Positions 1 through 64,000 of a DNA stretch of 64,000 nt are shown piece by piece. The position numbers and the translations under genes were made by a program. Within the stretch, counting starts at the first letter, position 1, and each line of letters starts with the position of its first letter. Source of the DNA: an uncultured Pelagibacteraceae bacterium (GTDB lineage: Bacteria; Pseudomonadota; Alphaproteobacteria; Pelagibacterales; Pelagibacteraceae); the NCBI GenBank assembly GCA_902596745.1, contig CACJUZ010000003.1, positions 36,292-100,291 on the forward strand. The letters are read 5' to 3'. The notes beneath the pieces were generated by a model. That model searched no databases, was not told the origin of the DNA, and was given only the letters and a program-made list of their open reading frames with translations.

Positions 1-207
1 TGGTTGCAGATAATTGCAAAAATACTACCTTTAGTTCATATTTTTGAGGAAATGAGAAACATTTTAATTAACGACATTATAAGTTATACTCAAATATTTT
101 TAGCGATAACCATTTCTACTTTTTACTTCATGCTAGGGGTTGCAGTTTTTTATATTTCATATGCTGGGGCAAAAATTAGAGGAACTTTGATAAATGTCGG
201 AGAATAA
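1..207 (+). CDS. C-terminal fragment of ABC-2 type transporter permease (5' truncated by window edge)
   Basis: Frame open from base 1 (WLQIIAKILPLVHIFEEMRNIL...); hydrophobic C-terminus with a P-L-x-H-x-F-E-x-M-R-like segment typical of ABC-2 exporters; the listed start at 4 is an internal TTG. Confidence 0.5.
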   Translation, partial: WLQIIAKILPLVHIFEEMRNILINDIISYTQIFLAITISTFYFMLGVAVFYISYAGAKIRGTLINVGE

Positions 208-915
208 ATGCATAATAAATTAGAAGAAATTAAGAAAAATGAAAGTCCTCCGAAAGTAATTAAAAATTTGTTTAGTAAAGATGAAATTAGTAAGTTTCTA
301 AAACTTTACGAACAATTACCTACAACTGTTCATAATAAAAAACAAAATGTCATAAAAAAAAGATGGTTGAAAGAATATGGGAGAGAATTAGAGAAATTAT
401 TTTATAAAAAATTAAAAAATGAAATTGGTGATTTTAAATATGATAATTTAAAAACAGACAATGGAGATATAATTTATGGGCTTTTTCAAGAAAGCTATAA
501 TCCGATAGGATTACATATTGATGGTGGCTTTAATTTTGAGGATTTAATTTATAAACAAAGTTTAATTCCCCTTACACCAATAGGAAGCACAGTCATTTTT
601 AAAAATAGATACTATGGAAAATCTACTAATTTTACAATTGACAAAAAAGAGTTAGAAAAAACAAAGCTTAATTACGGACAAAATATTAGATCCAATAAAC
701 ATATTGGAATGTTTGGAAATAAGCCTTTTAATACTGATGATCATAAGAATTTTTTAAAACACGAAGATATAAATAATCTAGTGGGTCTAGAGGTTGAATT
801 AGTTTATGAATGGGAGTTAGGATCTATGCTAATTTTTGATAGAACTAACTTACACTGCTCCTCATCCAAAATTGAGGGAAAAAAAATAGGCTTAACTACT
901 TTTACGAAAAAATAA
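208..915 (+). CDS. Putative 2-oxoglutarate/Fe(II)-dependent oxygenase-like protein
   Basis: H-x-D motif (GLHIDGGF) with a late LHCSSS...GLTTFT segment resembling the distal His/Arg region of 2OG oxygenases. Confidence 0.45.
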   Translation: MHNKLEEIKKNESPPKVIKNLFSKDEISKFLKLYEQLPTTVHNKKQNVIKKRWLKEYGRELEKLFYKKLKNEIGDFKYDNLKTDNGDIIYGLFQESYNPIGLHIDGGFNFEDLIYKQSLIPLTPIGSTVIFKNRYYGKSTNFTIDKKELEKTKLNYGQNIRSNKHIGMFGNKPFNTDDHKNFLKHEDINNLVGLEVELVYEWELGSMLIFDRTNLHCSSSKIEGKKIGLTTFTKK

Positions 916-918
916 TTT

Positions 919-1725
919 ATGGCAATATATGATTGCTTTCAGTTTTTTAATGAGGAACATATAGCTGATTTAAGATTTAACATTTTAAATGAGTTTGTAG
1001 ACTATTTCGTAATTGTTGAGTCAACTGTCAATCATCAAGGAAAAGAAAAAAAATTACAATTTGATATAAATAAATATCAAAAATTTAAAAAAAAAATTAA
1101 GTATATAATTGTCGATGATACTCCAGAAAATATAAAAAAACCACACGAAGGTGGGGAGTCTTTAGTTGAACAGTATCAAAGGAACTCATTAATGAAAATT
1201 CTCAATAAAGCTGATGATGAGGATTTAATTATTTTGTCTGATGTTGATGAAATTCCAAATTTGAAAAAGCTGAATTTATTTAAAAAAAAAAATTTTGCTG
1301 TATTTTCACAAAGAATGTTTATGTACAAAATTAATTTTTTAAACTTAGATGAAAATAATTGGCATGGTTCAAAAATTTGTTTAAAGAAAAATTTAAAATC
1401 TCCTCAATGGTTAAGAAATTTAAAGTTTAAAAAATACCCTTTTTGGAGAATTGACAAGCCTAAAAATATCCAAATTATTCAAGATGGTGGTTGGCATTTT
1501 GCTTATTTACAGAGTGCTGAAAATATCTCAAAAAAAATAAGCTCTTTCGCGCACGGAGAGTTTAATAAAGAACATTTAACAAACGAGGCAAAGATAAAAG
1601 ATAAAATACAAAAAGGAGAAGATATATTTGAACGTGGTTTCAAAATTAAAAAAGTAAAAATTGACAATACTTTTCCAGAATATATTCAGAAAAATCAAGA
1701 TTTGTTAAAAAATTGGATTGCTTGA
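919..1725 (+). CDS. Glycosyltransferase family 17-like protein
   Basis: MAIYDCFQFFNEE..L.LR...L...VDYFVIVES..NHQG and LSDVDEIPN are GT17 hallmarks. Confidence 0.75.
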   Translation: MAIYDCFQFFNEEHIADLRFNILNEFVDYFVIVESTVNHQGKEKKLQFDINKYQKFKKKIKYIIVDDTPENIKKPHEGGESLVEQYQRNSLMKILNKADDEDLIILSDVDEIPNLKKLNLFKKKNFAVFSQRMFMYKINFLNLDENNWHGSKICLKKNLKSPQWLRNLKFKKYPFWRIDKPKNIQIIQDGGWHFAYLQSAENISKKISSFAHGEFNKEHLTNEAKIKDKIQKGEDIFERGFKIKKVKIDNTFPEYIQKNQDLLKNWIA

Positions 1726-1727
1726 TA

Positions 1728-1804
1728 TGGTGCGCCCGGAAGGATTTGAACCCTCAACCTTCTGATCCGAAGTCAGACGCTCTATCCAGTTGAGCTACGA
1801 ACGC
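1728..1804 (-). tRNA. tRNA-Arg (anticodon TCG), CCA encoded
   Basis: Reverse complement GCGTTCGTAGCTCAACTGGATAGAGCGTCTGACTTCGGATCAGAAGGTTGAGGGTTCAAATCCTTCCGGGCGCACCA folds as a cloverleaf; loop CTTCGGA. Confidence 0.95.
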
Positions 1805-1825
1805 ACAAGTAGTAATTTAAATTAA

Positions 1826-2809
1826 ATGAAAAATAAAACAATTAAAATATTATCTAGCTCCTCAGATACAGGAAAAAGGATAGATATTTTTTTATCCGAA
1901 AAATTAAAAGAATTGACTAGATCTAATATTAAAAAACTAATTAATCAAAAAAAAATAACAATTAATAATGTTATTGTAGAGGCGCAATCTAAGAAAGTTA
2001 AAGATGATGATGAAATAACTATAATTTTACAAGAAGGTGTAAATGATAAAATAATTCCTTTAAAAAAAAAATTGGATATCGTTTATGAGGATAAAGACTT
2101 GATGATTATTAATAAACCTCAAGGAATGGTTGTGCACCCAGGTGCGGGAAATAAGATTAATACATTGGTAAATATTCTGGTTGGAAGCTATAAAAAAAAA
2201 TTGTCTAATTTGAGTGGATCAACGAGACCAGGAATTGTTCATAGATTAGATAAAGATACTAGTGGATTATTAGTTATTGCAAAAAATAATTTCACTCACG
2301 CTGATTTGGGTCGTCAATTTAGCGAACATTCAATAAAAAGAAAATACGTAGCTCTAATTTGGGGAGTTTTAAGACCTTTAGAGGGAACGATTGAAACATT
2401 TATCACTAGAAGTAAAAGAAATAGACAACTTATGACGACAGACGAATTTAAAGGAAAAAAAGCAATTACAAAATATTCAATAAAAAAGGTTTTTAATAAA
2501 AAAAATGTTCCTAAAATAAGTTTAGTAGAATTTGAATTAAAAACCGGGAGAACTCATCAAATCAGAGTTCATATGATCTATAAAGGTACGAGTTTACTTG
2601 GAGATCAAAAATATCGTAAAAAAAATATGAAATTTAAGAAAATAGATAAAACATTTGAAGAAATATTAAATTCATTTAAAGGACAAGTTTTACACGCTGC
2701 TACATTAGGATTTTGTCATCCTAGAAACTTAAAAAAAGTAGAATATAAAATAAAATTACCCATAAAATTTAAAAAATTAGTTGATTATCTTGAAAATTTA
2801 AAGAATTAA
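1826..2809 (+). CDS. rluD: 23S rRNA pseudouridine synthase, RluD family
   Basis: S4 domain plus HRLDKDTSGLLVIAK and GRTHQIRVH motifs. Confidence 0.92.
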   Translation: MKNKTIKILSSSSDTGKRIDIFLSEKLKELTRSNIKKLINQKKITINNVIVEAQSKKVKDDDEITIILQEGVNDKIIPLKKKLDIVYEDKDLMIINKPQGMVVHPGAGNKINTLVNILVGSYKKKLSNLSGSTRPGIVHRLDKDTSGLLVIAKNNFTHADLGRQFSEHSIKRKYVALIWGVLRPLEGTIETFITRSKRNRQLMTTDEFKGKKAITKYSIKKVFNKKNVPKISLVEFELKTGRTHQIRVHMIYKGTSLLGDQKYRKKNMKFKKIDKTFEEILNSFKGQVLHAATLGFCHPRNLKKVEYKIKLPIKFKKLVDYLENLKN

Positions 2810-2829
2810 AATTATATAGTTATTTAATA

Positions 2830-3726
2830 ATGACTAAAGATAAAGAAATATCTAACCTACCCTCTCCTGCTTCAGGAAGTTTGTCTTTATATTTATCGCA
2901 AATTAAAAAGTTCCCAATGCTGGACGCAGAAGAGGAATACTTGCTTGCAAAAAATTGGAGAGAAAGAGGTAATTTAAAAGCTGCACATAAGTTAGTTACA
3001 AGCCACCTAAGGCTCGTCGCAAAAATTGCTATGGGGTACAGGGGATACGGTTTACCAGTTAGTGAACTAATTTCAGAAGGAAATATAGGTTTGATGCAGG
3101 CAGTGAAAAAATTTGATCCAGATAAGGGATTTCGACTTGCAACATATGCAATGTGGTGGATTAAAGCTTCAATTCAAGAGTATGTTTTAAGGTCTTGGAG
3201 TTTGGTCAAAATGGGAACGACAACAGCACAAAAGAAACTTTTTTTTAATCTTAAAAAAATTAAAAATCAAATTGCTCCAGAACAAGAGGGGGATTTGAGA
3301 GTTAATCAGGTTGAAGAAATTTCTAAAAGGTTAAATGTAGACTCGGATGAAGTAGTAAACATGAATAGAAGAATGATGGGGCAAGAAAAATCTCTTAATA
3401 GTCCTATCAAAGCAGGAGAAACTGATGAATGGCAAGATTGGTTAGTAGATGAAAACTTAGATCAAGAACTGCTTTTATCTCAAAAACAGGAATTCGATGA
3501 TAGAAAAGAGTTATTAAAAAATGCAATGGATATTCTTAATGAGAGAGAAACTGAGATTTTAAAAGCTCGAAGGTTAAGTGAAAACCCTAAAACCTTAGAG
3601 GAACTGAGCACTAAATTTAAGATTAGCAGAGAAAGGGTTAGACAGATTGAGACAAAAGCTTTTGAGAAATTACAAAAATCAATGATAAATGCCAGTAAAT
3701 CAAAAAATCTGCTTCCTAAAAATTAA
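2830..3726 (+). CDS. rpoH: RNA polymerase sigma-32 factor
   Basis: LRLVAKIAMGYRGYGLPVSELISEGNIGLMQAVKKFDP and FRLATYAMWWIKASIQEYVLRSWSLVK; C-terminal HTH. Confidence 0.95.
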   Translation: MTKDKEISNLPSPASGSLSLYLSQIKKFPMLDAEEEYLLAKNWRERGNLKAAHKLVTSHLRLVAKIAMGYRGYGLPVSELISEGNIGLMQAVKKFDPDKGFRLATYAMWWIKASIQEYVLRSWSLVKMGTTTAQKKLFFNLKKIKNQIAPEQEGDLRVNQVEEISKRLNVDSDEVVNMNRRMMGQEKSLNSPIKAGETDEWQDWLVDENLDQELLLSQKQEFDDRKELLKNAMDILNERETEILKARRLSENPKTLEELSTKFKISRERVRQIETKAFEKLQKSMINASKSKNLLPKN

Positions 3727-3727
3727 T

Positions 3728-5832
<2,105 letters not shown>

Positions 5833-7164
5833 TTATTTTATTGAGTTCTTTATTATTTTAATACATTTTAAAATTAAACTCTTATCATATGACTCTGCCA
5901 TTACCCTAATCTTTGGTTCCGTTCCAGATTTTCTTACTAAAATTCTTCCTTTTTGGCCCATTAACTTGTTTGCTTTTTTTATTGCTCTTTTACATTTATC
6001 TTTACTAATTACACTTTTATCTTTTACAACAACATTTTCCAAAATTTGTGGTAATGGTTTGAATACATTGAGTAGATTACTAGCTTTTTTTCCTTTTCTT
6101 AAAGAAAATAAAACTTCTAGAGCTACAAGTAAACCGTCCCCGGTTGTAGCAAATTTACCTAAAATTATATGACCAGATTGTTCACCGCCAAGGTTAAAAT
6201 TTAATTTTTTCATTTTTTCTTTAACATACCTGTCGCCTACTTTAGATCTTGAAAATTTTATTTTTTGTTTTTTTAAAAATTGCTCGAGCCCATAATTAGA
6301 CATTAGAGTACCTACAACTCCACCTTTAAGAATTTTTTTAGATTTCCATCTTCTTGCTAACATTGCAATGATTTGATCGCCATCTACAATTTTTCCGTTT
6401 TCATCACACATTATAATTCTGTCTGCATCACCATCAAAAGAAATTCCGACATGTGCTTTGAATTTTTTTACTGCAGTTTTAATTTTTGATGGGTGGGTAG
6501 ATCCACAATTTTCATTTATATTTAAACCATCTGGTTTAATTCCAATTGAAAACACTTTTGCTCCTAGTTCTCTAAGAAGCTTTGGAGCAGCTTTATAGCA
6601 AGCTCCATTGGCGCAATCTAAGACTATCTTTGTTCCTTTTAAGTTAAAGTTTTTAGGAAAATTATGTTTCAAGATATTTATATATTTGTCATTTCCGTCT
6701 TCTAACCTTTTCACTCTTCCTAGTAACTTTGGATTGGTAAGTTGTTTAGTATTTTTTGTATCAATTAATTTTTCAATTTTTTTTTCTATCTTGTCTGATA
6801 GTTTCATTCCGTCGGGTCCAAATAATTTTAGACCATTATCATAAAATGGATTATGTGAGGCAGTAATCATAATACCCATATTTGCTTTCATAGACTTGGT
6901 TAGCATAGCAAGTCCGTTAGTAGGTAAAGGTCCTAAAGTAAAAACATGCATACCGCCTGAAACTAACCCAGATACTAAAGCCGGTTCTAAAGTGTATCCT
7001 GATAACCTTGTGTCTTTAGCTATTATTGCGATTTGTTTAGACTTTTTAAGATTTTTAAAATACGTGCCAGATGCTAAGCCAAATTTAAAAAATTTTTCTC
7101 CTGTTATATTTCCTTGATTAACAGTTCCTCTTATACCATCAGTGCCAAAATATTTATTTTTCAT
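5833..7164 (-). CDS. glmM: Phosphoglucosamine mutase
   Basis: YFGTDGIRG, ITASHNPFYDNGLK, DGDADR, RKSGTEPKIRVM. Confidence 0.96.
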   Translation of the reverse strand: MKNKYFGTDGIRGTVNQGNITGEKFFKFGLASGTYFKNLKKSKQIAIIAKDTRLSGYTLEPALVSGLVSGGMHVFTLGPLPTNGLAMLTKSMKANMGIMITASHNPFYDNGLKLFGPDGMKLSDKIEKKIEKLIDTKNTKQLTNPKLLGRVKRLEDGNDKYINILKHNFPKNFNLKGTKIVLDCANGACYKAAPKLLRELGAKVFSIGIKPDGLNINENCGSTHPSKIKTAVKKFKAHVGISFDGDADRIIMCDENGKIVDGDQIIAMLARRWKSKKILKGGVVGTLMSNYGLEQFLKKQKIKFSRSKVGDRYVKEKMKKLNFNLGGEQSGHIILGKFATTGDGLLVALEVLFSLRKGKKASNLLNVFKPLPQILENVVVKDKSVISKDKCKRAIKKANKLMGQKGRILVRKSGTEPKIRVMAESYDKSLILKCIKIIKNSIK

Positions 7165-8222
7165 TAATTTGATATTATTTTTTTAAAAACCAGAATTCCT
7201 TGTTTCACCTCTTTTACATTATGCACTCTAAAAATTTGTACACCTTGCGATAATAAGAAAAGAACTGAAGCTAAAGTTCCGCCAGTTCTGTCTTTACTAT
7301 CATACTTTCCAGATATTTGATTGATAAATCTTTTTCTAGATGTCCCAACTAAAATAGGAAAGCCAAGACTATGAAACAAAGAAATTTTAGAAATTAAAGT
7401 CAAATTATGTTTCAAATTTTTACCGAAGCCAATACCTGGATCTAAAATAATTTTTTTATTATCAAATTTTTTTTTATTTTTTTCAAAATAATCATAGATA
7501 TCCAACAAAACGTTTTTGTAGCTTGGATTCTTCTGCATTGTGTCTGGTGTTCCCTGCATATGATGAAGTACTTTTGCGATGTTATATTTTTTTAATTTTT
7601 TTAACGAATTTTTATCATAATTAAAACCTGAAATATCATTTATTAAATTGACTCCATGTTTAATACTTCTGACCATTAAATCTGATTTTCTTGTATCAAT
7701 TGAGAGGCAAGTTTTCTTGTATTTTTTTTTGAATTTTCCAATTACAAATTTAATTCTTTTCCATTCTACCTCTGGTTTGATAGTTTTTGAACCTGGTCTG
7801 GTAGACTCCCCTCCTACATCAATAATGTCTGCACCAGATAAAATCATTTCCTTGACGTGCTTTAATGATTTATTATTATTATTAAATTTGCCACCATCAG
7901 AAAAACTATCTGGAGTTAAATTTAAAATCCCCATTATACAAGGTTCTAAAAATTTAACGTTGTTAAGAAAATTTTTTCTCTTAGAAATTATATTTTTTAG
8001 GTCTTTTCGTACTTTACTCCTTAATAGAGTGCCTAATGTATTTATTTTTTTATAGTTTATGGTTTTAGAATAAATTTTATTCTTATTTCTGGAAATTATT
8101 TCTATTTCATCAAAGGAAATATTTTTATTTCCACATAGAGGTAAAGCTTTTTTTGAGTTAATTAATCGTTTTGCTATTGGACCATATTTAAAATTACACG
8201 CTCTTGTGTAATATCTAATCAT
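7164..8222 (-). CDS. folP: Dihydropteroate synthase
   Basis: IMGILNLTPDSFSDGG, DVGGESTRPGS, DPGIGFGK. Confidence 0.94.
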   Translation of the reverse strand: MIRYYTRACNFKYGPIAKRLINSKKALPLCGNKNISFDEIEIISRNKNKIYSKTINYKKINTLGTLLRSKVRKDLKNIISKRKNFLNNVKFLEPCIMGILNLTPDSFSDGGKFNNNNKSLKHVKEMILSGADIIDVGGESTRPGSKTIKPEVEWKRIKFVIGKFKKKYKKTCLSIDTRKSDLMVRSIKHGVNLINDISGFNYDKNSLKKLKKYNIAKVLHHMQGTPDTMQKNPSYKNVLLDIYDYFEKNKKKFDNKKIILDPGIGFGKNLKHNLTLISKISLFHSLGFPILVGTSRKRFINQISGKYDSKDRTGGTLASVLFLLSQGVQIFRVHNVKEVKQGILVFKKIISN

Positions 8223-8225
8223 TTA

Positions 8226-10121
8226 TTAAACTACAGGCTTTGGTTTTAAACCTATTGTTCCTAAAGCTGAAGTTTCTTTAGTATCTTCTTTTGAATCGCT
8301 TTCGAATGATCTTGTTGGTTTTTTATCTTTTAAGATTAAATCTCTTATTTCATCTCCTGATAAAGTCTCATAAACTAACAAAGCTTTTGCGATTTTATGA
8401 AGGTCGTCTATTTTTTCTGTAAGAACAGCTCTGGCTCTTTCATATCCTTTATCAACTATTTTTTTAACTTCTGAGTCAACTTTCCTTGCAGTTTCTTCGG
8501 ACATATTCTGTTGTTTGGTGACAGATCTGCCTAAGAAAACTTCTTCTTCATTTTCACCGTAAGCTATAGTACCTAATTCTGCACTCATTCCATATTTAGT
8601 GACCATATTTTTTGCCATCTTCGTTACCATATCAATATCAGATGAAGCCCCTGATGTTACTTTATCGTGACCAAAGATAATTTCTTCGGCTATTCTTCCA
8701 CCCATAGCTACAGCTATATCTGAATGCATTTTTTCTCTTGTTACAGAAAGTTGATCTCTTTCAGGTAATCTCATTACCATACCTAATGCACGCCCTCTTG
8801 GAATAATTGTTGCCTTATGGATCGGATCTGAAGCTTTTTCGTTTAAAGCTACAATAGCATGACCTCCTTCGTGGTATGCGGTTAGTTTTTTTTCATCTTC
8901 ACTCATTACCATTGATCTTCTCTCAGCGCCCATCATGACTTTATCCTTAGCTTCTTCCACATCAGACATTGTTACTACTCTTTTATTTTTTCTTGCTGCT
9001 AAAAGTGCTGACTCATTTACTAGATTTGCCAAATCAGCTCCAGAAAATCCAGGAGTTCCTCTTGCTATAGTTCTTAATTTCACGTCAGGACCAGTATTGA
9101 TTTTTTTAATATGAACTTTTAAGATTGCTTCTCTTCCTATAATATCTGGGTTGCCTACTACTACTTGTCTATCAAATCTTCCAGGTCTAAGTAAAGCGGG
9201 ATCTAAAACATCTGGTCTGTTTGTTGCAGCAATTAGAATTATACCTTCATTTGTATCAAAGCCATCCATTTCAACTAATAATTGGTTTAAAGTTTGTTCT
9301 CTCTCATCATTACCGCCACCGAGACCTGCCCCTCTACTTCTACCAACAGCATCTATTTCATCAATAAAAATTATACAAGGTGAGTTTTTTTTACCTTGTT
9401 CAAACATATCTCTTACTCTTGATGCTCCAACACCAACGAACATTTCAACAAAATCAGATCCAGAAATAGAAAAGAAAGGAACATTGGCCTCTCCAGCAAT
9501 CGCTTTTGCTAATAAAGTTTTTCCTGTGCCTGGTGGTCCAATAAGCAGTGCACCTTTTGGAATTTTGCCTCCAAGTCTACTAAATTTTTTTGGATCTTTT
9601 AAAAATTCTACTATTTCTTCAACTTCTTCTTTAGCCTCTTCAACGCCTGCAACATCATTAAATGTTACCTTTCCAGTTGCTTCATTTAATAATTTTGCTT
9701 TAGACCTTCCAAAGCCCATTGCACCACCTTTTCCACCTTGCATTTGACGCATAAAAAAGATCCATACTCCTATTAATAAAAGCATTGGAAACCATGAAAG
9801 TAATATTCCTAACAAAGAAGGCATTTTATCCTCTTTTGGAGAAGCAGTTATACTCACGCCCTTGTCGGATAATTTTTCAACAAGATTTGGATAGTTTGGA
9901 GAAAACGTTTTAAAATTGTTTCCATCAGCAAGCACACCAGAAATATTATTACCTTGAATTTGGACTTCAACAACTCTCCCAGAGTCAACTTCGGTTAGAA
10001 ACTTTGAGAAAGCCATTTCTTTATTGCTTTGATTGATCTTTTGAGGATCTTGAAACATATTAAACAGTCCAACTGATAGGAAAATTATAATAGCCCACAT
10101 TAAGAGATTTTTTATATTCAT
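8226..10121 (-). CDS. ftsH: ATP-dependent zinc metalloprotease FtsH
   Basis: AAA Walker motifs, SRH, HEGGHA zinc site. Confidence 0.97.
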
Positions 10122-10212
10122 AATTTTTAAATAAGTATTATTCTATAATAAACAAGTATTATTTGATAAAAAAATCATTGTAAATATGGCAAAATATCTT
10201 CGATAAAACCTC

Positions 10213-11238
10213 TTATTGCAATGATTTTTCAATAAAAATGTTATTATTTCTGTTTATTAACAAACATCCGCCTAGCTGATGTTTTGTTTCTTTTGATGTA
10301 TTTAAGAATTTTAGAGCAGTTGATATCTTTTTTGATCTAGGTGGATAATCCAGTCTATTAATAGATTTAATTGCAAATCCTAGTATTCTTATTTGAAGCT
10401 CTTCATTTAAGTAATAAAGTTCTTTTTTTTTCAAAAAAATTTTTCTACCTCTCTTTTTGACTACTTTTTTAAACATCTCTTTGAAATAGAAATTTAAGGT
10501 TTTACCTGATGACTTTAAGTTATTGATAGATTTAATAATTTGTTCATCTCCTATTCCATATTTGTTCAAAATTGGTAAAAGCTTTCTAATATTAGATCTT
10601 AGGAATTTTTTATTGTTATTACTTGGATCCTTAATAAAGTTTCCAAATACTTTTTTAGAAGTAAAAATTAAATCTTTCTTATTTTGATTAAGGAATGGCC
10701 TAAATATTTTTATATTAGCGTCCAAAATTGATGTTAAACTCATAGCTGATAAACCTTGGACCCCGCTTCCTCTAGAAAGTCTTATTAAAAAAGTCTCGAT
10801 TTGATCATTTTTGTGATGTGCTGTTAGCACCAATTTAATTTTGTTTTTTTTACACTCTTGTCTAAAAAACATGTATCTAATTTTTCTTGCATTATGCTGA
10901 ATATTTTTAACTATTTTTTTTTTATTGTTAATAACTTTTAAGGAAATATTTTGTTTTTTAAGAAGTTTCTTTACTTGTTCAGACTCTTTTAACGAGTTTT
11001 TTCTTATTCCATGATTAATATGAATATAATTAAATTTAAATTTTTTATTATTTGACTCAAGTGCTTTACACATTGCTGCAAGAGCTAAACTATCTGGACC
11101 TCCTGAAACAGCTACTAAAAACTTGCTTGTTTTAAATTTTGAAATTTTTTTTTTAAAATCTGTATATAAACTTAAAATTTGCTCTGACTTTGAGAAGCAA
11201 TTTTTATGACTTAGAACAATTGAATTTTTTTTGCTCAT
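10213..11238 (-). CDS. tilS: tRNA(Ile)-lysidine synthase
   Basis: VAVSGGPDSLALA PP-loop, HINHGIR, AHHKNDQIETFLIRLSRGSG. Confidence 0.93.
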   Translation of the reverse strand: MSKKNSIVLSHKNCFSKSEQILSLYTDFKKKISKFKTSKFLVAVSGGPDSLALAAMCKALESNNKKFKFNYIHINHGIRKNSLKESEQVKKLLKKQNISLKVINNKKKIVKNIQHNARKIRYMFFRQECKKNKIKLVLTAHHKNDQIETFLIRLSRGSGVQGLSAMSLTSILDANIKIFRPFLNQNKKDLIFTSKKVFGNFIKDPSNNNKKFLRSNIRKLLPILNKYGIGDEQIIKSINNLKSSGKTLNFYFKEMFKKVVKKRGRKIFLKKKELYYLNEELQIRILGFAIKSINRLDYPPRSKKISTALKFLNTSKETKHQLGGCLLINRNNNIFIEKSLQ

Positions 11239-12157
11239 ACTGAGCTTTTTGTAACACAGACTTGCTCGCTTTTGGATATTGTTTTTTAATTCCAGTAATC
11301 ATTGTGCAGCCTTGTTCTTTTTCACCAAGTTGAACCATGGTAATTCCTAATTTTAAAAGATTATCAGGAGCTTTTTCACTTTTAGGATAATTTTGATATC
11401 CGTCTAAATATGCCGTAGCAGCATCTGAGTATAATTGTCTTATTCTAAATGTCTCTCCATACCAATATTGAGCACTTCCTGCTAAGTCGTGCCCTTTATT
11501 TTTATCTATGAATTCTTTTAAAGCAAATTCTGCAGTTTCATAATCTCCAATTTTCATAAAACTTATTGCAAAATCATATTGTTCTTTTGGAGATTTGTCG
11601 GGTAATAAAGACTCTGACCTCTCCGCCTCTGAAGTAGTGACTGCTGCCGTTGTGCCAACTGAAACTGTTTCTTGATTTTCTGGTAGATTATCCAAAGAAT
11701 ATCCTGGGGTTGCACCTAGATCTTGTGGCTTACTTGTTCCAGGAAGTTTAGCTTTCTTTTTATTAATAGTTTTTTTGGGATCAATATTTTCTAAATCCGA
11801 AAATCTCATTTGGTTATCTGATTGCATCTTAGTTATTCTTGAAGATAACTTATCCATTTTAAAGTTTACTTCTTCAAATTTATTTGTGAGCTCTCTAAAT
11901 TGTTCCTCTATTTCATTAAGACGTAATAAATGTTTAGTAAGTACATCTTCATTTAGATTATTTACGTTTGTCGATTTACTTTTATCTACTATATCTGAAT
12001 TTTTGTAAAACGCTTTTTCTAAGGTTTTCAAATCTTGCGATATAATTTGAATTTGATCAATGATAGCGTCAACTTTTTCTTCTGAGTATAAGAAATTAAA
12101 ATTTAACAAAGTTAAAGTAATAATTAAAAATGAAATTTTTTTTTTGATAAAGTTCAT
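11204..12157 (-). CDS. cpoB: Cell division coordinator CpoB / YbgF (TPR)
   Basis: YDFAISFMKIGDYETAEFALKEFI...AQYWYGETF repeats, adjacent to pal. Confidence 0.9.
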   Translation of the reverse strand: MNFIKKKISFLIITLTLLNFNFLYSEEKVDAIIDQIQIISQDLKTLEKAFYKNSDIVDKSKSTNVNNLNEDVLTKHLLRLNEIEEQFRELTNKFEEVNFKMDKLSSRITKMQSDNQMRFSDLENIDPKKTINKKKAKLPGTSKPQDLGATPGYSLDNLPENQETVSVGTTAAVTTSEAERSESLLPDKSPKEQYDFAISFMKIGDYETAEFALKEFIDKNKGHDLAGSAQYWYGETFRIRQLYSDAATAYLDGYQNYPKSEKAPDNLLKLGITMVQLGEKEQGCTMITGIKKQYPKASKSVLQKAQYEQKKFNCSKS

Positions 12158-12183
12158 AATGTTTTTTTAGTTATACATAATGG

Positions 12184-12219
12184 CAAAAAAAAGACCCTTT
12201 GCTATAGCAAAGGGTCTTT
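12184..12219 (-). terminator. Rho-independent terminator downstream of pal
   Basis: Perfect 13-bp hairpin AAAGACCCTTTGC-TATA-GCAAAGGGTCTTT (12190-12219) followed on the minus strand by T8. Confidence 0.9.
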
Positions 12220-12241
12220 ATAAAGTATTTATTATATAAGG

Positions 12242-12715
12242 TTATTTAACTTTAACTGTAACCGATCTTCTATTTTGTGACCAAGCTAATGGAGTAGACT
12301 CTGAATTCACAGGTCGCTCTTTACCATAACTTATTACCGATATTCTTTTACCCGATATTCCATAAGTCATTAAATAATCTTTAACTGCGTTAGCTCTTCT
12401 TTCGCCTAAAGCCAAGTTGTACTCTCTAGTGCCTCTTTCATCGGCATGACCTTCAATTGTTACATTAAGTTTTTTATTTTTTCTTAAGTATGTAGCTTGT
12501 TTTCTTAAAGTCTCTCTTGAAGCAGAAGTTAGAGAAGATTTGTTAGTAGCAAAAAACACTCTATCTTTAACACCGCTAGCTAAATATTCAACTGTATCTG
12601 ATCCAGTATAAACATCACCAGTAGTTTGTGATTTTTTTGCAGTTGAACATGCGCTTAATGCAAGTGTTGCAAAAAGAATTAAAAATATGTTTCTCAAATT
12701 TTTGTTAAATTTCAT
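12242..12715 (-). CDS. pal: Peptidoglycan-associated lipoprotein Pal
   Basis: Lipobox LSAC, OmpA-like GHADERGTREYNLALGERRANAVKDYL. Confidence 0.96.
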   Translation of the reverse strand: MKFNKNLRNIFLILFATLALSACSTAKKSQTTGDVYTGSDTVEYLASGVKDRVFFATNKSSLTSASRETLRKQATYLRKNKKLNVTIEGHADERGTREYNLALGERRANAVKDYLMTYGISGKRISVISYGKERPVNSESTPLAWSQNRRSVTVKVK

Positions 12716-12791
12716 AGTATCCCCTAAGTTGTTGACGACAATATTTCAAATTATCCTACATTATTCAAGCCTAAATTATACAATAAATACC

Positions 12792-14129
12792 TCACTTTGA
12801 TAACAATGAAGACCAAGATGGGTCAGAAGCATCGGTTTCTGTCTTAATTCTTCTCTCATTATAACCTGTGATATCTATAGACCATAATTTAGCGCTGAAT
12901 CCTTTTCCTTGCGGGCCTGATTTAGTTTCCCTATAAAAAACTAATACCCTTCCGTTAGGAGACCATGAGGGTGCTTCCTGATAAAAATTTTCAGTAAGTA
13001 ACCTCTCACCCGTTCCGTCTGATCTCATAACTCCAATATAAAATCTTCCTTTCCTAACTTTTGTAAAAGCTATCAAATCTCCTCTTGGTGACCAAACAGG
13101 AGTTCCATAAATACCTTTTCCAAAAGTAATTCTTTTTACATTTGTGCCATCACTCTTCATTACGTAAATTTGTTGAAGTCCACTTCTATCTGAGTTAAAA
13201 CAAATGTACTTTCCATCTGGTGAATATGATGGTGAAGTATCTATTGATGAGTGCTCTGTTATTCTTTCTACCACTCTAGTCTCAAGATCCATAGTAAAAA
13301 TATCAGAATTTCCGTCTTTAGCAAAACTCATAATTATTTTTTTCCCATCAGGTGAAAATCTTGGTGCAAAAGTCATACCTGGAAAGTTTCCAACTACTTC
13401 CTGTTTTCCTGTTTCAATATCTAATAAATATACCCGGGGTAAATTTCTAAAATAAGATAAATAAGTAACCATTTGATTGCTTGGATTAAATCTTGGCGTT
13501 AAAACTAATTCATTACCCAATGTTAAATACTTTGTTTTAGCCCCGTCTTGATCCATTATAGCTAATTTCTTAACTCTTTGGTTTTTTGGGCCACTTTCAG
13601 CAACATAAATTATTCTTGTGTCAAAATATCCTGCTTCTCCTGTTAATCTTTCATAAATTTTATCTGAAATTATATGAGCTACTCTTCTCCAATTAGAAGG
13701 TGTTGTGGTAAATGATAAAGCTATCATTTCTTTTGAAGCAGTCAAATCCCATAACCTAAACTCAACTTTTAACTTGTTATTTTTTACTGATAATTTGCCA
13801 GTAACTAGAGCTTGTGCTTTTATCAGTCTCCAATCTTCAAATCTAGGTTTTAAATGTGCAATGTCTGGTTTTTGAACAAACGCCTCTTTTTTTAAAGGAT
13901 TAAAAAGTCCAGTTGATCTAAAGTTTTTTTCTATTATCGCTGATACGTTAATACCAAGTTTTTTTATATCAATATTTTCCAATTTTTCTGAGGAATTTTC
14001 CACATGTAACGGTGAAACAGCAATTGGTAATGGATCTAAATTTCCTCTTGTAATATCAACTTTAATCAATGCATTTAAATTAGGAATTAGATTTAAATAA
14101 ACAAAAAATAATAAAATTACTTTTTTCAT
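12792..14129 (-). CDS. tolB: Tol-Pal system beta-propeller protein TolB
   Basis: Repeated [15 protein letters not shown]-type WD40-like blades; order pal-tolB-tolA-tolR-tolQ. Confidence 0.95.
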
Positions 14130-14133
14130 ACAG

Positions 14134-14940
14134 TTAACCTTTTAACATTTCAGTTGGATCAAAATTTAATTGGATATTCTTCCACTTTTCATACCCCGTA
14201 GGTGGGACTTTAAGAGGCTGACAAAGTCTAACCGCTCTTAATGCACTCTCAGCAAGAATTTTATAAAACTTTTGTCCTGGCATGTTCATTCTTTGGTGAT
14301 CAACTATTTCCGATTTAAGTATTGTTCCATCTTTTTTAAGCTCTAATTTTAATCTTACCAGTAAATCTTTATCATACGGCAATCCTAAAGGAACGCTCCA
14401 ACAACCAAATATTTGTGCTCTTAGGGCATCCTCTTCTGATAAACTCAAACCAGTAGCAAAGCTATTTTTTACATTACTTTGTGTTAACTTTTTGTTTTCA
14501 ATTTCTTTTAATGCTTGTTCCTCTTTGGCTTTATCTATTAAAGCCGCAATTTCATTTGTATTTATCAATTCTTCTTTCTCAAACTCTGATGATTGTCTGA
14601 TTTGTGGCTTAATCTCTTCTGGATTTTGTTTTTTCTTAATAATTTCTTTTTTTTCCTCTTTATCATTGGGTAGAGGAATTCTATCTGGTTTTTCTTTAGC
14701 TTTTGCAGATGGAGGTGCTTGCTCAGATACAACTCTTTTTTCCTCTTTTTTAACCTTATCAATTATTTTTCTAGCTTTAGGAGCAAAAGGAATATTAGTT
14801 TTGTCTGTAATCTGTATTAATTCAACTGAGACAATCGGTGGTAAATTAATAGGTTCTCTAGTCATGAAAGGTAGAGATAGGGCTGTTAACACAATCATCA
14901 TTAAGTGAAAAATTATTGAATAAAATAAACTTTTTGTCAT
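14134..14940 (-). CDS. tolA: TolA-like periplasm-spanning protein
   Basis: N-terminal TM, charged coiled coil, C-terminal TonB/TolA-like domain, position in the tol operon. Confidence 0.8.
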
Positions 14941-14947
14941 TAAACAT

Positions 14948-15361
14948 TTAATTTTTATACGGCTCTGATATCAGAGCAACTTTTGAAAATCCAGCGCCGG
15001 AAAGCGTTCCCATTACCTCTAATACTCGACCATAGTTAATATTTTTATCTCCTCTTACATAAATTCTTGTGTCTGTTCTATTTTTTGCTATTGCAAGTAA
15101 TTTTGGAATAATCTTGTTATAACTTACTTTATGTTCTTGGATGAATACTTCACCTTTAGAATTAATTGATAAAGTTAGAGGTTCTTGATCATCTGGCAAA
15201 GAGTCCGCTGCTGACTCTGGTAAATCTACTTGTACACCAACTGTAAGTAAGGGTGCGGTTACCATAAAAATAATTAATAATACCAACATTACATCTACAA
15301 AGGGAGTAACATTTATTTCGCTCATCGGTTGGTTTTTAGAGCGTTTAAAATCTAATGCCAT
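14948..15361 (-). CDS. tolR: ExbD/TolR family protein
   Basis: MSEINVTPFVDVMLVLLIIFMVTAPLL. Confidence 0.95.
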   Translation of the reverse strand: MALDFKRSKNQPMSEINVTPFVDVMLVLLIIFMVTAPLLTVGVQVDLPESAADSLPDDQEPLTLSINSKGEVFIQEHKVSYNKIIPKLLAIAKNRTDTRIYVRGDKNINYGRVLEVMGTLSGAGFSKVALISEPYKN

Positions 15362-15366
15362 AATAA

Positions 15367-16047
15367 TTAAATAATTGATAAAAATCTTTTTGAGAAATTA
15401 TCTAGTCGGGCAACATAGTTTTTTGTGTCACTATTAAACTTATTGTAAGCAATAACTGCTGGTATCGCAGCTAAAAGACCAAGAGCAGTTGCAAATAAAG
15501 CTTCAGCAATACCAGGTGCTACAATTGCTAAACTTGTATTTCTTGAAATAGCTATCGATTGAAACGAATTCATTATTCCCCAAACAGTTCCAAATAATCC
15601 TATGAAAGGAGCTGTTGCTCCAACTGTTGCAAGAAAAGTAAAATTTTTTTCTATTACTTTTATTTGATTATCTGTATTAATTTCTAAAACTCTCTCAACT
15701 CTAGCAAGCTGTACTGCGGATGACTTCGAGCGAGTTTTTCTCAACTCACTCATAGCTGATCTGAAAATTAAAACTGCTGGATCATTTGATTTAGCAGGTA
15801 AATTGTTATCAAAACTTTCAGCTGATTTTGCTTTCCAAAATTTATTTTCAAAGTCTAATATTGAACTATTAATTTTTTTAAATAATCTATATTTGTCAAA
15901 AATTAGAGCCCAAGAGTAAACTGAAGCTGCTATCAGAATTAATATTACAGATTTAACCACAAAGTCTGCTCTTAAAAATAAACTTAAAAGAGAAAAATCT
16001 GTACTTCCTCCTAATCCAACGACCTGTGATGCAATTTCTTGTTCCAT
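15367..16047 (-). CDS. tolQ: MotA/TolQ/ExbB proton channel protein
   Basis: GATAPFIGLFGTVWGIMNSFQSI, PGIAEALFATALGLLAAIPAVIAYN. Confidence 0.95.
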   Translation of the reverse strand: MEQEIASQVVGLGGSTDFSLLSLFLRADFVVKSVILILIAASVYSWALIFDKYRLFKKINSSILDFENKFWKAKSAESFDNNLPAKSNDPAVLIFRSAMSELRKTRSKSSAVQLARVERVLEINTDNQIKVIEKNFTFLATVGATAPFIGLFGTVWGIMNSFQSIAISRNTSLAIVAPGIAEALFATALGLLAAIPAVIAYNKFNSDTKNYVARLDNFSKRFLSII

Positions 16048-16105
16048 TGTATTTCAATACTTTTAGATTGTGTCATGAATTTGTCTTATAAATACTATCC
16101 TAGCC

Positions 16106-16600
16106 TTATTTTAAGTCTACTTTAATGCCAGTTTCGCTAAAAAATCTTGCAATTAAAATAGCATCAGACTTATTTACATCCTTTTTTTTGGATAATTTTT
16201 CTGCAAATGAAGGATACATTTCGATTACTTTGGTACGACTCGCATCTTTTGATGAATTGATTAACTCAAAATGCTTTTTCCATTTAGATGGTCTTACAAA
16301 AAAAATTGGTAATTTTAGGGTTGCACTTATACCTTTTATTGCTCCAAAGGTCTGACCAAAATTAAACATACTTGTAACTCCTTGACCTGGCATTGCATTT
16401 ACTTGTTCAACAACAACAACACTTTTACTTATGTCTATTATATTGCTTGAAATAAATTGCGATAAATGTGCACTATTTAACTGTCTTTTATTTTTTTTTC
16501 CTTCGGACATTGTAGGAAGATCAATAACATCTACTATTTTTTTTTCATCTAAAATAGCTATGGCTCCGGCTATTCCTGGATCAATTCCGAATATTCTCAT
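16106..16600 (-). CDS. RuvC-like Holliday junction resolvase, phage-type variant
   Basis: MRIFGIDPGIAGAIAIL, VVVEQVNAMPGQGVTSMFNFGQTFG, KSDAILIA: RNase H-fold D/E/D residues present but unlike canonical RuvC. Confidence 0.8.
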   Translation of the reverse strand: MRIFGIDPGIAGAIAILDEKKIVDVIDLPTMSEGKKNKRQLNSAHLSQFISSNIIDISKSVVVVEQVNAMPGQGVTSMFNFGQTFGAIKGISATLKLPIFFVRPSKWKKHFELINSSKDASRTKVIEMYPSFAEKLSKKKDVNKSDAILIARFFSETGIKVDLK

Positions 16601-16614
16601 TATTTGTTTTTCTT

Positions 16615-17331
16615 TTAAAATTCACAATTTATAAATATATTTTGGATATCGTCCACTTCGTCTAAGCTTTCTAACATATTAACAACTTTATCTTTTTGCT
16701 CATTTGATAATTTTAAAACGTTATGTGCTCTCCACTCTATACCAGAGTATATAAAATTACTTATTTTTTTTTCTATGCTACTTTTTACTTTATAAAAGTC
16801 CTTTTTTTCACATATGATTTCATGGTAATTATTTGAACTTTCACATTCATTTGCGCCTGAGTTAATAGCCAACTCAAGAGCTGAGTCGTTATTTAAATTT
16901 TTGTTATCAATACGGATTATTCCGCAATTATAAAAAAGATGAGATGTAGACCCATTTTCTCCTAATCTACCTCCATTTTTTTGTAAAATGGTTCTAATTG
17001 TTGAGGCTGTTCTATTTTTATTATCAGTTAGCGTCTCAATTATCAGTGCAGTATTAAAAGCTCCATAGCCTTCATATTTTAAATTTTCATAGTTTTCTCC
17101 AGAGTTTGTCTCCGACTTGCTTATTGCTCGATTAATATTTTCTTTAGGCATATTAGATTGTTTGGCTATTTGAATAGCAGATCTCAATCTTGGATTCATA
17201 TCCGGATCTTTATCACCAAGTTTTGCTGCAACAGTAATTTCTCTTGATAATTTAGAAAATAATTTAGATCTTACTTTATCTTGTCTTCCTTTTTTATGCT
17301 TGATACCTGCCCAGTGAGAATGTCCAGCCAT
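16615..17331 (-). CDS. yebC: YebC/PmpR family protein
   Basis: MAGHSHWAGIKHKKGRQDKVRSKLFSKLSREI. Confidence 0.96.
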   Translation of the reverse strand: MAGHSHWAGIKHKKGRQDKVRSKLFSKLSREITVAAKLGDKDPDMNPRLRSAIQIAKQSNMPKENINRAISKSETNSGENYENLKYEGYGAFNTALIIETLTDNKNRTASTIRTILQKNGGRLGENGSTSHLFYNCGIIRIDNKNLNNDSALELAINSGANECESSNNYHEIICEKKDFYKVKSSIEKKISNFIYSGIEWRAHNVLKLSNEQKDKVVNMLESLDEVDDIQNIFINCEF

Positions 17332-17332
17332 T

Positions 17333-18139
17333 TTAAAATATTTGTTTTAAATTACCGCCTAAAATTATCTGATTAATATCCTTAGCTAAACCTGTATTTT
17401 CATCAGCATCAACTATAACACCACAAATAGAGGCCTTTCCTTTAGCCGGAAAATGACTTTCAGCAGTTGGATCTTTTTTAAATTTTTTAATAGAATTATA
17501 TTTATTCATTCCGATAACAGAGTCATAATCACCACACATCCCTAAATCTGTTTGATATGCGGTTCCGTTGTTTAAAATTTTTGTATCAGATGTCGGCACA
17601 TGAGTGTGCGTACCAACAAGTATTGTGACTCTTCCGTCCAAATAATGACCTAATGCCATTTTTTCACTCGTTATCTCTCCGTGTAAATCAACAACAATAA
17701 AATCGGCATCTTTTTTTAATATTATATTTTTAAGTATCTTTTCTGTAAATGAAAATAAATCTTGGCTTTTTTTCATAAAAACATTTCCAATTAAATTTAT
17801 AACAGCTATTTTTTTATTTTTAATCTCGTAAACTGCGTATCCTTTTCCAGGCTGTCCCTCTAGTAAATTTGCCGGTCTAATTAATTTTTTTTCTTTATCA
17901 ATTATTTCTAATATTTCTTTTTGATCCCATATATGATTTCCAGACGTAATTACATCTACACCGGAGTCAATTAAATCTTTAAAATTTTCTTTAGTAATTC
18001 CTTTCCCGTTGTCTGCTGCATTTTCTCCATTAACTACTGTAAAATCAATTTTTTTTTCTTTTATAATTTCTTTTAATTTTAATTTTATTATATTTACGCC
18101 TGAAGGTCCGCAAACATCGCCTAATAAAAGAAATCTCAT
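17333..18139 (-). CDS. YmdB-type metallophosphoesterase (TIGR00282-like)
   Basis: MRFLLLGDVCGPSG, VVNGENAADNGKGIT, SGNHIWD, DLHGEITSEKMALG, GTHTHVPT. Confidence 0.92.
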   Translation of the reverse strand: MRFLLLGDVCGPSGVNIIKLKLKEIIKEKKIDFTVVNGENAADNGKGITKENFKDLIDSGVDVITSGNHIWDQKEILEIIDKEKKLIRPANLLEGQPGKGYAVYEIKNKKIAVINLIGNVFMKKSQDLFSFTEKILKNIILKKDADFIVVDLHGEITSEKMALGHYLDGRVTILVGTHTHVPTSDTKILNNGTAYQTDLGMCGDYDSVIGMNKYNSIKKFKKDPTAESHFPAKGKASICGVIVDADENTGLAKDINQIILGGNLKQIF

Positions 18140-18699
18140 TCTATGAATCCCTTTTCTGTAAATATATTGTTGAGTTGAAAATCAAAACTTGATGACGGTA
18201 TTTTTTTGAATTTTTGAAATGAAAAAGCAACTCCAATAGCTTCTACTTTATTATTTAATTTATATAATTGTTTTAAATATCTGTCATAAAAACCTTTTCC
18301 ATAACCAAGTCTATTTCTATTATTATCAAAAGCTAAAAGTGGAACTAGTACAATGTCAGGTAGGTAAATTTTTTTTTGTTTTTTTAGAGGTTCAGGTATT
18401 CCAAACTTGTTTACTAATAGTACATCTCTCTCCTTCCATTCAACAAAACTCAATAAATTATTATTTTGTATTTTAGGTAATAGAAATTTAACGTTACATG
18501 TTTTAAAACTTTCTAAAATTTTAAGAATATTAATCTCATAATTGGATGGGTAATAAAGCGCTATAATGGGTTTTTTAATTGTTTTAGTTTTCCTTTTTAA
18601 ATATTCAGATAGTTTAGTAAATTTTTCTTTAGAAAGCTCGAAATATTTTTTTTTTCTTAAAGATAAAAATTTTTTTCTTAATTGAATTTTAGTTTTCAT
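18136..18699 (-). CDS. 5-formyltetrahydrofolate cyclo-ligase
   Basis: DIVLVPLLAFDNNRNRLGYGKGFYDRYL motif. Confidence 0.93.
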   Translation of the reverse strand: MKTKIQLRKKFLSLRKKKYFELSKEKFTKLSEYLKRKTKTIKKPIIALYYPSNYEINILKILESFKTCNVKFLLPKIQNNNLLSFVEWKERDVLLVNKFGIPEPLKKQKKIYLPDIVLVPLLAFDNNRNRLGYGKGFYDRYLKQLYKLNNKVEAIGVAFSFQKFKKIPSSSFDFQLNNIFTEKGFIE

Positions 18700-19145
18700 T
18701 ACTGAATTTTAGAGGTCGTTTCAGCATTTTTTATAATTTTTTCAAGAGATTTAGTTGTTTTATCTAACATGTTTTCATACATATTGTTAGCTTCTTCGAT
18801 ATTCTTTTTAATTTTATTAATTTCTTTATTAAGGTCTTTTATTTCCTCTTCTTTATTATCTTTATACTTAATTGCTAAAGCTTTTAACTCTTTAAATTTA
18901 TTTGATAGATCGTCAAGTTTGTTTTTTTGATCACTTATTCGTCTTCTTAAGTCAAAATGTTCATCTATCAACTTGATTGCTGCGATCAGTAAAAGTTTAT
19001 TCTCGCCTATATTTCCTAATTTTTTTTTCAACTCAAAATATCTTTTATCCAAAAAGGAAGTTAATTTTTTCAAAGATTCTTCTTGTCCGTCATCACACGA
19101 AAGCAGATAATCCTTTCCATTAAATTTGATATTTACGTTTGCCAT
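18699..19145 (-). CDS. zapA: Cell division protein ZapA-like
   Basis: VNIKFNGKDYLLSCDDGQEESLKKL; LLLIAAIKLIDEH; coiled-coil C-terminus. Confidence 0.8.
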   Translation of the reverse strand: MANVNIKFNGKDYLLSCDDGQEESLKKLTSFLDKRYFELKKKLGNIGENKLLLIAAIKLIDEHFDLRRRISDQKNKLDDLSNKFKELKALAIKYKDNKEEEIKDLNKEINKIKKNIEEANNMYENMLDKTTKSLEKIIKNAETTSKIQ

Positions 19146-19456
19146 TTTTCAATTTCCTCCACTAAGCTAAGTGTTTCTTGATTTAAATCATTGATATCTT
19201 GGTTAAATTTTTTCTCAAGTTCTTTCTTAGATTTCAATTGCTGTTCAAGTTTTTTCACTCTATCGGTTAAATATTTATGCTCTCTTAGAATTTCTTGATT
19301 TTTCTTTTCCAGCTCGTCTTTCTCGGACTTGATAGAATCTCTCTCTCTCAAAACTGACTTACTAACTGAGCTGTGTTGTGAATAACTTATATTTAATTCT
19401 CCTAATTTTTCTATTAACTGATTTAAATTAGTTTCTTTTTTCTCAAAGTTTTTCAT
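19133..19456 (-). CDS. Small coiled-coil protein, upstream and overlapping zapA
   Basis: Heptad-rich K/E sequence; overlaps zapA start. Confidence 0.6.
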   Translation of the reverse strand: MKNFEKKETNLNQLIEKLGELNISYSQHSSVSKSVLRERDSIKSEKDELEKKNQEILREHKYLTDRVKKLEQQLKSKKELEKKFNQDINDLNQETLSLVEEIEKWQT

Positions 19457-19515
19457 TTTAATTTTGTATCATAATATTGATATACTTACTCTAAGTCTAT
19501 ATAGGTAAATTAGTA

Positions 19516-21498
19516 GTGAATATAAAAGTTAATCAATTAGCAAACGCGATTAGATTTTTATCTATCGACGCAGTTCAAAAAGCCAATTCAGGGCATCCGG
19601 GTATGCCTATGGGTATGGCAGATGTAGCTACGGTTTTATTTAAATTCCACCTCAGGTTTAATCCAAAAAATCCATCCTGGATTAATAGAGATAGATTTAT
19701 TTTATCTGCTGGACACGGATCAATGCTTCTTTACTCATTACTTTACTTAACTGGATACGAAAAAGTAAAACTAGACGATATTAAAAATTTTAGACAGTTA
19801 AACTCTATTTGTGCAGGACATCCAGAATATATAAATAATTCAGGAATTGAGACTACCACTGGTCCTCTAGGACAAGGTTTAGCAAACTCTGTTGGTTTAG
19901 CTATAGCATCGGAGATTTATAAAAAAAAATTTGGTTCAAAAATAATTAATCACAAAACATATGTTATAGCTAGTGATGGTGATTTAATGGAGGGAATTAG
20001 TCACGAGTCTATGAGTTTAGCTGGTCATTTAAAACTAAAAAATTTAATTGTATTTTTTGACAATAATAAAATTTCAATTGATGGATCAACTTCATTAAGT
20101 GTATCAGATAATTATAAAAAAAGATTTGAGTCTTATGGATGGAATTTTTTAGAAATTAACGGCCATAATGAGAAGCAAATAAATAATGCGATAAAGAAGG
20201 CTCAGAAATCAAATAAACCAACTTTAATTTCTTGTAAAACTATTATTGGATTCGGGTCGCCTAATAAATCGGGAAAGTCGTCTTCTCATGGCGCACCTTT
20301 AGGTGAAGATGAAATAAAATTAGTTAGAAAAAAATTAAAATGGCCACACCCTCCTTTTAAAATACCAGATGAAATTTTAAAAGAGTGGAAAGCGATTGGG
20401 TCAAAAGGTGAAGTTCTAGAACAAAATTGGTTAGATGAACTTAATAAGTCCAAGGTCTCAATTAAAGAAAATTTTAATCGATTAAATAACAAGCTATTTA
20501 GGGATGAATTAAATGAGTTAGTAACTTCAGAAAAAGAGAAGTACTATAGAGAAAAACCTGCTATGGCCACAAGACAAAGTTCAATGAAAGTTATTGAAGC
20601 GCTCAATAAATTGTTGCCTAATTTAATCGGAGGTTCAGCAGATCTAAGTGGATCAAATAATACTAAAACTTCAAATTCAGTAATCCTAAATTCAAAAAAT
20701 TATGGAGGAAACTATATTCACTTTGGTGTTAGAGAGCATGCGATGGCTGCTGCTATGAATGGTATCGCGCTTTACCATAATCTTATTCCATATGGAGGAA
20801 CATTTTTAATTTTTTCTGATTATTGTAGACCTTCCATTAGACTATCAGCTCTTATGGGATTGCGTGTAATTTATATCTTTTCTCATGACTCAATCGGATT
20901 AGGAGAAGATGGGCCAACTCATCAACCAATTGAACATTTGTCTAGTCTAAGAGCTATACCAAATTTAAATGTTTTTAGACCTGCAGATATCAATGAAACC
21001 CTAGAATGTTGGGAGGCTTCTTTAAATAATGAGAAAGGACCTAGTGCAATAATACTTTCTAGACAAAAATTAAATTACATAAGTAGTATTCCTGATAAAA
21101 AAAACAAATGTTTGAGTGGTGCTTATGAATTAAATATTTCTTCTCATGATAATAAAGTTACAATGATAGCTTCTGGGTCTGAAGTAAGCTTAGCTCTTTC
21201 TACTCAAGAGTTGTTAAAAGAAGGAGGTATACACAGTAAAGTTGTTTCTATGCCGTGTCAGGAATTATTTGATCAACAAAGTGAGGAATATAAAAATAAA
21301 ATATTAGAAAATGATAGTTTAATAGTTTCAATTGAGGCAGGTACTATTAGTTGTTGGCATAAATATTTAAAAAAAGATGACTTGGGTATTGGTATAAATA
21401 AATTTGGTAAAAGTGCTCCATATAAAGAAATTTTTGAAGAAATGAATTTAACTTCAAATAAAATAGCATCCATCATTCATGAAAAATTAAGAAAATAA
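19516..21498 (+). CDS. tkt: Transketolase (GTG start)
   Basis: [46 protein letters not shown]. Confidence 0.97.
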
Positions 21499-21512
21499 TA
21501 AACTTTTGGTTC

Positions 21513-22703
21513 ATGGAAAAAATAAAAAGTTTTAGTAAAAACATTAATATTGAAAATAAAAGAGTAATACTAAGAGCAGACTTTAATGTTCCCATTATAA
21601 AAGGAGTGATTCAAGATAGTACAAGAATAGATTTAAGTATACCATTTATAAAAAATTTATTAGCCAGAAATACAAAGCTTTTTTTAATTTCTCATCTTGG
21701 AAGACCTAAATCGGATAAAGATAACAGCTTATCGTTATTGCCTGTTTTCAATTATTTAAAAAGTAAAATAGAAAAAAAAATATTCTTTAATACGAATAAA
21801 ATTACTAATAAAACACAAAAGGAAATATCATATTTAAAAAAAGGTGAAATGATTTTTTTTGAAAATATTAGGTATAATGAGGATGAGATAAAAAATGATG
21901 ATAATTTTGCAAAAAATTTATCCTCTATCGGGGATATTTATATAAATGATGCTTTTGCTTGTTCGCATAGAAAACAGTCCTCGATACATAAAATTACTAA
22001 ATATATAAAAAGTTCTTATGCTGGGCCTCTTTTGATGAAGGAAATTATCTCAATTAATATGGTGCTTAATAACAAACAAAGTCCAATTACTTGTATAATT
22101 GGAGGAGCAAAAATTTCAACTAAACTTGGGGTTATAACGTCACTTATAAAAAAAATTGATAATTTAATAATAGTGGGAGCGATGGCTAATAATTTTCTAA
22201 AATTTAAGGGGGGTAAAATTGGAAAATCTCTAGTTGAGATCGACGCTGAAAAAACTGTTAAAGAAATTTTAAATGAAGCAGAAAAAAATAATTGCGAAAT
22301 TATATTACCTTCTGATTTTGCAGTTTCAAACTCTACTGAAGGAGACGCTAGTTTTAAAGAATTAAAAAATATTAAAGACGATGAGATGATTTTAGATATA
22401 GGCCCCCAAACTATTGAAAAGATAGGAAAAATAATTGATGCCTCAAAAACAGTGTTGTGGAATGGGCCAGCAGGATTTTTTGAGAATAAAAATTTTCTTA
22501 AAGGAACTGTTTCAATTGCGAAAAAAATCTCTAATAATACAAGTTATAATTCTTTAATATCAATTGTAGGTGGTGGAGATACTATTTCTGCTATTAAAAA
22601 TGATGATTTAAATCTAAATTTTACTCACTTATCAACAGCGGGCGGTGCATTTTTAGAATATATTGAGGGAAAAAACTTGCCTGGGATAGAAGTTTTAAAA
22701 TAA
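21513..22703 (+). CDS. pgk: Phosphoglycerate kinase
   Basis: RVILRADFNVPI, LISHLGRP, VLWNGPAGFFE, GGGDT. Confidence 0.97.
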   Translation: MEKIKSFSKNINIENKRVILRADFNVPIIKGVIQDSTRIDLSIPFIKNLLARNTKLFLISHLGRPKSDKDNSLSLLPVFNYLKSKIEKKIFFNTNKITNKTQKEISYLKKGEMIFFENIRYNEDEIKNDDNFAKNLSSIGDIYINDAFACSHRKQSSIHKITKYIKSSYAGPLLMKEIISINMVLNNKQSPITCIIGGAKISTKLGVITSLIKKIDNLIIVGAMANNFLKFKGGKIGKSLVEIDAEKTVKEILNEAEKNNCEIILPSDFAVSNSTEGDASFKELKNIKDDEMILDIGPQTIEKIGKIIDASKTVLWNGPAGFFENKNFLKGTVSIAKKISNNTSYNSLISIVGGGDTISAIKNDDLNLNFTHLSTAGGAFLEYIEGKNLPGIEVLK

Positions 22704-22712
22704 AAATCAATT

Positions 22713-23729
22713 ATGAATATTGAAGATATAGCAAAAAAAATGTGTGCAAATGGTAAAGGAATACTTGCAGCAGATGAGAGTACCGGCACAATAGAAAAAA
22801 GATTTAAAAGTATAAATGTTGAAAATTTAGAAATAAATAGATTAACTTTTAGACAGACTTTATTTAACTCTAGCGCTATGAAAGATTACATAGGTGGAGT
22901 AATTCTTTTTGACGAAACAATAAAACAGAAAACTACTTTAGGACCAACAATTCCTGAATTAATCCAAAAACAAGGTGCGATTCCAGGAATAAAAGTTGAT
23001 AAGGGAGTTAAACCTCTTGCAGGATCAAACGAAGAGACTGTTACTGAAGGGCTTGATGGTTTAAGAGAGAGATTAAAAGAATATTATGCTCTTGGAGCGA
23101 GATTTACAAAGTGGAGGGCTGTATACAAAATTAGCGATAAGTATCCATCTTCACAATCAATAAAATCTAATGCGCATGCTTTAGCAAGATATGCTGCGCT
23201 GGTACAAGAAGCTCAAATGGTTCCCATAGTAGAACCGGAAGTATTAATGGACGGATCACATGATATTGAAAAATGTTATCAAGTAACAACAAATGTTTTG
23301 AACGAATGTTACAATGAGCTTAATATTCATAAAGTTAATTTAAAAGGGACTGTTTTAAAACCTAATATGATTATTCCTGGATCTAAATGTAAGAATGAGT
23401 GTAGCTCAGAAGAAATAGCAAAAAGAACTTTAGATTGTCTGAAAAAAAACGTTCCAAGTGAAGTTCCTGGCATCGCCTTTTTATCTGGAGGCCAATCAGA
23501 AATTGAAGCAAGTAAAAATTTAAATGAAATAAATAAAATCAATGATACTAATTTTTTAATCACCTTTTCTTACGGAAGAGGTTTGCAAGCAAGTGCTTTG
23601 AAGGAATTTGGTAAAAACCAAAAAAATATTGAAAATATCCAGAAAGCTTTCAATCATAGGGCTAGGATGAATGGCCTATCCTCAAAAGGTAAATGGTCTG
23701 AAAATTTAGAAAAAGAGACAGCGGCTTAA
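22713..23729 (+). CDS. Class I fructose-bisphosphate aldolase
   Basis: GKGILAADESTGTIEKRF, FTKWRAVYKI, IVEPEVLMDGSHD, LKGTVLKPNMI. Confidence 0.96.
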   Translation: MNIEDIAKKMCANGKGILAADESTGTIEKRFKSINVENLEINRLTFRQTLFNSSAMKDYIGGVILFDETIKQKTTLGPTIPELIQKQGAIPGIKVDKGVKPLAGSNEETVTEGLDGLRERLKEYYALGARFTKWRAVYKISDKYPSSQSIKSNAHALARYAALVQEAQMVPIVEPEVLMDGSHDIEKCYQVTTNVLNECYNELNIHKVNLKGTVLKPNMIIPGSKCKNECSSEEIAKRTLDCLKKNVPSEVPGIAFLSGGQSEIEASKNLNEINKINDTNFLITFSYGRGLQASALKEFGKNQKNIENIQKAFNHRARMNGLSSKGKWSENLEKETAA

Positions 23730-23734
23730 TCACT

Positions 23735-24337
23735 TTGAAAAAATATATATACTTAATTTCTCCTAAAGAAATTAATAAAGATTTCTACAATAATCTAGAT
23801 AAAGTTTTGTCATATGGAAATGTGAAATATTTTCAATTAAGGTTGAAAAAGAAAAGAAAAGAAAATCTTTTCAAGATTTCAAAAGAAATAAAAAAAATTA
23901 CTCGTAAACACAAAGTAAAATTTATAATCAATGATTACTACAATTTAGTATCTAAAATAAAGGCTGATGGCTGTCATATGGGTCAGTTGGATGGTCCAAT
24001 TAATATTGCTAGGAAAAAACTTAAAAATAAAATTTTAGGAGTTACTTGCCATAACTCAATTCTAATGGCAAAAAAAGCAGTAAAAAATAAAGTAAATTAT
24101 TTAGCCTTAGGATCCTTTTTTAAATCAAGACTCAAACCGGGTGCTAAAAAAGCAGATTTAAAAGTTTTGAAACAAGTAAAAAAAAATATCAAATTACCAA
24201 TTGTTGTAATTGGTGGAATAAATAATTCAAACTACAAAAAATTAATAAAAATTGGTGCAAATTATATTGCAATATCAAGTTTTATTTGGGATAACCCGAA
24301 ACTAAAACCTGAAATTGCAATTAGAAAGTTTAAATGA
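23735..24337 (+). CDS. Thiamine phosphate synthase-like (ThiE family), TTG start
   Basis: FQLRLKKK, FIINDYYNLVSKIKADGCHMGQ, LGVTCHN, VVIGGI; divergent phosphate-binding region. Confidence 0.75.
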   Translation: MKKYIYLISPKEINKDFYNNLDKVLSYGNVKYFQLRLKKKRKENLFKISKEIKKITRKHKVKFIINDYYNLVSKIKADGCHMGQLDGPINIARKKLKNKILGVTCHNSILMAKKAVKNKVNYLALGSFFKSRLKPGAKKADLKVLKQVKKNIKLPIVVIGGINNSNYKKLIKIGANYIAISSFIWDNPKLKPEIAIRKFK

Positions 24338-24897
24338 AAATTACTGCAAACGAGATTAAGCCTGGAATGATAATAGAACATAAAGATGATTTGTGGAATG
24401 TTTTAAAGACTCAGCATGTTAAACCTGGGAAAGGTGGAGCTTTTAATCAAGTAGAATTAAAAAGCGTGATCAAAGGGACAAAATTAAATGAAAGATTTAG
24501 ATCAAGTGAAAATGTTGAAAAAGCAGAGGTTGATGAAAAAAAATTTAATTTTTTATATTCTGACGATAAAAATTCGTATTTTATGGATAATGTTTCATTC
24601 GAGCAAATAATTATGTCTAATGATTTGATAGGTGATAAGGTAAAATTGCTTAAAGAAAACTTAGAGGTCACAATATCGTTATTGGACGAAAAACCATTAT
24701 CAATTGAACTTCCTAAAAATATTAGTTGTGTAGTAGAGTCAACCGACGCGGTAGTGAGGGGTCAAACTGCGGCTTCATCATATAAACCAGCTAAACTTGA
24801 TAATGGTTTAACAATTACAGTTCCCCCATTTATTGAAAGTGGTGATAAAATTATTATCGATTCAAGAAATTTAGAATATATCAAAAAAAATAGTTAG
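24334..24897 (+). CDS. efp: Elongation factor P
   Basis: MKITANEIKPGMIIEHKDDLWNVLKTQHVKPGKGGAFNQVELKSV. Confidence 0.97.
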   Translation: MKITANEIKPGMIIEHKDDLWNVLKTQHVKPGKGGAFNQVELKSVIKGTKLNERFRSSENVEKAEVDEKKFNFLYSDDKNSYFMDNVSFEQIIMSNDLIGDKVKLLKENLEVTISLLDEKPLSIELPKNISCVVESTDAVVRGQTAASSYKPAKLDNGLTITVPPFIESGDKIIIDSRNLEYIKKNS

Positions 24898-24898
24898 A

Positions 24899-25705
24899 AT
24901 GAGAATTAACTCACCTAAATTAAATATAATGTACAAAGCTTGTATGAAAGCTTCGAAATCTCTAATTAGAGATTTTGGAGAAGTTGAAAACTTACAAGTA
25001 TCGTCTAAAGGCCCGGGAGACTTTGTGTCATCGGCTGATAAAAGAACAGAAAAAATTATAATAGATGAATTGCTTAGAGCTTACCCTGACTATGGAATTC
25101 TAAGTGAAGAAGCTGGTAAAATTAATGAAAAAAATAATACTAATAGGTGGATTATAGATCCTATAGACGGGACAAGTAACTTTTTAAATGGAATCCCTCA
25201 ATTCGCAATTTCTATAGGTTACGAGGAAGAAAATAAAATTAAAATTGGTTTAATCTACGATCCAATTAAGAATGAACTTTTTTTTGCTGAGAATGGTAAT
25301 GGAGCATTTTTGAACAACAAAAGAATAAGGGTTTCAAAAAAAAAAAATTTAAAAAACTCTTTGTTAGGAACAGGTGGGCCAAAAAGCAATAGTAAAATTA
25401 AAAATGAAATATTGGATGAATATTTAGAAATCTCAAAATATATTGACACGCCTATTAGAAAATTCGGAAGTGCATCTCTAGATCTTGCTAATGTAGCTTG
25501 TGGGAGACTTGATGGTTTTTGGCAAAGAGAATTAAGTTATTGGGATATAGCTGCTGGTATTTTAATTGTAAGAGAAGCAGGTGGTTTTGTTGATTTTTTA
25601 GATCGAGATATAAATGAGAGTAAAAAAATGAATTTAGTAGCGTCAAATTCACTAATTCATCAAGAATTGATTGATCTTATAAAAAAAATTATTGAGAAAA
25701 ATTAA
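24899..25705 (+). CDS. suhB: Inositol-1-monophosphatase family protein
   Basis: GILSEEAG, WIIDPIDGTSNFLNGIPQFAISIG, WDIAAGILIVREAGG. Confidence 0.93.
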   Translation: MRINSPKLNIMYKACMKASKSLIRDFGEVENLQVSSKGPGDFVSSADKRTEKIIIDELLRAYPDYGILSEEAGKINEKNNTNRWIIDPIDGTSNFLNGIPQFAISIGYEEENKIKIGLIYDPIKNELFFAENGNGAFLNNKRIRVSKKKNLKNSLLGTGGPKSNSKIKNEILDEYLEISKYIDTPIRKFGSASLDLANVACGRLDGFWQRELSYWDIAAGILIVREAGGFVDFLDRDINESKKMNLVASNSLIHQELIDLIKKIIEKN

Positions 25706-25726
25706 TTTATACTATATTAGTCGGGC

Positions 25727-25948
25727 ATGAAAAAAAACATACATCCTAATTATCATAAAATAAAAGTCGTCATGACTGATGGCAGTGAGTTTGAAACTAT
25801 GTCAACGTGGGGAAAAGAAAATGATACTCTTAAACTTGATATTGATCCAAAATCTCATTTTGCTTGGACTGGTGGTTCACAAAAAATATTAGATAAAGGA
25901 AGAGTAAGTCGTTACAATAAAAAATTCAGTAATTTAAGAAAAAAATAA
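25727..25948 (+). CDS. rpmE: 50S ribosomal protein L31 (Cys-free form)
   Basis: [19 protein letters not shown]...HFAWTG; no Cys. Confidence 0.93.
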
Positions 25949-25950
25949 AT

Positions 25951-26541
25951 ATGCAAGAATTTCCTTTTATGCCTAAAGCTACAGCTGTATGGTTAGTAGA
26001 AAATACAAATCTAACATTTAGACAAATAGCACAGTTCTGTAATTTACACGAATTAGAGGTAAAAGGTATTGCTGACGGCGATGTCGCAAAAGGTATAAAG
26101 GCTTACAATCCAATTTTAGCGGGTCAACTTTCACGTAATGAAATTGATGAGTGTTCAAGAAATCCTGAGAGAAATTTAAACTTAATAAAAAAAGATAGCA
26201 ACATTCAAATTAAAGAGAGAAAAAAACCGAAATATACGCCTTTGTCAAAAAGACAAGATAGACCTGACGCCATACTATGGATGTGTAAAAACGCTTCTGA
26301 ATTAACGGACGGTCAAATATCTAAGCTTGTAGGTAGTACAAAAGGAACTGTATCTCTCATTAGAAAAAGGAGTTACTGGAACTTCTCAAATCTTAAGCCT
26401 AGAGACCCAGTTATTTTAGCTTTATGTTCCCAAGAAGCTTTTCAAAAAGCTTTAGATAAAGCAAAAAGAAGGGTTGAAAGAGAGAAAAAAAGAATATTGA
26501 AAGAGGAAAAAAAGCTTAAAAAAGAAAATTCAGAACAGTAA
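25951..26541 (+). CDS. DUF1013 family / TrcR-like cell cycle transcriptional regulator
   Basis: FMPKATAVWLVENTNLTFRQIAQFCNLHELEVKGIADGDVAKGIKAYNPI is the alphaproteobacterial DUF1013 signature. Confidence 0.88.
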   Translation: MQEFPFMPKATAVWLVENTNLTFRQIAQFCNLHELEVKGIADGDVAKGIKAYNPILAGQLSRNEIDECSRNPERNLNLIKKDSNIQIKERKKPKYTPLSKRQDRPDAILWMCKNASELTDGQISKLVGSTKGTVSLIRKRSYWNFSNLKPRDPVILALCSQEAFQKALDKAKRRVEREKKRILKEEKKLKKENSEQ

Positions 26542-26573
26542 AAAGAAAAAATAATAAATTATAAGAAAATTCA

Positions 26574-26603
26574 TAAGTAATGATGTGGACAATTCGTTAC
26601 TTA
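26574..26603 (+). promoter_or_regulatory. 10-bp hairpin in rpsU leader
   Basis: TAAGTAATGA-TGTGGACAAT-TCGTTACTTA (one G.U pair); no T-tract, so not a terminator. Confidence 0.6.
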
Positions 26604-26637
26604 AATGTTAACTACCAGTCGAAACAGGAGGTATTTT

Positions 26638-26832
26638 ATTAAAATAGAAGTAAAAGATAATAACATTGAGCAAGCAATTCGAGTTTTAAAAAGAAAATTG
26701 CAAAAAGAAGGTTTCTTTAAAGTAATGAAAATGAAAAGTACATACGAAAAACCATCTGAAAAGAAAAAAAGAATTAGAACAGAAAATTTAAAAAGAATTA
26801 AAAAGCAACAAAAATTAAGAAATAGATATTAA
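26638..26832 (+). CDS. rpsU: 30S ribosomal protein S21, probable AUU start codon
   Basis: From ATT at 26638: (M)KIEVKDNNIEQAIRVLKRKLQKEGFFK, matching normal S21 N-termini; AGGAGG at 26626-26631, 6-nt spacing. ORF track start (26605) adds MLTTSRNRRYF with no SD. Confidence 0.85.
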   Translation: MKIEVKDNNIEQAIRVLKRKLQKEGFFKVMKMKSTYEKPSEKKKRIRTENLKRIKKQQKLRNRY

Positions 26833-26850
26833 TTATGTCTAAGGAGATTT

Positions 26851-27054
26851 ATGCCTCAAGGAAAAGTAAAGTGGTTCAGTGCGAAAAAAGGATATGGTTT
26901 CATAAGAGAGGAAGAAAAGGATAGGGATATATTTTTACATGTCTCTGCTTTAGAAAGCTCTAAGTTACGTGTTTTGAAAGAAGATCAAATTTTAAAATTT
27001 GATATTAAAGTGGAAAAAGATAAGCTTCAAGCTATTAACCTCAAGAAAATTTAA
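26851..27054 (+). CDS. Cold shock domain protein
   Basis: GKVKWFSAKKGYGFIREEEKDRDIFLHVSALE; SD AAGGAG just upstream. Confidence 0.95.
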   Translation: MPQGKVKWFSAKKGYGFIREEEKDRDIFLHVSALESSKLRVLKEDQILKFDIKVEKDKLQAINLKKI

Positions 27055-27059
27055 TTTAT

Positions 27060-27136
<77 letters not shown>

Positions 27137-27158
27137 AAATTAAAGCGCTTAAAAGAAT

Positions 27159-27857
27159 TTAAAGTTTAAATCTAGATTTTTTACTATCTGTTAAAAAACC
27201 TTTTACTGTGTCAAGAGTCATCGATTTAAAACTCTTCCCAAAAATACTTATTTGATTAATTATTTTTGGGGGCATTGTAATTATGTTGCATTTAATTTGT
27301 TTAGCTTGAGTATAATTATAAGCTTCTCTTGTGCTGGCCCAAAGTATTTCGATGTTTTTATTTTTTTTTGTAAGTAAAATGCTTTTTTTAAAAATTGGTA
27401 ATGGATCTTTTCCTTTGTCAGCCATTCTTCCTGCAAAAATTGATATTATTGATCTCGTTTTTTTGTTTAAGTTATTATAAATTTTTTTGACCTGCTCATA
27501 TGTATAAACAGCAGTTATATTTAATTTAATCCCTTTATTACTTAATTCTTTAATAACCGATCCCATAAAAACTCCTTTTGAATTAATAACAGGAATTTTA
27601 ACATATATGTTTTTTCCCCAAGAATTTATAACATATGCTTGTTTAAGCATTTCTTTAGGGCTATCAGCGAATACTTCGAACGATATAGGTTTTTTTTTGC
27701 AAACTTTTAATATTTTTTTTGAATATTCTTTGTAACTTTTTGCACCAGCAAGTCTCATTAGGCTAGGATTAGTAGTGAAACCATCTACTATGTTTTTATT
27801 GTTAAAAAACTTAATTGTTTTATAGTCAGCAATATCGCAAAAAATTTTTGTTTTCAT
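27159..27857 (-). CDS. tal: Transaldolase (small, FSA/TalC-like)
   Basis: IFCDIADYKTIKFF..K..VDGFTTNPSLM; NITAVYTYEQ; SIFAGRMADKGKDP. Confidence 0.9.
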   Translation of the reverse strand: MKTKIFCDIADYKTIKFFNNKNIVDGFTTNPSLMRLAGAKSYKEYSKKILKVCKKKPISFEVFADSPKEMLKQAYVINSWGKNIYVKIPVINSKGVFMGSVIKELSNKGIKLNITAVYTYEQVKKIYNNLNKKTRSIISIFAGRMADKGKDPLPIFKKSILLTKKNKNIEILWASTREAYNYTQAKQIKCNIITMPPKIINQISIFGKSFKSMTLDTVKGFLTDSKKSRFKL

Positions 27858-29260
27858 TAATCTAAATTTTTGACTATGTCTTCTGTCATCTTTTTGGCAT
27901 CAGCAAATAACATTAAAGTATTATCTCTGTAAAATAATTCATTATCTATTCCTGCGTATCCTGGAGATAAGCTCCTTTTAACAAATAAAACTGATTTACA
28001 TTTTTCAACATCTAAAACAGGCATACCAAATATTGGGCTTTTTGGATCAGTTTTTGCTACTGGATTAGTTACGTCGTTAGCTCCAATCACAAATGCAACA
28101 TCTGAGTTAGCAAAATCATTATTAATGTCTTCAAGTTCAAAAACTTCGTCGTACGGAACATTGGCCTCGGCAAGAAGTACATTCATGTGACCTGGCATTC
28201 TTCCAGCTACCGGGTGAATTGCATACGTTACTTTAATGTCATTTTTTTTTAACTTATCAACCATTTCTCGAAGAGCGTGTTGTGCTTGTGCTACAGCCAT
28301 TCCATAACCTGGCACTATAATGACTGATGATGCATTTTTCATTAAAAAAGCAGCATCTTCTGCATTTCCACTTTTAACAGGTTTTTGATCTTTTTTACTT
28401 TTAATATCACTTTGAGAGTTATCTGCTCCAAATCCACCAAGAATAACACTGAAAAAAGATCTATTCATAGCCTTGCACATTATGTAAGAAAGAATAGCTC
28501 CTGAAGACCCAACTAATGCACCTGTAATTATAAGAGCAGTGTTTTCAAGAGTAAAACCTATTCCGGCAGCTGCCCAACCAGAATAAGAATTAAGCATAGA
28601 TATAACGACCGGCATGTCTGCGCCACCTATAGGAATTATTAATAAAACCCCTATTAAAAAAGATATAGTTATTACAGTCCAAAAAATATTTTCTGACTGC
28701 GTTTTGCATAAATAAAATATTAATACAAATATTCCTATTCCTAAAATAAGATTCAAATAATGTTGCCCTAAAAAAGTTATTGGCGCACCTGACATAAGTC
28801 CTCTTAATTTTAAAAATGCTATTATTGAACCTGAAAAAGTTATAGCTCCAACTGCAGCCCCAATTGACATTTCTATTAAGCTTGCCAATTTGATATTACC
28901 GACAATTCCTAAATTAAAAACTTCTGGATTTAAAAAAGCAGCTATAGCAACAAATACTGCAGCTAATCCGACTAAACTATGAAAACCGGCTACTAACTCA
29001 GGCATCGCTGTCATTGGAATTTTAAAGGCTATAAAAGCTCCAATTGATCCCCCTAAAAATAGTAAAAGAAGAACATATAAGAAAGAGCTAGAAAAATTAC
29101 CAATTGATAAAAAGGTAACTAATATAGCGATAATCATTCCTGCAATACCAAAATAGTTTCCCTGTCTTGAAGTATCTGGTGAAGATAAACCTCTTAAGGC
29201 AAGTATAAATAGTATTCCTGAAACTAAATAAAAAATTGCTGATAAATTCGAAGATATCAT
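27857..29260 (-). CDS. pntB: NAD(P) transhydrogenase subunit beta
   Basis: VPGYGMAVAQAQHALREM, HPVAGRMPGHMNVLLAEANVPYDEV, GANDVTNPVA. Confidence 0.96.
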   Translation of the reverse strand: MISSNLSAIFYLVSGILFILALRGLSSPDTSRQGNYFGIAGMIIAILVTFLSIGNFSSSFLYVLLLLFLGGSIGAFIAFKIPMTAMPELVAGFHSLVGLAAVFVAIAAFLNPEVFNLGIVGNIKLASLIEMSIGAAVGAITFSGSIIAFLKLRGLMSGAPITFLGQHYLNLILGIGIFVLIFYLCKTQSENIFWTVITISFLIGVLLIIPIGGADMPVVISMLNSYSGWAAAGIGFTLENTALIITGALVGSSGAILSYIMCKAMNRSFFSVILGGFGADNSQSDIKSKKDQKPVKSGNAEDAAFLMKNASSVIIVPGYGMAVAQAQHALREMVDKLKKNDIKVTYAIHPVAGRMPGHMNVLLAEANVPYDEVFELEDINNDFANSDVAFVIGANDVTNPVAKTDPKSPIFGMPVLDVEKCKSVLFVKRSLSPGYAGIDNELFYRDNTLMLFADAKKMTEDIVKNLD

Positions 29261-29568
29261 TATTTTTTATCTTTCTTTTTTTTATACATTTGAAGCATTC
29301 TCTGAGTTACTAAAAAACCGCCAAATATGTTCACCGCTGCCAAAATTATAGCTAAATAACCAAAAATACTTGAGGAACTAAAATCATTTTCAGAAGTAGA
29401 AGCCAAGGCTGCAATAATCGCTCCAACTATAATTACCGATGAAATAGCATTTGTAACTGACATCAATGGAGTATGTAGAGAAGGTGTAACACTCCAAACA
29501 ACATAATATCCCACAAATATTGAAAGAATAAAAATACTAAATCTAAATATAAATGGATCTATTTCCAT
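29260..29568 (-). CDS. pntAB: NAD(P) transhydrogenase subunit alpha part 2
   Basis: GYYVVWSVTPSLHTPLMSVTNAISSVIIVGAI. Confidence 0.95.
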   Translation of the reverse strand: MEIDPFIFRFSIFILSIFVGYYVVWSVTPSLHTPLMSVTNAISSVIIVGAIIAALASTSENDFSSSSIFGYLAIILAAVNIFGGFLVTQRMLQMYKKKKDKK

Positions 29569-29570
29569 AA

Positions 29571-30665
29571 TTAAATCTCCTTAATTAAAGTTTTACTAAT
29601 GATTTCATCTTCAAGATTAATATTAAAATCTCTTTTTTCTCTACTATACAAATTTCGAATAAAGCTAAATAAATTTTTTGCATATAAACTTGAGGCTGTT
29701 AATGGTAGTCTATTCATAAGAGTTTTCACGCCTATTATTTTTACTCCATTAATAATATTGATTTTTCCTGGTTCTGAATAAGCAGAATTTCCACCTTGCT
29801 CTGCTGCTAGGTCATAAATGATTGAACCCGGCCTCATTAGTTTTACTAATTGTTCAGATAAAATTCTTGGTGCAGATTTTCCTGGTACTAAAGCAGTGCA
29901 AATAACAATATCATTTTTTCTTAGCGCCTCTTGCATCATTTCTGCCTGTTTTTTTTTATAGTCATCACTTACTTCCTTTGCATAGCCTCCAGAAGTTTCC
30001 ATATCTTCCGAATTATCGACAGTTAAAAACTTACCGCCAAGGCTTTCTACCTGTTCTTTTGAAGCTGACCTTACATCAGTTGCTGATACAATCGCTCCTA
30101 ATCTTTTTGCGGTTGCGATAGCTTGTAAACCAGCTACACCCGCTCCAATTACTAAAACTTTAGCAGCAGGAACTGTACCGGCTGCTGTCATCATCATTGG
30201 TATAGCTTTTTCAAATTCATAGATTGAATCTACCACTGCCCTGTAACCAGCTAAGTTAGATTGTGATGATAACACATCCATTGATTGTGCCCTTGTTATT
30301 CTAGGTAAAAGCTCAAGAGAAAAAATACTTATATTTTTTTTTATCAGTTCATTTATTTTATTTTTATTTTGTGAGGGATTTAACATGCCAACAAGTATCG
30401 ATTTCTGCTTTAAGTTTTTTATTTCATCATCACTTGGACAATTGACTTTTATAAGTAAATTACAATTATTTAAAACTTCATTATTCGTTTTTTTAATTTC
30501 TACACCTACTTTTACAAATTCCTCGTCTGTGATTCCAATATGAGAAGCATAATTCGTTTCAATGCATATTTTTAGACCCAAATTAATAATATTTTTTGCA
30601 GTTTCTGGCGTTAAAGCAACCCTCTTTTCTACTGATAAATTTTCTTTAATCGAGCCAATAATCAT
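29571..30665 (-). CDS. pntAA: NAD(P) transhydrogenase subunit alpha part 1
   Basis: MIIGSIKENLSVEKRVALTPETA; GAGVAGLQAIATAKRLGAIVSATDVR. True start probably 30665; the ORF-track extension to 30731 overlaps the small gene at 30674-30784. Confidence 0.95.
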   Translation of the reverse strand: MIIGSIKENLSVEKRVALTPETAKNIINLGLKICIETNYASHIGITDEEFVKVGVEIKKTNNEVLNNCNLLIKVNCPSDDEIKNLKQKSILVGMLNPSQNKNKINELIKKNISIFSLELLPRITRAQSMDVLSSQSNLAGYRAVVDSIYEFEKAIPMMMTAAGTVPAAKVLVIGAGVAGLQAIATAKRLGAIVSATDVRSASKEQVESLGGKFLTVDNSEDMETSGGYAKEVSDDYKKKQAEMMQEALRKNDIVICTALVPGKSAPRILSEQLVKLMRPGSIIYDLAAEQGGNSAYSEPGKINIINGVKIIGVKTLMNRLPLTASSLYAKNLFSFIRNLYSREKRDFNINLEDEIISKTLIKEI

Positions 30666-30673
30666 AAAAATAT

Positions 30674-30784
30674 TTATAATAAAGTCATAGCCAGAATTAC
30701 AAGAATAGCTATGACAGCAATTGTCCCCCAAAGAACAAATTTGGTAAAACCTTCCCAGGTGCTTTTATGATCATTATTATTCAT
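30674..30784 (-). CDS. Small aa3-type cytochrome c oxidase subunit IV-like protein (36 aa; not in ORF track)
   Basis: MNNNDHKSTWEGFTKFVLWGTIAVIAILVILAMTLL: short polar N-terminus plus one TM with the WGTIAV motif of the alphaproteobacterial aa3 subunit IV family. Confidence 0.75.
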   Translation of the reverse strand: MNNNDHKSTWEGFTKFVLWGTIAVIAILVILAMTLL

Positions 30785-30790
30785 TTTAGA

Positions 30791-30916
30791 CTAACCTTGA
30801 CGTGCTTTAAATTTCGGATTTTTTTTATTAATTATATAAACTTTTCCTCTCCTTTTAACTAGCTTGGAGTTTAGGTCTCTTTTTTTTAAAGATTTTAATG
30901 AACTAGCAACTTTCAT
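30791..30916 (-). CDS. rpmJ: 50S ribosomal protein L36 (Cys-free form, 41 aa; not in ORF track)
   Basis: [41 protein letters not shown]. Confidence 0.95.
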
Positions 30917-30928
30917 AATTTATTTATA

Positions 30929-31044
30929 GCCTGGCAACGTCCTACTCTCCCGTGCCTTAAGACAAAGTACCATCGGCGCTGAAGGACTTGACTTCCGAGT
31001 TCGGAATGGGATCGGGTATTGCCCCTTCGCAATAATTACCAGGC
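30929..31044 (-). rRNA. rrf: 5S ribosomal RNA
   Basis: Reverse complement GCCTGGTAATTATTGCGAAGGGGCAATACCCGATCCCATTCCGAACTCGGAAGTC...GGGAGAGTAGGACGTTGCCAGGC; termini pair. Confidence 0.96.
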
Positions 31045-31049
31045 AAGGT

Positions 31050-31078
31050 TTTATATTATTTTATTAGATAGTTGTAAA
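31050..31078 (-). promoter_or_regulatory. Near-consensus sigma-70-type promoter of 5S rRNA
   Basis: Minus strand TTTACA (31078-31073) - 17 nt - TATAAA (31055-31050), 5 nt from the 5S 5' end. Confidence 0.6.
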
Positions 31079-31114
31079 TAGAACAAAAATACAATTTTAT
31101 TAAAATTATTCTTG

Positions 31115-32491
31115 TTATTTCTCATTTTTAATTCTTATTTCATTCAATCCTATTAAAATACCAATTATTAAGAAAGTATAACCAGCGTTAAATGTAGAAA
31201 AAAAACTTCCAGTACTTTTGAAAGGGAAAAAGTGAATAAGAGTAGATAAAATGATACCTAAGTAAATCCAATTTGATATGTTATTTTTTCTTTTTTCACC
31301 TTTTAAATATTCTTTGTAACAGATAAAAAGTAGGACTAGAACTGGCACACTTATCAAAACTAAACCTATTATTCCAACATCATTTAATATCTCTAGAATA
31401 AAATTATGAGGATGACTTTCACATATTCTGTTTGGTAAATGAATTTTTTTTGAGCAGTCGTTTCTAAAAGATTTAATACCTCTTCCTAATAAAGGGTTGT
31501 CCAGAAATAAATCAATTGAGGTAATATATAATGTTTGATGACCTGTAACGAATGAATAAAAAGTAAAATTTTTTGTTGTATTAAATTCGGGAAGATTAAA
31601 AAAATGTTTACCAGAATTTTCATATTTTTTTAAATTCGGATATTCTTTTTGGAGTTCGTTAATAATTATTATAGGGTTTGGTGCTTTTTTGAAAATTTCC
31701 AATCTTTTATAAATTTGCTCATTTTTAAAAACTATTAATGAATTAATTATAATTATAATTAAAACCAAACCCATTAGCTGAAGCTTATATTTTTTAAGTT
31801 TTACCAAAATTAAAAATAAGAATAAAAATATCAAAAACATTAAAGCTGGCATCCTGTTACCAGAAAAAATAATTGATACGAAGAATAAGCATGACATTAA
31901 AAAAAATAAAAAAATCAATAAAGATTTTTTTTGATTTTTAATCAATTGAGGCAAAGCAAATATTCCAATAACTGAAAACATTAAAATAAACCCACCGGCA
32001 ATAAGTTCCTCTCTAAAGATGCCAGTAAAATATTTTATCTCTTTTGAGATTGAAATAGGATCAAAACCAAGTATATTTTTACCAAATATATATTGAATAA
32101 GTATGTCTAAACTTATAAGTAAAGTAATTAAGAAACAACTCATAAATAAAAAATTTAAATTTATTTTATTATATTTTACCAAACAAGAGATGATAATTAA
32201 GAAAGTTAAGTATCTTAAAAACAGTATTGACTTTATCCAGTCTTTATCCATACCATCATTTAAAATTCTGTAAGATGAAGAAAAAAGTATAATTAAAAAA
32301 AATGCTAAAATTAGTAAAATTAAATATTTATTATTCCAATCAAAAAGCTTTGATCTAAAATATATTATTCCAGCAATCGATACTAAAAGTATAAGAATAT
32401 TAATACTTAAGTTTCCAAAAGTAAAAGCTACTGGTAAAAGGTAAATTAAGAATTGAAGCGAGATTGATAAAAAATTATCTATTTTTTGCAT
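31115..32491 (-). CDS. O-antigen ligase (WaaL/RfaL) family membrane protein
   Basis: Polytopic protein with a large loop ending in GRGIKSFR..C........ESHPHNFILEILNDVGIIGL. Confidence 0.85.
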   Translation of the reverse strand: MQKIDNFLSISLQFLIYLLPVAFTFGNLSINILILLVSIAGIIYFRSKLFDWNNKYLILLILAFFLIILFSSSYRILNDGMDKDWIKSILFLRYLTFLIIISCLVKYNKINLNFLFMSCFLITLLISLDILIQYIFGKNILGFDPISISKEIKYFTGIFREELIAGGFILMFSVIGIFALPQLIKNQKKSLLIFLFFLMSCLFFVSIIFSGNRMPALMFLIFLFLFLILVKLKKYKLQLMGLVLIIIIINSLIVFKNEQIYKRLEIFKKAPNPIIIINELQKEYPNLKKYENSGKHFFNLPEFNTTKNFTFYSFVTGHQTLYITSIDLFLDNPLLGRGIKSFRNDCSKKIHLPNRICESHPHNFILEILNDVGIIGLVLISVPVLVLLFICYKEYLKGEKRKNNISNWIYLGIILSTLIHFFPFKSTGSFFSTFNAGYTFLIIGILIGLNEIRIKNEK

Positions 32492-32543
32492 TTTATTTTA
32501 TTAGGTATTTATAATATTATACCATTAATATCATAAAATATAA

Positions 32544-32618
32544 GGGTGTGTAGTTCAGTGGTAGAACGCTACGTTGACATCGTAGAGGTCATAAGTTCAA
32601 TTCTTATCACACCCACCA
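32544..32618 (+). tRNA. tRNA-Val (anticodon GAC), CCA encoded
   Basis: GGGTGTGTAGTTCAGTGGTAGAACGCTACGTTGACATCGTAGAGGTCATAAGTTCAATTCTTATCACACCCACCA. Confidence 0.95.
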
Positions 32619-32716
32619 CAATTATAAGATAAATAAAGGATGTAAATTAGATATTGATAAGAGAAAAAATATAATCTATTTAAAATTTTAAAAATATAAC
32701 TATTATCAAATGTAAT

Positions 32717-33688
32717 ATGTATTTTAATCATTCGAACAATTTTTTTCATGGGATTATGTTTCATCATTTTCATGACAAAAAATCTCACTCAAAAAGCCAG
32801 GGATCAATATCAGAGGATGATTTGCAAAGACTAATCAAGTTTATAGGTAGAAAAAATATTTTGAATGCAGAAATTTTTTATGAAAAATTAAAAAGTGGAT
32901 CTTTAAAAAAAAATGAAGTTTGTTTTACTTTTGATGATGGAATTAAATGTCAAATAGATGTTGCTTTACCAGTACTTGAAGATCAAAAAATAAAGGCCTT
33001 TTTTTTTGCATATTCTTCTATTTTTGAAGGCAAGCCAGATAATTTGGAGATATTCAGACATTTTAGAATGAACTTTTTTAAAGATATAAATGATTTTTAT
33101 AAGGATTTTTATTTAGAACTTAACACAGACTTAACTAAATTTTTTAAAATTAATGAAGAAGCAATTAAATTAAAGCTAGAAAAATTTCCTATGTACTCTT
33201 TGGAGGATATTAAATTTAGATTTGTTAGGGACTTTTATTTAACTAGAGAAAAGTATGATGATTTAATGATAAAAATGATAAATAAAAAAAATATTGATAT
33301 TAAAGATCTTTATTCCAAATTATTATTCAGTAAAGAAGACTTGCGCACTTTAGATAAATTAGGTCACTTAATAGGTCTTCATTCACACTCACATCCAACA
33401 AAACTTGAAAGACTTGACTTTAACTCACAAAAAAAAGAATACGATCAATCATCAGAAATAATCTCAAAAATTCTGGATAAAGATAAAAATGAAATAAATT
33501 GTATGTCTCATCCTAGCGGAAGTTATAATAAAGATACTCTTAAAATTTTAAAAGATATGGGGATCGGAATAGGTTTTAAACAAGTGATGAAAATTGAACC
33601 TGAAAAAGGTATGTCTAAAATAAATAACTCAAACTTAGAAATTGCAAGAGAAGATCATATTAATATTATAAAAAATATGGAAAAATGA
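32717..33688 (+). CDS. Polysaccharide deacetylase (NodB-like)
   Basis: FTFDDGIKCQIDVALPVLEDQKIKAFFFAYSS; HSHSHPTKLERL; CMSHPSGSY. Confidence 0.8.
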   Translation: MYFNHSNNFFHGIMFHHFHDKKSHSKSQGSISEDDLQRLIKFIGRKNILNAEIFYEKLKSGSLKKNEVCFTFDDGIKCQIDVALPVLEDQKIKAFFFAYSSIFEGKPDNLEIFRHFRMNFFKDINDFYKDFYLELNTDLTKFFKINEEAIKLKLEKFPMYSLEDIKFRFVRDFYLTREKYDDLMIKMINKKNIDIKDLYSKLLFSKEDLRTLDKLGHLIGLHSHSHPTKLERLDFNSQKKEYDQSSEIISKILDKDKNEINCMSHPSGSYNKDTLKILKDMGIGIGFKQVMKIEPEKGMSKINNSNLEIAREDHINIIKNMEK

Positions 33689-34476
33689 AAATTACACTTT
33701 TAACTTCAAATAAAAGTAGACACAATTATCTTATAAATTTACTTTCTAATTACTGTACGGAATTATATGTTTTGCAAGAAAGCACAACGATTTTTCCAGG
33801 AATTAAACCTGGTCATTATCAAGTTTCTGAAACAATTAAAAATTATTTTTTAAAAGTTAATAATGCTCAAAGCAAGATTTTCGGAAATCCATACATAAAT
33901 AATCATTCTAATAATATTAAAATTTTGCCTATGGCTAGTGGTGACTTAAGTCAATTCAAGTTAAAAGATTTAACTGACTTTTTAAAAAGTGATATTTATA
34001 TAGTTTTTGGAACAAGTTATATAAAAGGTGAGTTGATAGATTTTTTAGTAGAAAAAAAAGCCATCAACATTCATATGGGTGTTTCCCCTTATTACAGAGG
34101 AACAGATTGTAACTTTTGGGCATTATTTGATAATAACCCTCATTTGGTTGGTTCAACTATACATCTACTATCCAAAGGTTTAGACAGTGGTCCAATTTTA
34201 TATCATGCGATGTCAAATTTAAAAAATGATCCATTTGAATACACTATGTCAACTGTAAAAGCAGCTTTTTATTCTATAGCCGAAAGAATTAAAGACAAAA
34301 AAATTTTTAAAATTTTGCCTAAGAGTCAGGATAAATCTTTAGAAATTAGATATTCTAAAAATATTGAATTTAACGAAAAAATTGTAACGGAATACAAAAA
34401 TAAAAAAATTAATTTAAATTCAAAGGAAATTGATCACAATTTGTTAAAAGAGCCCTATTTTTTAGAAAAAATTTAG
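33685..34476 (+). CDS. Formyltransferase-fold protein (sugar N-formyltransferase-like)
   Basis: AINIHMGVSPYYRGTDCNFWALF and STIHLLSKGLDSGPIL. Confidence 0.75.
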   Translation: MKITLLTSNKSRHNYLINLLSNYCTELYVLQESTTIFPGIKPGHYQVSETIKNYFLKVNNAQSKIFGNPYINNHSNNIKILPMASGDLSQFKLKDLTDFLKSDIYIVFGTSYIKGELIDFLVEKKAINIHMGVSPYYRGTDCNFWALFDNNPHLVGSTIHLLSKGLDSGPILYHAMSNLKNDPFEYTMSTVKAAFYSIAERIKDKKIFKILPKSQDKSLEIRYSKNIEFNEKIVTEYKNKKINLNSKEIDHNLLKEPYFLEKI

Positions 34477-34478
34477 TT

Positions 34479-35267
34479 CTAAATTAATCTAGATAAAATC
34501 TTTTTAAGTAAAAGTTTTAAGATCAAAATTTTTATATTATATAAATTAAAACCTTCATTTTTAAGTTTTTTACCATCAGAGTTATACCACATTCTCATCT
34601 CACTAAAATATAGATCAATATTTTTCCTAGAAAAATTATTATTATGAAGCCTGTAAATGATTAATGGCTTCTGGATACAACCAATTCTAATTGATTTACT
34701 TATATGAATGTTGAATGCAAAGTCGCCAATAATAGAGTACAAGCGGTTAAATTTGTTTTTAAGTAATATTTTTTTTTCAACTAATAAAGTAGATATATTT
34801 ATACAATATTCTTTTAATAATTCTTGAGTAATATTACCTGAGGGTAATTTCTTATTATATTTTATAATTTTTGATTTATCTTTTTGATATAGAATTTTAT
34901 AGTTTGAATATACCATTTGAAAATAACTTTTTTTAATAAGTAAAACCTGTTTTTGGAGTTTATCTTTAGTCCAAATATCGTCGACATCTAAAAATGCTAA
35001 ATACTTTCCCTTTGACTTCTCTATAGCTTTATTTCTAGCGTCGTAGAGTGCTAAAAATTTTTTACTTGAAAAATATTTAAATCTTTTTTCATTAAATTTT
35101 TTAAACTCAATTTTACTGTTATCAGAAGAGTTATTATCGTAAAAAATTAACTCCCAATTTTTAAAAGTTTGAGATTTAACACTCTTTAAACTTTCTTTAA
35201 GATATTTTTCTCCATTATGACAATTCATTATAACACTAATTAATGGACTCTTTTTTTTAGAAGTCAT
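34479..35267 (-). CDS. Glycosyltransferase family 2
   Basis: PLISVIMNCHNGEKYLKESLKSVKSQTFKNWELIFYDNNSSDNS; FLDVDDIW. Confidence 0.92.
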   Translation of the reverse strand: MTSKKKSPLISVIMNCHNGEKYLKESLKSVKSQTFKNWELIFYDNNSSDNSKIEFKKFNEKRFKYFSSKKFLALYDARNKAIEKSKGKYLAFLDVDDIWTKDKLQKQVLLIKKSYFQMVYSNYKILYQKDKSKIIKYNKKLPSGNITQELLKEYCINISTLLVEKKILLKNKFNRLYSIIGDFAFNIHISKSIRIGCIQKPLIIYRLHNNNFSRKNIDLYFSEMRMWYNSDGKKLKNEGFNLYNIKILILKLLLKKILSRLI

Positions 35268-36159
35268 TATAATAATCTATGGTTTTTTTTAGTCCTTTGT
35301 TTAAAGAAAATTTTGGGGACCATTTAAATATCTTTTTTATTTTTGAAATATCTGGACACATTTTAAGACTCTCATCTTTTCTCATTTTGATTTTTCCAAA
35401 ATTTGGTTTTGCTTTTTTGGTTTTCTCAAAAATAGTATTTACTAATTTTTTTATTGATACTGGTTGTCCTGAACCAACATTATAAATCCCATAATTGGTT
35501 TTTTTACTTAAAATTATTTTAATAATTAACTGAACAAAATCTTCAATGTATAAAAAATCTCTTAATTGATTTCCCTCTGAACAATTAAAATCTTTATTAT
35601 TCAAACTTGACTTTATCACTTGAGGAATCAATCTATTAACATCTTGTGCAGGACCGTAAACTTGATAAACCCTTAATATAATACCTTTAAAATTTTCAAT
35701 TTTATTTAACCTTTGAATGTGTTGTGATGATAAAAATTTTGATTTTGAATAAACTGATTTTGGTTTACATTTAAAATCTTCTTTATGTAACGCATTATTA
35801 TTTCCATATTCTAAACCACTACCTATTTGAATAAATTTTTTTAAATATTTTTTATTTATAAATTGTATTAAATTCTTGCAACCAATATAGTGACTGTTAA
35901 AAGTTTTTGCTTTATTAGAATGGTCAACATAACCACTTAAATTAATTACATAATCAAATTTATAATTAAGTTTTTTTTTTAAATTTTTTTTTTTTGAAAT
36001 ATCACATAAAAGATATTTTACGGATTTAATTTTCCTTTTTTTAATAGGTTTTTTTGTTGATATTGAAAAAAGTTTAAACTTATATTTCTTTAACCTTTTT
36101 AGTATATGAAATCCAAGGAATCCCGTTCCACCTGCAACTAAAATATTTTGATTTTTCAT
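35257..36159 (-). CDS. NAD-dependent epimerase/dehydratase (extended SDR)
   Basis: ILVAGGTGFLGFHILKRL; YSKSK; GIYNVGSGQPVSIKKLV. Confidence 0.88.
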   Translation of the reverse strand: MKNQNILVAGGTGFLGFHILKRLKKYKFKLFSISTKKPIKKRKIKSVKYLLCDISKKKNLKKKLNYKFDYVINLSGYVDHSNKAKTFNSHYIGCKNLIQFINKKYLKKFIQIGSGLEYGNNNALHKEDFKCKPKSVYSKSKFLSSQHIQRLNKIENFKGIILRVYQVYGPAQDVNRLIPQVIKSSLNNKDFNCSEGNQLRDFLYIEDFVQLIIKIILSKKTNYGIYNVGSGQPVSIKKLVNTIFEKTKKAKPNFGKIKMRKDESLKMCPDISKIKKIFKWSPKFSLNKGLKKTIDYYNDF

Positions 36160-36160
36160 T

Positions 36161-36877
36161 TTATGTTAAAAGATTTTTTTTTACTAAGTCTTCTAATATT
36201 TGTTTATCTCTAATTGTATCCATGCATTGCCAAAGACCGTAATGTCTGTAAGCTCCTAATTTATTTATTTTGCATACTTTTTCTAAAGGAGATCTCTCTA
36301 AAATTGTTTTAAAACCTTTTATATATTTTAAAAATTTTGGCTCCATTACAAAAAAACCACCATTTATCCAACCTTCATCTAAGCTGGATTTTTCTTTAAA
36401 ATATTTTACTTTTTTTCCAATTATTTTTATCCCGCCAAATCTTGCTGGGGGCCTTACTGCTGTAAGTGTAACAAAATTTTTATTTTTAATATGAAATTTA
36501 AGAAGTTTATTTAAATTAACATTAGAAAGACCATCACCATAGGTGAGCATAAATCTCTCTTTGTTTAAGTATTTATTAAGCTTTTTTATCCTTCCTCCTG
36601 TCATAGAGTTTTTACCTGTATTTATTACTTGTATATTTAAATTAAGTAGTTTTTTTTTAAAAAAATTTTCTATTATTTTTGATTTATAACCACTAGCAAT
36701 TATAAAATTCTTAAAACCATTTTTTGCATAGTATTTGATTATTCGAGCTAAAATTGGAATTTTATTTATTTTAACCATAGGTTTTGGAATATTACTGGTA
36801 TACTCGGATAATCTTGAGCCTAATCCTCCGGCCAAAATAACTACTTTTATATTATTTTTGTTTAATTTTATTTTCAT
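36161..36877 (-). CDS. rfbF: Glucose-1-phosphate cytidylyltransferase-like nucleotidyltransferase
   Basis: VVILAGGLGSRLSEYTSNIPKPMVKI, TGKNSMTGGRIKK, adjacent to CDP-glucose 4,6-dehydratase. Confidence 0.88.
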   Translation of the reverse strand: MKIKLNKNNIKVVILAGGLGSRLSEYTSNIPKPMVKINKIPILARIIKYYAKNGFKNFIIASGYKSKIIENFFKKKLLNLNIQVINTGKNSMTGGRIKKLNKYLNKERFMLTYGDGLSNVNLNKLLKFHIKNKNFVTLTAVRPPARFGGIKIIGKKVKYFKEKSSLDEGWINGGFFVMEPKFLKYIKGFKTILERSPLEKVCKINKLGAYRHYGLWQCMDTIRDKQILEDLVKKNLLT

Positions 36878-37925
36878 AATACTTTATTTGGCTTAAGCTA
36901 AGAATATTATTGTTATGATAAAATTCACTATACCAGTCTGAAACTAAACCAATCGTTTCTTTAAAAGATAAAACACATTTCCATTTAAGGAGAATATTTG
37001 ATTTATTTGAGTTAAGTTTAAGAAGTTTTGATTCATGATGTAAAGATTTTCGTGTTTTTTGAATTATCCATTTTATTTTTTTCCAATCTTTGCTCATAAG
37101 TTTTATAACTGAAAGCACTTTAAAATTATTATATTTACTAGGACCAAAGTTAAAAGCTTCTCCATGAAGTTTTTTATTTTTTGTAAGTTTATTTGCTAAA
37201 ATTAAGTAGCCATAAAGAGCCTCTAAAACATGTTGCCAAGGTCTAGTTGAATTCGGATTTCTTATTAAGACTTTTTTATTTTTTACACAAGATTTTATAC
37301 AATCCGGTATAAGTCTATTTTCTGACCAATCTCCTCCTCCAATAACATTACCTGCTCTTGCAATACCTATAAACTTATTATTATTTTTTTGTGAAAAAAA
37401 GGAGTTGATATAAGATTGAATTACGATTTCTGCTGCAGCTTTTGATGCGCTATAAGGATCTGTACCACCAAGTAAGTCATTTTCTAAATAACCTCTTTTA
37501 AGTTCAAAATTTTTATAAACTTTATCGCTTGTTATTAATATTACCGTACATTTTTTTTTAAGTAATTTTAAACTTTCAAGAATATTTAATGTTCCTATAG
37601 TATTTGACATATAAGTTTCTTTTGATTTTGAAAAAGACTTTTTTACTAAAGCCTGCGCGGCAAGATGGAAAACAAAGTCAGGTTTTTCATTTAAAATTAT
37701 CTTTTTTAAATTATTATAATTCGATAAGTCTAATCTTTTATCATTAATTTTTTTTTTTATATTAAGTAACTTATAATGAGAAGGAGAAGTAGCTATTTCA
37801 TTTGAAATACCAGTGACTTTCGCTCCCAAAGATAATAACCACAAAGTTAACCAAGATCCTTTGAAACCTGTGTGGCCAGTTATGATTACTTTTTTTTTAT
37901 TAAATGTTTTTTTTAAATTTTTCAC
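36852..37925 (-). CDS. rfbG: CDP-glucose 4,6-dehydratase
   Basis: KVIITGHTGFKGSWLTLWLLSLGAKVTGIS; LITSDKVYKNFE; RAGNVIGGGDWSENRLIPD. Confidence 0.92.
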   Translation of the reverse strand: MKNLKKTFNKKKVIITGHTGFKGSWLTLWLLSLGAKVTGISNEIATSPSHYKLLNIKKKINDKRLDLSNYNNLKKIILNEKPDFVFHLAAQALVKKSFSKSKETYMSNTIGTLNILESLKLLKKKCTVILITSDKVYKNFELKRGYLENDLLGGTDPYSASKAAAEIVIQSYINSFFSQKNNNKFIGIARAGNVIGGGDWSENRLIPDCIKSCVKNKKVLIRNPNSTRPWQHVLEALYGYLILANKLTKNKKLHGEAFNFGPSKYNNFKVLSVIKLMSKDWKKIKWIIQKTRKSLHHESKLLKLNSNKSNILLKWKCVLSFKETIGLVSDWYSEFYHNNNILSLSQIKYYENKIKQK

Positions 37926-37931
37926 TTTTTT

Positions 37932-38558
37932 TTAAATTGTAAATTTAAAAAATCTGTAAAGATAGGGATTAATTTTATATCTAAGATTTCCTAACAAATA
38001 GTTTTTATTTTCAGCCTTATAAACTCCTTTGATGTCGTTGGTCATTAAATTATAAACTAAAGCTAATCTATTAGATTTACCGTCTCCCTCGTAAGAGTGC
38101 CATGTAGATCTTTCAGCTCTAGAAAAAAAAACAGCTCTATTAATCTTCCATTCAACAATTTTTTTTCCATCACCTTTTTTATTTTTATAAAAAATTGTTC
38201 CAGAATTTTGTTCAGGCCTTAAATATATTACTCCGCTTAAAAGCTTATTTGGTGTATCGTCATGGATTGGAAATTTATAGTTAGCGCCAGTCTCTATTAT
38301 ATGAAATTCAGAATAGTCATACAATTTAACTTTTAATGGATTAATTTCTTTAAGAATTTTAATTGCAAAATTATGATATGTGGAATTTATATCTTTTAAA
38401 CGTTTATTATCGATACATTCTACGTTAATATTTTCAAACTTGTCGATAGAATTATGATAAATTTTTAAAGAATTGTCAGCTACTCTGTGAAGTTTTAAAT
38501 TAGATAAATAATTCAAATCACTTTCGTTTAAAAAATTATCAATTATTTTTAAATTCAT
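37932..38558 (-). CDS. 2OG-Fe(II) oxygenase superfamily protein
   Basis: FPIHDDTPNKLLSGVIYLRPEQNSGTIFY...RAVFFSRAERSTWHSYEGDGKSNRLALVYNL. Confidence 0.75.
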   Translation of the reverse strand: MNLKIIDNFLNESDLNYLSNLKLHRVADNSLKIYHNSIDKFENINVECIDNKRLKDINSTYHNFAIKILKEINPLKVKLYDYSEFHIIETGANYKFPIHDDTPNKLLSGVIYLRPEQNSGTIFYKNKKGDGKKIVEWKINRAVFFSRAERSTWHSYEGDGKSNRLALVYNLMTNDIKGVYKAENKNYLLGNLRYKINPYLYRFFKFTI

Positions 38559-39418
38559 ATTTTTTTTTCAAAAATATAATTATACACCGATGAGAATTTT
38601 TTATTACTGTCATACATCTTTGCGTGTTTTTTATATTTTAGTTTAAAATCAAATTTATTCATTATTGATATAACTTCATTATATTGTTCTAAGTAGTTTT
38701 CATTAAGTTCTATTAATATACTCTTAATTTTATCGCTGGACAATAATTTGTCAGCACCTTTTAAAATTTTATGCTCTAATCCATCTACATCTATTTTTAA
38801 ATAGTTTGGAACTTCTAAAATATTATTATCAATTAAAAAATTTATTGTAGTGCCTAATATTGAGTATTTTTGTTTTTCACTGAATTTTTCTCCTTTATAA
38901 TCAGTAAGCGCACCAAAAGAATTCATTGACCATCCCTCTATAAATTCTGGTTCATACATATTGAGGTTTATATTGGTTTGATCATTTAAGGGTAGTTGGT
39001 TAATTTTAATTTTTTCGCTGAGATTATTGATCGATATATTTCTACTTAAAACTCGAAGATTGCTTGTTGAAGGTTCAAAACTAACGATTTTTATATTTTC
39101 AAATTTCCTGGCTGCATATAAAGAATAAAGACCAATATTTGCTCCAACATCCCAAAAAATAGGCTTTTGGGTATTAAATTCATCAATCCATTCTATTGTT
39201 TCTGGTTCTTTTGAATATAGGGTGTCTACTCTATATTTGACTGTGCTATTGGGAATAAAAAATTCAGTTTTTTTATTGTTAATAAATTTAGAAATATAAA
39301 AATCTTTATTAAAAAAATCATTAAAATGAATAAGGAAACTTTTATTGAATGTAGTTAGCAAGATTTTATCAAAAAATCTTAAGAATTTATAAATTAAAAA
39401 AGATATTTTTAAAGTCAT
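38555..39418 (-). CDS. FkbM family methyltransferase
   Basis: FWDVGANIGLYSLYAA, VSFEPSTSNLRVL, LKIDVDGLEHKILKGA. Confidence 0.9.
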   Translation of the reverse strand: MTLKISFLIYKFLRFFDKILLTTFNKSFLIHFNDFFNKDFYISKFINNKKTEFFIPNSTVKYRVDTLYSKEPETIEWIDEFNTQKPIFWDVGANIGLYSLYAARKFENIKIVSFEPSTSNLRVLSRNISINNLSEKIKINQLPLNDQTNINLNMYEPEFIEGWSMNSFGALTDYKGEKFSEKQKYSILGTTINFLIDNNILEVPNYLKIDVDGLEHKILKGADKLLSSDKIKSILIELNENYLEQYNEVISIMNKFDFKLKYKKHAKMYDSNKKFSSVYNYIFEKKI

Positions 39419-40524
39419 TTTAAGATTATTTTTTTTATCGTTTGTTTTATTCTATTTTTATTTTTCATTTCTATAATTTGAGATTTTCCAATTTTAATTA
39501 GTTTTATTATTCTTGGATTGTTACTAATTTTTTTTTTATCTAAAAAAATATTTTTATAAATATTTTTTTCCAATCTTTCTTTGTATCCACTTTTTTTAAA
39601 ATTACGTAAACTTGTTGGCAAATTATAATGGACTAATAACCGCTCTAACAATCTAAACAAATTATTTTTTCCATGGCAGTAATATATTTCACATAACATT
39701 CCTATACCCACTGCCTCTCCATGTCTTATAACATCAGATTTTTTTGATTTTAAAGACATTTCAATGGCATGTGCAAATGTATGTCCAAAATTTAATCTGA
39801 GTCTTTTATTCTCTTCATAAATATCATCTTTAAAAAATTTTATTTTAGTTAGTAAAGTCAATTTAATCAAATTAGATAGATATCTGTAGTTTCTTTTTAA
39901 ATAATTTTTTTTATTAAATTCGAGTAATTTTAATATTTTTGAGTTATTTATTAGTCCAGATTTTATAATTTCTGGAATGCCGGCTAAAAACTCTCGGGTA
40001 GGAATTAGTTCTAATACATTTTTTGATATAAATACGTTCTGGGCATGATAATAATTTCCAACAGAATTAATAATATTATTATAATTAATTCCTGTTTTTC
40101 CACCTAAACAACTATCAACTATTGCCGTCATCGTAGTAGGAATATGAAAGTAAATCATTCCTCTTAAATAAAGTGATGCAGCCAGTGCAGATACATCTCC
40201 TACCACACCTCCTCCACATGATAATAAAACAGATTTTTTTGAAAATTTTTTTTTTATTAACTCATCCAAAATTTTGAATAAAAAGCTTTTATTTTTATTA
40301 ATTTTAGAACCATCAACTCTAAGAAGATTTACCTCTAAGCCTGTTTTTTTTAAATCTTTAAATAAATATTTTGTAAAGTTTTTATTTAAGTTTTTATCTA
40401 TAACCAATATCATTTTTTTGTCTGAATATAAATTTGATAAAGCCTTATAAATATCTGGACTTTCTTTGTTGTGACAAAAAGTTGCTTTATAGCTTTTTTT
40501 TTCAATCTTGTAGTTCAAAATCAT
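39415..40524 (-). CDS. 3-dehydroquinate synthase-like sugar phosphate cyclase family protein
   Basis: LLSCGGGVVGDVSALAASLYLRG, PTTMTAIVDSCLGGKTGIN, PEIIKSGLI, LNFGHTFAHAIE, RHGEAVGIGM. Confidence 0.85.
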   Translation of the reverse strand: MILNYKIEKKSYKATFCHNKESPDIYKALSNLYSDKKMILVIDKNLNKNFTKYLFKDLKKTGLEVNLLRVDGSKINKNKSFLFKILDELIKKKFSKKSVLLSCGGGVVGDVSALAASLYLRGMIYFHIPTTMTAIVDSCLGGKTGINYNNIINSVGNYYHAQNVFISKNVLELIPTREFLAGIPEIIKSGLINNSKILKLLEFNKKNYLKRNYRYLSNLIKLTLLTKIKFFKDDIYEENKRLRLNFGHTFAHAIEMSLKSKKSDVIRHGEAVGIGMLCEIYYCHGKNNLFRLLERLLVHYNLPTSLRNFKKSGYKERLEKNIYKNIFLDKKKISNNPRIIKLIKIGKSQIIEMKNKNRIKQTIKKIILK

Positions 40525-40528
40525 TGGT

Positions 40529-41284
40529 TTATTTATTTTTATTGTAAAGTTTGTAAAGTCTATCCCTCTTCATTTTTTTTCTTGCTAAAATTAAATTTTT
40601 TGGGACATCTATTGAAAAGCTGTCTCCTTTTAAAGAAAATGTTTTAATTTTTAATCCTGTATCAATAGCTCTTAGAAGCTCAATATCTTCTAACTGTTCT
40701 AGTTTGCTTTTTTTGCAATCAGCAAAACTTTTTAACGCTGATGGTTTAAAAGAGATAACTGAAAGATGCTTATAAATTTTATCGGTAGTACTGATAAAAT
40801 GGTAAGGTGTATTAGATCTTGTTAAATATAATACCTCCCTTTTCTTATTAAATATTATTCTCACAATATGTGGGTCTGTTGTAAATTTTGTTGGCAAATT
40901 AGGAAGTATAATGTCAAAATTTTTATTCTTTCTGTGATGTTTTACTACTTGATTAATATTAAATGGATCAATGAGAGGTTCATCTCCTTGTATATCAACT
41001 ACTTGATCAAATTTATTTTTTAATTTTTTATAGGCCTCAAATATTCTATCACCGCCCTGTTTATGTTTTGTGGATGTTAAAATAACTTTAGCATTATATT
41101 TTTTAGCAACTTGATATACCTCTTTAGTATCACAACAAATAAACACATCATCCAAACTTTTCGCCATTTTTGTTCTTCTGTAGGTATGAATAATTAAGGG
41201 TAAATCTCCAATCATTTTTAATGATTTGCCCGGAAGCCTTCTCGAATTAAATCTTGTAGGTATGAGACCAACAGCTTTACGCAT
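40529..41284 (-). CDS. kdsB: 3-deoxy-manno-octulosonate cytidylyltransferase-like (KdsB family)
   Basis: GLIPTRFNSRRLPGKSL, QGGDRIFEAYK, VVDIQGDEPLIDP. Confidence 0.87.
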   Translation of the reverse strand: MRKAVGLIPTRFNSRRLPGKSLKMIGDLPLIIHTYRRTKMAKSLDDVFICCDTKEVYQVAKKYNAKVILTSTKHKQGGDRIFEAYKKLKNKFDQVVDIQGDEPLIDPFNINQVVKHHRKNKNFDIILPNLPTKFTTDPHIVRIIFNKKREVLYLTRSNTPYHFISTTDKIYKHLSVISFKPSALKSFADCKKSKLEQLEDIELLRAIDTGLKIKTFSLKGDSFSIDVPKNLILARKKMKRDRLYKLYNKNK

Positions 41285-42020
41285 TTAGCCAACCCCCATC
41301 TATTGAAATATTTGCTCCATTTATATACTTGCTTTTATCCGATAAAATAAAGGCTATTAGATTTGCTACTTCATCAGGTTCCCCCCATCTTTTCATAGGT
41401 ATTCTTGATAGTGTCCAGTTATATAGAGTTTTTTTATTTTTTTTAAATTTGTTAAAATAAGAGGTTTTTATAAAACCAGGAATTATTGTATTTGCTCTAA
41501 TCCCATACTTGCTCATTTCAGCAGCAAAAGACTTAGTTAAAGATGAAAGAGCTCCCTTGCTTGAAGCATAACCAGAAAGTTCGTCAAAACCATTCTCTCC
41601 TACTATTGAACCAACATTTATAATTGAACCTTTAATTTTATATTTAATATTATATTTAGCAAACTCTTGCATTAAATTAAAAATACTAAAATAATTAGTA
41701 TCAAAAACTTTTTTCAATTCCTTTTTTTTTATTTCTAAGAATTTTTTTCTAAATCTAACTCCTGCATTATTGACCAAGCAATTTATAAATCTTTTTTCTT
41801 TTTTTGAGTCTAAAAATATCTTTTTTATCAGATCTAAGTTATTAACATCTCCGTTATAAATTTTTATATTATGAAGATTTTTAAATTTTTTATTATCTTT
41901 CTTATCTTTAATTATTACTACTAAATATGCTCCGTAGTAATTTAATTTACGTACACAGCTTTCACCGATACCTTTTCCGCCACCAGTTACTAAAATTATT
42001 TTATTTTTTAAATCATTCAT
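41277..42020 (-). CDS. SDR family oxidoreductase
   Basis: IILVTGGGKGIGESCVRKL; NNAGVR; YASSKGALSSLTKSFAAEM; RANTIIPGFI. Confidence 0.92.
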   Translation of the reverse strand: MNDLKNKIILVTGGGKGIGESCVRKLNYYGAYLVVIIKDKKDNKKFKNLHNIKIYNGDVNNLDLIKKIFLDSKKEKRFINCLVNNAGVRFRKKFLEIKKKELKKVFDTNYFSIFNLMQEFAKYNIKYKIKGSIINVGSIVGENGFDELSGYASSKGALSSLTKSFAAEMSKYGIRANTIIPGFIKTSYFNKFKKNKKTLYNWTLSRIPMKRWGEPDEVANLIAFILSDKSKYINGANISIDGGWLNA

Positions 42021-43369
42021 TTTAAAAACTTATTGAAATACTTATTAAACTTATTGGGTTCATTATTGACTAAAAATGTTTTGTTTGCTTTTAAAAGATT
42101 ATATTCAAAAATATTTTTACCAATTTTTTTAACTTTTAAATTCGGCCAAAATTTATTTGAAAAAACATCTAAAGCAGGATTTTGCGGAAAATGAATTATA
42201 GTTGTACCTTCTTCTAAAGCTTGTACGCAAACACCTGTTGCTGATCCAAAAAAAAGAGAGAGATTTTTAGATTTTCTATTTGTACCTCGATTTTTGTAAT
42301 AACTTAAAATTGAACCTATCTTTTTTTTAAATCTCAAATGTTTAGATGAATATTTATTAAGAGGATGAATACGAACTGATAACTTTTTAAAATTAAAATT
42401 TTTTTTATAAGAGATATATGACTCGAACATTTGTATATACTCATTAAATTTTTCAAGGTTATACGGTACAAAGATAAAACCACTTAATGTTTTATTTTTA
42501 TTTTTTTTAAATCTTAATGATGGAACTATTGATATTTTTTTCTTCTTCCAACCAAAATACTTTTTTAAGACTCTTTTTTGATCGGTACTTGAGACAATAA
42601 GGTTATCTAAATTTTGGTTTTTGTATATTAAATCGGTCTGAACAGGCCACGGAGCACAATGTAGATAACCAAAAGTATTAATTTTTTTGTTAATTTTTTT
42701 TGCTTGAGTAAGTATATTGTTTTGAAATGGCACCCCTTCATAATTGAGTAAAATATTTTTTGCTTTAGTTTTAGTTTGTATTTTTTTAAAAAATTCAGTT
42801 ACTTTGATAGCGTAGTGATATTCTCTCCAACAATAATGTTGAATTTTTTTTAATGAAAAATATTTATTTGTTACCAAGTTAAATAAATATTTAATAAGAT
42901 AGTAAAAACTAAAACTATTTTTTTTCCTCTTAGCAACTATAGCTATACTCTTATTAATTCTTTTCGGGATAAAATTATCTAACGAAATCAAAAACCAAAA
43001 TATTTTTTTATTATTAGTACCTATATTAAAATAATTGTCGTAAAAATTTCCGTTTTTATCAAAATTTAAACTCGAGGCATAAGAGACAATAATAGTTGAT
43101 TTGTTATTTGTTAAAAAATTTTTTTCATGGTGAAGGTCTAAGTCAAAATCTCTTGAAATTGATAAAACATTTTTAATTGAAAAAAAATATTTTTTAAACT
43201 CACTTTTTTTAATTATATCAAGAACTTTGTATCTACCTGGAGAATTAGCCCATATTGTAAAAAAACATAAAGGACTTAAACAAATATCGATATTATCCTT
43301 TTCTTGTTTTTTTAAAAAACTTTTACAAGAATTAATTAACTCTAGTTGAAATTTAGATATTTCTTTCAT
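42017..43369 (-). CDS. Uncharacterised surface-carbohydrate biosynthesis protein (possible glycosyltransferase)
   Basis: 450-aa soluble protein; FGYLHCAPWPVQTDL, FFGSATGVCVQALEEGTTIIHFPQNP resemble GT-B-like segments. Confidence 0.5.
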   Translation of the reverse strand: MKEISKFQLELINSCKSFLKKQEKDNIDICLSPLCFFTIWANSPGRYKVLDIIKKSEFKKYFFSIKNVLSISRDFDLDLHHEKNFLTNNKSTIIVSYASSLNFDKNGNFYDNYFNIGTNNKKIFWFLISLDNFIPKRINKSIAIVAKRKKNSFSFYYLIKYLFNLVTNKYFSLKKIQHYCWREYHYAIKVTEFFKKIQTKTKAKNILLNYEGVPFQNNILTQAKKINKKINTFGYLHCAPWPVQTDLIYKNQNLDNLIVSSTDQKRVLKKYFGWKKKKISIVPSLRFKKNKNKTLSGFIFVPYNLEKFNEYIQMFESYISYKKNFNFKKLSVRIHPLNKYSSKHLRFKKKIGSILSYYKNRGTNRKSKNLSLFFGSATGVCVQALEEGTTIIHFPQNPALDVFSNKFWPNLKVKKIGKNIFEYNLLKANKTFLVNNEPNKFNKYFNKFLK

Positions 43370-44414
43370 TTAATTTTCCAATAATATTAATAATCTTTTT
43401 ACTCTGTAGTTTTGAACCCAGGCTAAATCTTGCATAACTCTCTAAACCTTTAACCCCTGGCCCTTTTCTAAATAAAATACCTTTTTTTTTAAAAAAAAAT
43501 TCTTTTTTCTTTATATTTTTACCTAATTCGATATGAAAAAAATTTGCATGCGTGTCAATAAAATTTATTCCCATTTTTGTCAGTTGCGACTTAAGAAAGT
43601 TTTTTGAGTTGTTGATTTCAGAAATATGTTTTCTTACAATTTTATAATTTTCTAATAAATATTTAATTGCTACACATGAAAAATTATTAATTTCATACAT
43701 AGGTCTAAATTTGTTTAATAGCTTAGAAATTTTAGTTCCTGATATTGCGTAACCAGCCCTTAAACCAGCAATACCGAATGATTTTGAAAAAGTTCTTGTT
43801 ATTACAAGATTTTCATACTTTTTTAAATAACTTACATAACTTTTTTTGTAGAAACCTTCATATGCCTCATCTATGACAATTGGGACTCTATATTTTTTTG
43901 ATTTATTTAAAATTTTTTTCATTTGTTTTGTCTCTATTATTGTACCTGTTGGGCTGTTTGGATTCGCAATAATTATTAAAGATATTTTTTTTGATATAGA
44001 TTTTAAAAGTTTGTCATAATTTAATTCTAGTTTTTTATTGTATTTAATTTCTATTTTTTTCAAATTATATAAATCACAATATACGTTGACCATACCAAAA
44101 GTTGGTTGAAGAATTATGACTTTATCTCGAGGCATAGTAAATAGCTCGAAACAAGATTTTAGTGATAAATCTGATCCATTAGAAAGATAAATCATATTCT
44201 CTGACACTTTGTTTTTTTTTGCAATAATTTTTTTTATTTCGGAAACGTTTGGATAAGAAGTTAAATTAAACGTGTTAACTTTTTTTTTTAGATAAACTAA
44301 AAAACTTTTTTCAAATTCGATTACTCTCTCGTTTTTATCTAATCTTAGAAATTTTGATCGATCTAAAGTATCGTGTGGAAAACGATTAACTTTATTTAAC
44401 CATATTTTTTTCAT
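43353..44414 (-). CDS. PLP-dependent aminotransferase (HisC/CobD-like, fold type I)
   Basis: FLRLDKNE, NPNSPTGTII, IDEAYEGFY, RTFSKSFGIAGLRAGYAI. Confidence 0.9.
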   Translation of the reverse strand: MKKIWLNKVNRFPHDTLDRSKFLRLDKNERVIEFEKSFLVYLKKKVNTFNLTSYPNVSEIKKIIAKKNKVSENMIYLSNGSDLSLKSCFELFTMPRDKVIILQPTFGMVNVYCDLYNLKKIEIKYNKKLELNYDKLLKSISKKISLIIIANPNSPTGTIIETKQMKKILNKSKKYRVPIVIDEAYEGFYKKSYVSYLKKYENLVITRTFSKSFGIAGLRAGYAISGTKISKLLNKFRPMYEINNFSCVAIKYLLENYKIVRKHISEINNSKNFLKSQLTKMGINFIDTHANFFHIELGKNIKKKEFFFKKKGILFRKGPGVKGLESYARFSLGSKLQSKKIINIIGKLNERNI

Positions 44415-45297
44415 TTATCTTAAGCCATTCTTTTGCGTGTTTTTTTCCAATAAGTTCACCAGAAACATCACACTTATTGCAAGGTTGAAAATTTCTATCT
44501 GCATTTAATAATTTATTTCTAGCAAATCTATATTTCTTATCTAGCCAAATATCTAAAATTTTTTTTTCTTTAACATTTCCTATGACATATTTTTTCGCCC
44601 AATCATGTGAACACATCTGAACATCGCCATTATAGTCAATAAAAAAAGTGTAAGCAGGATAATTACATATAGCATTTAGAGATTTTTTTAATGCAGGTAT
44701 TTTATATTCTGCATTTGTCAAGGTTCCACTTCTGTTACTTATATTTAAACCAAAATTTTTTTCTTCGGGCATATACCTATTCCTAATAACATATTGGTCT
44801 TTTCTTAAATTTGCTTTTTCACACAATTTATGAAAATTTTCCTCTTCTTTCGGACCATCGTATACGCTTATTAACAAAGTAGATAAACCTGATTTAAAGA
44901 GTTTTTTTAATCTTTCTAAATTTAAAACATCTCCATTAGTAATTATTTCAATTTGTGCATTTGGTAAAAATTTTCTTGCTTCTGAAATACTAGAATAAAT
45001 TTTTTTATCTAATAAAGGCTCCACATATCCAGAATATATTATCATTCCTTTATAATTCAATTCTGCAAGCTCAGAGAATATTTTAGTATGTAGATCAGTT
45101 GCAATAAACTCGTTTATATCTAAATAATCTGGATCACTTCTTGGACAAAAAGAACACTTTCGATTACACATGCCGGAATTACTTATCTCTACTACAGACA
45201 TTAAAGGTATCTTGCTACCTTCAATTAATTGAAGGCTATCTTCAGTAATCTTATTTTTTCTAGGTATATTCTTATCAATTAATAAATTTTCTTGCAT
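44392..45297 (-). CDS. Radical SAM/SPASM domain protein
   Basis: CNRKCSFCP (CxxxCxxC) and C-terminal C-x-C SPASM Cys (MCSHDW...PCNKCD); probable start MQENLLIDKN at 45297 rather than 45324. Confidence 0.88.
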   Translation of the reverse strand: MQENLLIDKNIPRKNKITEDSLQLIEGSKIPLMSVVEISNSGMCNRKCSFCPRSDPDYLDINEFIATDLHTKIFSELAELNYKGMIIYSGYVEPLLDKKIYSSISEARKFLPNAQIEIITNGDVLNLERLKKLFKSGLSTLLISVYDGPKEEENFHKLCEKANLRKDQYVIRNRYMPEEKNFGLNISNRSGTLTNAEYKIPALKKSLNAICNYPAYTFFIDYNGDVQMCSHDWAKKYVIGNVKEKKILDIWLDKKYRFARNKLLNADRNFQPCNKCDVSGELIGKKHAKEWLKINEKNMVK

Positions 45298-45392
45298 TAT
45301 TATATGGTTGGTTATAACGTTCAAATATTGAACAGTAAAGTATTATTTGTCTAATTATTACGCAAATACGCTTATTAAATGGAGATTTTATA

Positions 45393-46517
45393 ATGACTAA
45401 AATTAAATTAGCTTTTTTTAGTACATCAAGATCAGAATTAGGAAACATGTCTAATTTAATAAAATATTTAAAAAAAGATAAAAGATTTCATATTTACTTT
45501 TTTGCTGGTGGAACACATTTTTTAAAAGAATTTGGAAACACATTTAAAGAAATTAAAAAGAAAAAAATAAAGATCGATAGTACATTTAAATTTTTTTCTA
45601 ATAAAAATAAGTTAAAAGATATATCTTACCAACTAGGAGAAGCCCAAGAAAAAATTAATAAAATTTTTTTAAATTTTAATTTTAAATATATGGTTTTATT
45701 TGGAGATAGATATGAATTACTACCTATAATCAATAATTTAATTTTACACGAAAAAAAATTAATTCACTTTGGTGGTGGTGAAACAACTTTAGGAGCAATT
45801 GATCAAAAGGTTAGAAACATTATTACCAGCGCAGCAGATTTACATTTTACATCCTCAAATGAGTATAAAATTAATTTAATTAAAAAAGGTATTAAAAAAG
45901 AATATGTATATAATGCAGGGACATTTAGTAATTCAGCTATTAAAGATAACCAGAAAAATAATTTATTTCTTAAAAGATTTAAATTAGAAAAAAATTTTGT
46001 AATAATGACTTATCATCCAGAAACACTAATTTCTCTCAAAAAAAATTTATTAGTTTTGAAAAATATTTTTTTATTTTTAAATAAAAAAAAATTTAAAGTA
46101 ATTATTACAGCGCCTAACAAAGAAATATACTCAGATAAAATATTATTAGAAATTAAAAAAAATTTAAAATTAAATGAAAATTTAATTTATTTTCCTTCTT
46201 TAGGAAATAATCTTTTTAAGTATTTGCTTAAAAAAAGTAAATTTATTATTGGTAACTCATCCGCATGTGTAATTCTTGCTCCTTTCTATAAAGTTCCTTC
46301 AATTAATGTAGGGAATAGACAAACCGGTAGATTAATGCACTCAAGTGTTATTAATACAAGCGGAATTGGTAAATCGTTAGAAAAAAGTTATGATATTTTA
46401 ATGTCGTCCAAATATAAAAAAAATATTAAAAATCTTAAGTTTAAATTACAGAAAAAAAATCAATTTTCTTTTGTTAAAAATAAAATATTAAATTTTATAA
46501 AAAAAAATGAAAAATAA
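45393..46517 (+). CDS. NeuC/LegG-like hydrolysing UDP-sugar 2-epimerase
   Basis: TSRSELGNMSNLI, LFGDRYELLPI, IHFGGGETTLGAIDQKVR, VIMTYHPET. Confidence 0.87.
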   Translation: MTKIKLAFFSTSRSELGNMSNLIKYLKKDKRFHIYFFAGGTHFLKEFGNTFKEIKKKKIKIDSTFKFFSNKNKLKDISYQLGEAQEKINKIFLNFNFKYMVLFGDRYELLPIINNLILHEKKLIHFGGGETTLGAIDQKVRNIITSAADLHFTSSNEYKINLIKKGIKKEYVYNAGTFSNSAIKDNQKNNLFLKRFKLEKNFVIMTYHPETLISLKKNLLVLKNIFLFLNKKKFKVIITAPNKEIYSDKILLEIKKNLKLNENLIYFPSLGNNLFKYLLKKSKFIIGNSSACVILAPFYKVPSINVGNRQTGRLMHSSVINTSGIGKSLEKSYDILMSSKYKKNIKNLKFKLQKKNQFSFVKNKILNFIKKNEK

Positions 46518-47544
46518 ATATCCCTGGAATAAAAAATTATATATTATTGCAGAAGCTGGTGTAAACCACAACGGAAAGTATAATCTTGCAAAAAAAATGA
46601 TTTTAAGTGCTAAAAAAGCTGGTGCTGATGCAGTTAAGTTTCAAACATGGGTGGAAGGCGAATTAACAGGTAAATTTACAAAAAAAATTGGATATGTCAA
46701 AAGAAATTTTAAAACAGATCTATCAAGATATAAAATATCTAATAAATTATCACTTTCCTTTAAAGAGTTTATAAAACTAAATAAGTTTTGCAAAAAAATT
46801 AAAATTGATTTTTTAACTACTCCCTGTGGAGAAAAAAGTCTAAAATTTATCACAGATAAATTAAAAGTGAAATATATTAAAATTGGTTCTTCAGAATTAA
46901 ATAATTTGGATTTTTTAAAAAAAGTAAGTAAAAAAAAACGTCCGATTATTTTTTCTTCTGGAATGGGAACTCTTGAAGAAATTAAAAAAGCTTACAGAGT
47001 ATGTAAAAAAAATAACAAGTATCCTATTATAGTTTTTCAGTGTACTTCCCAATATCCTTGTGATCCAAAGAATGTAAACTTAAATGTTATTTCAACTTTG
47101 CAAAAATTTTTTCCATTAGTTGGATTTTCAGATCATACAAAAGGTAAAGAGGCAGCTATAGGAGCAGTATCTTTAGGCGTTAATATTGTAGAAAAACACT
47201 TTACTTTAAATAAAAATTTTAATGGTCCTGATCACAAGGCATCTTTAAGTGTAAATGAACTTAAGGATTATATTTATTCGCTCAAATTAACTAAGCGAAT
47301 GTTAGGCTCATATATAAAAAAACCAACTCAGGAAGAAAAAAACATAATGGAGCAAACTAGGAGAGGACTTGTAGCAAACCGAGATATTAAAAAAGGAAGT
47401 ATTTTACGGTATTCAGATATTTCACTAAAAAGGCCAGCTAGTGGAATACAGCCTAATGAGCTCAAATACGCAGTAAACAAAAGAGTAATGATAAATCTTA
47501 AAAAAGACCAACCAATTAAAAAGAAGAATTTAAAATCATTATGA
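46507..47544 (+). CDS. NeuB/LegI-like nonulosonate synthase with SAF domain
   Basis: IIAEAGVNHNGKYNLAKKMI, AVKFQTW, TTPCGEKSL, VGFSDHTKG, VEKHFTLNKNFNGPDHKASL, C-terminal SAF. Confidence 0.93.
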   Translation: MKNKYPWNKKLYIIAEAGVNHNGKYNLAKKMILSAKKAGADAVKFQTWVEGELTGKFTKKIGYVKRNFKTDLSRYKISNKLSLSFKEFIKLNKFCKKIKIDFLTTPCGEKSLKFITDKLKVKYIKIGSSELNNLDFLKKVSKKKRPIIFSSGMGTLEEIKKAYRVCKKNNKYPIIVFQCTSQYPCDPKNVNLNVISTLQKFFPLVGFSDHTKGKEAAIGAVSLGVNIVEKHFTLNKNFNGPDHKASLSVNELKDYIYSLKLTKRMLGSYIKKPTQEEKNIMEQTRRGLVANRDIKKGSILRYSDISLKRPASGIQPNELKYAVNKRVMINLKKDQPIKKKNLKSL

Positions 47545-48566
47545 ACTTAGTACGTGATCAGAAAAATTGGGATATAATTTTGGGAAAATTTAAAAAAGAT
47601 GGAATAAGTGACTCTTACCATAATTTTGAATATCAAAACCTTTATAAATCCAAAAATTCAGAACCAATTCTTTTTGTACATGAGAAAAAAAATAAAATAT
47701 TTATTTTACCATTTCTTAAAAATAAAATTTTGGATACAAATTATTATGATTTTGAGACTGCATATGGTTATGGTGGACCACTAACATCTTCATTTGACGT
47801 AAATTTCATTAAAGATTCTTGGGGGAAATTTAAGGAAATATTAAATAATGAAAAAATAATTGCAGGAATTATAAGATTTAACCCTATTCTTAACTCTGAT
47901 GAAATTTTTGAAAATAAATTTATTAAAATAATCTACAAATGTAGCACGGTTGTAATGGAGTGTAATAAAACTTTAGATCATGCAAGAAGTAACTATTCAA
48001 AAGATATTAAAAATAGGCTTAAAAAAATTAATAAAGATAATATAAAAGTAAGTATTTCAAACGAAAGTAATTATTTAAACTCATTTAAAAAAATTTATAT
48101 CGATAGAATGACTAAATTAAAAGCAGATCAAAGCTATTTTTTTACCCAAAATTATTTTGATAATTTTATAAATTTTAATAAAACAAATTGGAAAATATTA
48201 TCTGTAATTTTCGAAAACAAATTTATTGGAGGAGCTATTTTATTATTTTCAAAAAATATTTGCAATGTTCATTTGTCCTCTAGTTTAGAAAAACATTTTA
48301 ATCTTTCACCAAATATTATTATAAGAGATAAAGTAATAGAATATTGCTACTCAAACAAAATAAACTATATCCACTTCGGCGGTGGGAGAACCCATCTTAA
48401 AGATGATAGTCTTTTAACTTTTAAAATGAAATTTTGTAAAAATTTAAAAACATATTTTTTAGGAGGAATGATTATTAATGAAGAAATTTATAATAAATTT
48501 ATCAAAGAAAAATCAAAAGAGGTTCCTGAAAAATATAAAAATTATTTTTTAAGATATAGATATTAA
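47541..48566 (+). CDS. FemAB-like GNAT acyltransferase
   Basis: YGYGGPLTSS, NIIIRDKVIEYCYSNKINYIHFGGGRT; two-domain FemAB-like layout. Confidence 0.7.
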   Translation: MNLVRDQKNWDIILGKFKKDGISDSYHNFEYQNLYKSKNSEPILFVHEKKNKIFILPFLKNKILDTNYYDFETAYGYGGPLTSSFDVNFIKDSWGKFKEILNNEKIIAGIIRFNPILNSDEIFENKFIKIIYKCSTVVMECNKTLDHARSNYSKDIKNRLKKINKDNIKVSISNESNYLNSFKKIYIDRMTKLKADQSYFFTQNYFDNFINFNKTNWKILSVIFENKFIGGAILLFSKNICNVHLSSSLEKHFNLSPNIIIRDKVIEYCYSNKINYIHFGGGRTHLKDDSLLTFKMKFCKNLKTYFLGGMIINEEIYNKFIKEKSKEVPEKYKNYFLRYRY

Positions 48567-48567
48567 T

Positions 48568-49608
48568 ATGAGAAAACTTATTGGTGGAAATTATGGATTT
48601 AAGAGAACTTATCGAATAAAAAATAATTTCTTTATCAGAAATTCAGATAATCTTTTTCCCAGTGGAAGAAGTGCTTTTATAAGTCTTGTAGAATATTTGT
48701 TTAAAAAGAATAATTTAAGCAAGATAGAAATCCCTACCTTTTTATGTGAAAGTATTGCTCAATCTTTACATAGATATAACTTTGATTATTCATTTTACTC
48801 TATTAACAAAAAATTTGAATTAAAACCAAAATTAAAAAAAGACACTATTACTTTATTGGTAAATTTATTTGGTATGAATGATGAAAATATAAAGAAAATA
48901 GTTAAAAATAACTCTGGCCAAAGTTTTATTATAGATATGACTCATTCAATATTAAATAAAAACTTTTCATTGGAGAAAAAAGAAAATACAGAAATATTTT
49001 TTTCTTTAAGAAAGTTTTCACCAGTTATGGCTGGAATGTCTTCAATCAAGAATATGCAAAGTGTTTTAAATTCTCGTTATTTAAGATTGTTTAAAGATAA
49101 TATTGAATTAAAAAAAAAAAGATATAAATATTTTAAATTAGAAAATAAGCCTATTGATATTTTTTTTGAAAATAAAATGATAAGACAATTTAGTAATCAT
49201 GAGAAAAAACTTAAAAGAATTTTTCATACTAAAGTTCCAAAAATAATGCCAGTTTTATTGAATGGTATTAATTGGAATGAAGTTAGAAGGAAAAGGAAAA
49301 ACAATTTTCTCTATTTAACTAAAAAAATAAAAAAGAAATTTAAAATAATAAATTTAGGTAACTTGAGAAAAAGCGTTACTCCTATGTTTTTAGTACTAGA
49401 CCTTGGTAAACATAGAGATAACATAAAAAAATTTCTTTTTTCAAAAAGAATACTGACACCAGTTCATTGGCCAAAATCAAAATTTGTAAATTACAGAAAC
49501 TTTAAAGTTGAGAAAAAAATGACTGAAACTTTATTAAGTATACCTATTGATCAAAGATATAATTATACTCATATGGAACTCATATCGAAAAATTTATTAA
49601 AATATTAA
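48568..49608 (+). CDS. Degenerate DegT/DnrJ/StrS-like PLP protein
   Basis: LFPSGRSAFISLVEYLF, IPTFLCESIAQSL, FFSLRKFSPVMAG (Lys conserved). Confidence 0.6.
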   Translation: MRKLIGGNYGFKRTYRIKNNFFIRNSDNLFPSGRSAFISLVEYLFKKNNLSKIEIPTFLCESIAQSLHRYNFDYSFYSINKKFELKPKLKKDTITLLVNLFGMNDENIKKIVKNNSGQSFIIDMTHSILNKNFSLEKKENTEIFFSLRKFSPVMAGMSSIKNMQSVLNSRYLRLFKDNIELKKKRYKYFKLENKPIDIFFENKMIRQFSNHEKKLKRIFHTKVPKIMPVLLNGINWNEVRRKRKNNFLYLTKKIKKKFKIINLGNLRKSVTPMFLVLDLGKHRDNIKKFLFSKRILTPVHWPKSKFVNYRNFKVEKKMTETLLSIPIDQRYNYTHMELISKNLLKY

Positions 49609-49609
49609 A

Positions 49610-50662
49610 ATGAAAAAAAATTTAAAAATAAGGGAAGACATTACAATTAAACAAACATTTACAAGGTTAAATAGTACAGGTCTGGGATGTTTGTTTGTAG
49701 AGGATAAGAAAGGTAAATTTTTAGGAACAATAACAGATGGTGACTGTAGAAGAGCACTCTTAAAAGGACAAAATCTAAATTCTAAAATTAAAAATATTTA
49801 TAACAAAAAGCCCTTCAAACTTTTTCAAAACACTTTTGATAAGAACAATTTGAGAAATTTATTTATTAAAAATAAAATTGACCTTATTCCAATTTTAAAT
49901 AAAAATAATAAAGTAAATAATTATATAACTTTTTCTGAGACTTTTAAAAAGAAACAAAAACAAAAAATTTATAAAAAGAATAAAAATTCGATAGTCATAA
50001 TGGCTGGTGGTCAAGGAAAAAGGATGTTGCCATTTACAAGTATACTCCCAAAACCATTGTTACCTTTAAAGAAACAAACTGTCATAGAGAAAATAATATC
50101 AAATTTCATAGATCAAAAATTTACAAATTTTATTTTATCAGTTCATTATAAGTCGAAAATAATTAAATCTTTCTTTGAAGAATTAAAACCTAAATATAAA
50201 ATTAGATTTATAGAAGAAAAAAAACCAATGGGAACTATCGGATCACTAAGCCTAATGAAAGGGAAATTATCTCAAGATTTTTTTGTTTGTAATTGTGATA
50301 CTATTTGTAATCCAAATTTTAATGAGGTAATTAAATTTCATAAGAATAATAAAAATATTCTTACGATAATTGCTTCATCAAGAAAAATATCTATACCTTA
50401 TGGTGTCTGTGAGTTAAGTGACACCGGAGAGTTTTTAAAGATAAATGAAAAACCAAATAAAGAATTTATAATTAATACTGGAATGTATTTGATAAATAAA
50501 AAGATATTTAAGTACATACCCAAAAGAAAAATTGATATTGATATTTTAATTAAAAATTTAAAAAACAATAATGAAAAAGTAGGAGTGTTCCCATCATTAG
50601 AAAATGAATGGTCTGATGTTGGAGTTTGGAAAAATTACGAACAATACATTAAAAGTATTTAA
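49610..50662 (+). CDS. Sugar nucleotidyltransferase with N-terminal CBS domains (PtmE-like)
   Basis: CBS (GLGCLFVEDKKGKFLGTITDGDCRRALL) then VIMAGGQGKRMLPFTSILPKPLLPL. Confidence 0.85.
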   Translation: MKKNLKIREDITIKQTFTRLNSTGLGCLFVEDKKGKFLGTITDGDCRRALLKGQNLNSKIKNIYNKKPFKLFQNTFDKNNLRNLFIKNKIDLIPILNKNNKVNNYITFSETFKKKQKQKIYKKNKNSIVIMAGGQGKRMLPFTSILPKPLLPLKKQTVIEKIISNFIDQKFTNFILSVHYKSKIIKSFFEELKPKYKIRFIEEKKPMGTIGSLSLMKGKLSQDFFVCNCDTICNPNFNEVIKFHKNNKNILTIIASSRKISIPYGVCELSDTGEFLKINEKPNKEFIINTGMYLINKKIFKYIPKRKIDIDILIKNLKNNNEKVGVFPSLENEWSDVGVWKNYEQYIKSI

Positions 50663-50664
50663 TA

Positions 50665-51324
50665 ATGCATAATTTTTTAGGTATCATAGCTGCAAGAAAG
50701 AAATCTATAAGGATTAAAAACAAAAATTTAGAAAAATTAGGAAAAAAAAAATTAATTGAGTACACTTTTTCTTCCGCTAAAAAATCAAAAAAATTAGACA
50801 AGATTTTTTTATCTACAGATGATACTAAAATTATAAAACTTGCAAAAAGGTACAATATCAAAGCTCCATTTCTCAGACCTAGCTCTATATCAACATCAAA
50901 AACAAAAATGGAAACAGTAGTTTTGCACTCGCTTAAATTTTATAAAAAAAAGTATAAGATTTTACCTAAAAATTTTGTAATCTTACAACCTACGTCTCCT
51001 TTTAGAACACAGAAAGACATTGATAATTCTATAAATAAATATAAAAAATTAAAATCTAAATCTTTGGTTTCGGTTAGTAAACCACTAAATCCTGTTGAAG
51101 AAATTTTTATTATTTCAAAAAGAAAACTTGGAAAAAACCTTAAAAAGTTCAAAAATAATAGCTTATTTTTAAATGGGTCTATTTACATAAGAAACACAAA
51201 AGAATTTTTAAAACAAAGAATTTTAATAAGTAAAAATTCTAATTATTTTGTAACAAAAAAAATAAATTCTATAGATATAAACGATAAAATGGATTTAAGT
51301 TTCGCAAAGTCACTAATTAAATAG
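50665..51324 (+). CDS. CMP-nonulosonate (acylneuraminate) cytidylyltransferase, NeuA/LegF-like
   Basis: IIAARKKSIRIKNKNLEKLGKKKLIEYTF; LRPSSIS; ILQPTSPFRTQKDIDNSI. Confidence 0.85.
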   Translation: MHNFLGIIAARKKSIRIKNKNLEKLGKKKLIEYTFSSAKKSKKLDKIFLSTDDTKIIKLAKRYNIKAPFLRPSSISTSKTKMETVVLHSLKFYKKKYKILPKNFVILQPTSPFRTQKDIDNSINKYKKLKSKSLVSVSKPLNPVEEIFIISKRKLGKNLKKFKNNSLFLNGSIYIRNTKEFLKQRILISKNSNYFVTKKINSIDINDKMDLSFAKSLIK

Positions 51325-51331
51325 GTTTACT

Positions 51332-52480
51332 ATGAAGATTGAAAATAAATTTCAAGTTTTGTTTAAAGGTAATGTATATGATTCTTTGAATAAATACATT
51401 TTTCAAAAAAAATTTTCAAAAATTGCCTTAATTTTAGATAAAAATTTAAAAAATTATGTATATTTTAAGAAAGTTATAAATAAGATAAAAAAAAAACATA
51501 AAATTAAAAAAATATATTATTACTCAGAAATTGGTGAGCCATCATATCAATTTCTAGAAAACGAAAAGAAAAACTTTAAATTTAAAAATAAAGCTAAATT
51601 TGATCTATTCATTTCTATTGGAGGAGGAAGTACAATAGATTTTTCAAAAGGGTTGGCGGTTGTTTCTAAAAATCCAGGAAATGCTTTAAAATATATGGGA
51701 TTTCCTGTGCTACGTAATAAACCTGTGCCTATTATTGCAATACCTACAAACTGTAGTACTGGATCAGAAGTAACATTTAACGCAGTTTTTACTGATAAAA
51801 AAAATAAAAAGAAGCTTGGTATAAATTCAAAACATAACTATCCGATACTTTCTATATATGACCCAAAATTAGTAGGATTAGCTAATGATCAAATAATATT
51901 CTATTCATCTTGTGCATCTTTAATGAGAGCATTGGAAACTTATGTAAGCAGAGACTCTAATATTATAACTAAATTTTACTCTAAAAAATCTTTTTTTTTG
52001 ATAACTGAAAATTTAAAAAATGCACTCAAGCAAAAAAGGAAAGAAAGTTATTTAAATTTACAATTCGGTTGCTTATTTTCTATGTTAGCCTTATCAAATG
52101 CAGGGGGTGGTGCAGCTGGAATTTTAACATATATGTTATCAGTAAAATACAATTTACCCCAGGCCTGGACTTATGCTGTGGTAGGGATTGAGTTTTTAAA
52201 AAAGAATATAAAATTAGGATATACGGATTATAAAAATATTGCAAAGTTAGACGGTAAAACGTTAAATTTAAACAAGGAAATTAAAAAAATTGAAAATCTA
52301 ATGCCTGAAAAGATAGGAAATACTCATACAAATAGTTATTCAAGTTACAAATCCTCAATATATGAAACTTTAATTTTAAAAAAAAGTACGCTTGATAATA
52401 AAAATCCAGTAAAGTATAAAATAAAAGATATCGATGATCTCTCTAAAAAAATATCTATAAAACTCGAAAAATATTTTTAA
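51332..52480 (+). CDS. Fe-ADH superfamily protein, KdnB-like, canonical metal ligands apparently absent
   Basis: FISIGGGSTIDFSKGLAVVSKNPGNALKYMGFP, KKKLGINSKHNYPI; followed by the KdnA-like gene. Confidence 0.75.
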   Translation: MKIENKFQVLFKGNVYDSLNKYIFQKKFSKIALILDKNLKNYVYFKKVINKIKKKHKIKKIYYYSEIGEPSYQFLENEKKNFKFKNKAKFDLFISIGGGSTIDFSKGLAVVSKNPGNALKYMGFPVLRNKPVPIIAIPTNCSTGSEVTFNAVFTDKKNKKKLGINSKHNYPILSIYDPKLVGLANDQIIFYSSCASLMRALETYVSRDSNIITKFYSKKSFFLITENLKNALKQKRKESYLNLQFGCLFSMLALSNAGGGAAGILTYMLSVKYNLPQAWTYAVVGIEFLKKNIKLGYTDYKNIAKLDGKTLNLNKEIKKIENLMPEKIGNTHTNSYSSYKSSIYETLILKKSTLDNKNPVKYKIKDIDDLSKKISIKLEKYF

Positions 52481-52482
52481 TT

Positions 52483-53655
52483 ATGCCAGGTTTTGAATTT
52501 ATTAACGATCTTGAAAAAAAAGCAATACTTGATTTATTTGAAAAAAATAAAAAAAAATACGGCACATTTCCTTTATTTAGACCTAGAAAATATGTTAAAA
52601 AATTTGAAGAAAAATTTGCTAATTATATTGGTGTTAAATATGCTTGCTGTGTAACGTCCGGCACAGCAGCTATTAAGGTAGCGCTCATAGCTGCTGGTGT
52701 AAAAAAGGGTGATGAAGTTATCATACAAAGTTTTACTTTTGTAGCTCCTGTTGAAGCAATAATAGACATTGGAGCTAAACCAGTTTTGGTAAATGTTGAT
52801 GAAACATTAAACATGTGTCCAATCGAACTGGAGAAAAAAATAACAAAAAAAACAAAGGTAATAATGCCAGTTCACATGTTGGGTGTTGCTGCTGACATGG
52901 ATAAAATAAATAAAGTAGCGAAGAAACATAAAATTTTAGTGATAGACGATAATTGTGAGGCTTTAGGAGCTAAGTGGGGTAATAAAATGCTTGGAGCTCA
53001 GTCAGATATGTGCACGTGGAGCTTTGATAACGGCAAAACTATTACCACTGGTGAGGGTGGAATGATTACAACAAATAATAAGGAGTTTTTTAAATTATGC
53101 AAAGAGTACATGGACCATGGACATGAAAATAATCCTAAATTTCCAAGAGGAAGGGACACGCATCGAATTCCTGGCTTCAATTTTAGGCCTACAGAATTAA
53201 CTGGTATCATCGGACTAGTGCAGCTCAAAAAAATTGGTAAAATTATCAAAAATAATAAATTTTATAGTCAATTTTATATTAAATTACTTAAAAAATACAA
53301 AGGAATAAATTTAAGAAAAATTCCTAATAAAAATAAACCTTTAAATGATTGTGTAATTTTTAATTTTACTAATGAAAAATTGGCCAAAACATTTGTTAAA
53401 AAATTAAATGAGAACAATCTAGTTACCAAAAATGTCCCCGATGCAATAGAATGGCACTATGCAATGTATTGGGACCATATTTTTAAATTATTTGGATTAA
53501 ATAAATCTAAACTAAAGCAAAAACTTAAAAAATCCAGCTACATATTAAATAGAAGTGTATCTTTACCAATTTTTGCTAATGAAAAAATTGGAAAGGTGAA
53601 AAACAAAATAAAGATAATAAAATTTATATTAGATAAAATGTTGAAAAATGAGTAA
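52483..53655 (+). CDS. KdnA-like DegT-family aminotransferase
   Basis: N-terminal MPGFE, SFTFVAPVEAIIDIGAKPVLVNVDETLNM, MDHGHEN...RIPGFNFRPTEL, WHYAMYWDHIF resemble Shewanella KdnA; Lys in SFDNGKTITTGEGG. Confidence 0.78.
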   Translation: MPGFEFINDLEKKAILDLFEKNKKKYGTFPLFRPRKYVKKFEEKFANYIGVKYACCVTSGTAAIKVALIAAGVKKGDEVIIQSFTFVAPVEAIIDIGAKPVLVNVDETLNMCPIELEKKITKKTKVIMPVHMLGVAADMDKINKVAKKHKILVIDDNCEALGAKWGNKMLGAQSDMCTWSFDNGKTITTGEGGMITTNNKEFFKLCKEYMDHGHENNPKFPRGRDTHRIPGFNFRPTELTGIIGLVQLKKIGKIIKNNKFYSQFYIKLLKKYKGINLRKIPNKNKPLNDCVIFNFTNEKLAKTFVKKLNENNLVTKNVPDAIEWHYAMYWDHIFKLFGLNKSKLKQKLKKSSYILNRSVSLPIFANEKIGKVKNKIKIIKFILDKMLKNE

Positions 53656-54793
53656 ATTAGACAAAATTAGAAAAATAATTATTAAAACTATAAAAAAAAA
53701 TAATTCCCATCTTCATGAGCCTTATTTTGATAAAAAAGAACTTTTTGAGGTAAAAAAAACAATAAAAAGTACTATAGTTTCCACTTACGGTAAAAGTATA
53801 AATATTTTTGAAAAAAAAATATCAAAATTTTTAAAATCAAAATTCACGCTATGTGTTAATTCTGGTACTTCTGCTTTACATATTTCTTTAAAAGTTTTAG
53901 GTGTTGATAGAAATAGTATAGTTTATATGCCAAGTTTAACTTATGTGGCAGCCGCAAACGCAGTTAGATACAATCAGGCTGAGCCCTTTTTTTTAGATAG
54001 TGACAAATTTAATTACGGTATTTGTTATAAAGATTTAAAAAAAAATCTAGAAAAAAATGTTAAATTTATAAAAGGTAAACCTTTCTGCAAAATAGCAAAA
54101 AAAAAAATATCTGCTATTTTAGTTGTACATGCTTTTGGATATGCAGCAAATATTCGAAAAATTATCAAAATTGCAAAAAAATTTAAAATTCCAGTAATTG
54201 AAGATGCAGCTGATTGTTTTGGCACAAAAGTTTTTGGAAAATACTTAGGTACTTTTGGAGATGTGGGTATTTTAAGTTTTAATGGTAACAAAACTATAAC
54301 ATCTGGTTCTGGCGGTGCGATCTTAACTAAAAATAAAAAATTGTTCAATAGAGCATCAAAACTTATTACAGTATCGAAAAAAAAACATAAATGGAAATTT
54401 ATACATGATGAGGTTGGATATAATTATAAAATGAACGCTTTGAACGCTTCACTTGGTATTGCTCAAATAAAAAAAATTAATTTGATCTTAAAAAGAAAAA
54501 AAACATTACACTTCAGATATTTAAAAAATTTCAATGATTTAAAAGATATTGAAGTTGTGACGTCAGAGAAAAACACAAAATCAAATTATTGGATTAATTT
54601 AATCAAAGTTAAAAATATATCTTTAAGAGACAAAATTTTAAACTATTTATCACGTCATAAAATTTATTGCCGTCCAGTCTGGGATTTAATGCATACCTTA
54701 CCTATGTATAAAAAATATTATAGATCTAATATATCTGAAGCAAAAAAACTTTATGAAACGACTATTTGCTTACCAAGTGGTCCCTCTCTATAA
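53648..54793 (+). CDS. LegC-family aminotransferase
   Basis: HEPYFDKKELFEVKKTI, SLTYVAAANAVRYNQAEPFFLDSDK, SFNGNKTITSGSGGAILTK, KWKFIHDEVGYNYKMNALNASLG, RPVWDLMHTLPMYK. Confidence 0.87.
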   Translation: MSKLDKIRKIIIKTIKKNNSHLHEPYFDKKELFEVKKTIKSTIVSTYGKSINIFEKKISKFLKSKFTLCVNSGTSALHISLKVLGVDRNSIVYMPSLTYVAAANAVRYNQAEPFFLDSDKFNYGICYKDLKKNLEKNVKFIKGKPFCKIAKKKISAILVVHAFGYAANIRKIIKIAKKFKIPVIEDAADCFGTKVFGKYLGTFGDVGILSFNGNKTITSGSGGAILTKNKKLFNRASKLITVSKKKHKWKFIHDEVGYNYKMNALNASLGIAQIKKINLILKRKKTLHFRYLKNFNDLKDIEVVTSEKNTKSNYWINLIKVKNISLRDKILNYLSRHKIYCRPVWDLMHTLPMYKKYYRSNISEAKKLYETTICLPSGPSL

Positions 54794-55807
54794 ATGTTAA
54801 AAAAAAAATATTCTGCTATTTTTATTGGAACAAGAATTGAGGCATTAAATGAGTTAGAAAAAAAATTTAATGTCATAAAAATTATCACAACTAAAAATAG
54901 TTTTATTGCTAAAAAATACTCATCGAGTTTAATTATAAATAAATCAAATAAGTTTCAGTTTTTTGAATTGATAAAAAAATATAGCGTAGACTTAATTTTA
55001 TCAGCTGGCTTTCCTTACATAATACCACAAGAGGTTTTACATTATTATAAATTTAGAATTTTTGTTAATTCTCACCCAAGTTTATTACCAAAATACCCTG
55101 GAAGAAAAAGTATTAACAAAGCTTTTTATGCAGGTGAAAAAAAATTTGGTTGTACATTACACTTAATGGAAAAAAATGTTGATGCGGGAAAAGTTATTAG
55201 TCAAAAATATTTAAAATTACATTCCAAAAATATTAAAGATATCCAACATTCTATTTTTTCAAAATTAGAGCCTATTGTAATTAGAAAAGGATTAAATAAA
55301 CTTTTAAAAAAAATAAATTGGTCAATTAATTTTAGAATATTAAAAATATCTGACTGTAAAAAATCTCTAGTTTGGAGAAATAATTCAAAAATATGGTTGC
55401 ATACTAAGCCTGACAAAAATTTAAAAAAAAGAACATTCACCATTGATGATGAGAATGAATGGTTTAAAAAAGTTTCAAAAAAGGGAAGAATTAATTTAGC
55501 TATAATTTACAACTTTAAAGAATATATTGGAAACGTGTATTTAACAAATATGTCAAAAACTTCTGCAGGTTTTGAAATTTTTATCGGTAAACATCAAAAA
55601 TGGAACCAAGGCCTTGGAACAAAAACTTTATTAAACACAATTTATCTTGCCAAAAATAAATATAATCTTAAAAAATTACACTTATTTGTTAAAAAAACAA
55701 ATAAACCAGCAATAAATATCTACAAAAGAGCAAATTTTAAAATGTCTAAACAAAAGAAAGTTAAAGGTTATCATTATATGGTATTAAATTTAAACGATGA
55801 AAAATAA
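54794..55807 (+). CDS. Bifunctional formyltransferase-GNAT (PseH-like) fusion
   Basis: N-terminal VNSHPSLLPKYPGRKSINKAFYAGEKKFGCTLHLMEKNVDAGKVI; C-terminal WRNNSKIW...FTIDDENEWFKK...IGNVYLT...IGKHQKWNQGLGTKTLL...NIYKRANF. Confidence 0.82.
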   Translation: MLKKKYSAIFIGTRIEALNELEKKFNVIKIITTKNSFIAKKYSSSLIINKSNKFQFFELIKKYSVDLILSAGFPYIIPQEVLHYYKFRIFVNSHPSLLPKYPGRKSINKAFYAGEKKFGCTLHLMEKNVDAGKVISQKYLKLHSKNIKDIQHSIFSKLEPIVIRKGLNKLLKKINWSINFRILKISDCKKSLVWRNNSKIWLHTKPDKNLKKRTFTIDDENEWFKKVSKKGRINLAIIYNFKEYIGNVYLTNMSKTSAGFEIFIGKHQKWNQGLGTKTLLNTIYLAKNKYNLKKLHLFVKKTNKPAINIYKRANFKMSKQKKVKGYHYMVLNLNDEK

Positions 55808-56783
55808 AATATTAATTGTAGGCGGCCAAGGTTATATAGGACAAGTTTTATTGCCTTTTTTTGCCGATAAAAAATATCTGGTTACATCATTAGATAATTT
55901 AATTTATAACCAAAAGAAAAAAAAATTAGATAAAAAACTTAAGTCAAATTTAGTTGATCTAGATTTCCGTAAAAGAAATCTTATTTTCAATTTAATTAAG
56001 AATAATGATATAATTATTTTTCTTGCGGGATTAGTGGGAGATCCAATAACAAAGAAATACCCTGTTCTATCCAAAAAAATTAATAGATTTGGTATAATAA
56101 ATTTTATCAAGATATTAAAAAAATTTAATGAGAAACATTTTATTTTTATTTCCACTTGCTCAAATTATGGAATAATTAAAAAAAATTTAAAAGCAAATGA
56201 AAACCATAAATTATTTCCTTTATCTAGATATGCAAACGATAAAGTGCAAATAGAAAAATATATCCAAAAAAATTTATTTAAAACAAAGAATTTTTCTACG
56301 ATATTAAGATTTGCAACTGCTTTTGGTTATTCAGAAAGGATGAGATATGATTTAACTGTAAATGAATTTGTTAAAACTTTATTTTTTAAAAAAAAACTAG
56401 AAGTTTATGATCAAGATACTTTTAGACCATATTGCCATGTAAAAGATTTCGCAAACATAATATTAAAAGTAATTAAGTCTAAAAAAAGCAAAGTAAATAA
56501 TCAAATATTTAATTGTGGTGATAACAGACATAATTATAGCAAATTATCTATAGCAAAAAAAATATCGAAATACTTTAAAAATCCAAAAATTGAATATAGA
56601 GATTTGCCATCACAAGATAGGAGAAATTATCAGGTCAACTTCAACAAATTAAATAAAATATTAAATTATAAGTGCAAATTTAATTTAGATTTTGGTATTA
56701 AAGAAATTATTTATTATTTAAAAAAAAATAAAGACCATAAAAATAAAAAACTAGGTAATTACAAAGTAAACATACTTAAATAA
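55797..56783 (+). CDS. NAD-dependent epimerase/dehydratase (extended SDR)
   Basis: ILIVGGQGYIGQVLLPFF, SRYANDK, FRPYCHVKDFANIIL. Confidence 0.88.
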   Translation: MKNKILIVGGQGYIGQVLLPFFADKKYLVTSLDNLIYNQKKKKLDKKLKSNLVDLDFRKRNLIFNLIKNNDIIIFLAGLVGDPITKKYPVLSKKINRFGIINFIKILKKFNEKHFIFISTCSNYGIIKKNLKANENHKLFPLSRYANDKVQIEKYIQKNLFKTKNFSTILRFATAFGYSERMRYDLTVNEFVKTLFFKKKLEVYDQDTFRPYCHVKDFANIILKVIKSKKSKVNNQIFNCGDNRHNYSKLSIAKKISKYFKNPKIEYRDLPSQDRRNYQVNFNKLNKILNYKCKFNLDFGIKEIIYYLKKNKDHKNKKLGNYKVNILK

Positions 56784-57909
56784 ATTTTGAAAATTTTTGT
56801 TCTAATATCTCATGGCTTAGTTTTTTACTTTTACTTAAAGTAATATAGTTTTCAATAAACTCTTCGTACTTTTTATTGTTAAACTTTAAATTTATTTTTA
56901 TTTTTTTCTCGGTAAGTTCATCTATATTTATTGTTTTTACTCCAAGAGCTTCTGAAAAACTTAAAATACTATTCATTAAGTAACTACTTTTTTTCATTTC
57001 GTCGGTATATGTCAATAAAACTGGTTTTTTCAACAGGCATGCAAAATTTAAAGATGTGGAGTCATGAGCTATGACTAAATGTGAATTTTTTATTAACTTA
57101 TAAGTATTATTATAAACGATCTTTCTTCCACCAAAATCTCTAGTTTTATCTCTGTAAGCTCTTGGATGTCCGGCTATAATTATTTTTTTTTTAAATTTTT
57201 TTTCAATCATTTTGAAAAAATGATTAAGTGATGAAAAATATTTTTTTTTTGTAACGGTCCTTATTTTTAATCTTTTATAATCTGGATGATTTTCTTCGTA
57301 TTGATCAATAAACACAATATTATTTGAATACTTTCTCGTATTTTTGTCTTTAAGATAAAAGTCATAATCATAGGTATGTGTAAAAACTTTATTTTTTAAA
57401 AAATACTTAATTTTATTAATTGATTTTTTTCCTGTGATGCAATTTAGAATATTTTTATTATAATAATAGTATATTGAATTATTTAGTAATCGAATAACAA
57501 TTAAAGAAAATATATTACAAAATTTTTTAAAAAAATCTCTTCTAAAAAAAGTGGGAAAGTTTCTCCCTAAAATATATTGAAAAGGTATGACATCATATCG
57601 TAATACTAAAATGTTTTTATTGTACAAAAGGAAAAAATTTAAGATGGTTTGTAAAAATGTTTCGTTGCAAAGATTATAAATTACAGAGTTTTTTATATTC
57701 CTAGATACTCTAAGCGCATCTTTGCTTTTTTTGACGTAGATAATTTTTTTTAGTTTTGTTGATTTTTTTATATATTCTTTTGGACTATTTCCTAAAAAAA
57801 TTGTTTTAACTTTCCATCCCTTTTTTTTAAAAATTTTGTATCCAAATCTTTCTAAATTTCTCTGATCAATTTTTTGAGAAACTAAAACGAATAAACTTTT
57901 ATGATTCAT
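56776..57909 (-). CDS. Uncharacterised surface-carbohydrate protein (possible GT-B glycosyltransferase)
   Basis: IIAGHPRAYRDK...LIKNSHLVIAHDSTSLNFACLLKKPVLLTYTDEM. Confidence 0.5.
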   Translation of the reverse strand: MNHKSLFVLVSQKIDQRNLERFGYKIFKKKGWKVKTIFLGNSPKEYIKKSTKLKKIIYVKKSKDALRVSRNIKNSVIYNLCNETFLQTILNFFLLYNKNILVLRYDVIPFQYILGRNFPTFFRRDFFKKFCNIFSLIVIRLLNNSIYYYYNKNILNCITGKKSINKIKYFLKNKVFTHTYDYDFYLKDKNTRKYSNNIVFIDQYEENHPDYKRLKIRTVTKKKYFSSLNHFFKMIEKKFKKKIIIAGHPRAYRDKTRDFGGRKIVYNNTYKLIKNSHLVIAHDSTSLNFACLLKKPVLLTYTDEMKKSSYLMNSILSFSEALGVKTINIDELTEKKIKINLKFNNKKYEEFIENYITLSKSKKLSHEILEQKFSKFI

Positions 57910-58538
57910 TCTATACCCTTTAAAAATTGATTTATGATTTTTAAACCTTGTTTTGCACTTTTTTCAGGATGAAATTGACATCCTACTATGTTTTCATTTT
58001 TTACAACAGCAGGTATCTCCATTTCACTAAAATTATATGAAGCGATAACATATTTTTCTGGAACTTCAGTGGCGTAATAAGAGTGGATAAAATAATACTC
58101 ATCCTGATCATTTAAAATTTCAGACAAACTATTTTTCAAGTTATGTTTTCTCAACTTATACCATCCTATACTTGGTACTTTAAAAAGTTTACTTTTATCT
58201 TTATTTGGTATTTTTTTTATTTTTCCTTTTATAAAACCTAAACCTTTTGTAAAACCAAACTCATGGCTTTCTTCAAATAAAATTTGCATGCCAAGACAAA
58301 TACCCATTAAAGGAATTTTATTTTCCTTTAATTTCAATATTGTATCTACTAATTTTTTTTCCCTTAAAGATTTCATACAGTTTTTAAATGCTCCAACACC
58401 AGGTAAAAACACTCTTTTTGCATTTAATATTTCATCGTAATTTTCAGAAACTTTTACTTTTTTGTCATATATTTCTATTGCTCTCTTAAGACTTAAAAGA
58501 TTTCCACTTCCTGAATTTATAATTATAATTTGAGACAT
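57906..58538 (-). CDS. HisH-like glutamine amidotransferase
   Basis: IINSGSGNLLSLKRAIE, FLPGVGAFKNCM, MGICLGMQILFEES, GCQFHPEKS. Confidence 0.93.
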   Translation of the reverse strand: MSQIIIINSGSGNLLSLKRAIEIYDKKVKVSENYDEILNAKRVFLPGVGAFKNCMKSLREKKLVDTILKLKENKIPLMGICLGMQILFEESHEFGFTKGLGFIKGKIKKIPNKDKSKLFKVPSIGWYKLRKHNLKNSLSEILNDQDEYYFIHSYYATEVPEKYVIASYNFSEMEIPAVVKNENIVGCQFHPEKSAKQGLKIINQFLKGIE

Positions 58539-58540
58539 CT

Positions 58541-59272
58541 TTAAATTAAAATTTCTTTTGCTTTTTTAATTGTAATTAAATCGTAATGTAAAACTCTAGC
58601 GATTGCGATTGCATCTAAATTTATTTTTGATTTTAATTTATGTATATGATCATAATTTCCTACACCCCCACTTACTATTACCGGTATAGACACGATATTA
58701 ACTATTTTTGCATTTAAATCTAAATCGGTACCTAAGCCTGTACCTTCTTTATCAATTGAGGTTATTAATAATTCGCCAGCACCAAGGTCTTCGCACTTTT
58801 TTGCCCATTCTATAACTTTGATGTTTGTCATATCTCTTCCGTTTGTTGTAAAAACAACCCAATCATCTTTAATTTTTTTTGCTTCTATAGATGCAACAAT
58901 ACTTTGTGATCCATATTTTTTTGCTAGTGAACTAATAAATTTTGGTTCCTTAATACCTTGAGAATTTATTGCTATTTTGTCTGCTCCAGACTCAAAAAGT
59001 TTTTCGGCATCATCGATATTTCTTATGCCTCCTCCAACAGTGACAGGTATAAATACATCTTTAGTAATCTCAGAAATTATTTTGAAAATATTATTCCTTC
59101 CATATAGAGTTGCGACAGTATCAATAAAAATTATCTCATCAATTCCCTCCAAGTAATATTTTTTTGCAAGTAATCTTGGATCCCCCACTTTTTTTAAACC
59201 TTCAAGTTTTACACTTTTTATAACGTAATTATTTTTTATATCTAGTCTTGCAATTAATCTTGTTGGTCTCAA
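58541..59272 (-). CDS. HisF-like cyclase, probable TTG start at 59272
   Basis: LRPTRLIARLDIKNNYVIKSVKLEGLKKVGDP; TVGGGIRNIDDAEKLFESGADKIAINSQ. The ORF-track N-terminal extension overlaps the upstream gene; TTG lies 1 nt after its stop. Confidence 0.9.
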   Translation of the reverse strand: MRPTRLIARLDIKNNYVIKSVKLEGLKKVGDPRLLAKKYYLEGIDEIIFIDTVATLYGRNNIFKIISEITKDVFIPVTVGGGIRNIDDAEKLFESGADKIAINSQGIKEPKFISSLAKKYGSQSIVASIEAKKIKDDWVVFTTNGRDMTNIKVIEWAKKCEDLGAGELLITSIDKEGTGLGTDLDLNAKIVNIVSIPVIVSGGVGNYDHIHKLKSKINLDAIAIARVLHYDLITIKKAKEILI

Positions 59273-59273
59273 A

Positions 59274-60455
59274 TTATTTCCAAACTGCTTGAAGCAGTTC
59301 CCATTTTGAATTATTTTTTTTCCATAGATGATTAGGTCTAAATTTGTCAATTATTTCATTAAATTCATCTTCATTAATATTAAGATACTCTAGTATCTCT
59401 TTAAAATATTTTTTTGGAAATTCTCCATCATATTTTTTAACTAAGGCTATCCCTTCCTCTCTTGTAATTATTTTATTTCTAATTTCTAAACCAGCATCCT
59501 CTGTGGTTCTTCCACGACCAGTCTTAATAAACCATGTATAATAGTGTAATCCATCTATTTTATCGTCTAAGCTTGAATACTTAGTGTAAGTTCCTTCTGA
59601 TCTACCTTCAGGATTTACTTCAAAGTTGGTATGCTCCATAGCATAGTAAAAATTACTTTGAGGATTGTAATTTAGAAAATATGGCATTTTAATTGCCTCA
59701 ATATTATTTTTTTCTATTTCTTCTTGTCTAGCAGGTATATATAAATTTAAAAATTTTCTACTTATCTTATGTTCCTCTTCAAGTTCTTTTATAGAGAAGC
59801 CACTCAAATGAATATCTTCAAATTTGTTGTAGCTTTGTAGAAGAATATTTCTATATTTGTCATTAAATGAAAATAAGTTTCCACCAACCCCAACTTCAGC
59901 TTGGTTATCTCCATAAACAATTAAATTAATTTTTTTTTCTAATGCTATTTTAATTGGAATTACGCTTTGACCTATTGCAAAAGGTTGAAATGGATGGAGG
60001 AGATTTTTAAAACTTAGTTTTGTTAATTTTCTATGTACTTTGCCATCTGGAGTAATGAGAATATTATCCAATCCCGAGTTTATCCACGATTGAAAATTTT
60101 TCCAACCAATTTCAGTGTATGCGTGTGGAGCCCACGTACAAGTAAGTGGGTTCATTTTATATTTCGTTTTAAGTATATGAGCTACAAACCTTGAGTCTTT
60201 TCCCCCACTTCCTGGGACCAGGACATCATAATATCCATCTTTTCTTCTATGTTTATTTAGTAAATCTGATAACTCTTTTTCCCGCTCTTTCCAATCTACT
60301 TTCGATTTGTAATCAAAATATAAACATGCTGAACAAACATTATTATTGAAGGAGGTCAAAGTTTTCTTATCTTCTTTTTTATCGTTGAAAGTAATTGAAC
60401 CAACAAATCTTTCTGAGGACTCAACACATCTTTCGCAAAATTTTACCTTTTTCAT
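59274..60455 (-). CDS. N-acetyl sugar amidotransferase (WbpG/PseA-like)
   Basis: FCERCVESSERF, CSACLYFDYKSKVDWKEREKEL, DVLVPGSGGKDSRFVAHILK; next to HisF/HisH. Confidence 0.92.
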   Translation of the reverse strand: MKKVKFCERCVESSERFVGSITFNDKKEDKKTLTSFNNNVCSACLYFDYKSKVDWKEREKELSDLLNKHRRKDGYYDVLVPGSGGKDSRFVAHILKTKYKMNPLTCTWAPHAYTEIGWKNFQSWINSGLDNILITPDGKVHRKLTKLSFKNLLHPFQPFAIGQSVIPIKIALEKKINLIVYGDNQAEVGVGGNLFSFNDKYRNILLQSYNKFEDIHLSGFSIKELEEEHKISRKFLNLYIPARQEEIEKNNIEAIKMPYFLNYNPQSNFYYAMEHTNFEVNPEGRSEGTYTKYSSLDDKIDGLHYYTWFIKTGRGRTTEDAGLEIRNKIITREEGIALVKKYDGEFPKKYFKEILEYLNINEDEFNEIIDKFRPNHLWKKNNSKWELLQAVWK

Positions 60456-62188
60456 ATATTGTTTTTTATTTCTCTTAATATAAATTTATCATTCGCATAA
60501 TATAGCTGTTGGTCAAAGTATTGAATTAAATTTTCCCTATGTGAAATCATTATTATAAATTTATCCTTAAAACTTTTAAGTAAATTTTCTATAATTTTTT
60601 TTTCTGTTTTCAAATCTAATGCACTAGTTGACTCATCCAAAATTAGTATTTCAGGTTTTTTGTAAATTGCACGAGCAATACCAATTCTTTGTTTCTGTCC
60701 TCCAGAAATATTTAAACCTCTTTCCCCGACTAGCGTAAGATCTTTGTTAGGAAGTCTTTGAATAAAACTAGAGAGCTCTGACATTTCGTAAACTTTTGAT
60801 AGCCATTTAAAGTCTGGTTCTTTTTCTGTGCTAAGTGTTATGTTTTGATTGATATTATCATCAAATAAGAAAATATTTTGACCTACATAACCTATTTTAT
60901 CAAGCCAATTTTTTGAATTTATCTCCAGTTCTTTATTATCTATAAAAATTTTACCTTCTGATGGTCTTTGTAAACCTAAAATTAAATCTATTAGTGTTGA
61001 TTTTCCTGAGCCTGTTTTGCCTGTTATTATTAAATTTTTTTTATTTCCAATTTCAAAATTTAAATTTCTAATAATTTTTTCTCCCTCTTTTTCATAATTA
61101 AACGAAATATTATTGAACCTAATAGAAATATCTTTTTTCGGATACTCTTTGTCACTACAAAAATTAGCATCATTTTTAATTTCGTCATAAATTGAATCAA
61201 CTGAGTTTTCAGCAAATTTAAAAGTGTTTATTGTATTTACTATTTTATTTACTGAGGGTAAAAGTTTAAATGCTGCAGCTGTATAAATTCCTAATGTTGG
61301 TAAAATATAGGAATAATTTTCTTTAAGACTTAAATAATAAATCAAAGAAAATAATATTATTATAGCGGTAACCTCAAAATAACTTTTAGGAATTCTTTGT
61401 ATTACATGAACCTTGTAATATACATTTGCTAAAATTTCAGAAAGATCAAAATATTTTTCAAGAAAATAATTTTCTCTATTAAAGGTTTTAATATCTTTGA
61501 CCCCGCCAAAACCCTCTTGAAGATATTTAATTCTTTGAATTTCCTTTTCTGTTCTAATTTTTGATAATCTTATTAAAAGTTTATGAACAAATAAATGGTA
61601 TGCTACTATTAGAAAAGAAAAAATTAAAAAAATAATTATAAATATTTTAGTATTATAAAGTATCAAAAAAATACTTAATCCTAAAACAATAAATATTTCT
61701 GATATTAAAATCATTGCTGAATTTACTGCATTTGAAAAATAACCAAGTTCAGTTTTTAATTTATTTATAAACTTTGATGAATTATTTTTTAAATGAAAAC
61801 TATAATCTTTATTCAATATTGTTGAAAAAAGCCTTCTCGAGGTTTCTTCTTGTGTAAAATATATAAATTTTCCCTCTACAAAATAATAATAAACAAGAAA
61901 TAAATTTTTCAACACATAAATAATAAACAAGGCTAAAATACTAATTAATAATAAGGATTGGGTATCAGGGAACCCTAAGATTGCATTAATGTTATCTAGT
62001 TGTGGAAATTTTTCAAAAAAGTTTTGATTAGTTAAAGTGTATACTAAAGGTAAAATCAACCCTATTCCAAGAACTTCAGCAAAAGTTGATATTATCATAA
62101 GAAAACAAAGGAAGAAAAAAAGTTTTTTTCTTTTTAAACTTAAAATTTCAAAAATTTTATTAATAACCTTAATCATAATTTTTTTCAT
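60452..62188 (-). CDS. ABC transporter, fused TMD-NBD (MsbA/PglK-like flippase)
   Basis: GKTGSGKSTLIDLILGLQRPSEG, LNISGGQKQRIGIARAIYKKPEILILDESTSALD. Confidence 0.92.
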   Translation of the reverse strand: MKKIMIKVINKIFEILSLKRKKLFFFLCFLMIISTFAEVLGIGLILPLVYTLTNQNFFEKFPQLDNINAILGFPDTQSLLLISILALFIIYVLKNLFLVYYYFVEGKFIYFTQEETSRRLFSTILNKDYSFHLKNNSSKFINKLKTELGYFSNAVNSAMILISEIFIVLGLSIFLILYNTKIFIIIFLIFSFLIVAYHLFVHKLLIRLSKIRTEKEIQRIKYLQEGFGGVKDIKTFNRENYFLEKYFDLSEILANVYYKVHVIQRIPKSYFEVTAIIILFSLIYYLSLKENYSYILPTLGIYTAAAFKLLPSVNKIVNTINTFKFAENSVDSIYDEIKNDANFCSDKEYPKKDISIRFNNISFNYEKEGEKIIRNLNFEIGNKKNLIITGKTGSGKSTLIDLILGLQRPSEGKIFIDNKELEINSKNWLDKIGYVGQNIFLFDDNINQNITLSTEKEPDFKWLSKVYEMSELSSFIQRLPNKDLTLVGERGLNISGGQKQRIGIARAIYKKPEILILDESTSALDLKTEKKIIENLLKSFKDKFIIMISHRENLIQYFDQQLYYANDKFILREIKNNI

Positions 62189-63380
62189 CCTTATATTTTG
62201 AAAAAATATTTAATCCTTTGCTTTTTAATTTTTCGTATATTGGAGAGTCCGTTTTAAGATAAGGTATATGATTATAAGTATATTTTTTTTTTAATTCCTC
62301 CCATTTAGAGTCTGAAAACAAAATTATATTACCTAAAATTTTTTTTATCTCGTTTTCGTCAGGTATGCTTGTCCAAAAGGGTCCGTTTGGGTCAACCTTA
62401 TTAGGCCACTGGAATCTATACTCATGACCTTTTTTTAAATTATATTTTTTTCCCATTACATTTATACAAGCCACTCTTTTACCCATGCTTAAAGCTTCAT
62501 AACCTAAAGTTGTTGATACAAAAACGAAGTGCTTAAATTGTCTTAAATAATAGTAACTATCGCTAAACTGTTTTTTTCCTAAATACTTGTAATTTTCCTC
62601 ACCTAAACATTTATCAAAAAAAGCTTTTTCTTGAATTCTTTCATTGGGTTTATATGTTCTACCTATGACAGCAATTTTAAAATTTTTTTCTTTATAAAAT
62701 TTTTGCATTATTTTTGTAATAAATGAATCTGTATATCTAGCATTCTCTCTGTGGTTTATTTTTTTATTATCATTAGTTTCATAAAAATATTCTTTGTCTC
62801 TAATTTTGAACGATGATAAATAAACAACTGTTTCTTCGTTTACTTTAGAAGAATAATTAACAAAAAAATTATTTCTCAAAGAACCAAAAACAAAATTATT
62901 TGCTTTTGCATATTTTTGATATTCTTTTCCAATAAATTTATCAAAAGTAACTAAATTATCGATTTCTAAATCTTTATATTTTTTAAAAGAATCAAATGTT
63001 GGATCATGTCCGTCTATACAAGCGTTTTGAAACAAGGTAAATGAAATATTTTTTTTATTTATAAATTTTTTAATTCGCCAAAAAAATGGATCATTTTGAT
63101 AGAAAGAAATTACATGTTTTGGTTCAACAAAGTTTATAAAAGTTATTATATAGCTCTGTAATAACGTAAGGTCTTTGTTTAGAAAATATTTTTTAAATGA
63201 TTTAAGAAATAAAAATATATATATTTTTTCCCATCTTACATGTAAATAAGTGAATTTTATTTTTTTAAGAACAAATTCATTTGGTTGTAAAGTTTCACAA
63301 TCATAAATTAAATATCCATTTTTAGAGGGCAAAGTAAATAAAAATTTGCATTTTAAAAGTTTTAAAATTTTATCTTTCAT
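62169..63380 (-). CDS. Uncharacterised surface-carbohydrate biosynthesis protein
   Basis: YYLRQFKHFVFVSTTLGYEALSMGKRVACINVMG suggests a GT-B-like C-domain. Confidence 0.5.
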   Translation of the reverse strand: MKDKILKLLKCKFLFTLPSKNGYLIYDCETLQPNEFVLKKIKFTYLHVRWEKIYIFLFLKSFKKYFLNKDLTLLQSYIITFINFVEPKHVISFYQNDPFFWRIKKFINKKNISFTLFQNACIDGHDPTFDSFKKYKDLEIDNLVTFDKFIGKEYQKYAKANNFVFGSLRNNFFVNYSSKVNEETVVYLSSFKIRDKEYFYETNDNKKINHRENARYTDSFITKIMQKFYKEKNFKIAVIGRTYKPNERIQEKAFFDKCLGEENYKYLGKKQFSDSYYYLRQFKHFVFVSTTLGYEALSMGKRVACINVMGKKYNLKKGHEYRFQWPNKVDPNGPFWTSIPDENEIKKILGNIILFSDSKWEELKKKYTYNHIPYLKTDSPIYEKLKSKGLNIFSKYKDEKNYD

Positions 63381-64000
63381 ATTTATATCTTAAGACTCTG
63401 CAAGTTTTATCTTTTGTTCTTAGAAATATTTTGTTTTTAATTATTTCAATTTGACCTTTTTTTTTTAAAAAATTTTTTTTATGTATTTCAAGCTCGAAAA
63501 TTCTCAATTTTATTTTATTTTTAAGATTAACCCAAGCTCCTGGGTAAGGACTTGTTAAAGCCTTAACAAAATATATTGCCTTTTTGGCAGAATTTATATT
63601 TAAATTTAAAATGCCGTCTTGGTCTGATCTTTGGTACCAATATTTTTTATTCGTATTTGTTTGTGGTTTTAATTTTATTTTTCCTTTAAATAAATTTGTT
63701 AAAATTTTTTTCAATAATTTAACAAAAATTTTATTAGCCTTTTTGTGGATAGTCGCAATATCATCAGACTTTCTAAATGGAAATTTAGCTTCTGCAAGAA
63801 TAGGGCCTGTATCAATTCCTTTATCCACTTTGATAATCGATATCCCTATACTATTTTTCATATTTATTATTTGCCAATTAAGAGGCGAACCACCACGATA
63901 ACTTGGTAAGGGACCGCCATGTAAATTTATTGTCATAAGTCTAGGAATTTGAAAAGTTTTTTTTTTAAAGATTTGAGGATATCCACCAATGATAAATAAA
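63370..64000 (-). CDS. Formyltransferase-fold protein (Fmt/ArnA-like), truncated by window edge
   Basis: Frame stays open past 63936 to the edge (LFIIGGYPQIFKKKTFQIPRLMTINLHGGPLPSYRGGSPLNW); KVDKGIDTGPIL. Confidence 0.85.
   Translation of the reverse strand, partial: LFIIGGYPQIFKKKTFQIPRLMTINLHGGPLPSYRGGSPLNWQIINMKNSIGISIIKVDKGIDTGPILAEAKFPFRKSDDIATIHKKANKIFVKLLKKILTNLFKGKIKLKPQTNTNKKYWYQRSDQDGILNLNINSAKKAIYFVKALTSPYPGAWVNLKNKIKLRIFELEIHKKNFLKKKGQIEIIKNKIFLRTKDKTCRVLRYKYER

Follow-up and report, generated by a model that had tools for sequence, protein, structure and literature searches.

In Shewanella, Kdo8N is made by the KdnA/KdnB pathway (Gattis 2013, as cited in PMC5125639), and this sugar has been termed a hallmark of Shewanella (PMC6357163). 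CMP-legionaminic acid is made in Campylobacter through LegB, LegC, LegH, LegG, LegI and LegF together with PtmE, and Neu5Ac is made through NeuC, NeuB and NeuA. For its heptoses, C. jejuni uses a C4-dehydrogenase for the 6-hydroxy forms and a 4,6-dehydratase for the 6-deoxy ones (PMC10680097). The locus described here brings together elements of these systems and, judging from sequence comparison, its product is probably a nonulosonate with an amine at the terminal carbon, synthesised and CMP-activated by the encoded enzymes.

The locus lies in a window of 64,000 nucleotides, the whole stretch of DNA analysed, from a draft SAR11-type assembly of 1.02 Mb that is 87% complete. Eleven abutting or overlapping open reading frames (ORFs) occupy positions 45393-56783 of the + strand, with intergenic gaps of -11 to +7 bp (Table 1). 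Re-reading of the ORFs confirmed the eleven-gene, same-strand operon and the gene order of the initial annotation, and family models showed that its NeuC/LegG, NeuB, CBS-nucleotidyltransferase, cytidylyltransferase, Fe-ADH, formyltransferase-GNAT fusion and SDR are genuine. Two DegT aminotransferases, starting at 52483 and 53648, were confirmed in the same way, the second being LegC.

Table 1. Predicted genes of the operon, with window coordinates and principal evidence
Predicted product	Coordinates	Strand	Evidence
LegG/NeuC-type hydrolysing NDP-HexNAc 2-epimerase	45393..46517	+	TIGR03568 271.2 bits, cut-off 235.9 exceeded
LegI/NeuB-family nonulosonate synthase with SAF domain	46507..47544	+	PF03102 243.8 bits, PF08666
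FemAB-like, candidate N-(amino)acyl transferase	47541..48566	+	weak FemX match 3.1e-11; function inferred
Orphan protein, possible divergent DegT-like enzyme	48568..49608	+	no family or PDB match
PtmE-type CBS + sugar-1-P nucleotidyltransferase	49610..50662	+	PF00483 1.1e-31, PF00571
LegF/NeuA-type CMP-nonulosonate cytidylyltransferase	50665..51324	+	PF02348 2.8e-21
Fe-ADH-fold oxidoreductase adjoining KdnA; predicted terminal-hydroxyl oxidase	51332..52480	+	PF00465 5.6e-29
KdnA-family PLP aminotransferase, predicted terminal-carbon aminase	52483..53655	+	PDB best match 5k8b KdnA 6.6e-63; KdnA clade
LegC-type C4 aminotransferase	53648..54793	+	TIGR04181 407.6 bits, 3.8e-122; slightly under cut-off 420
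Formyltransferase-GNAT fusion, candidate N-formyl/N-acetyl transferase	54794..55807	+	PF00551 7.3e-23, PF13302 3.3e-7
Cj1427-like NDP-sugar C4-dehydrogenase (SDRx), LegB substitute	55797..56783	+	top PDB match 6vo6 1.2e-40

Of the genes by which CMP-legionaminate synthesis is recognised, the operon holds a NeuB-family synthase, a NeuC-family epimerase, a CMP transferase and LegC. The synthase scored 354.8 bits against TIGR03569, under the cut-off of 399.65, and its closest PDB entries were SpsE, PseI and NeuB, while the top NCBIfam model for the cytidylyltransferase was PseF (1.4e-28, under the cut-off). No LegH hexapeptide acetyltransferase was found in the operon, where the formyltransferase-GNAT fusion is present instead; the GNAT part of this fusion matches the PseH model (1.3e-9), and the protein carries N-x-HPSLLP and DAG motifs. 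The gene first described as FemAB-like keeps that name only loosely, as its FemX match is far under the cut-off and its match to a GNAT domain is also sub-threshold. The ORF that follows, first labelled DegT-like, has no match in Pfam, NCBIfam, PADLOC or the PDB at E<0.5; a PLP fold, judged by eye alone, is possible, and the structure prediction (pLDDT 48) gave no usable fold. Homologues of both genes occur in the related loci L126 and L127 only, with 34% identity between the orphan protein and that of L126. The two genes had also seemed to be retained in L053, but this impression arose only because ORFs of L053 itself had served as queries.

The aminotransferase upstream of LegC is a true KdnA-clade member by phylogeny, which upholds the KdnA half of the KdnB/KdnA-like pair proposed in the initial annotation. 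It lies inside a monophyletic KdnA clade of 89 rows that includes Shewanella KdnA, with a support of 100/100 against LegC, and it shares this placement with L126-L128. The match to 5k8b, the top one in the PDB, spans residues 1-336, and K185, the PLP lysine, is invariant. Such homology would also fit a pair that acts on Kdo to give Kdo8N for the LPS core, as in Shewanella, its location in a nonulosonate operon being incidental. The host makes Kdo, kdsA being present on another contig of its genome, so a Kdo substrate is conceivable, and true KdsB adjoins some KdnA loci (L162, L164, L168, L192 and L202). However, KdnA was found in 11 of the 247 genomes of the order despite widespread kdsA there; NeuA or NeuB is no more than about one gene away from KdnA at 53 of 88 loci, true KdsB at 4 and both at none; and the KdsB-linked clade that includes Shewanella KdnA is nested and far from the window KdnA. 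We consider an action on Kdo unlikely.

Relatives of the locus were retrieved with the KdnA alignment after a single Fe-ADH query had proved insufficient; used alone, the latter retrieved nothing closely related from 399 phylum genomes or from genome_contigs, viral_contigs and plasmids, and its phage matches were generic Fe-ADHs. At the thresholds used, no KdnA was found in plasmids or phages. The co-occurrence expected from the first reading of the locus was borne out: KdnA and an oxidase stand beside nonulosonate genes, in the same order in Pelagibacterales, and KdnA-like genes adjoin NeuB/NeuA-type genes in at least nine phyla overall. L126 and L127 have the same gene set as the operon, with SDRx present and LegC absent within the stretch covered. 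Alphaproteobacterial single cells share SDR-LegI-LegG-DegT2-FemAB-PtmE-NeuA-KdnB-KdnA, and the cultured Sediminibacterium magnilacihabitans DSM 22423 has SDRx-LegC-LegH-LegI-LegG-PtmE-FeADH-KdnA. Elsewhere (L130, L132-L134 and L145) NeuC, NeuB and NeuA stand beside FeADH-KdnA without LegC, and these clusters would give 9-amino-Neu5Ac-like sugars. An oxidase partner adjoins KdnA in 78 of the 88 loci, which are phylogenetically non-independent: Fe-ADH in 46, PhyH in 21 and GMC in 11. The three folds are mutually unrelated, PhyH and GMC being confirmed by Pfam, and no such oxidase was found in 38 KdnA-less LegC loci, sampled from one order only.

The Fe-ADH-fold partner in the window was modelled with a pLDDT of 88 and has a FucO/1,3-PDO-DH fold (Foldseek 3.9e-22 to FucO). 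Shewanella KdnB (5k8c) ranks only 20th for this protein and 33rd of 49 for its profile, whereas true KdnBs, such as that of L186, match 5k8c at 2.7e-85. KdnB in the strict sense belongs to FeADH3/cd08184 and has 5k8c as its closest Fe-ADH; by profile ranking the window protein falls outside this Shewanella subfamily, so the KdnB half of the proposed pair is analogous, not orthologous. Its Asp-His-His-His metal ligands are replaced by A, R, G and Q. The loss of all four is common to L126-L128, and the dN/dS of the L126/L127 Fe-ADH is 0.14. Ligand loss would count against the oxidase role predicted for this protein. The PhyH partners of other loci also count against the reading proposed here, as the substrate of PhyH might be a methyl group, with no retained hydroxyl required.

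No LegB had been seen in the window, and this holds across the whole assembly, in which the best match reached 147 bits, against 425-447 for the real LegB of relatives. What the initial annotation missed is that the final SDR is homologous to a C4-dehydrogenase and takes the place of LegB. This SDRx scores 46.8 bits against the LegB model (cut-off 475) and reads STCSNYG where LegB has STSEVYG. The general-base Glu of LegB is missing in 17 of 17 SDRx proteins and in 6vo6, which we take to be Cj1427; sequence kinship and the missing dehydratase Glu together mark the window protein as Cj1427-type. Enzymes of this type are further characterised by an oxidation of C4 in which NADH is recycled through alpha-ketoglutarate. 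SDRx oxidising C4 without dehydration would explain why a terminal hydroxyl is still there to aminate. Among KdnA+LegC loci, 8 have SDRx and none LegB, and among KdnA-less loci 5 have SDRx and 19 LegB (Fisher p=1.2e-4, kinship ignored); SDRx is also present in clusters without KdnA. Wherever LegC and KdnA co-occur, LegB is replaced by this C4-dehydrogenase homologue.

SDRx is annotated only as epimerase/dehydratase family, and in the draft host genome LegB could sit in the missing 13%. On these grounds SDRx might be an unusual 4,6-dehydratase or epimerase, with ordinary legionaminate made beside an unrelated KdnA-made amino sugar. The lost Glu and the nearest solved protein, a dehydrogenase, speak against it, as does the absence of LegB from all SDRx-type genomes examined, including two single-contig relatives that are 99% complete, and we regard this as rather improbable. 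Fe-ADH-fold and DegT enzymes can use secondary alcohols and ketones, and the kind of oxidase partner does not tell which carbon reacts; KdnA might instead aminate a secondary carbon, C8, in a legionaminic-type sugar that is in other respects 9-deoxy. Such a precursor needs a 4,6-dehydratase, yet LegB is found in no KdnA+LegC locus and is missing altogether from 12 of 13 KdnA genomes, and the sole characterised KdnA acts on the terminal carbon, as the name of 5k8b indicates. Amination at C8 seems quite unlikely to us.

Terminal amination followed by N-acylation, as first suggested for this operon, is in our view the best reading of the gene content. PtmE would supply an NDP-HexNAc, with GDP as the carrier if the Campylobacter pattern holds, and SDRx would oxidise this sugar at C4 without dehydration, keeping the C6 hydroxyl. 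LegC would then aminate C4, the GNAT/formyltransferase fusion acylate, LegG epimerise and release the hexose, and LegI condense it with PEP. The Fe-ADH-fold enzyme would convert the terminal CH2OH (hexose C6, nonulosonate C9) to an aldehyde and KdnA would aminate it, either before or after the NeuB step, and NeuA would add CMP. The expected product is a 5,7,9-triamino-3,5,7,9-tetradeoxy-non-2-ulosonate with at least one N-acyl, N-formyl or N-aminoacyl group.

We see an even chance that 9-amino-9-deoxy nonulosonates form a widespread, undescribed class in at least nine phyla, in which KdnA works with interchangeable oxidases (Fe-ADH, PhyH or GMC) and a C4-dehydrogenase replaces LegB when C7 is also aminated; on this view the Kdo8N of Shewanella branched off secondarily from the nonulosonate module. 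A literature search, with most subscription journals outside it, found no report of 9-amino, triamino or KdnA-linked nonulosonates. Despite the label given to Kdo8N, KdnA-type aminotransferases are spread over many phyla, mostly with sialic-acid-type genes. If our reading is true, bacterial sugars of the sialic-acid type can bear a terminal amine able to take up a positive charge, and the switch from LegB to a C4-dehydrogenase would be a simple genomic rule that tells 9-deoxy from 9-hydroxy/9-amino nonulosonates. It would also be relevant to SAR11, whose surface is variable and which ranks with the most abundant bacteria of the sea.

The locus shares with the Shewanella Kdo8N pathway a KdnA-clade aminotransferase, a partner of Fe-ADH fold and the predicted CH2OH to CH2NH2 logic, but its context is NeuB/NeuA rather than Kdo (KdsB), its Fe-ADH is of another subfamily without metal ligands, and LegC and SDRx are added. 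With the CMP-legionaminic acid pathway it has LegC, LegG, LegI, NeuA/LegF and PtmE-type genes in common; unlike that pathway, it has no LegB in the assembly and no LegH in the operon, and carries the C4-dehydrogenase homologue and KdnA/Fe-ADH instead. To the Neu5Ac pathway it would add C4 amination. SDRx resembles Cj1427 of the C. jejuni heptose pathway (PMC10680097) in sequence, in the lost dehydratase Glu and in the logic of keeping the C6 hydroxyl, whereas its predicted substrate is a HexNAc rather than a heptose and the next step would be amination rather than epimerisation/reduction.

The eleven-gene operon described in the initial annotation was confirmed by ORF positions and family searches, with intergenic gaps of -11 to +7 bp, in an AT-rich host assembly (1.02 Mb, 29 contigs, 87% complete). 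The searches confirmed NeuC/LegG, NeuB/LegI, PtmE-type, NeuA-type, Fe-ADH, two DegT aminotransferases, a formyltransferase-GNAT fusion and an SDR. Reading the operon as a hybrid of legionaminic-type nonulosonate genes and a KdnB/KdnA-like pair is supported after two amendments: the Fe-ADH lies outside KdnB proper, and the SDR (SDRx) is a replacement for the 4,6-dehydratase LegB.

Sugar genes of the window and their assignments
Feature	Position	Strand	Assignment
Divergent operon	39415-45324	-	AroB-like cyclase, KdsB-like cytidylyltransferase, FabG-like SDR, protein without family matches, HisC-like aminotransferase, radical SAM/SPASM protein
Eleven-gene operon	45393-56783	+	
ORF 47541		+	FemAB, weak match
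ORF 48568		+	No match in any family library searched
Fe-ADH	51332-52480	+	Fe-ADH fold
DegT protein 52483		+	KdnA
SDRx	55797-56783	+	SDR
Amidotransferase genes	57906-60455	-	HisH-like, HisF-like, WbuX-type; a combination linked to sugar acetamidino groups

The SDR-KdsB-AroB core of the divergent operon, whose product is possibly a CMP-activated cyclitol or ulosonate, reappears in loci L087 (with radical SAM) and L205. The amidotransferase trio is common in relatives' LegC loci.

The KdnA assignment held. The best solved-structure match of the DegT protein is Shewanella KdnA (5k8b, 6.6e-63, residues 1-336), and a maximum-likelihood tree places 5k8b and all 88 KdnA-like proteins analysed in a single clade against LegC (support 100/100). 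Within it, the window protein shares a subclade (100/91) with proteins from two single-cell genomes of Alphaproteobacteria and one Neomarinimicrobiota MAG. The single-cell loci L126 and L127 carry almost the same gene set (SDRx-LegI-LegG-DegT2-FemAB-PtmE-NeuA-KdnB-KdnA, DegT2 being the homologue of ORF 48568), and the cultured Sediminibacterium magnilacihabitans DSM 22423 has SDRx-LegC-LegH-LegI-LegG-PtmE-FeADH-KdnA. Among 247 genomes of the order, 11 KdnA-like genes scored at least 392 bits, clearly separated from the rest (at most 232 bits); the other ten all adjoin a PhyH-type Fe/2OG oxygenase and most adjoin NeuB.

A scan over 84,980 species gave at least 80 KdnA loci, and contexts were counted at 88 distinct loci. 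Of the 88 listed, 46 have Fe-ADH as oxidase partner, 21 have PhyH and 11 a GMC FAD oxidoreductase (PhyH and GMC confirmed by Pfam); 10 have none, several lying at contig ends. None of the three occurs in the 38 LegC loci without KdnA. The best indication that KdnA aminates a carbonyl produced by the adjoining enzyme is that a single aminotransferase is accompanied by three unrelated folds able to turn C-OH into C=O. In 53 of the 88 loci listed, NeuA or NeuB is no more than about one gene away from KdnA; in 4 true KdsB is that close, and no locus has both. The KdnA-like genes in SAR11 and Prochlorococcus (L053, L082, L117-L124 and others) are partnered by PhyH rather than Fe-ADH, and KdnA-NeuA is followed by GMC, a third kind of oxidase, in L147, L150, L151, L153, L154, L157, L158, L160, L161, L170 and L172. 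The KdnA-NeuB loci L138, L169 and L171 come from MAGs whose organism names, Thermoplasmata archaeon or Bifidobacterium breve, look doubtful.

The predicted model of the window Fe-ADH (pLDDT 88.4) matches FucO in Foldseek (3.9e-22). Membership of the KdnB subfamily was ruled out, as Shewanella KdnB (5k8c) ranks 33rd of 49 with the profile; Fe-ADHs at other KdnA loci do match 5k8c (2.7e-85). All four metal ligands, at the positions known for FucO, are substituted (D->A, H->R, H->G, H->Q), a loss common to L126-L128, whereas most other KdnA-linked Fe-ADHs retain three or four. The dN/dS of 0.14 between L126 and L127 indicates purifying selection on the ligand-less form there, whose mechanism may be metal-independent.

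The absence of LegB, noted for the window, extends to the host's own 1.02-Mb, 87% complete assembly, where nothing exceeds 147 bits with TIGR04180; true LegB beside LegC in relatives scores 413-447 bits and the window's SDRx 46.8. Nor was LegB found in single-contig, 99% complete SDRx-type relatives. The best solved-structure match of SDRx is 6vo6 (1.2e-40; runner-up 5e-15), which we take to be Cj1427 of C. jejuni. Cj1427 is a ping-pong C4-dehydrogenase using alpha-ketoglutarate; in C. jejuni, heptoses that keep the 6-hydroxyl go through the C4-dehydrogenase and 6-deoxy heptoses through the 4,6-dehydratase (PMC10680097). The STSEVYG motif, including the general-base Glu, is present in 19/19 LegB. 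In its place, 17/17 SDRx have STCSNYG or STCSSYG, and 6vo6 has NTNSGYG. Where a locus combines LegC and KdnA, SDRx is present in 8 cases and LegB in 0, against 5 and 19 for LegC without KdnA (Fisher p=1.2e-4, loci not independent); 14 more KdnA-less LegC loci have neither in range. One of 13 KdnA genomes has LegB, outside a KdnA locus that lacks LegC.

A 4,6-dehydratase step would leave a C6 methyl, the nonulosonate C9, with no hydroxyl to oxidise, whereas a C4-dehydrogenase step by SDRx would retain the C6 hydroxyl, so SDRx and the terminal oxidase-aminase pair would form a coherent set. The predicted product is 5,7,9-triamino-3,5,7,9-tetradeoxy-non-2-ulosonate, with N-acyl groups added by the formyltransferase-GNAT fusion and possibly by the FemAB-like protein too; the KdnA step may precede or follow NeuB. 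LegC clusters with SDRx and neither KdnA nor LegB (L073, L079, L081, L087, L088) are predicted to make 5,7-diamino nonulosonates retaining the C9 hydroxyl.

NeuC/NeuB/NeuA clusters beside FeADH-KdnA without LegC (e.g. L130, L133) would fit 9-amino-Neu5Ac-type pathways. Shewanella KdnA, of the Kdo8N pathway, belongs to a nested clade made up largely of loci from Desulfobacterota, several adjoining KdsB; because the tree sample is biased toward the query, this is only a suggestion that Kdo8N may be derived. The window operon is predicted to be a nonulosonate-pathway variant not described before, making a new sugar that can be tested for.
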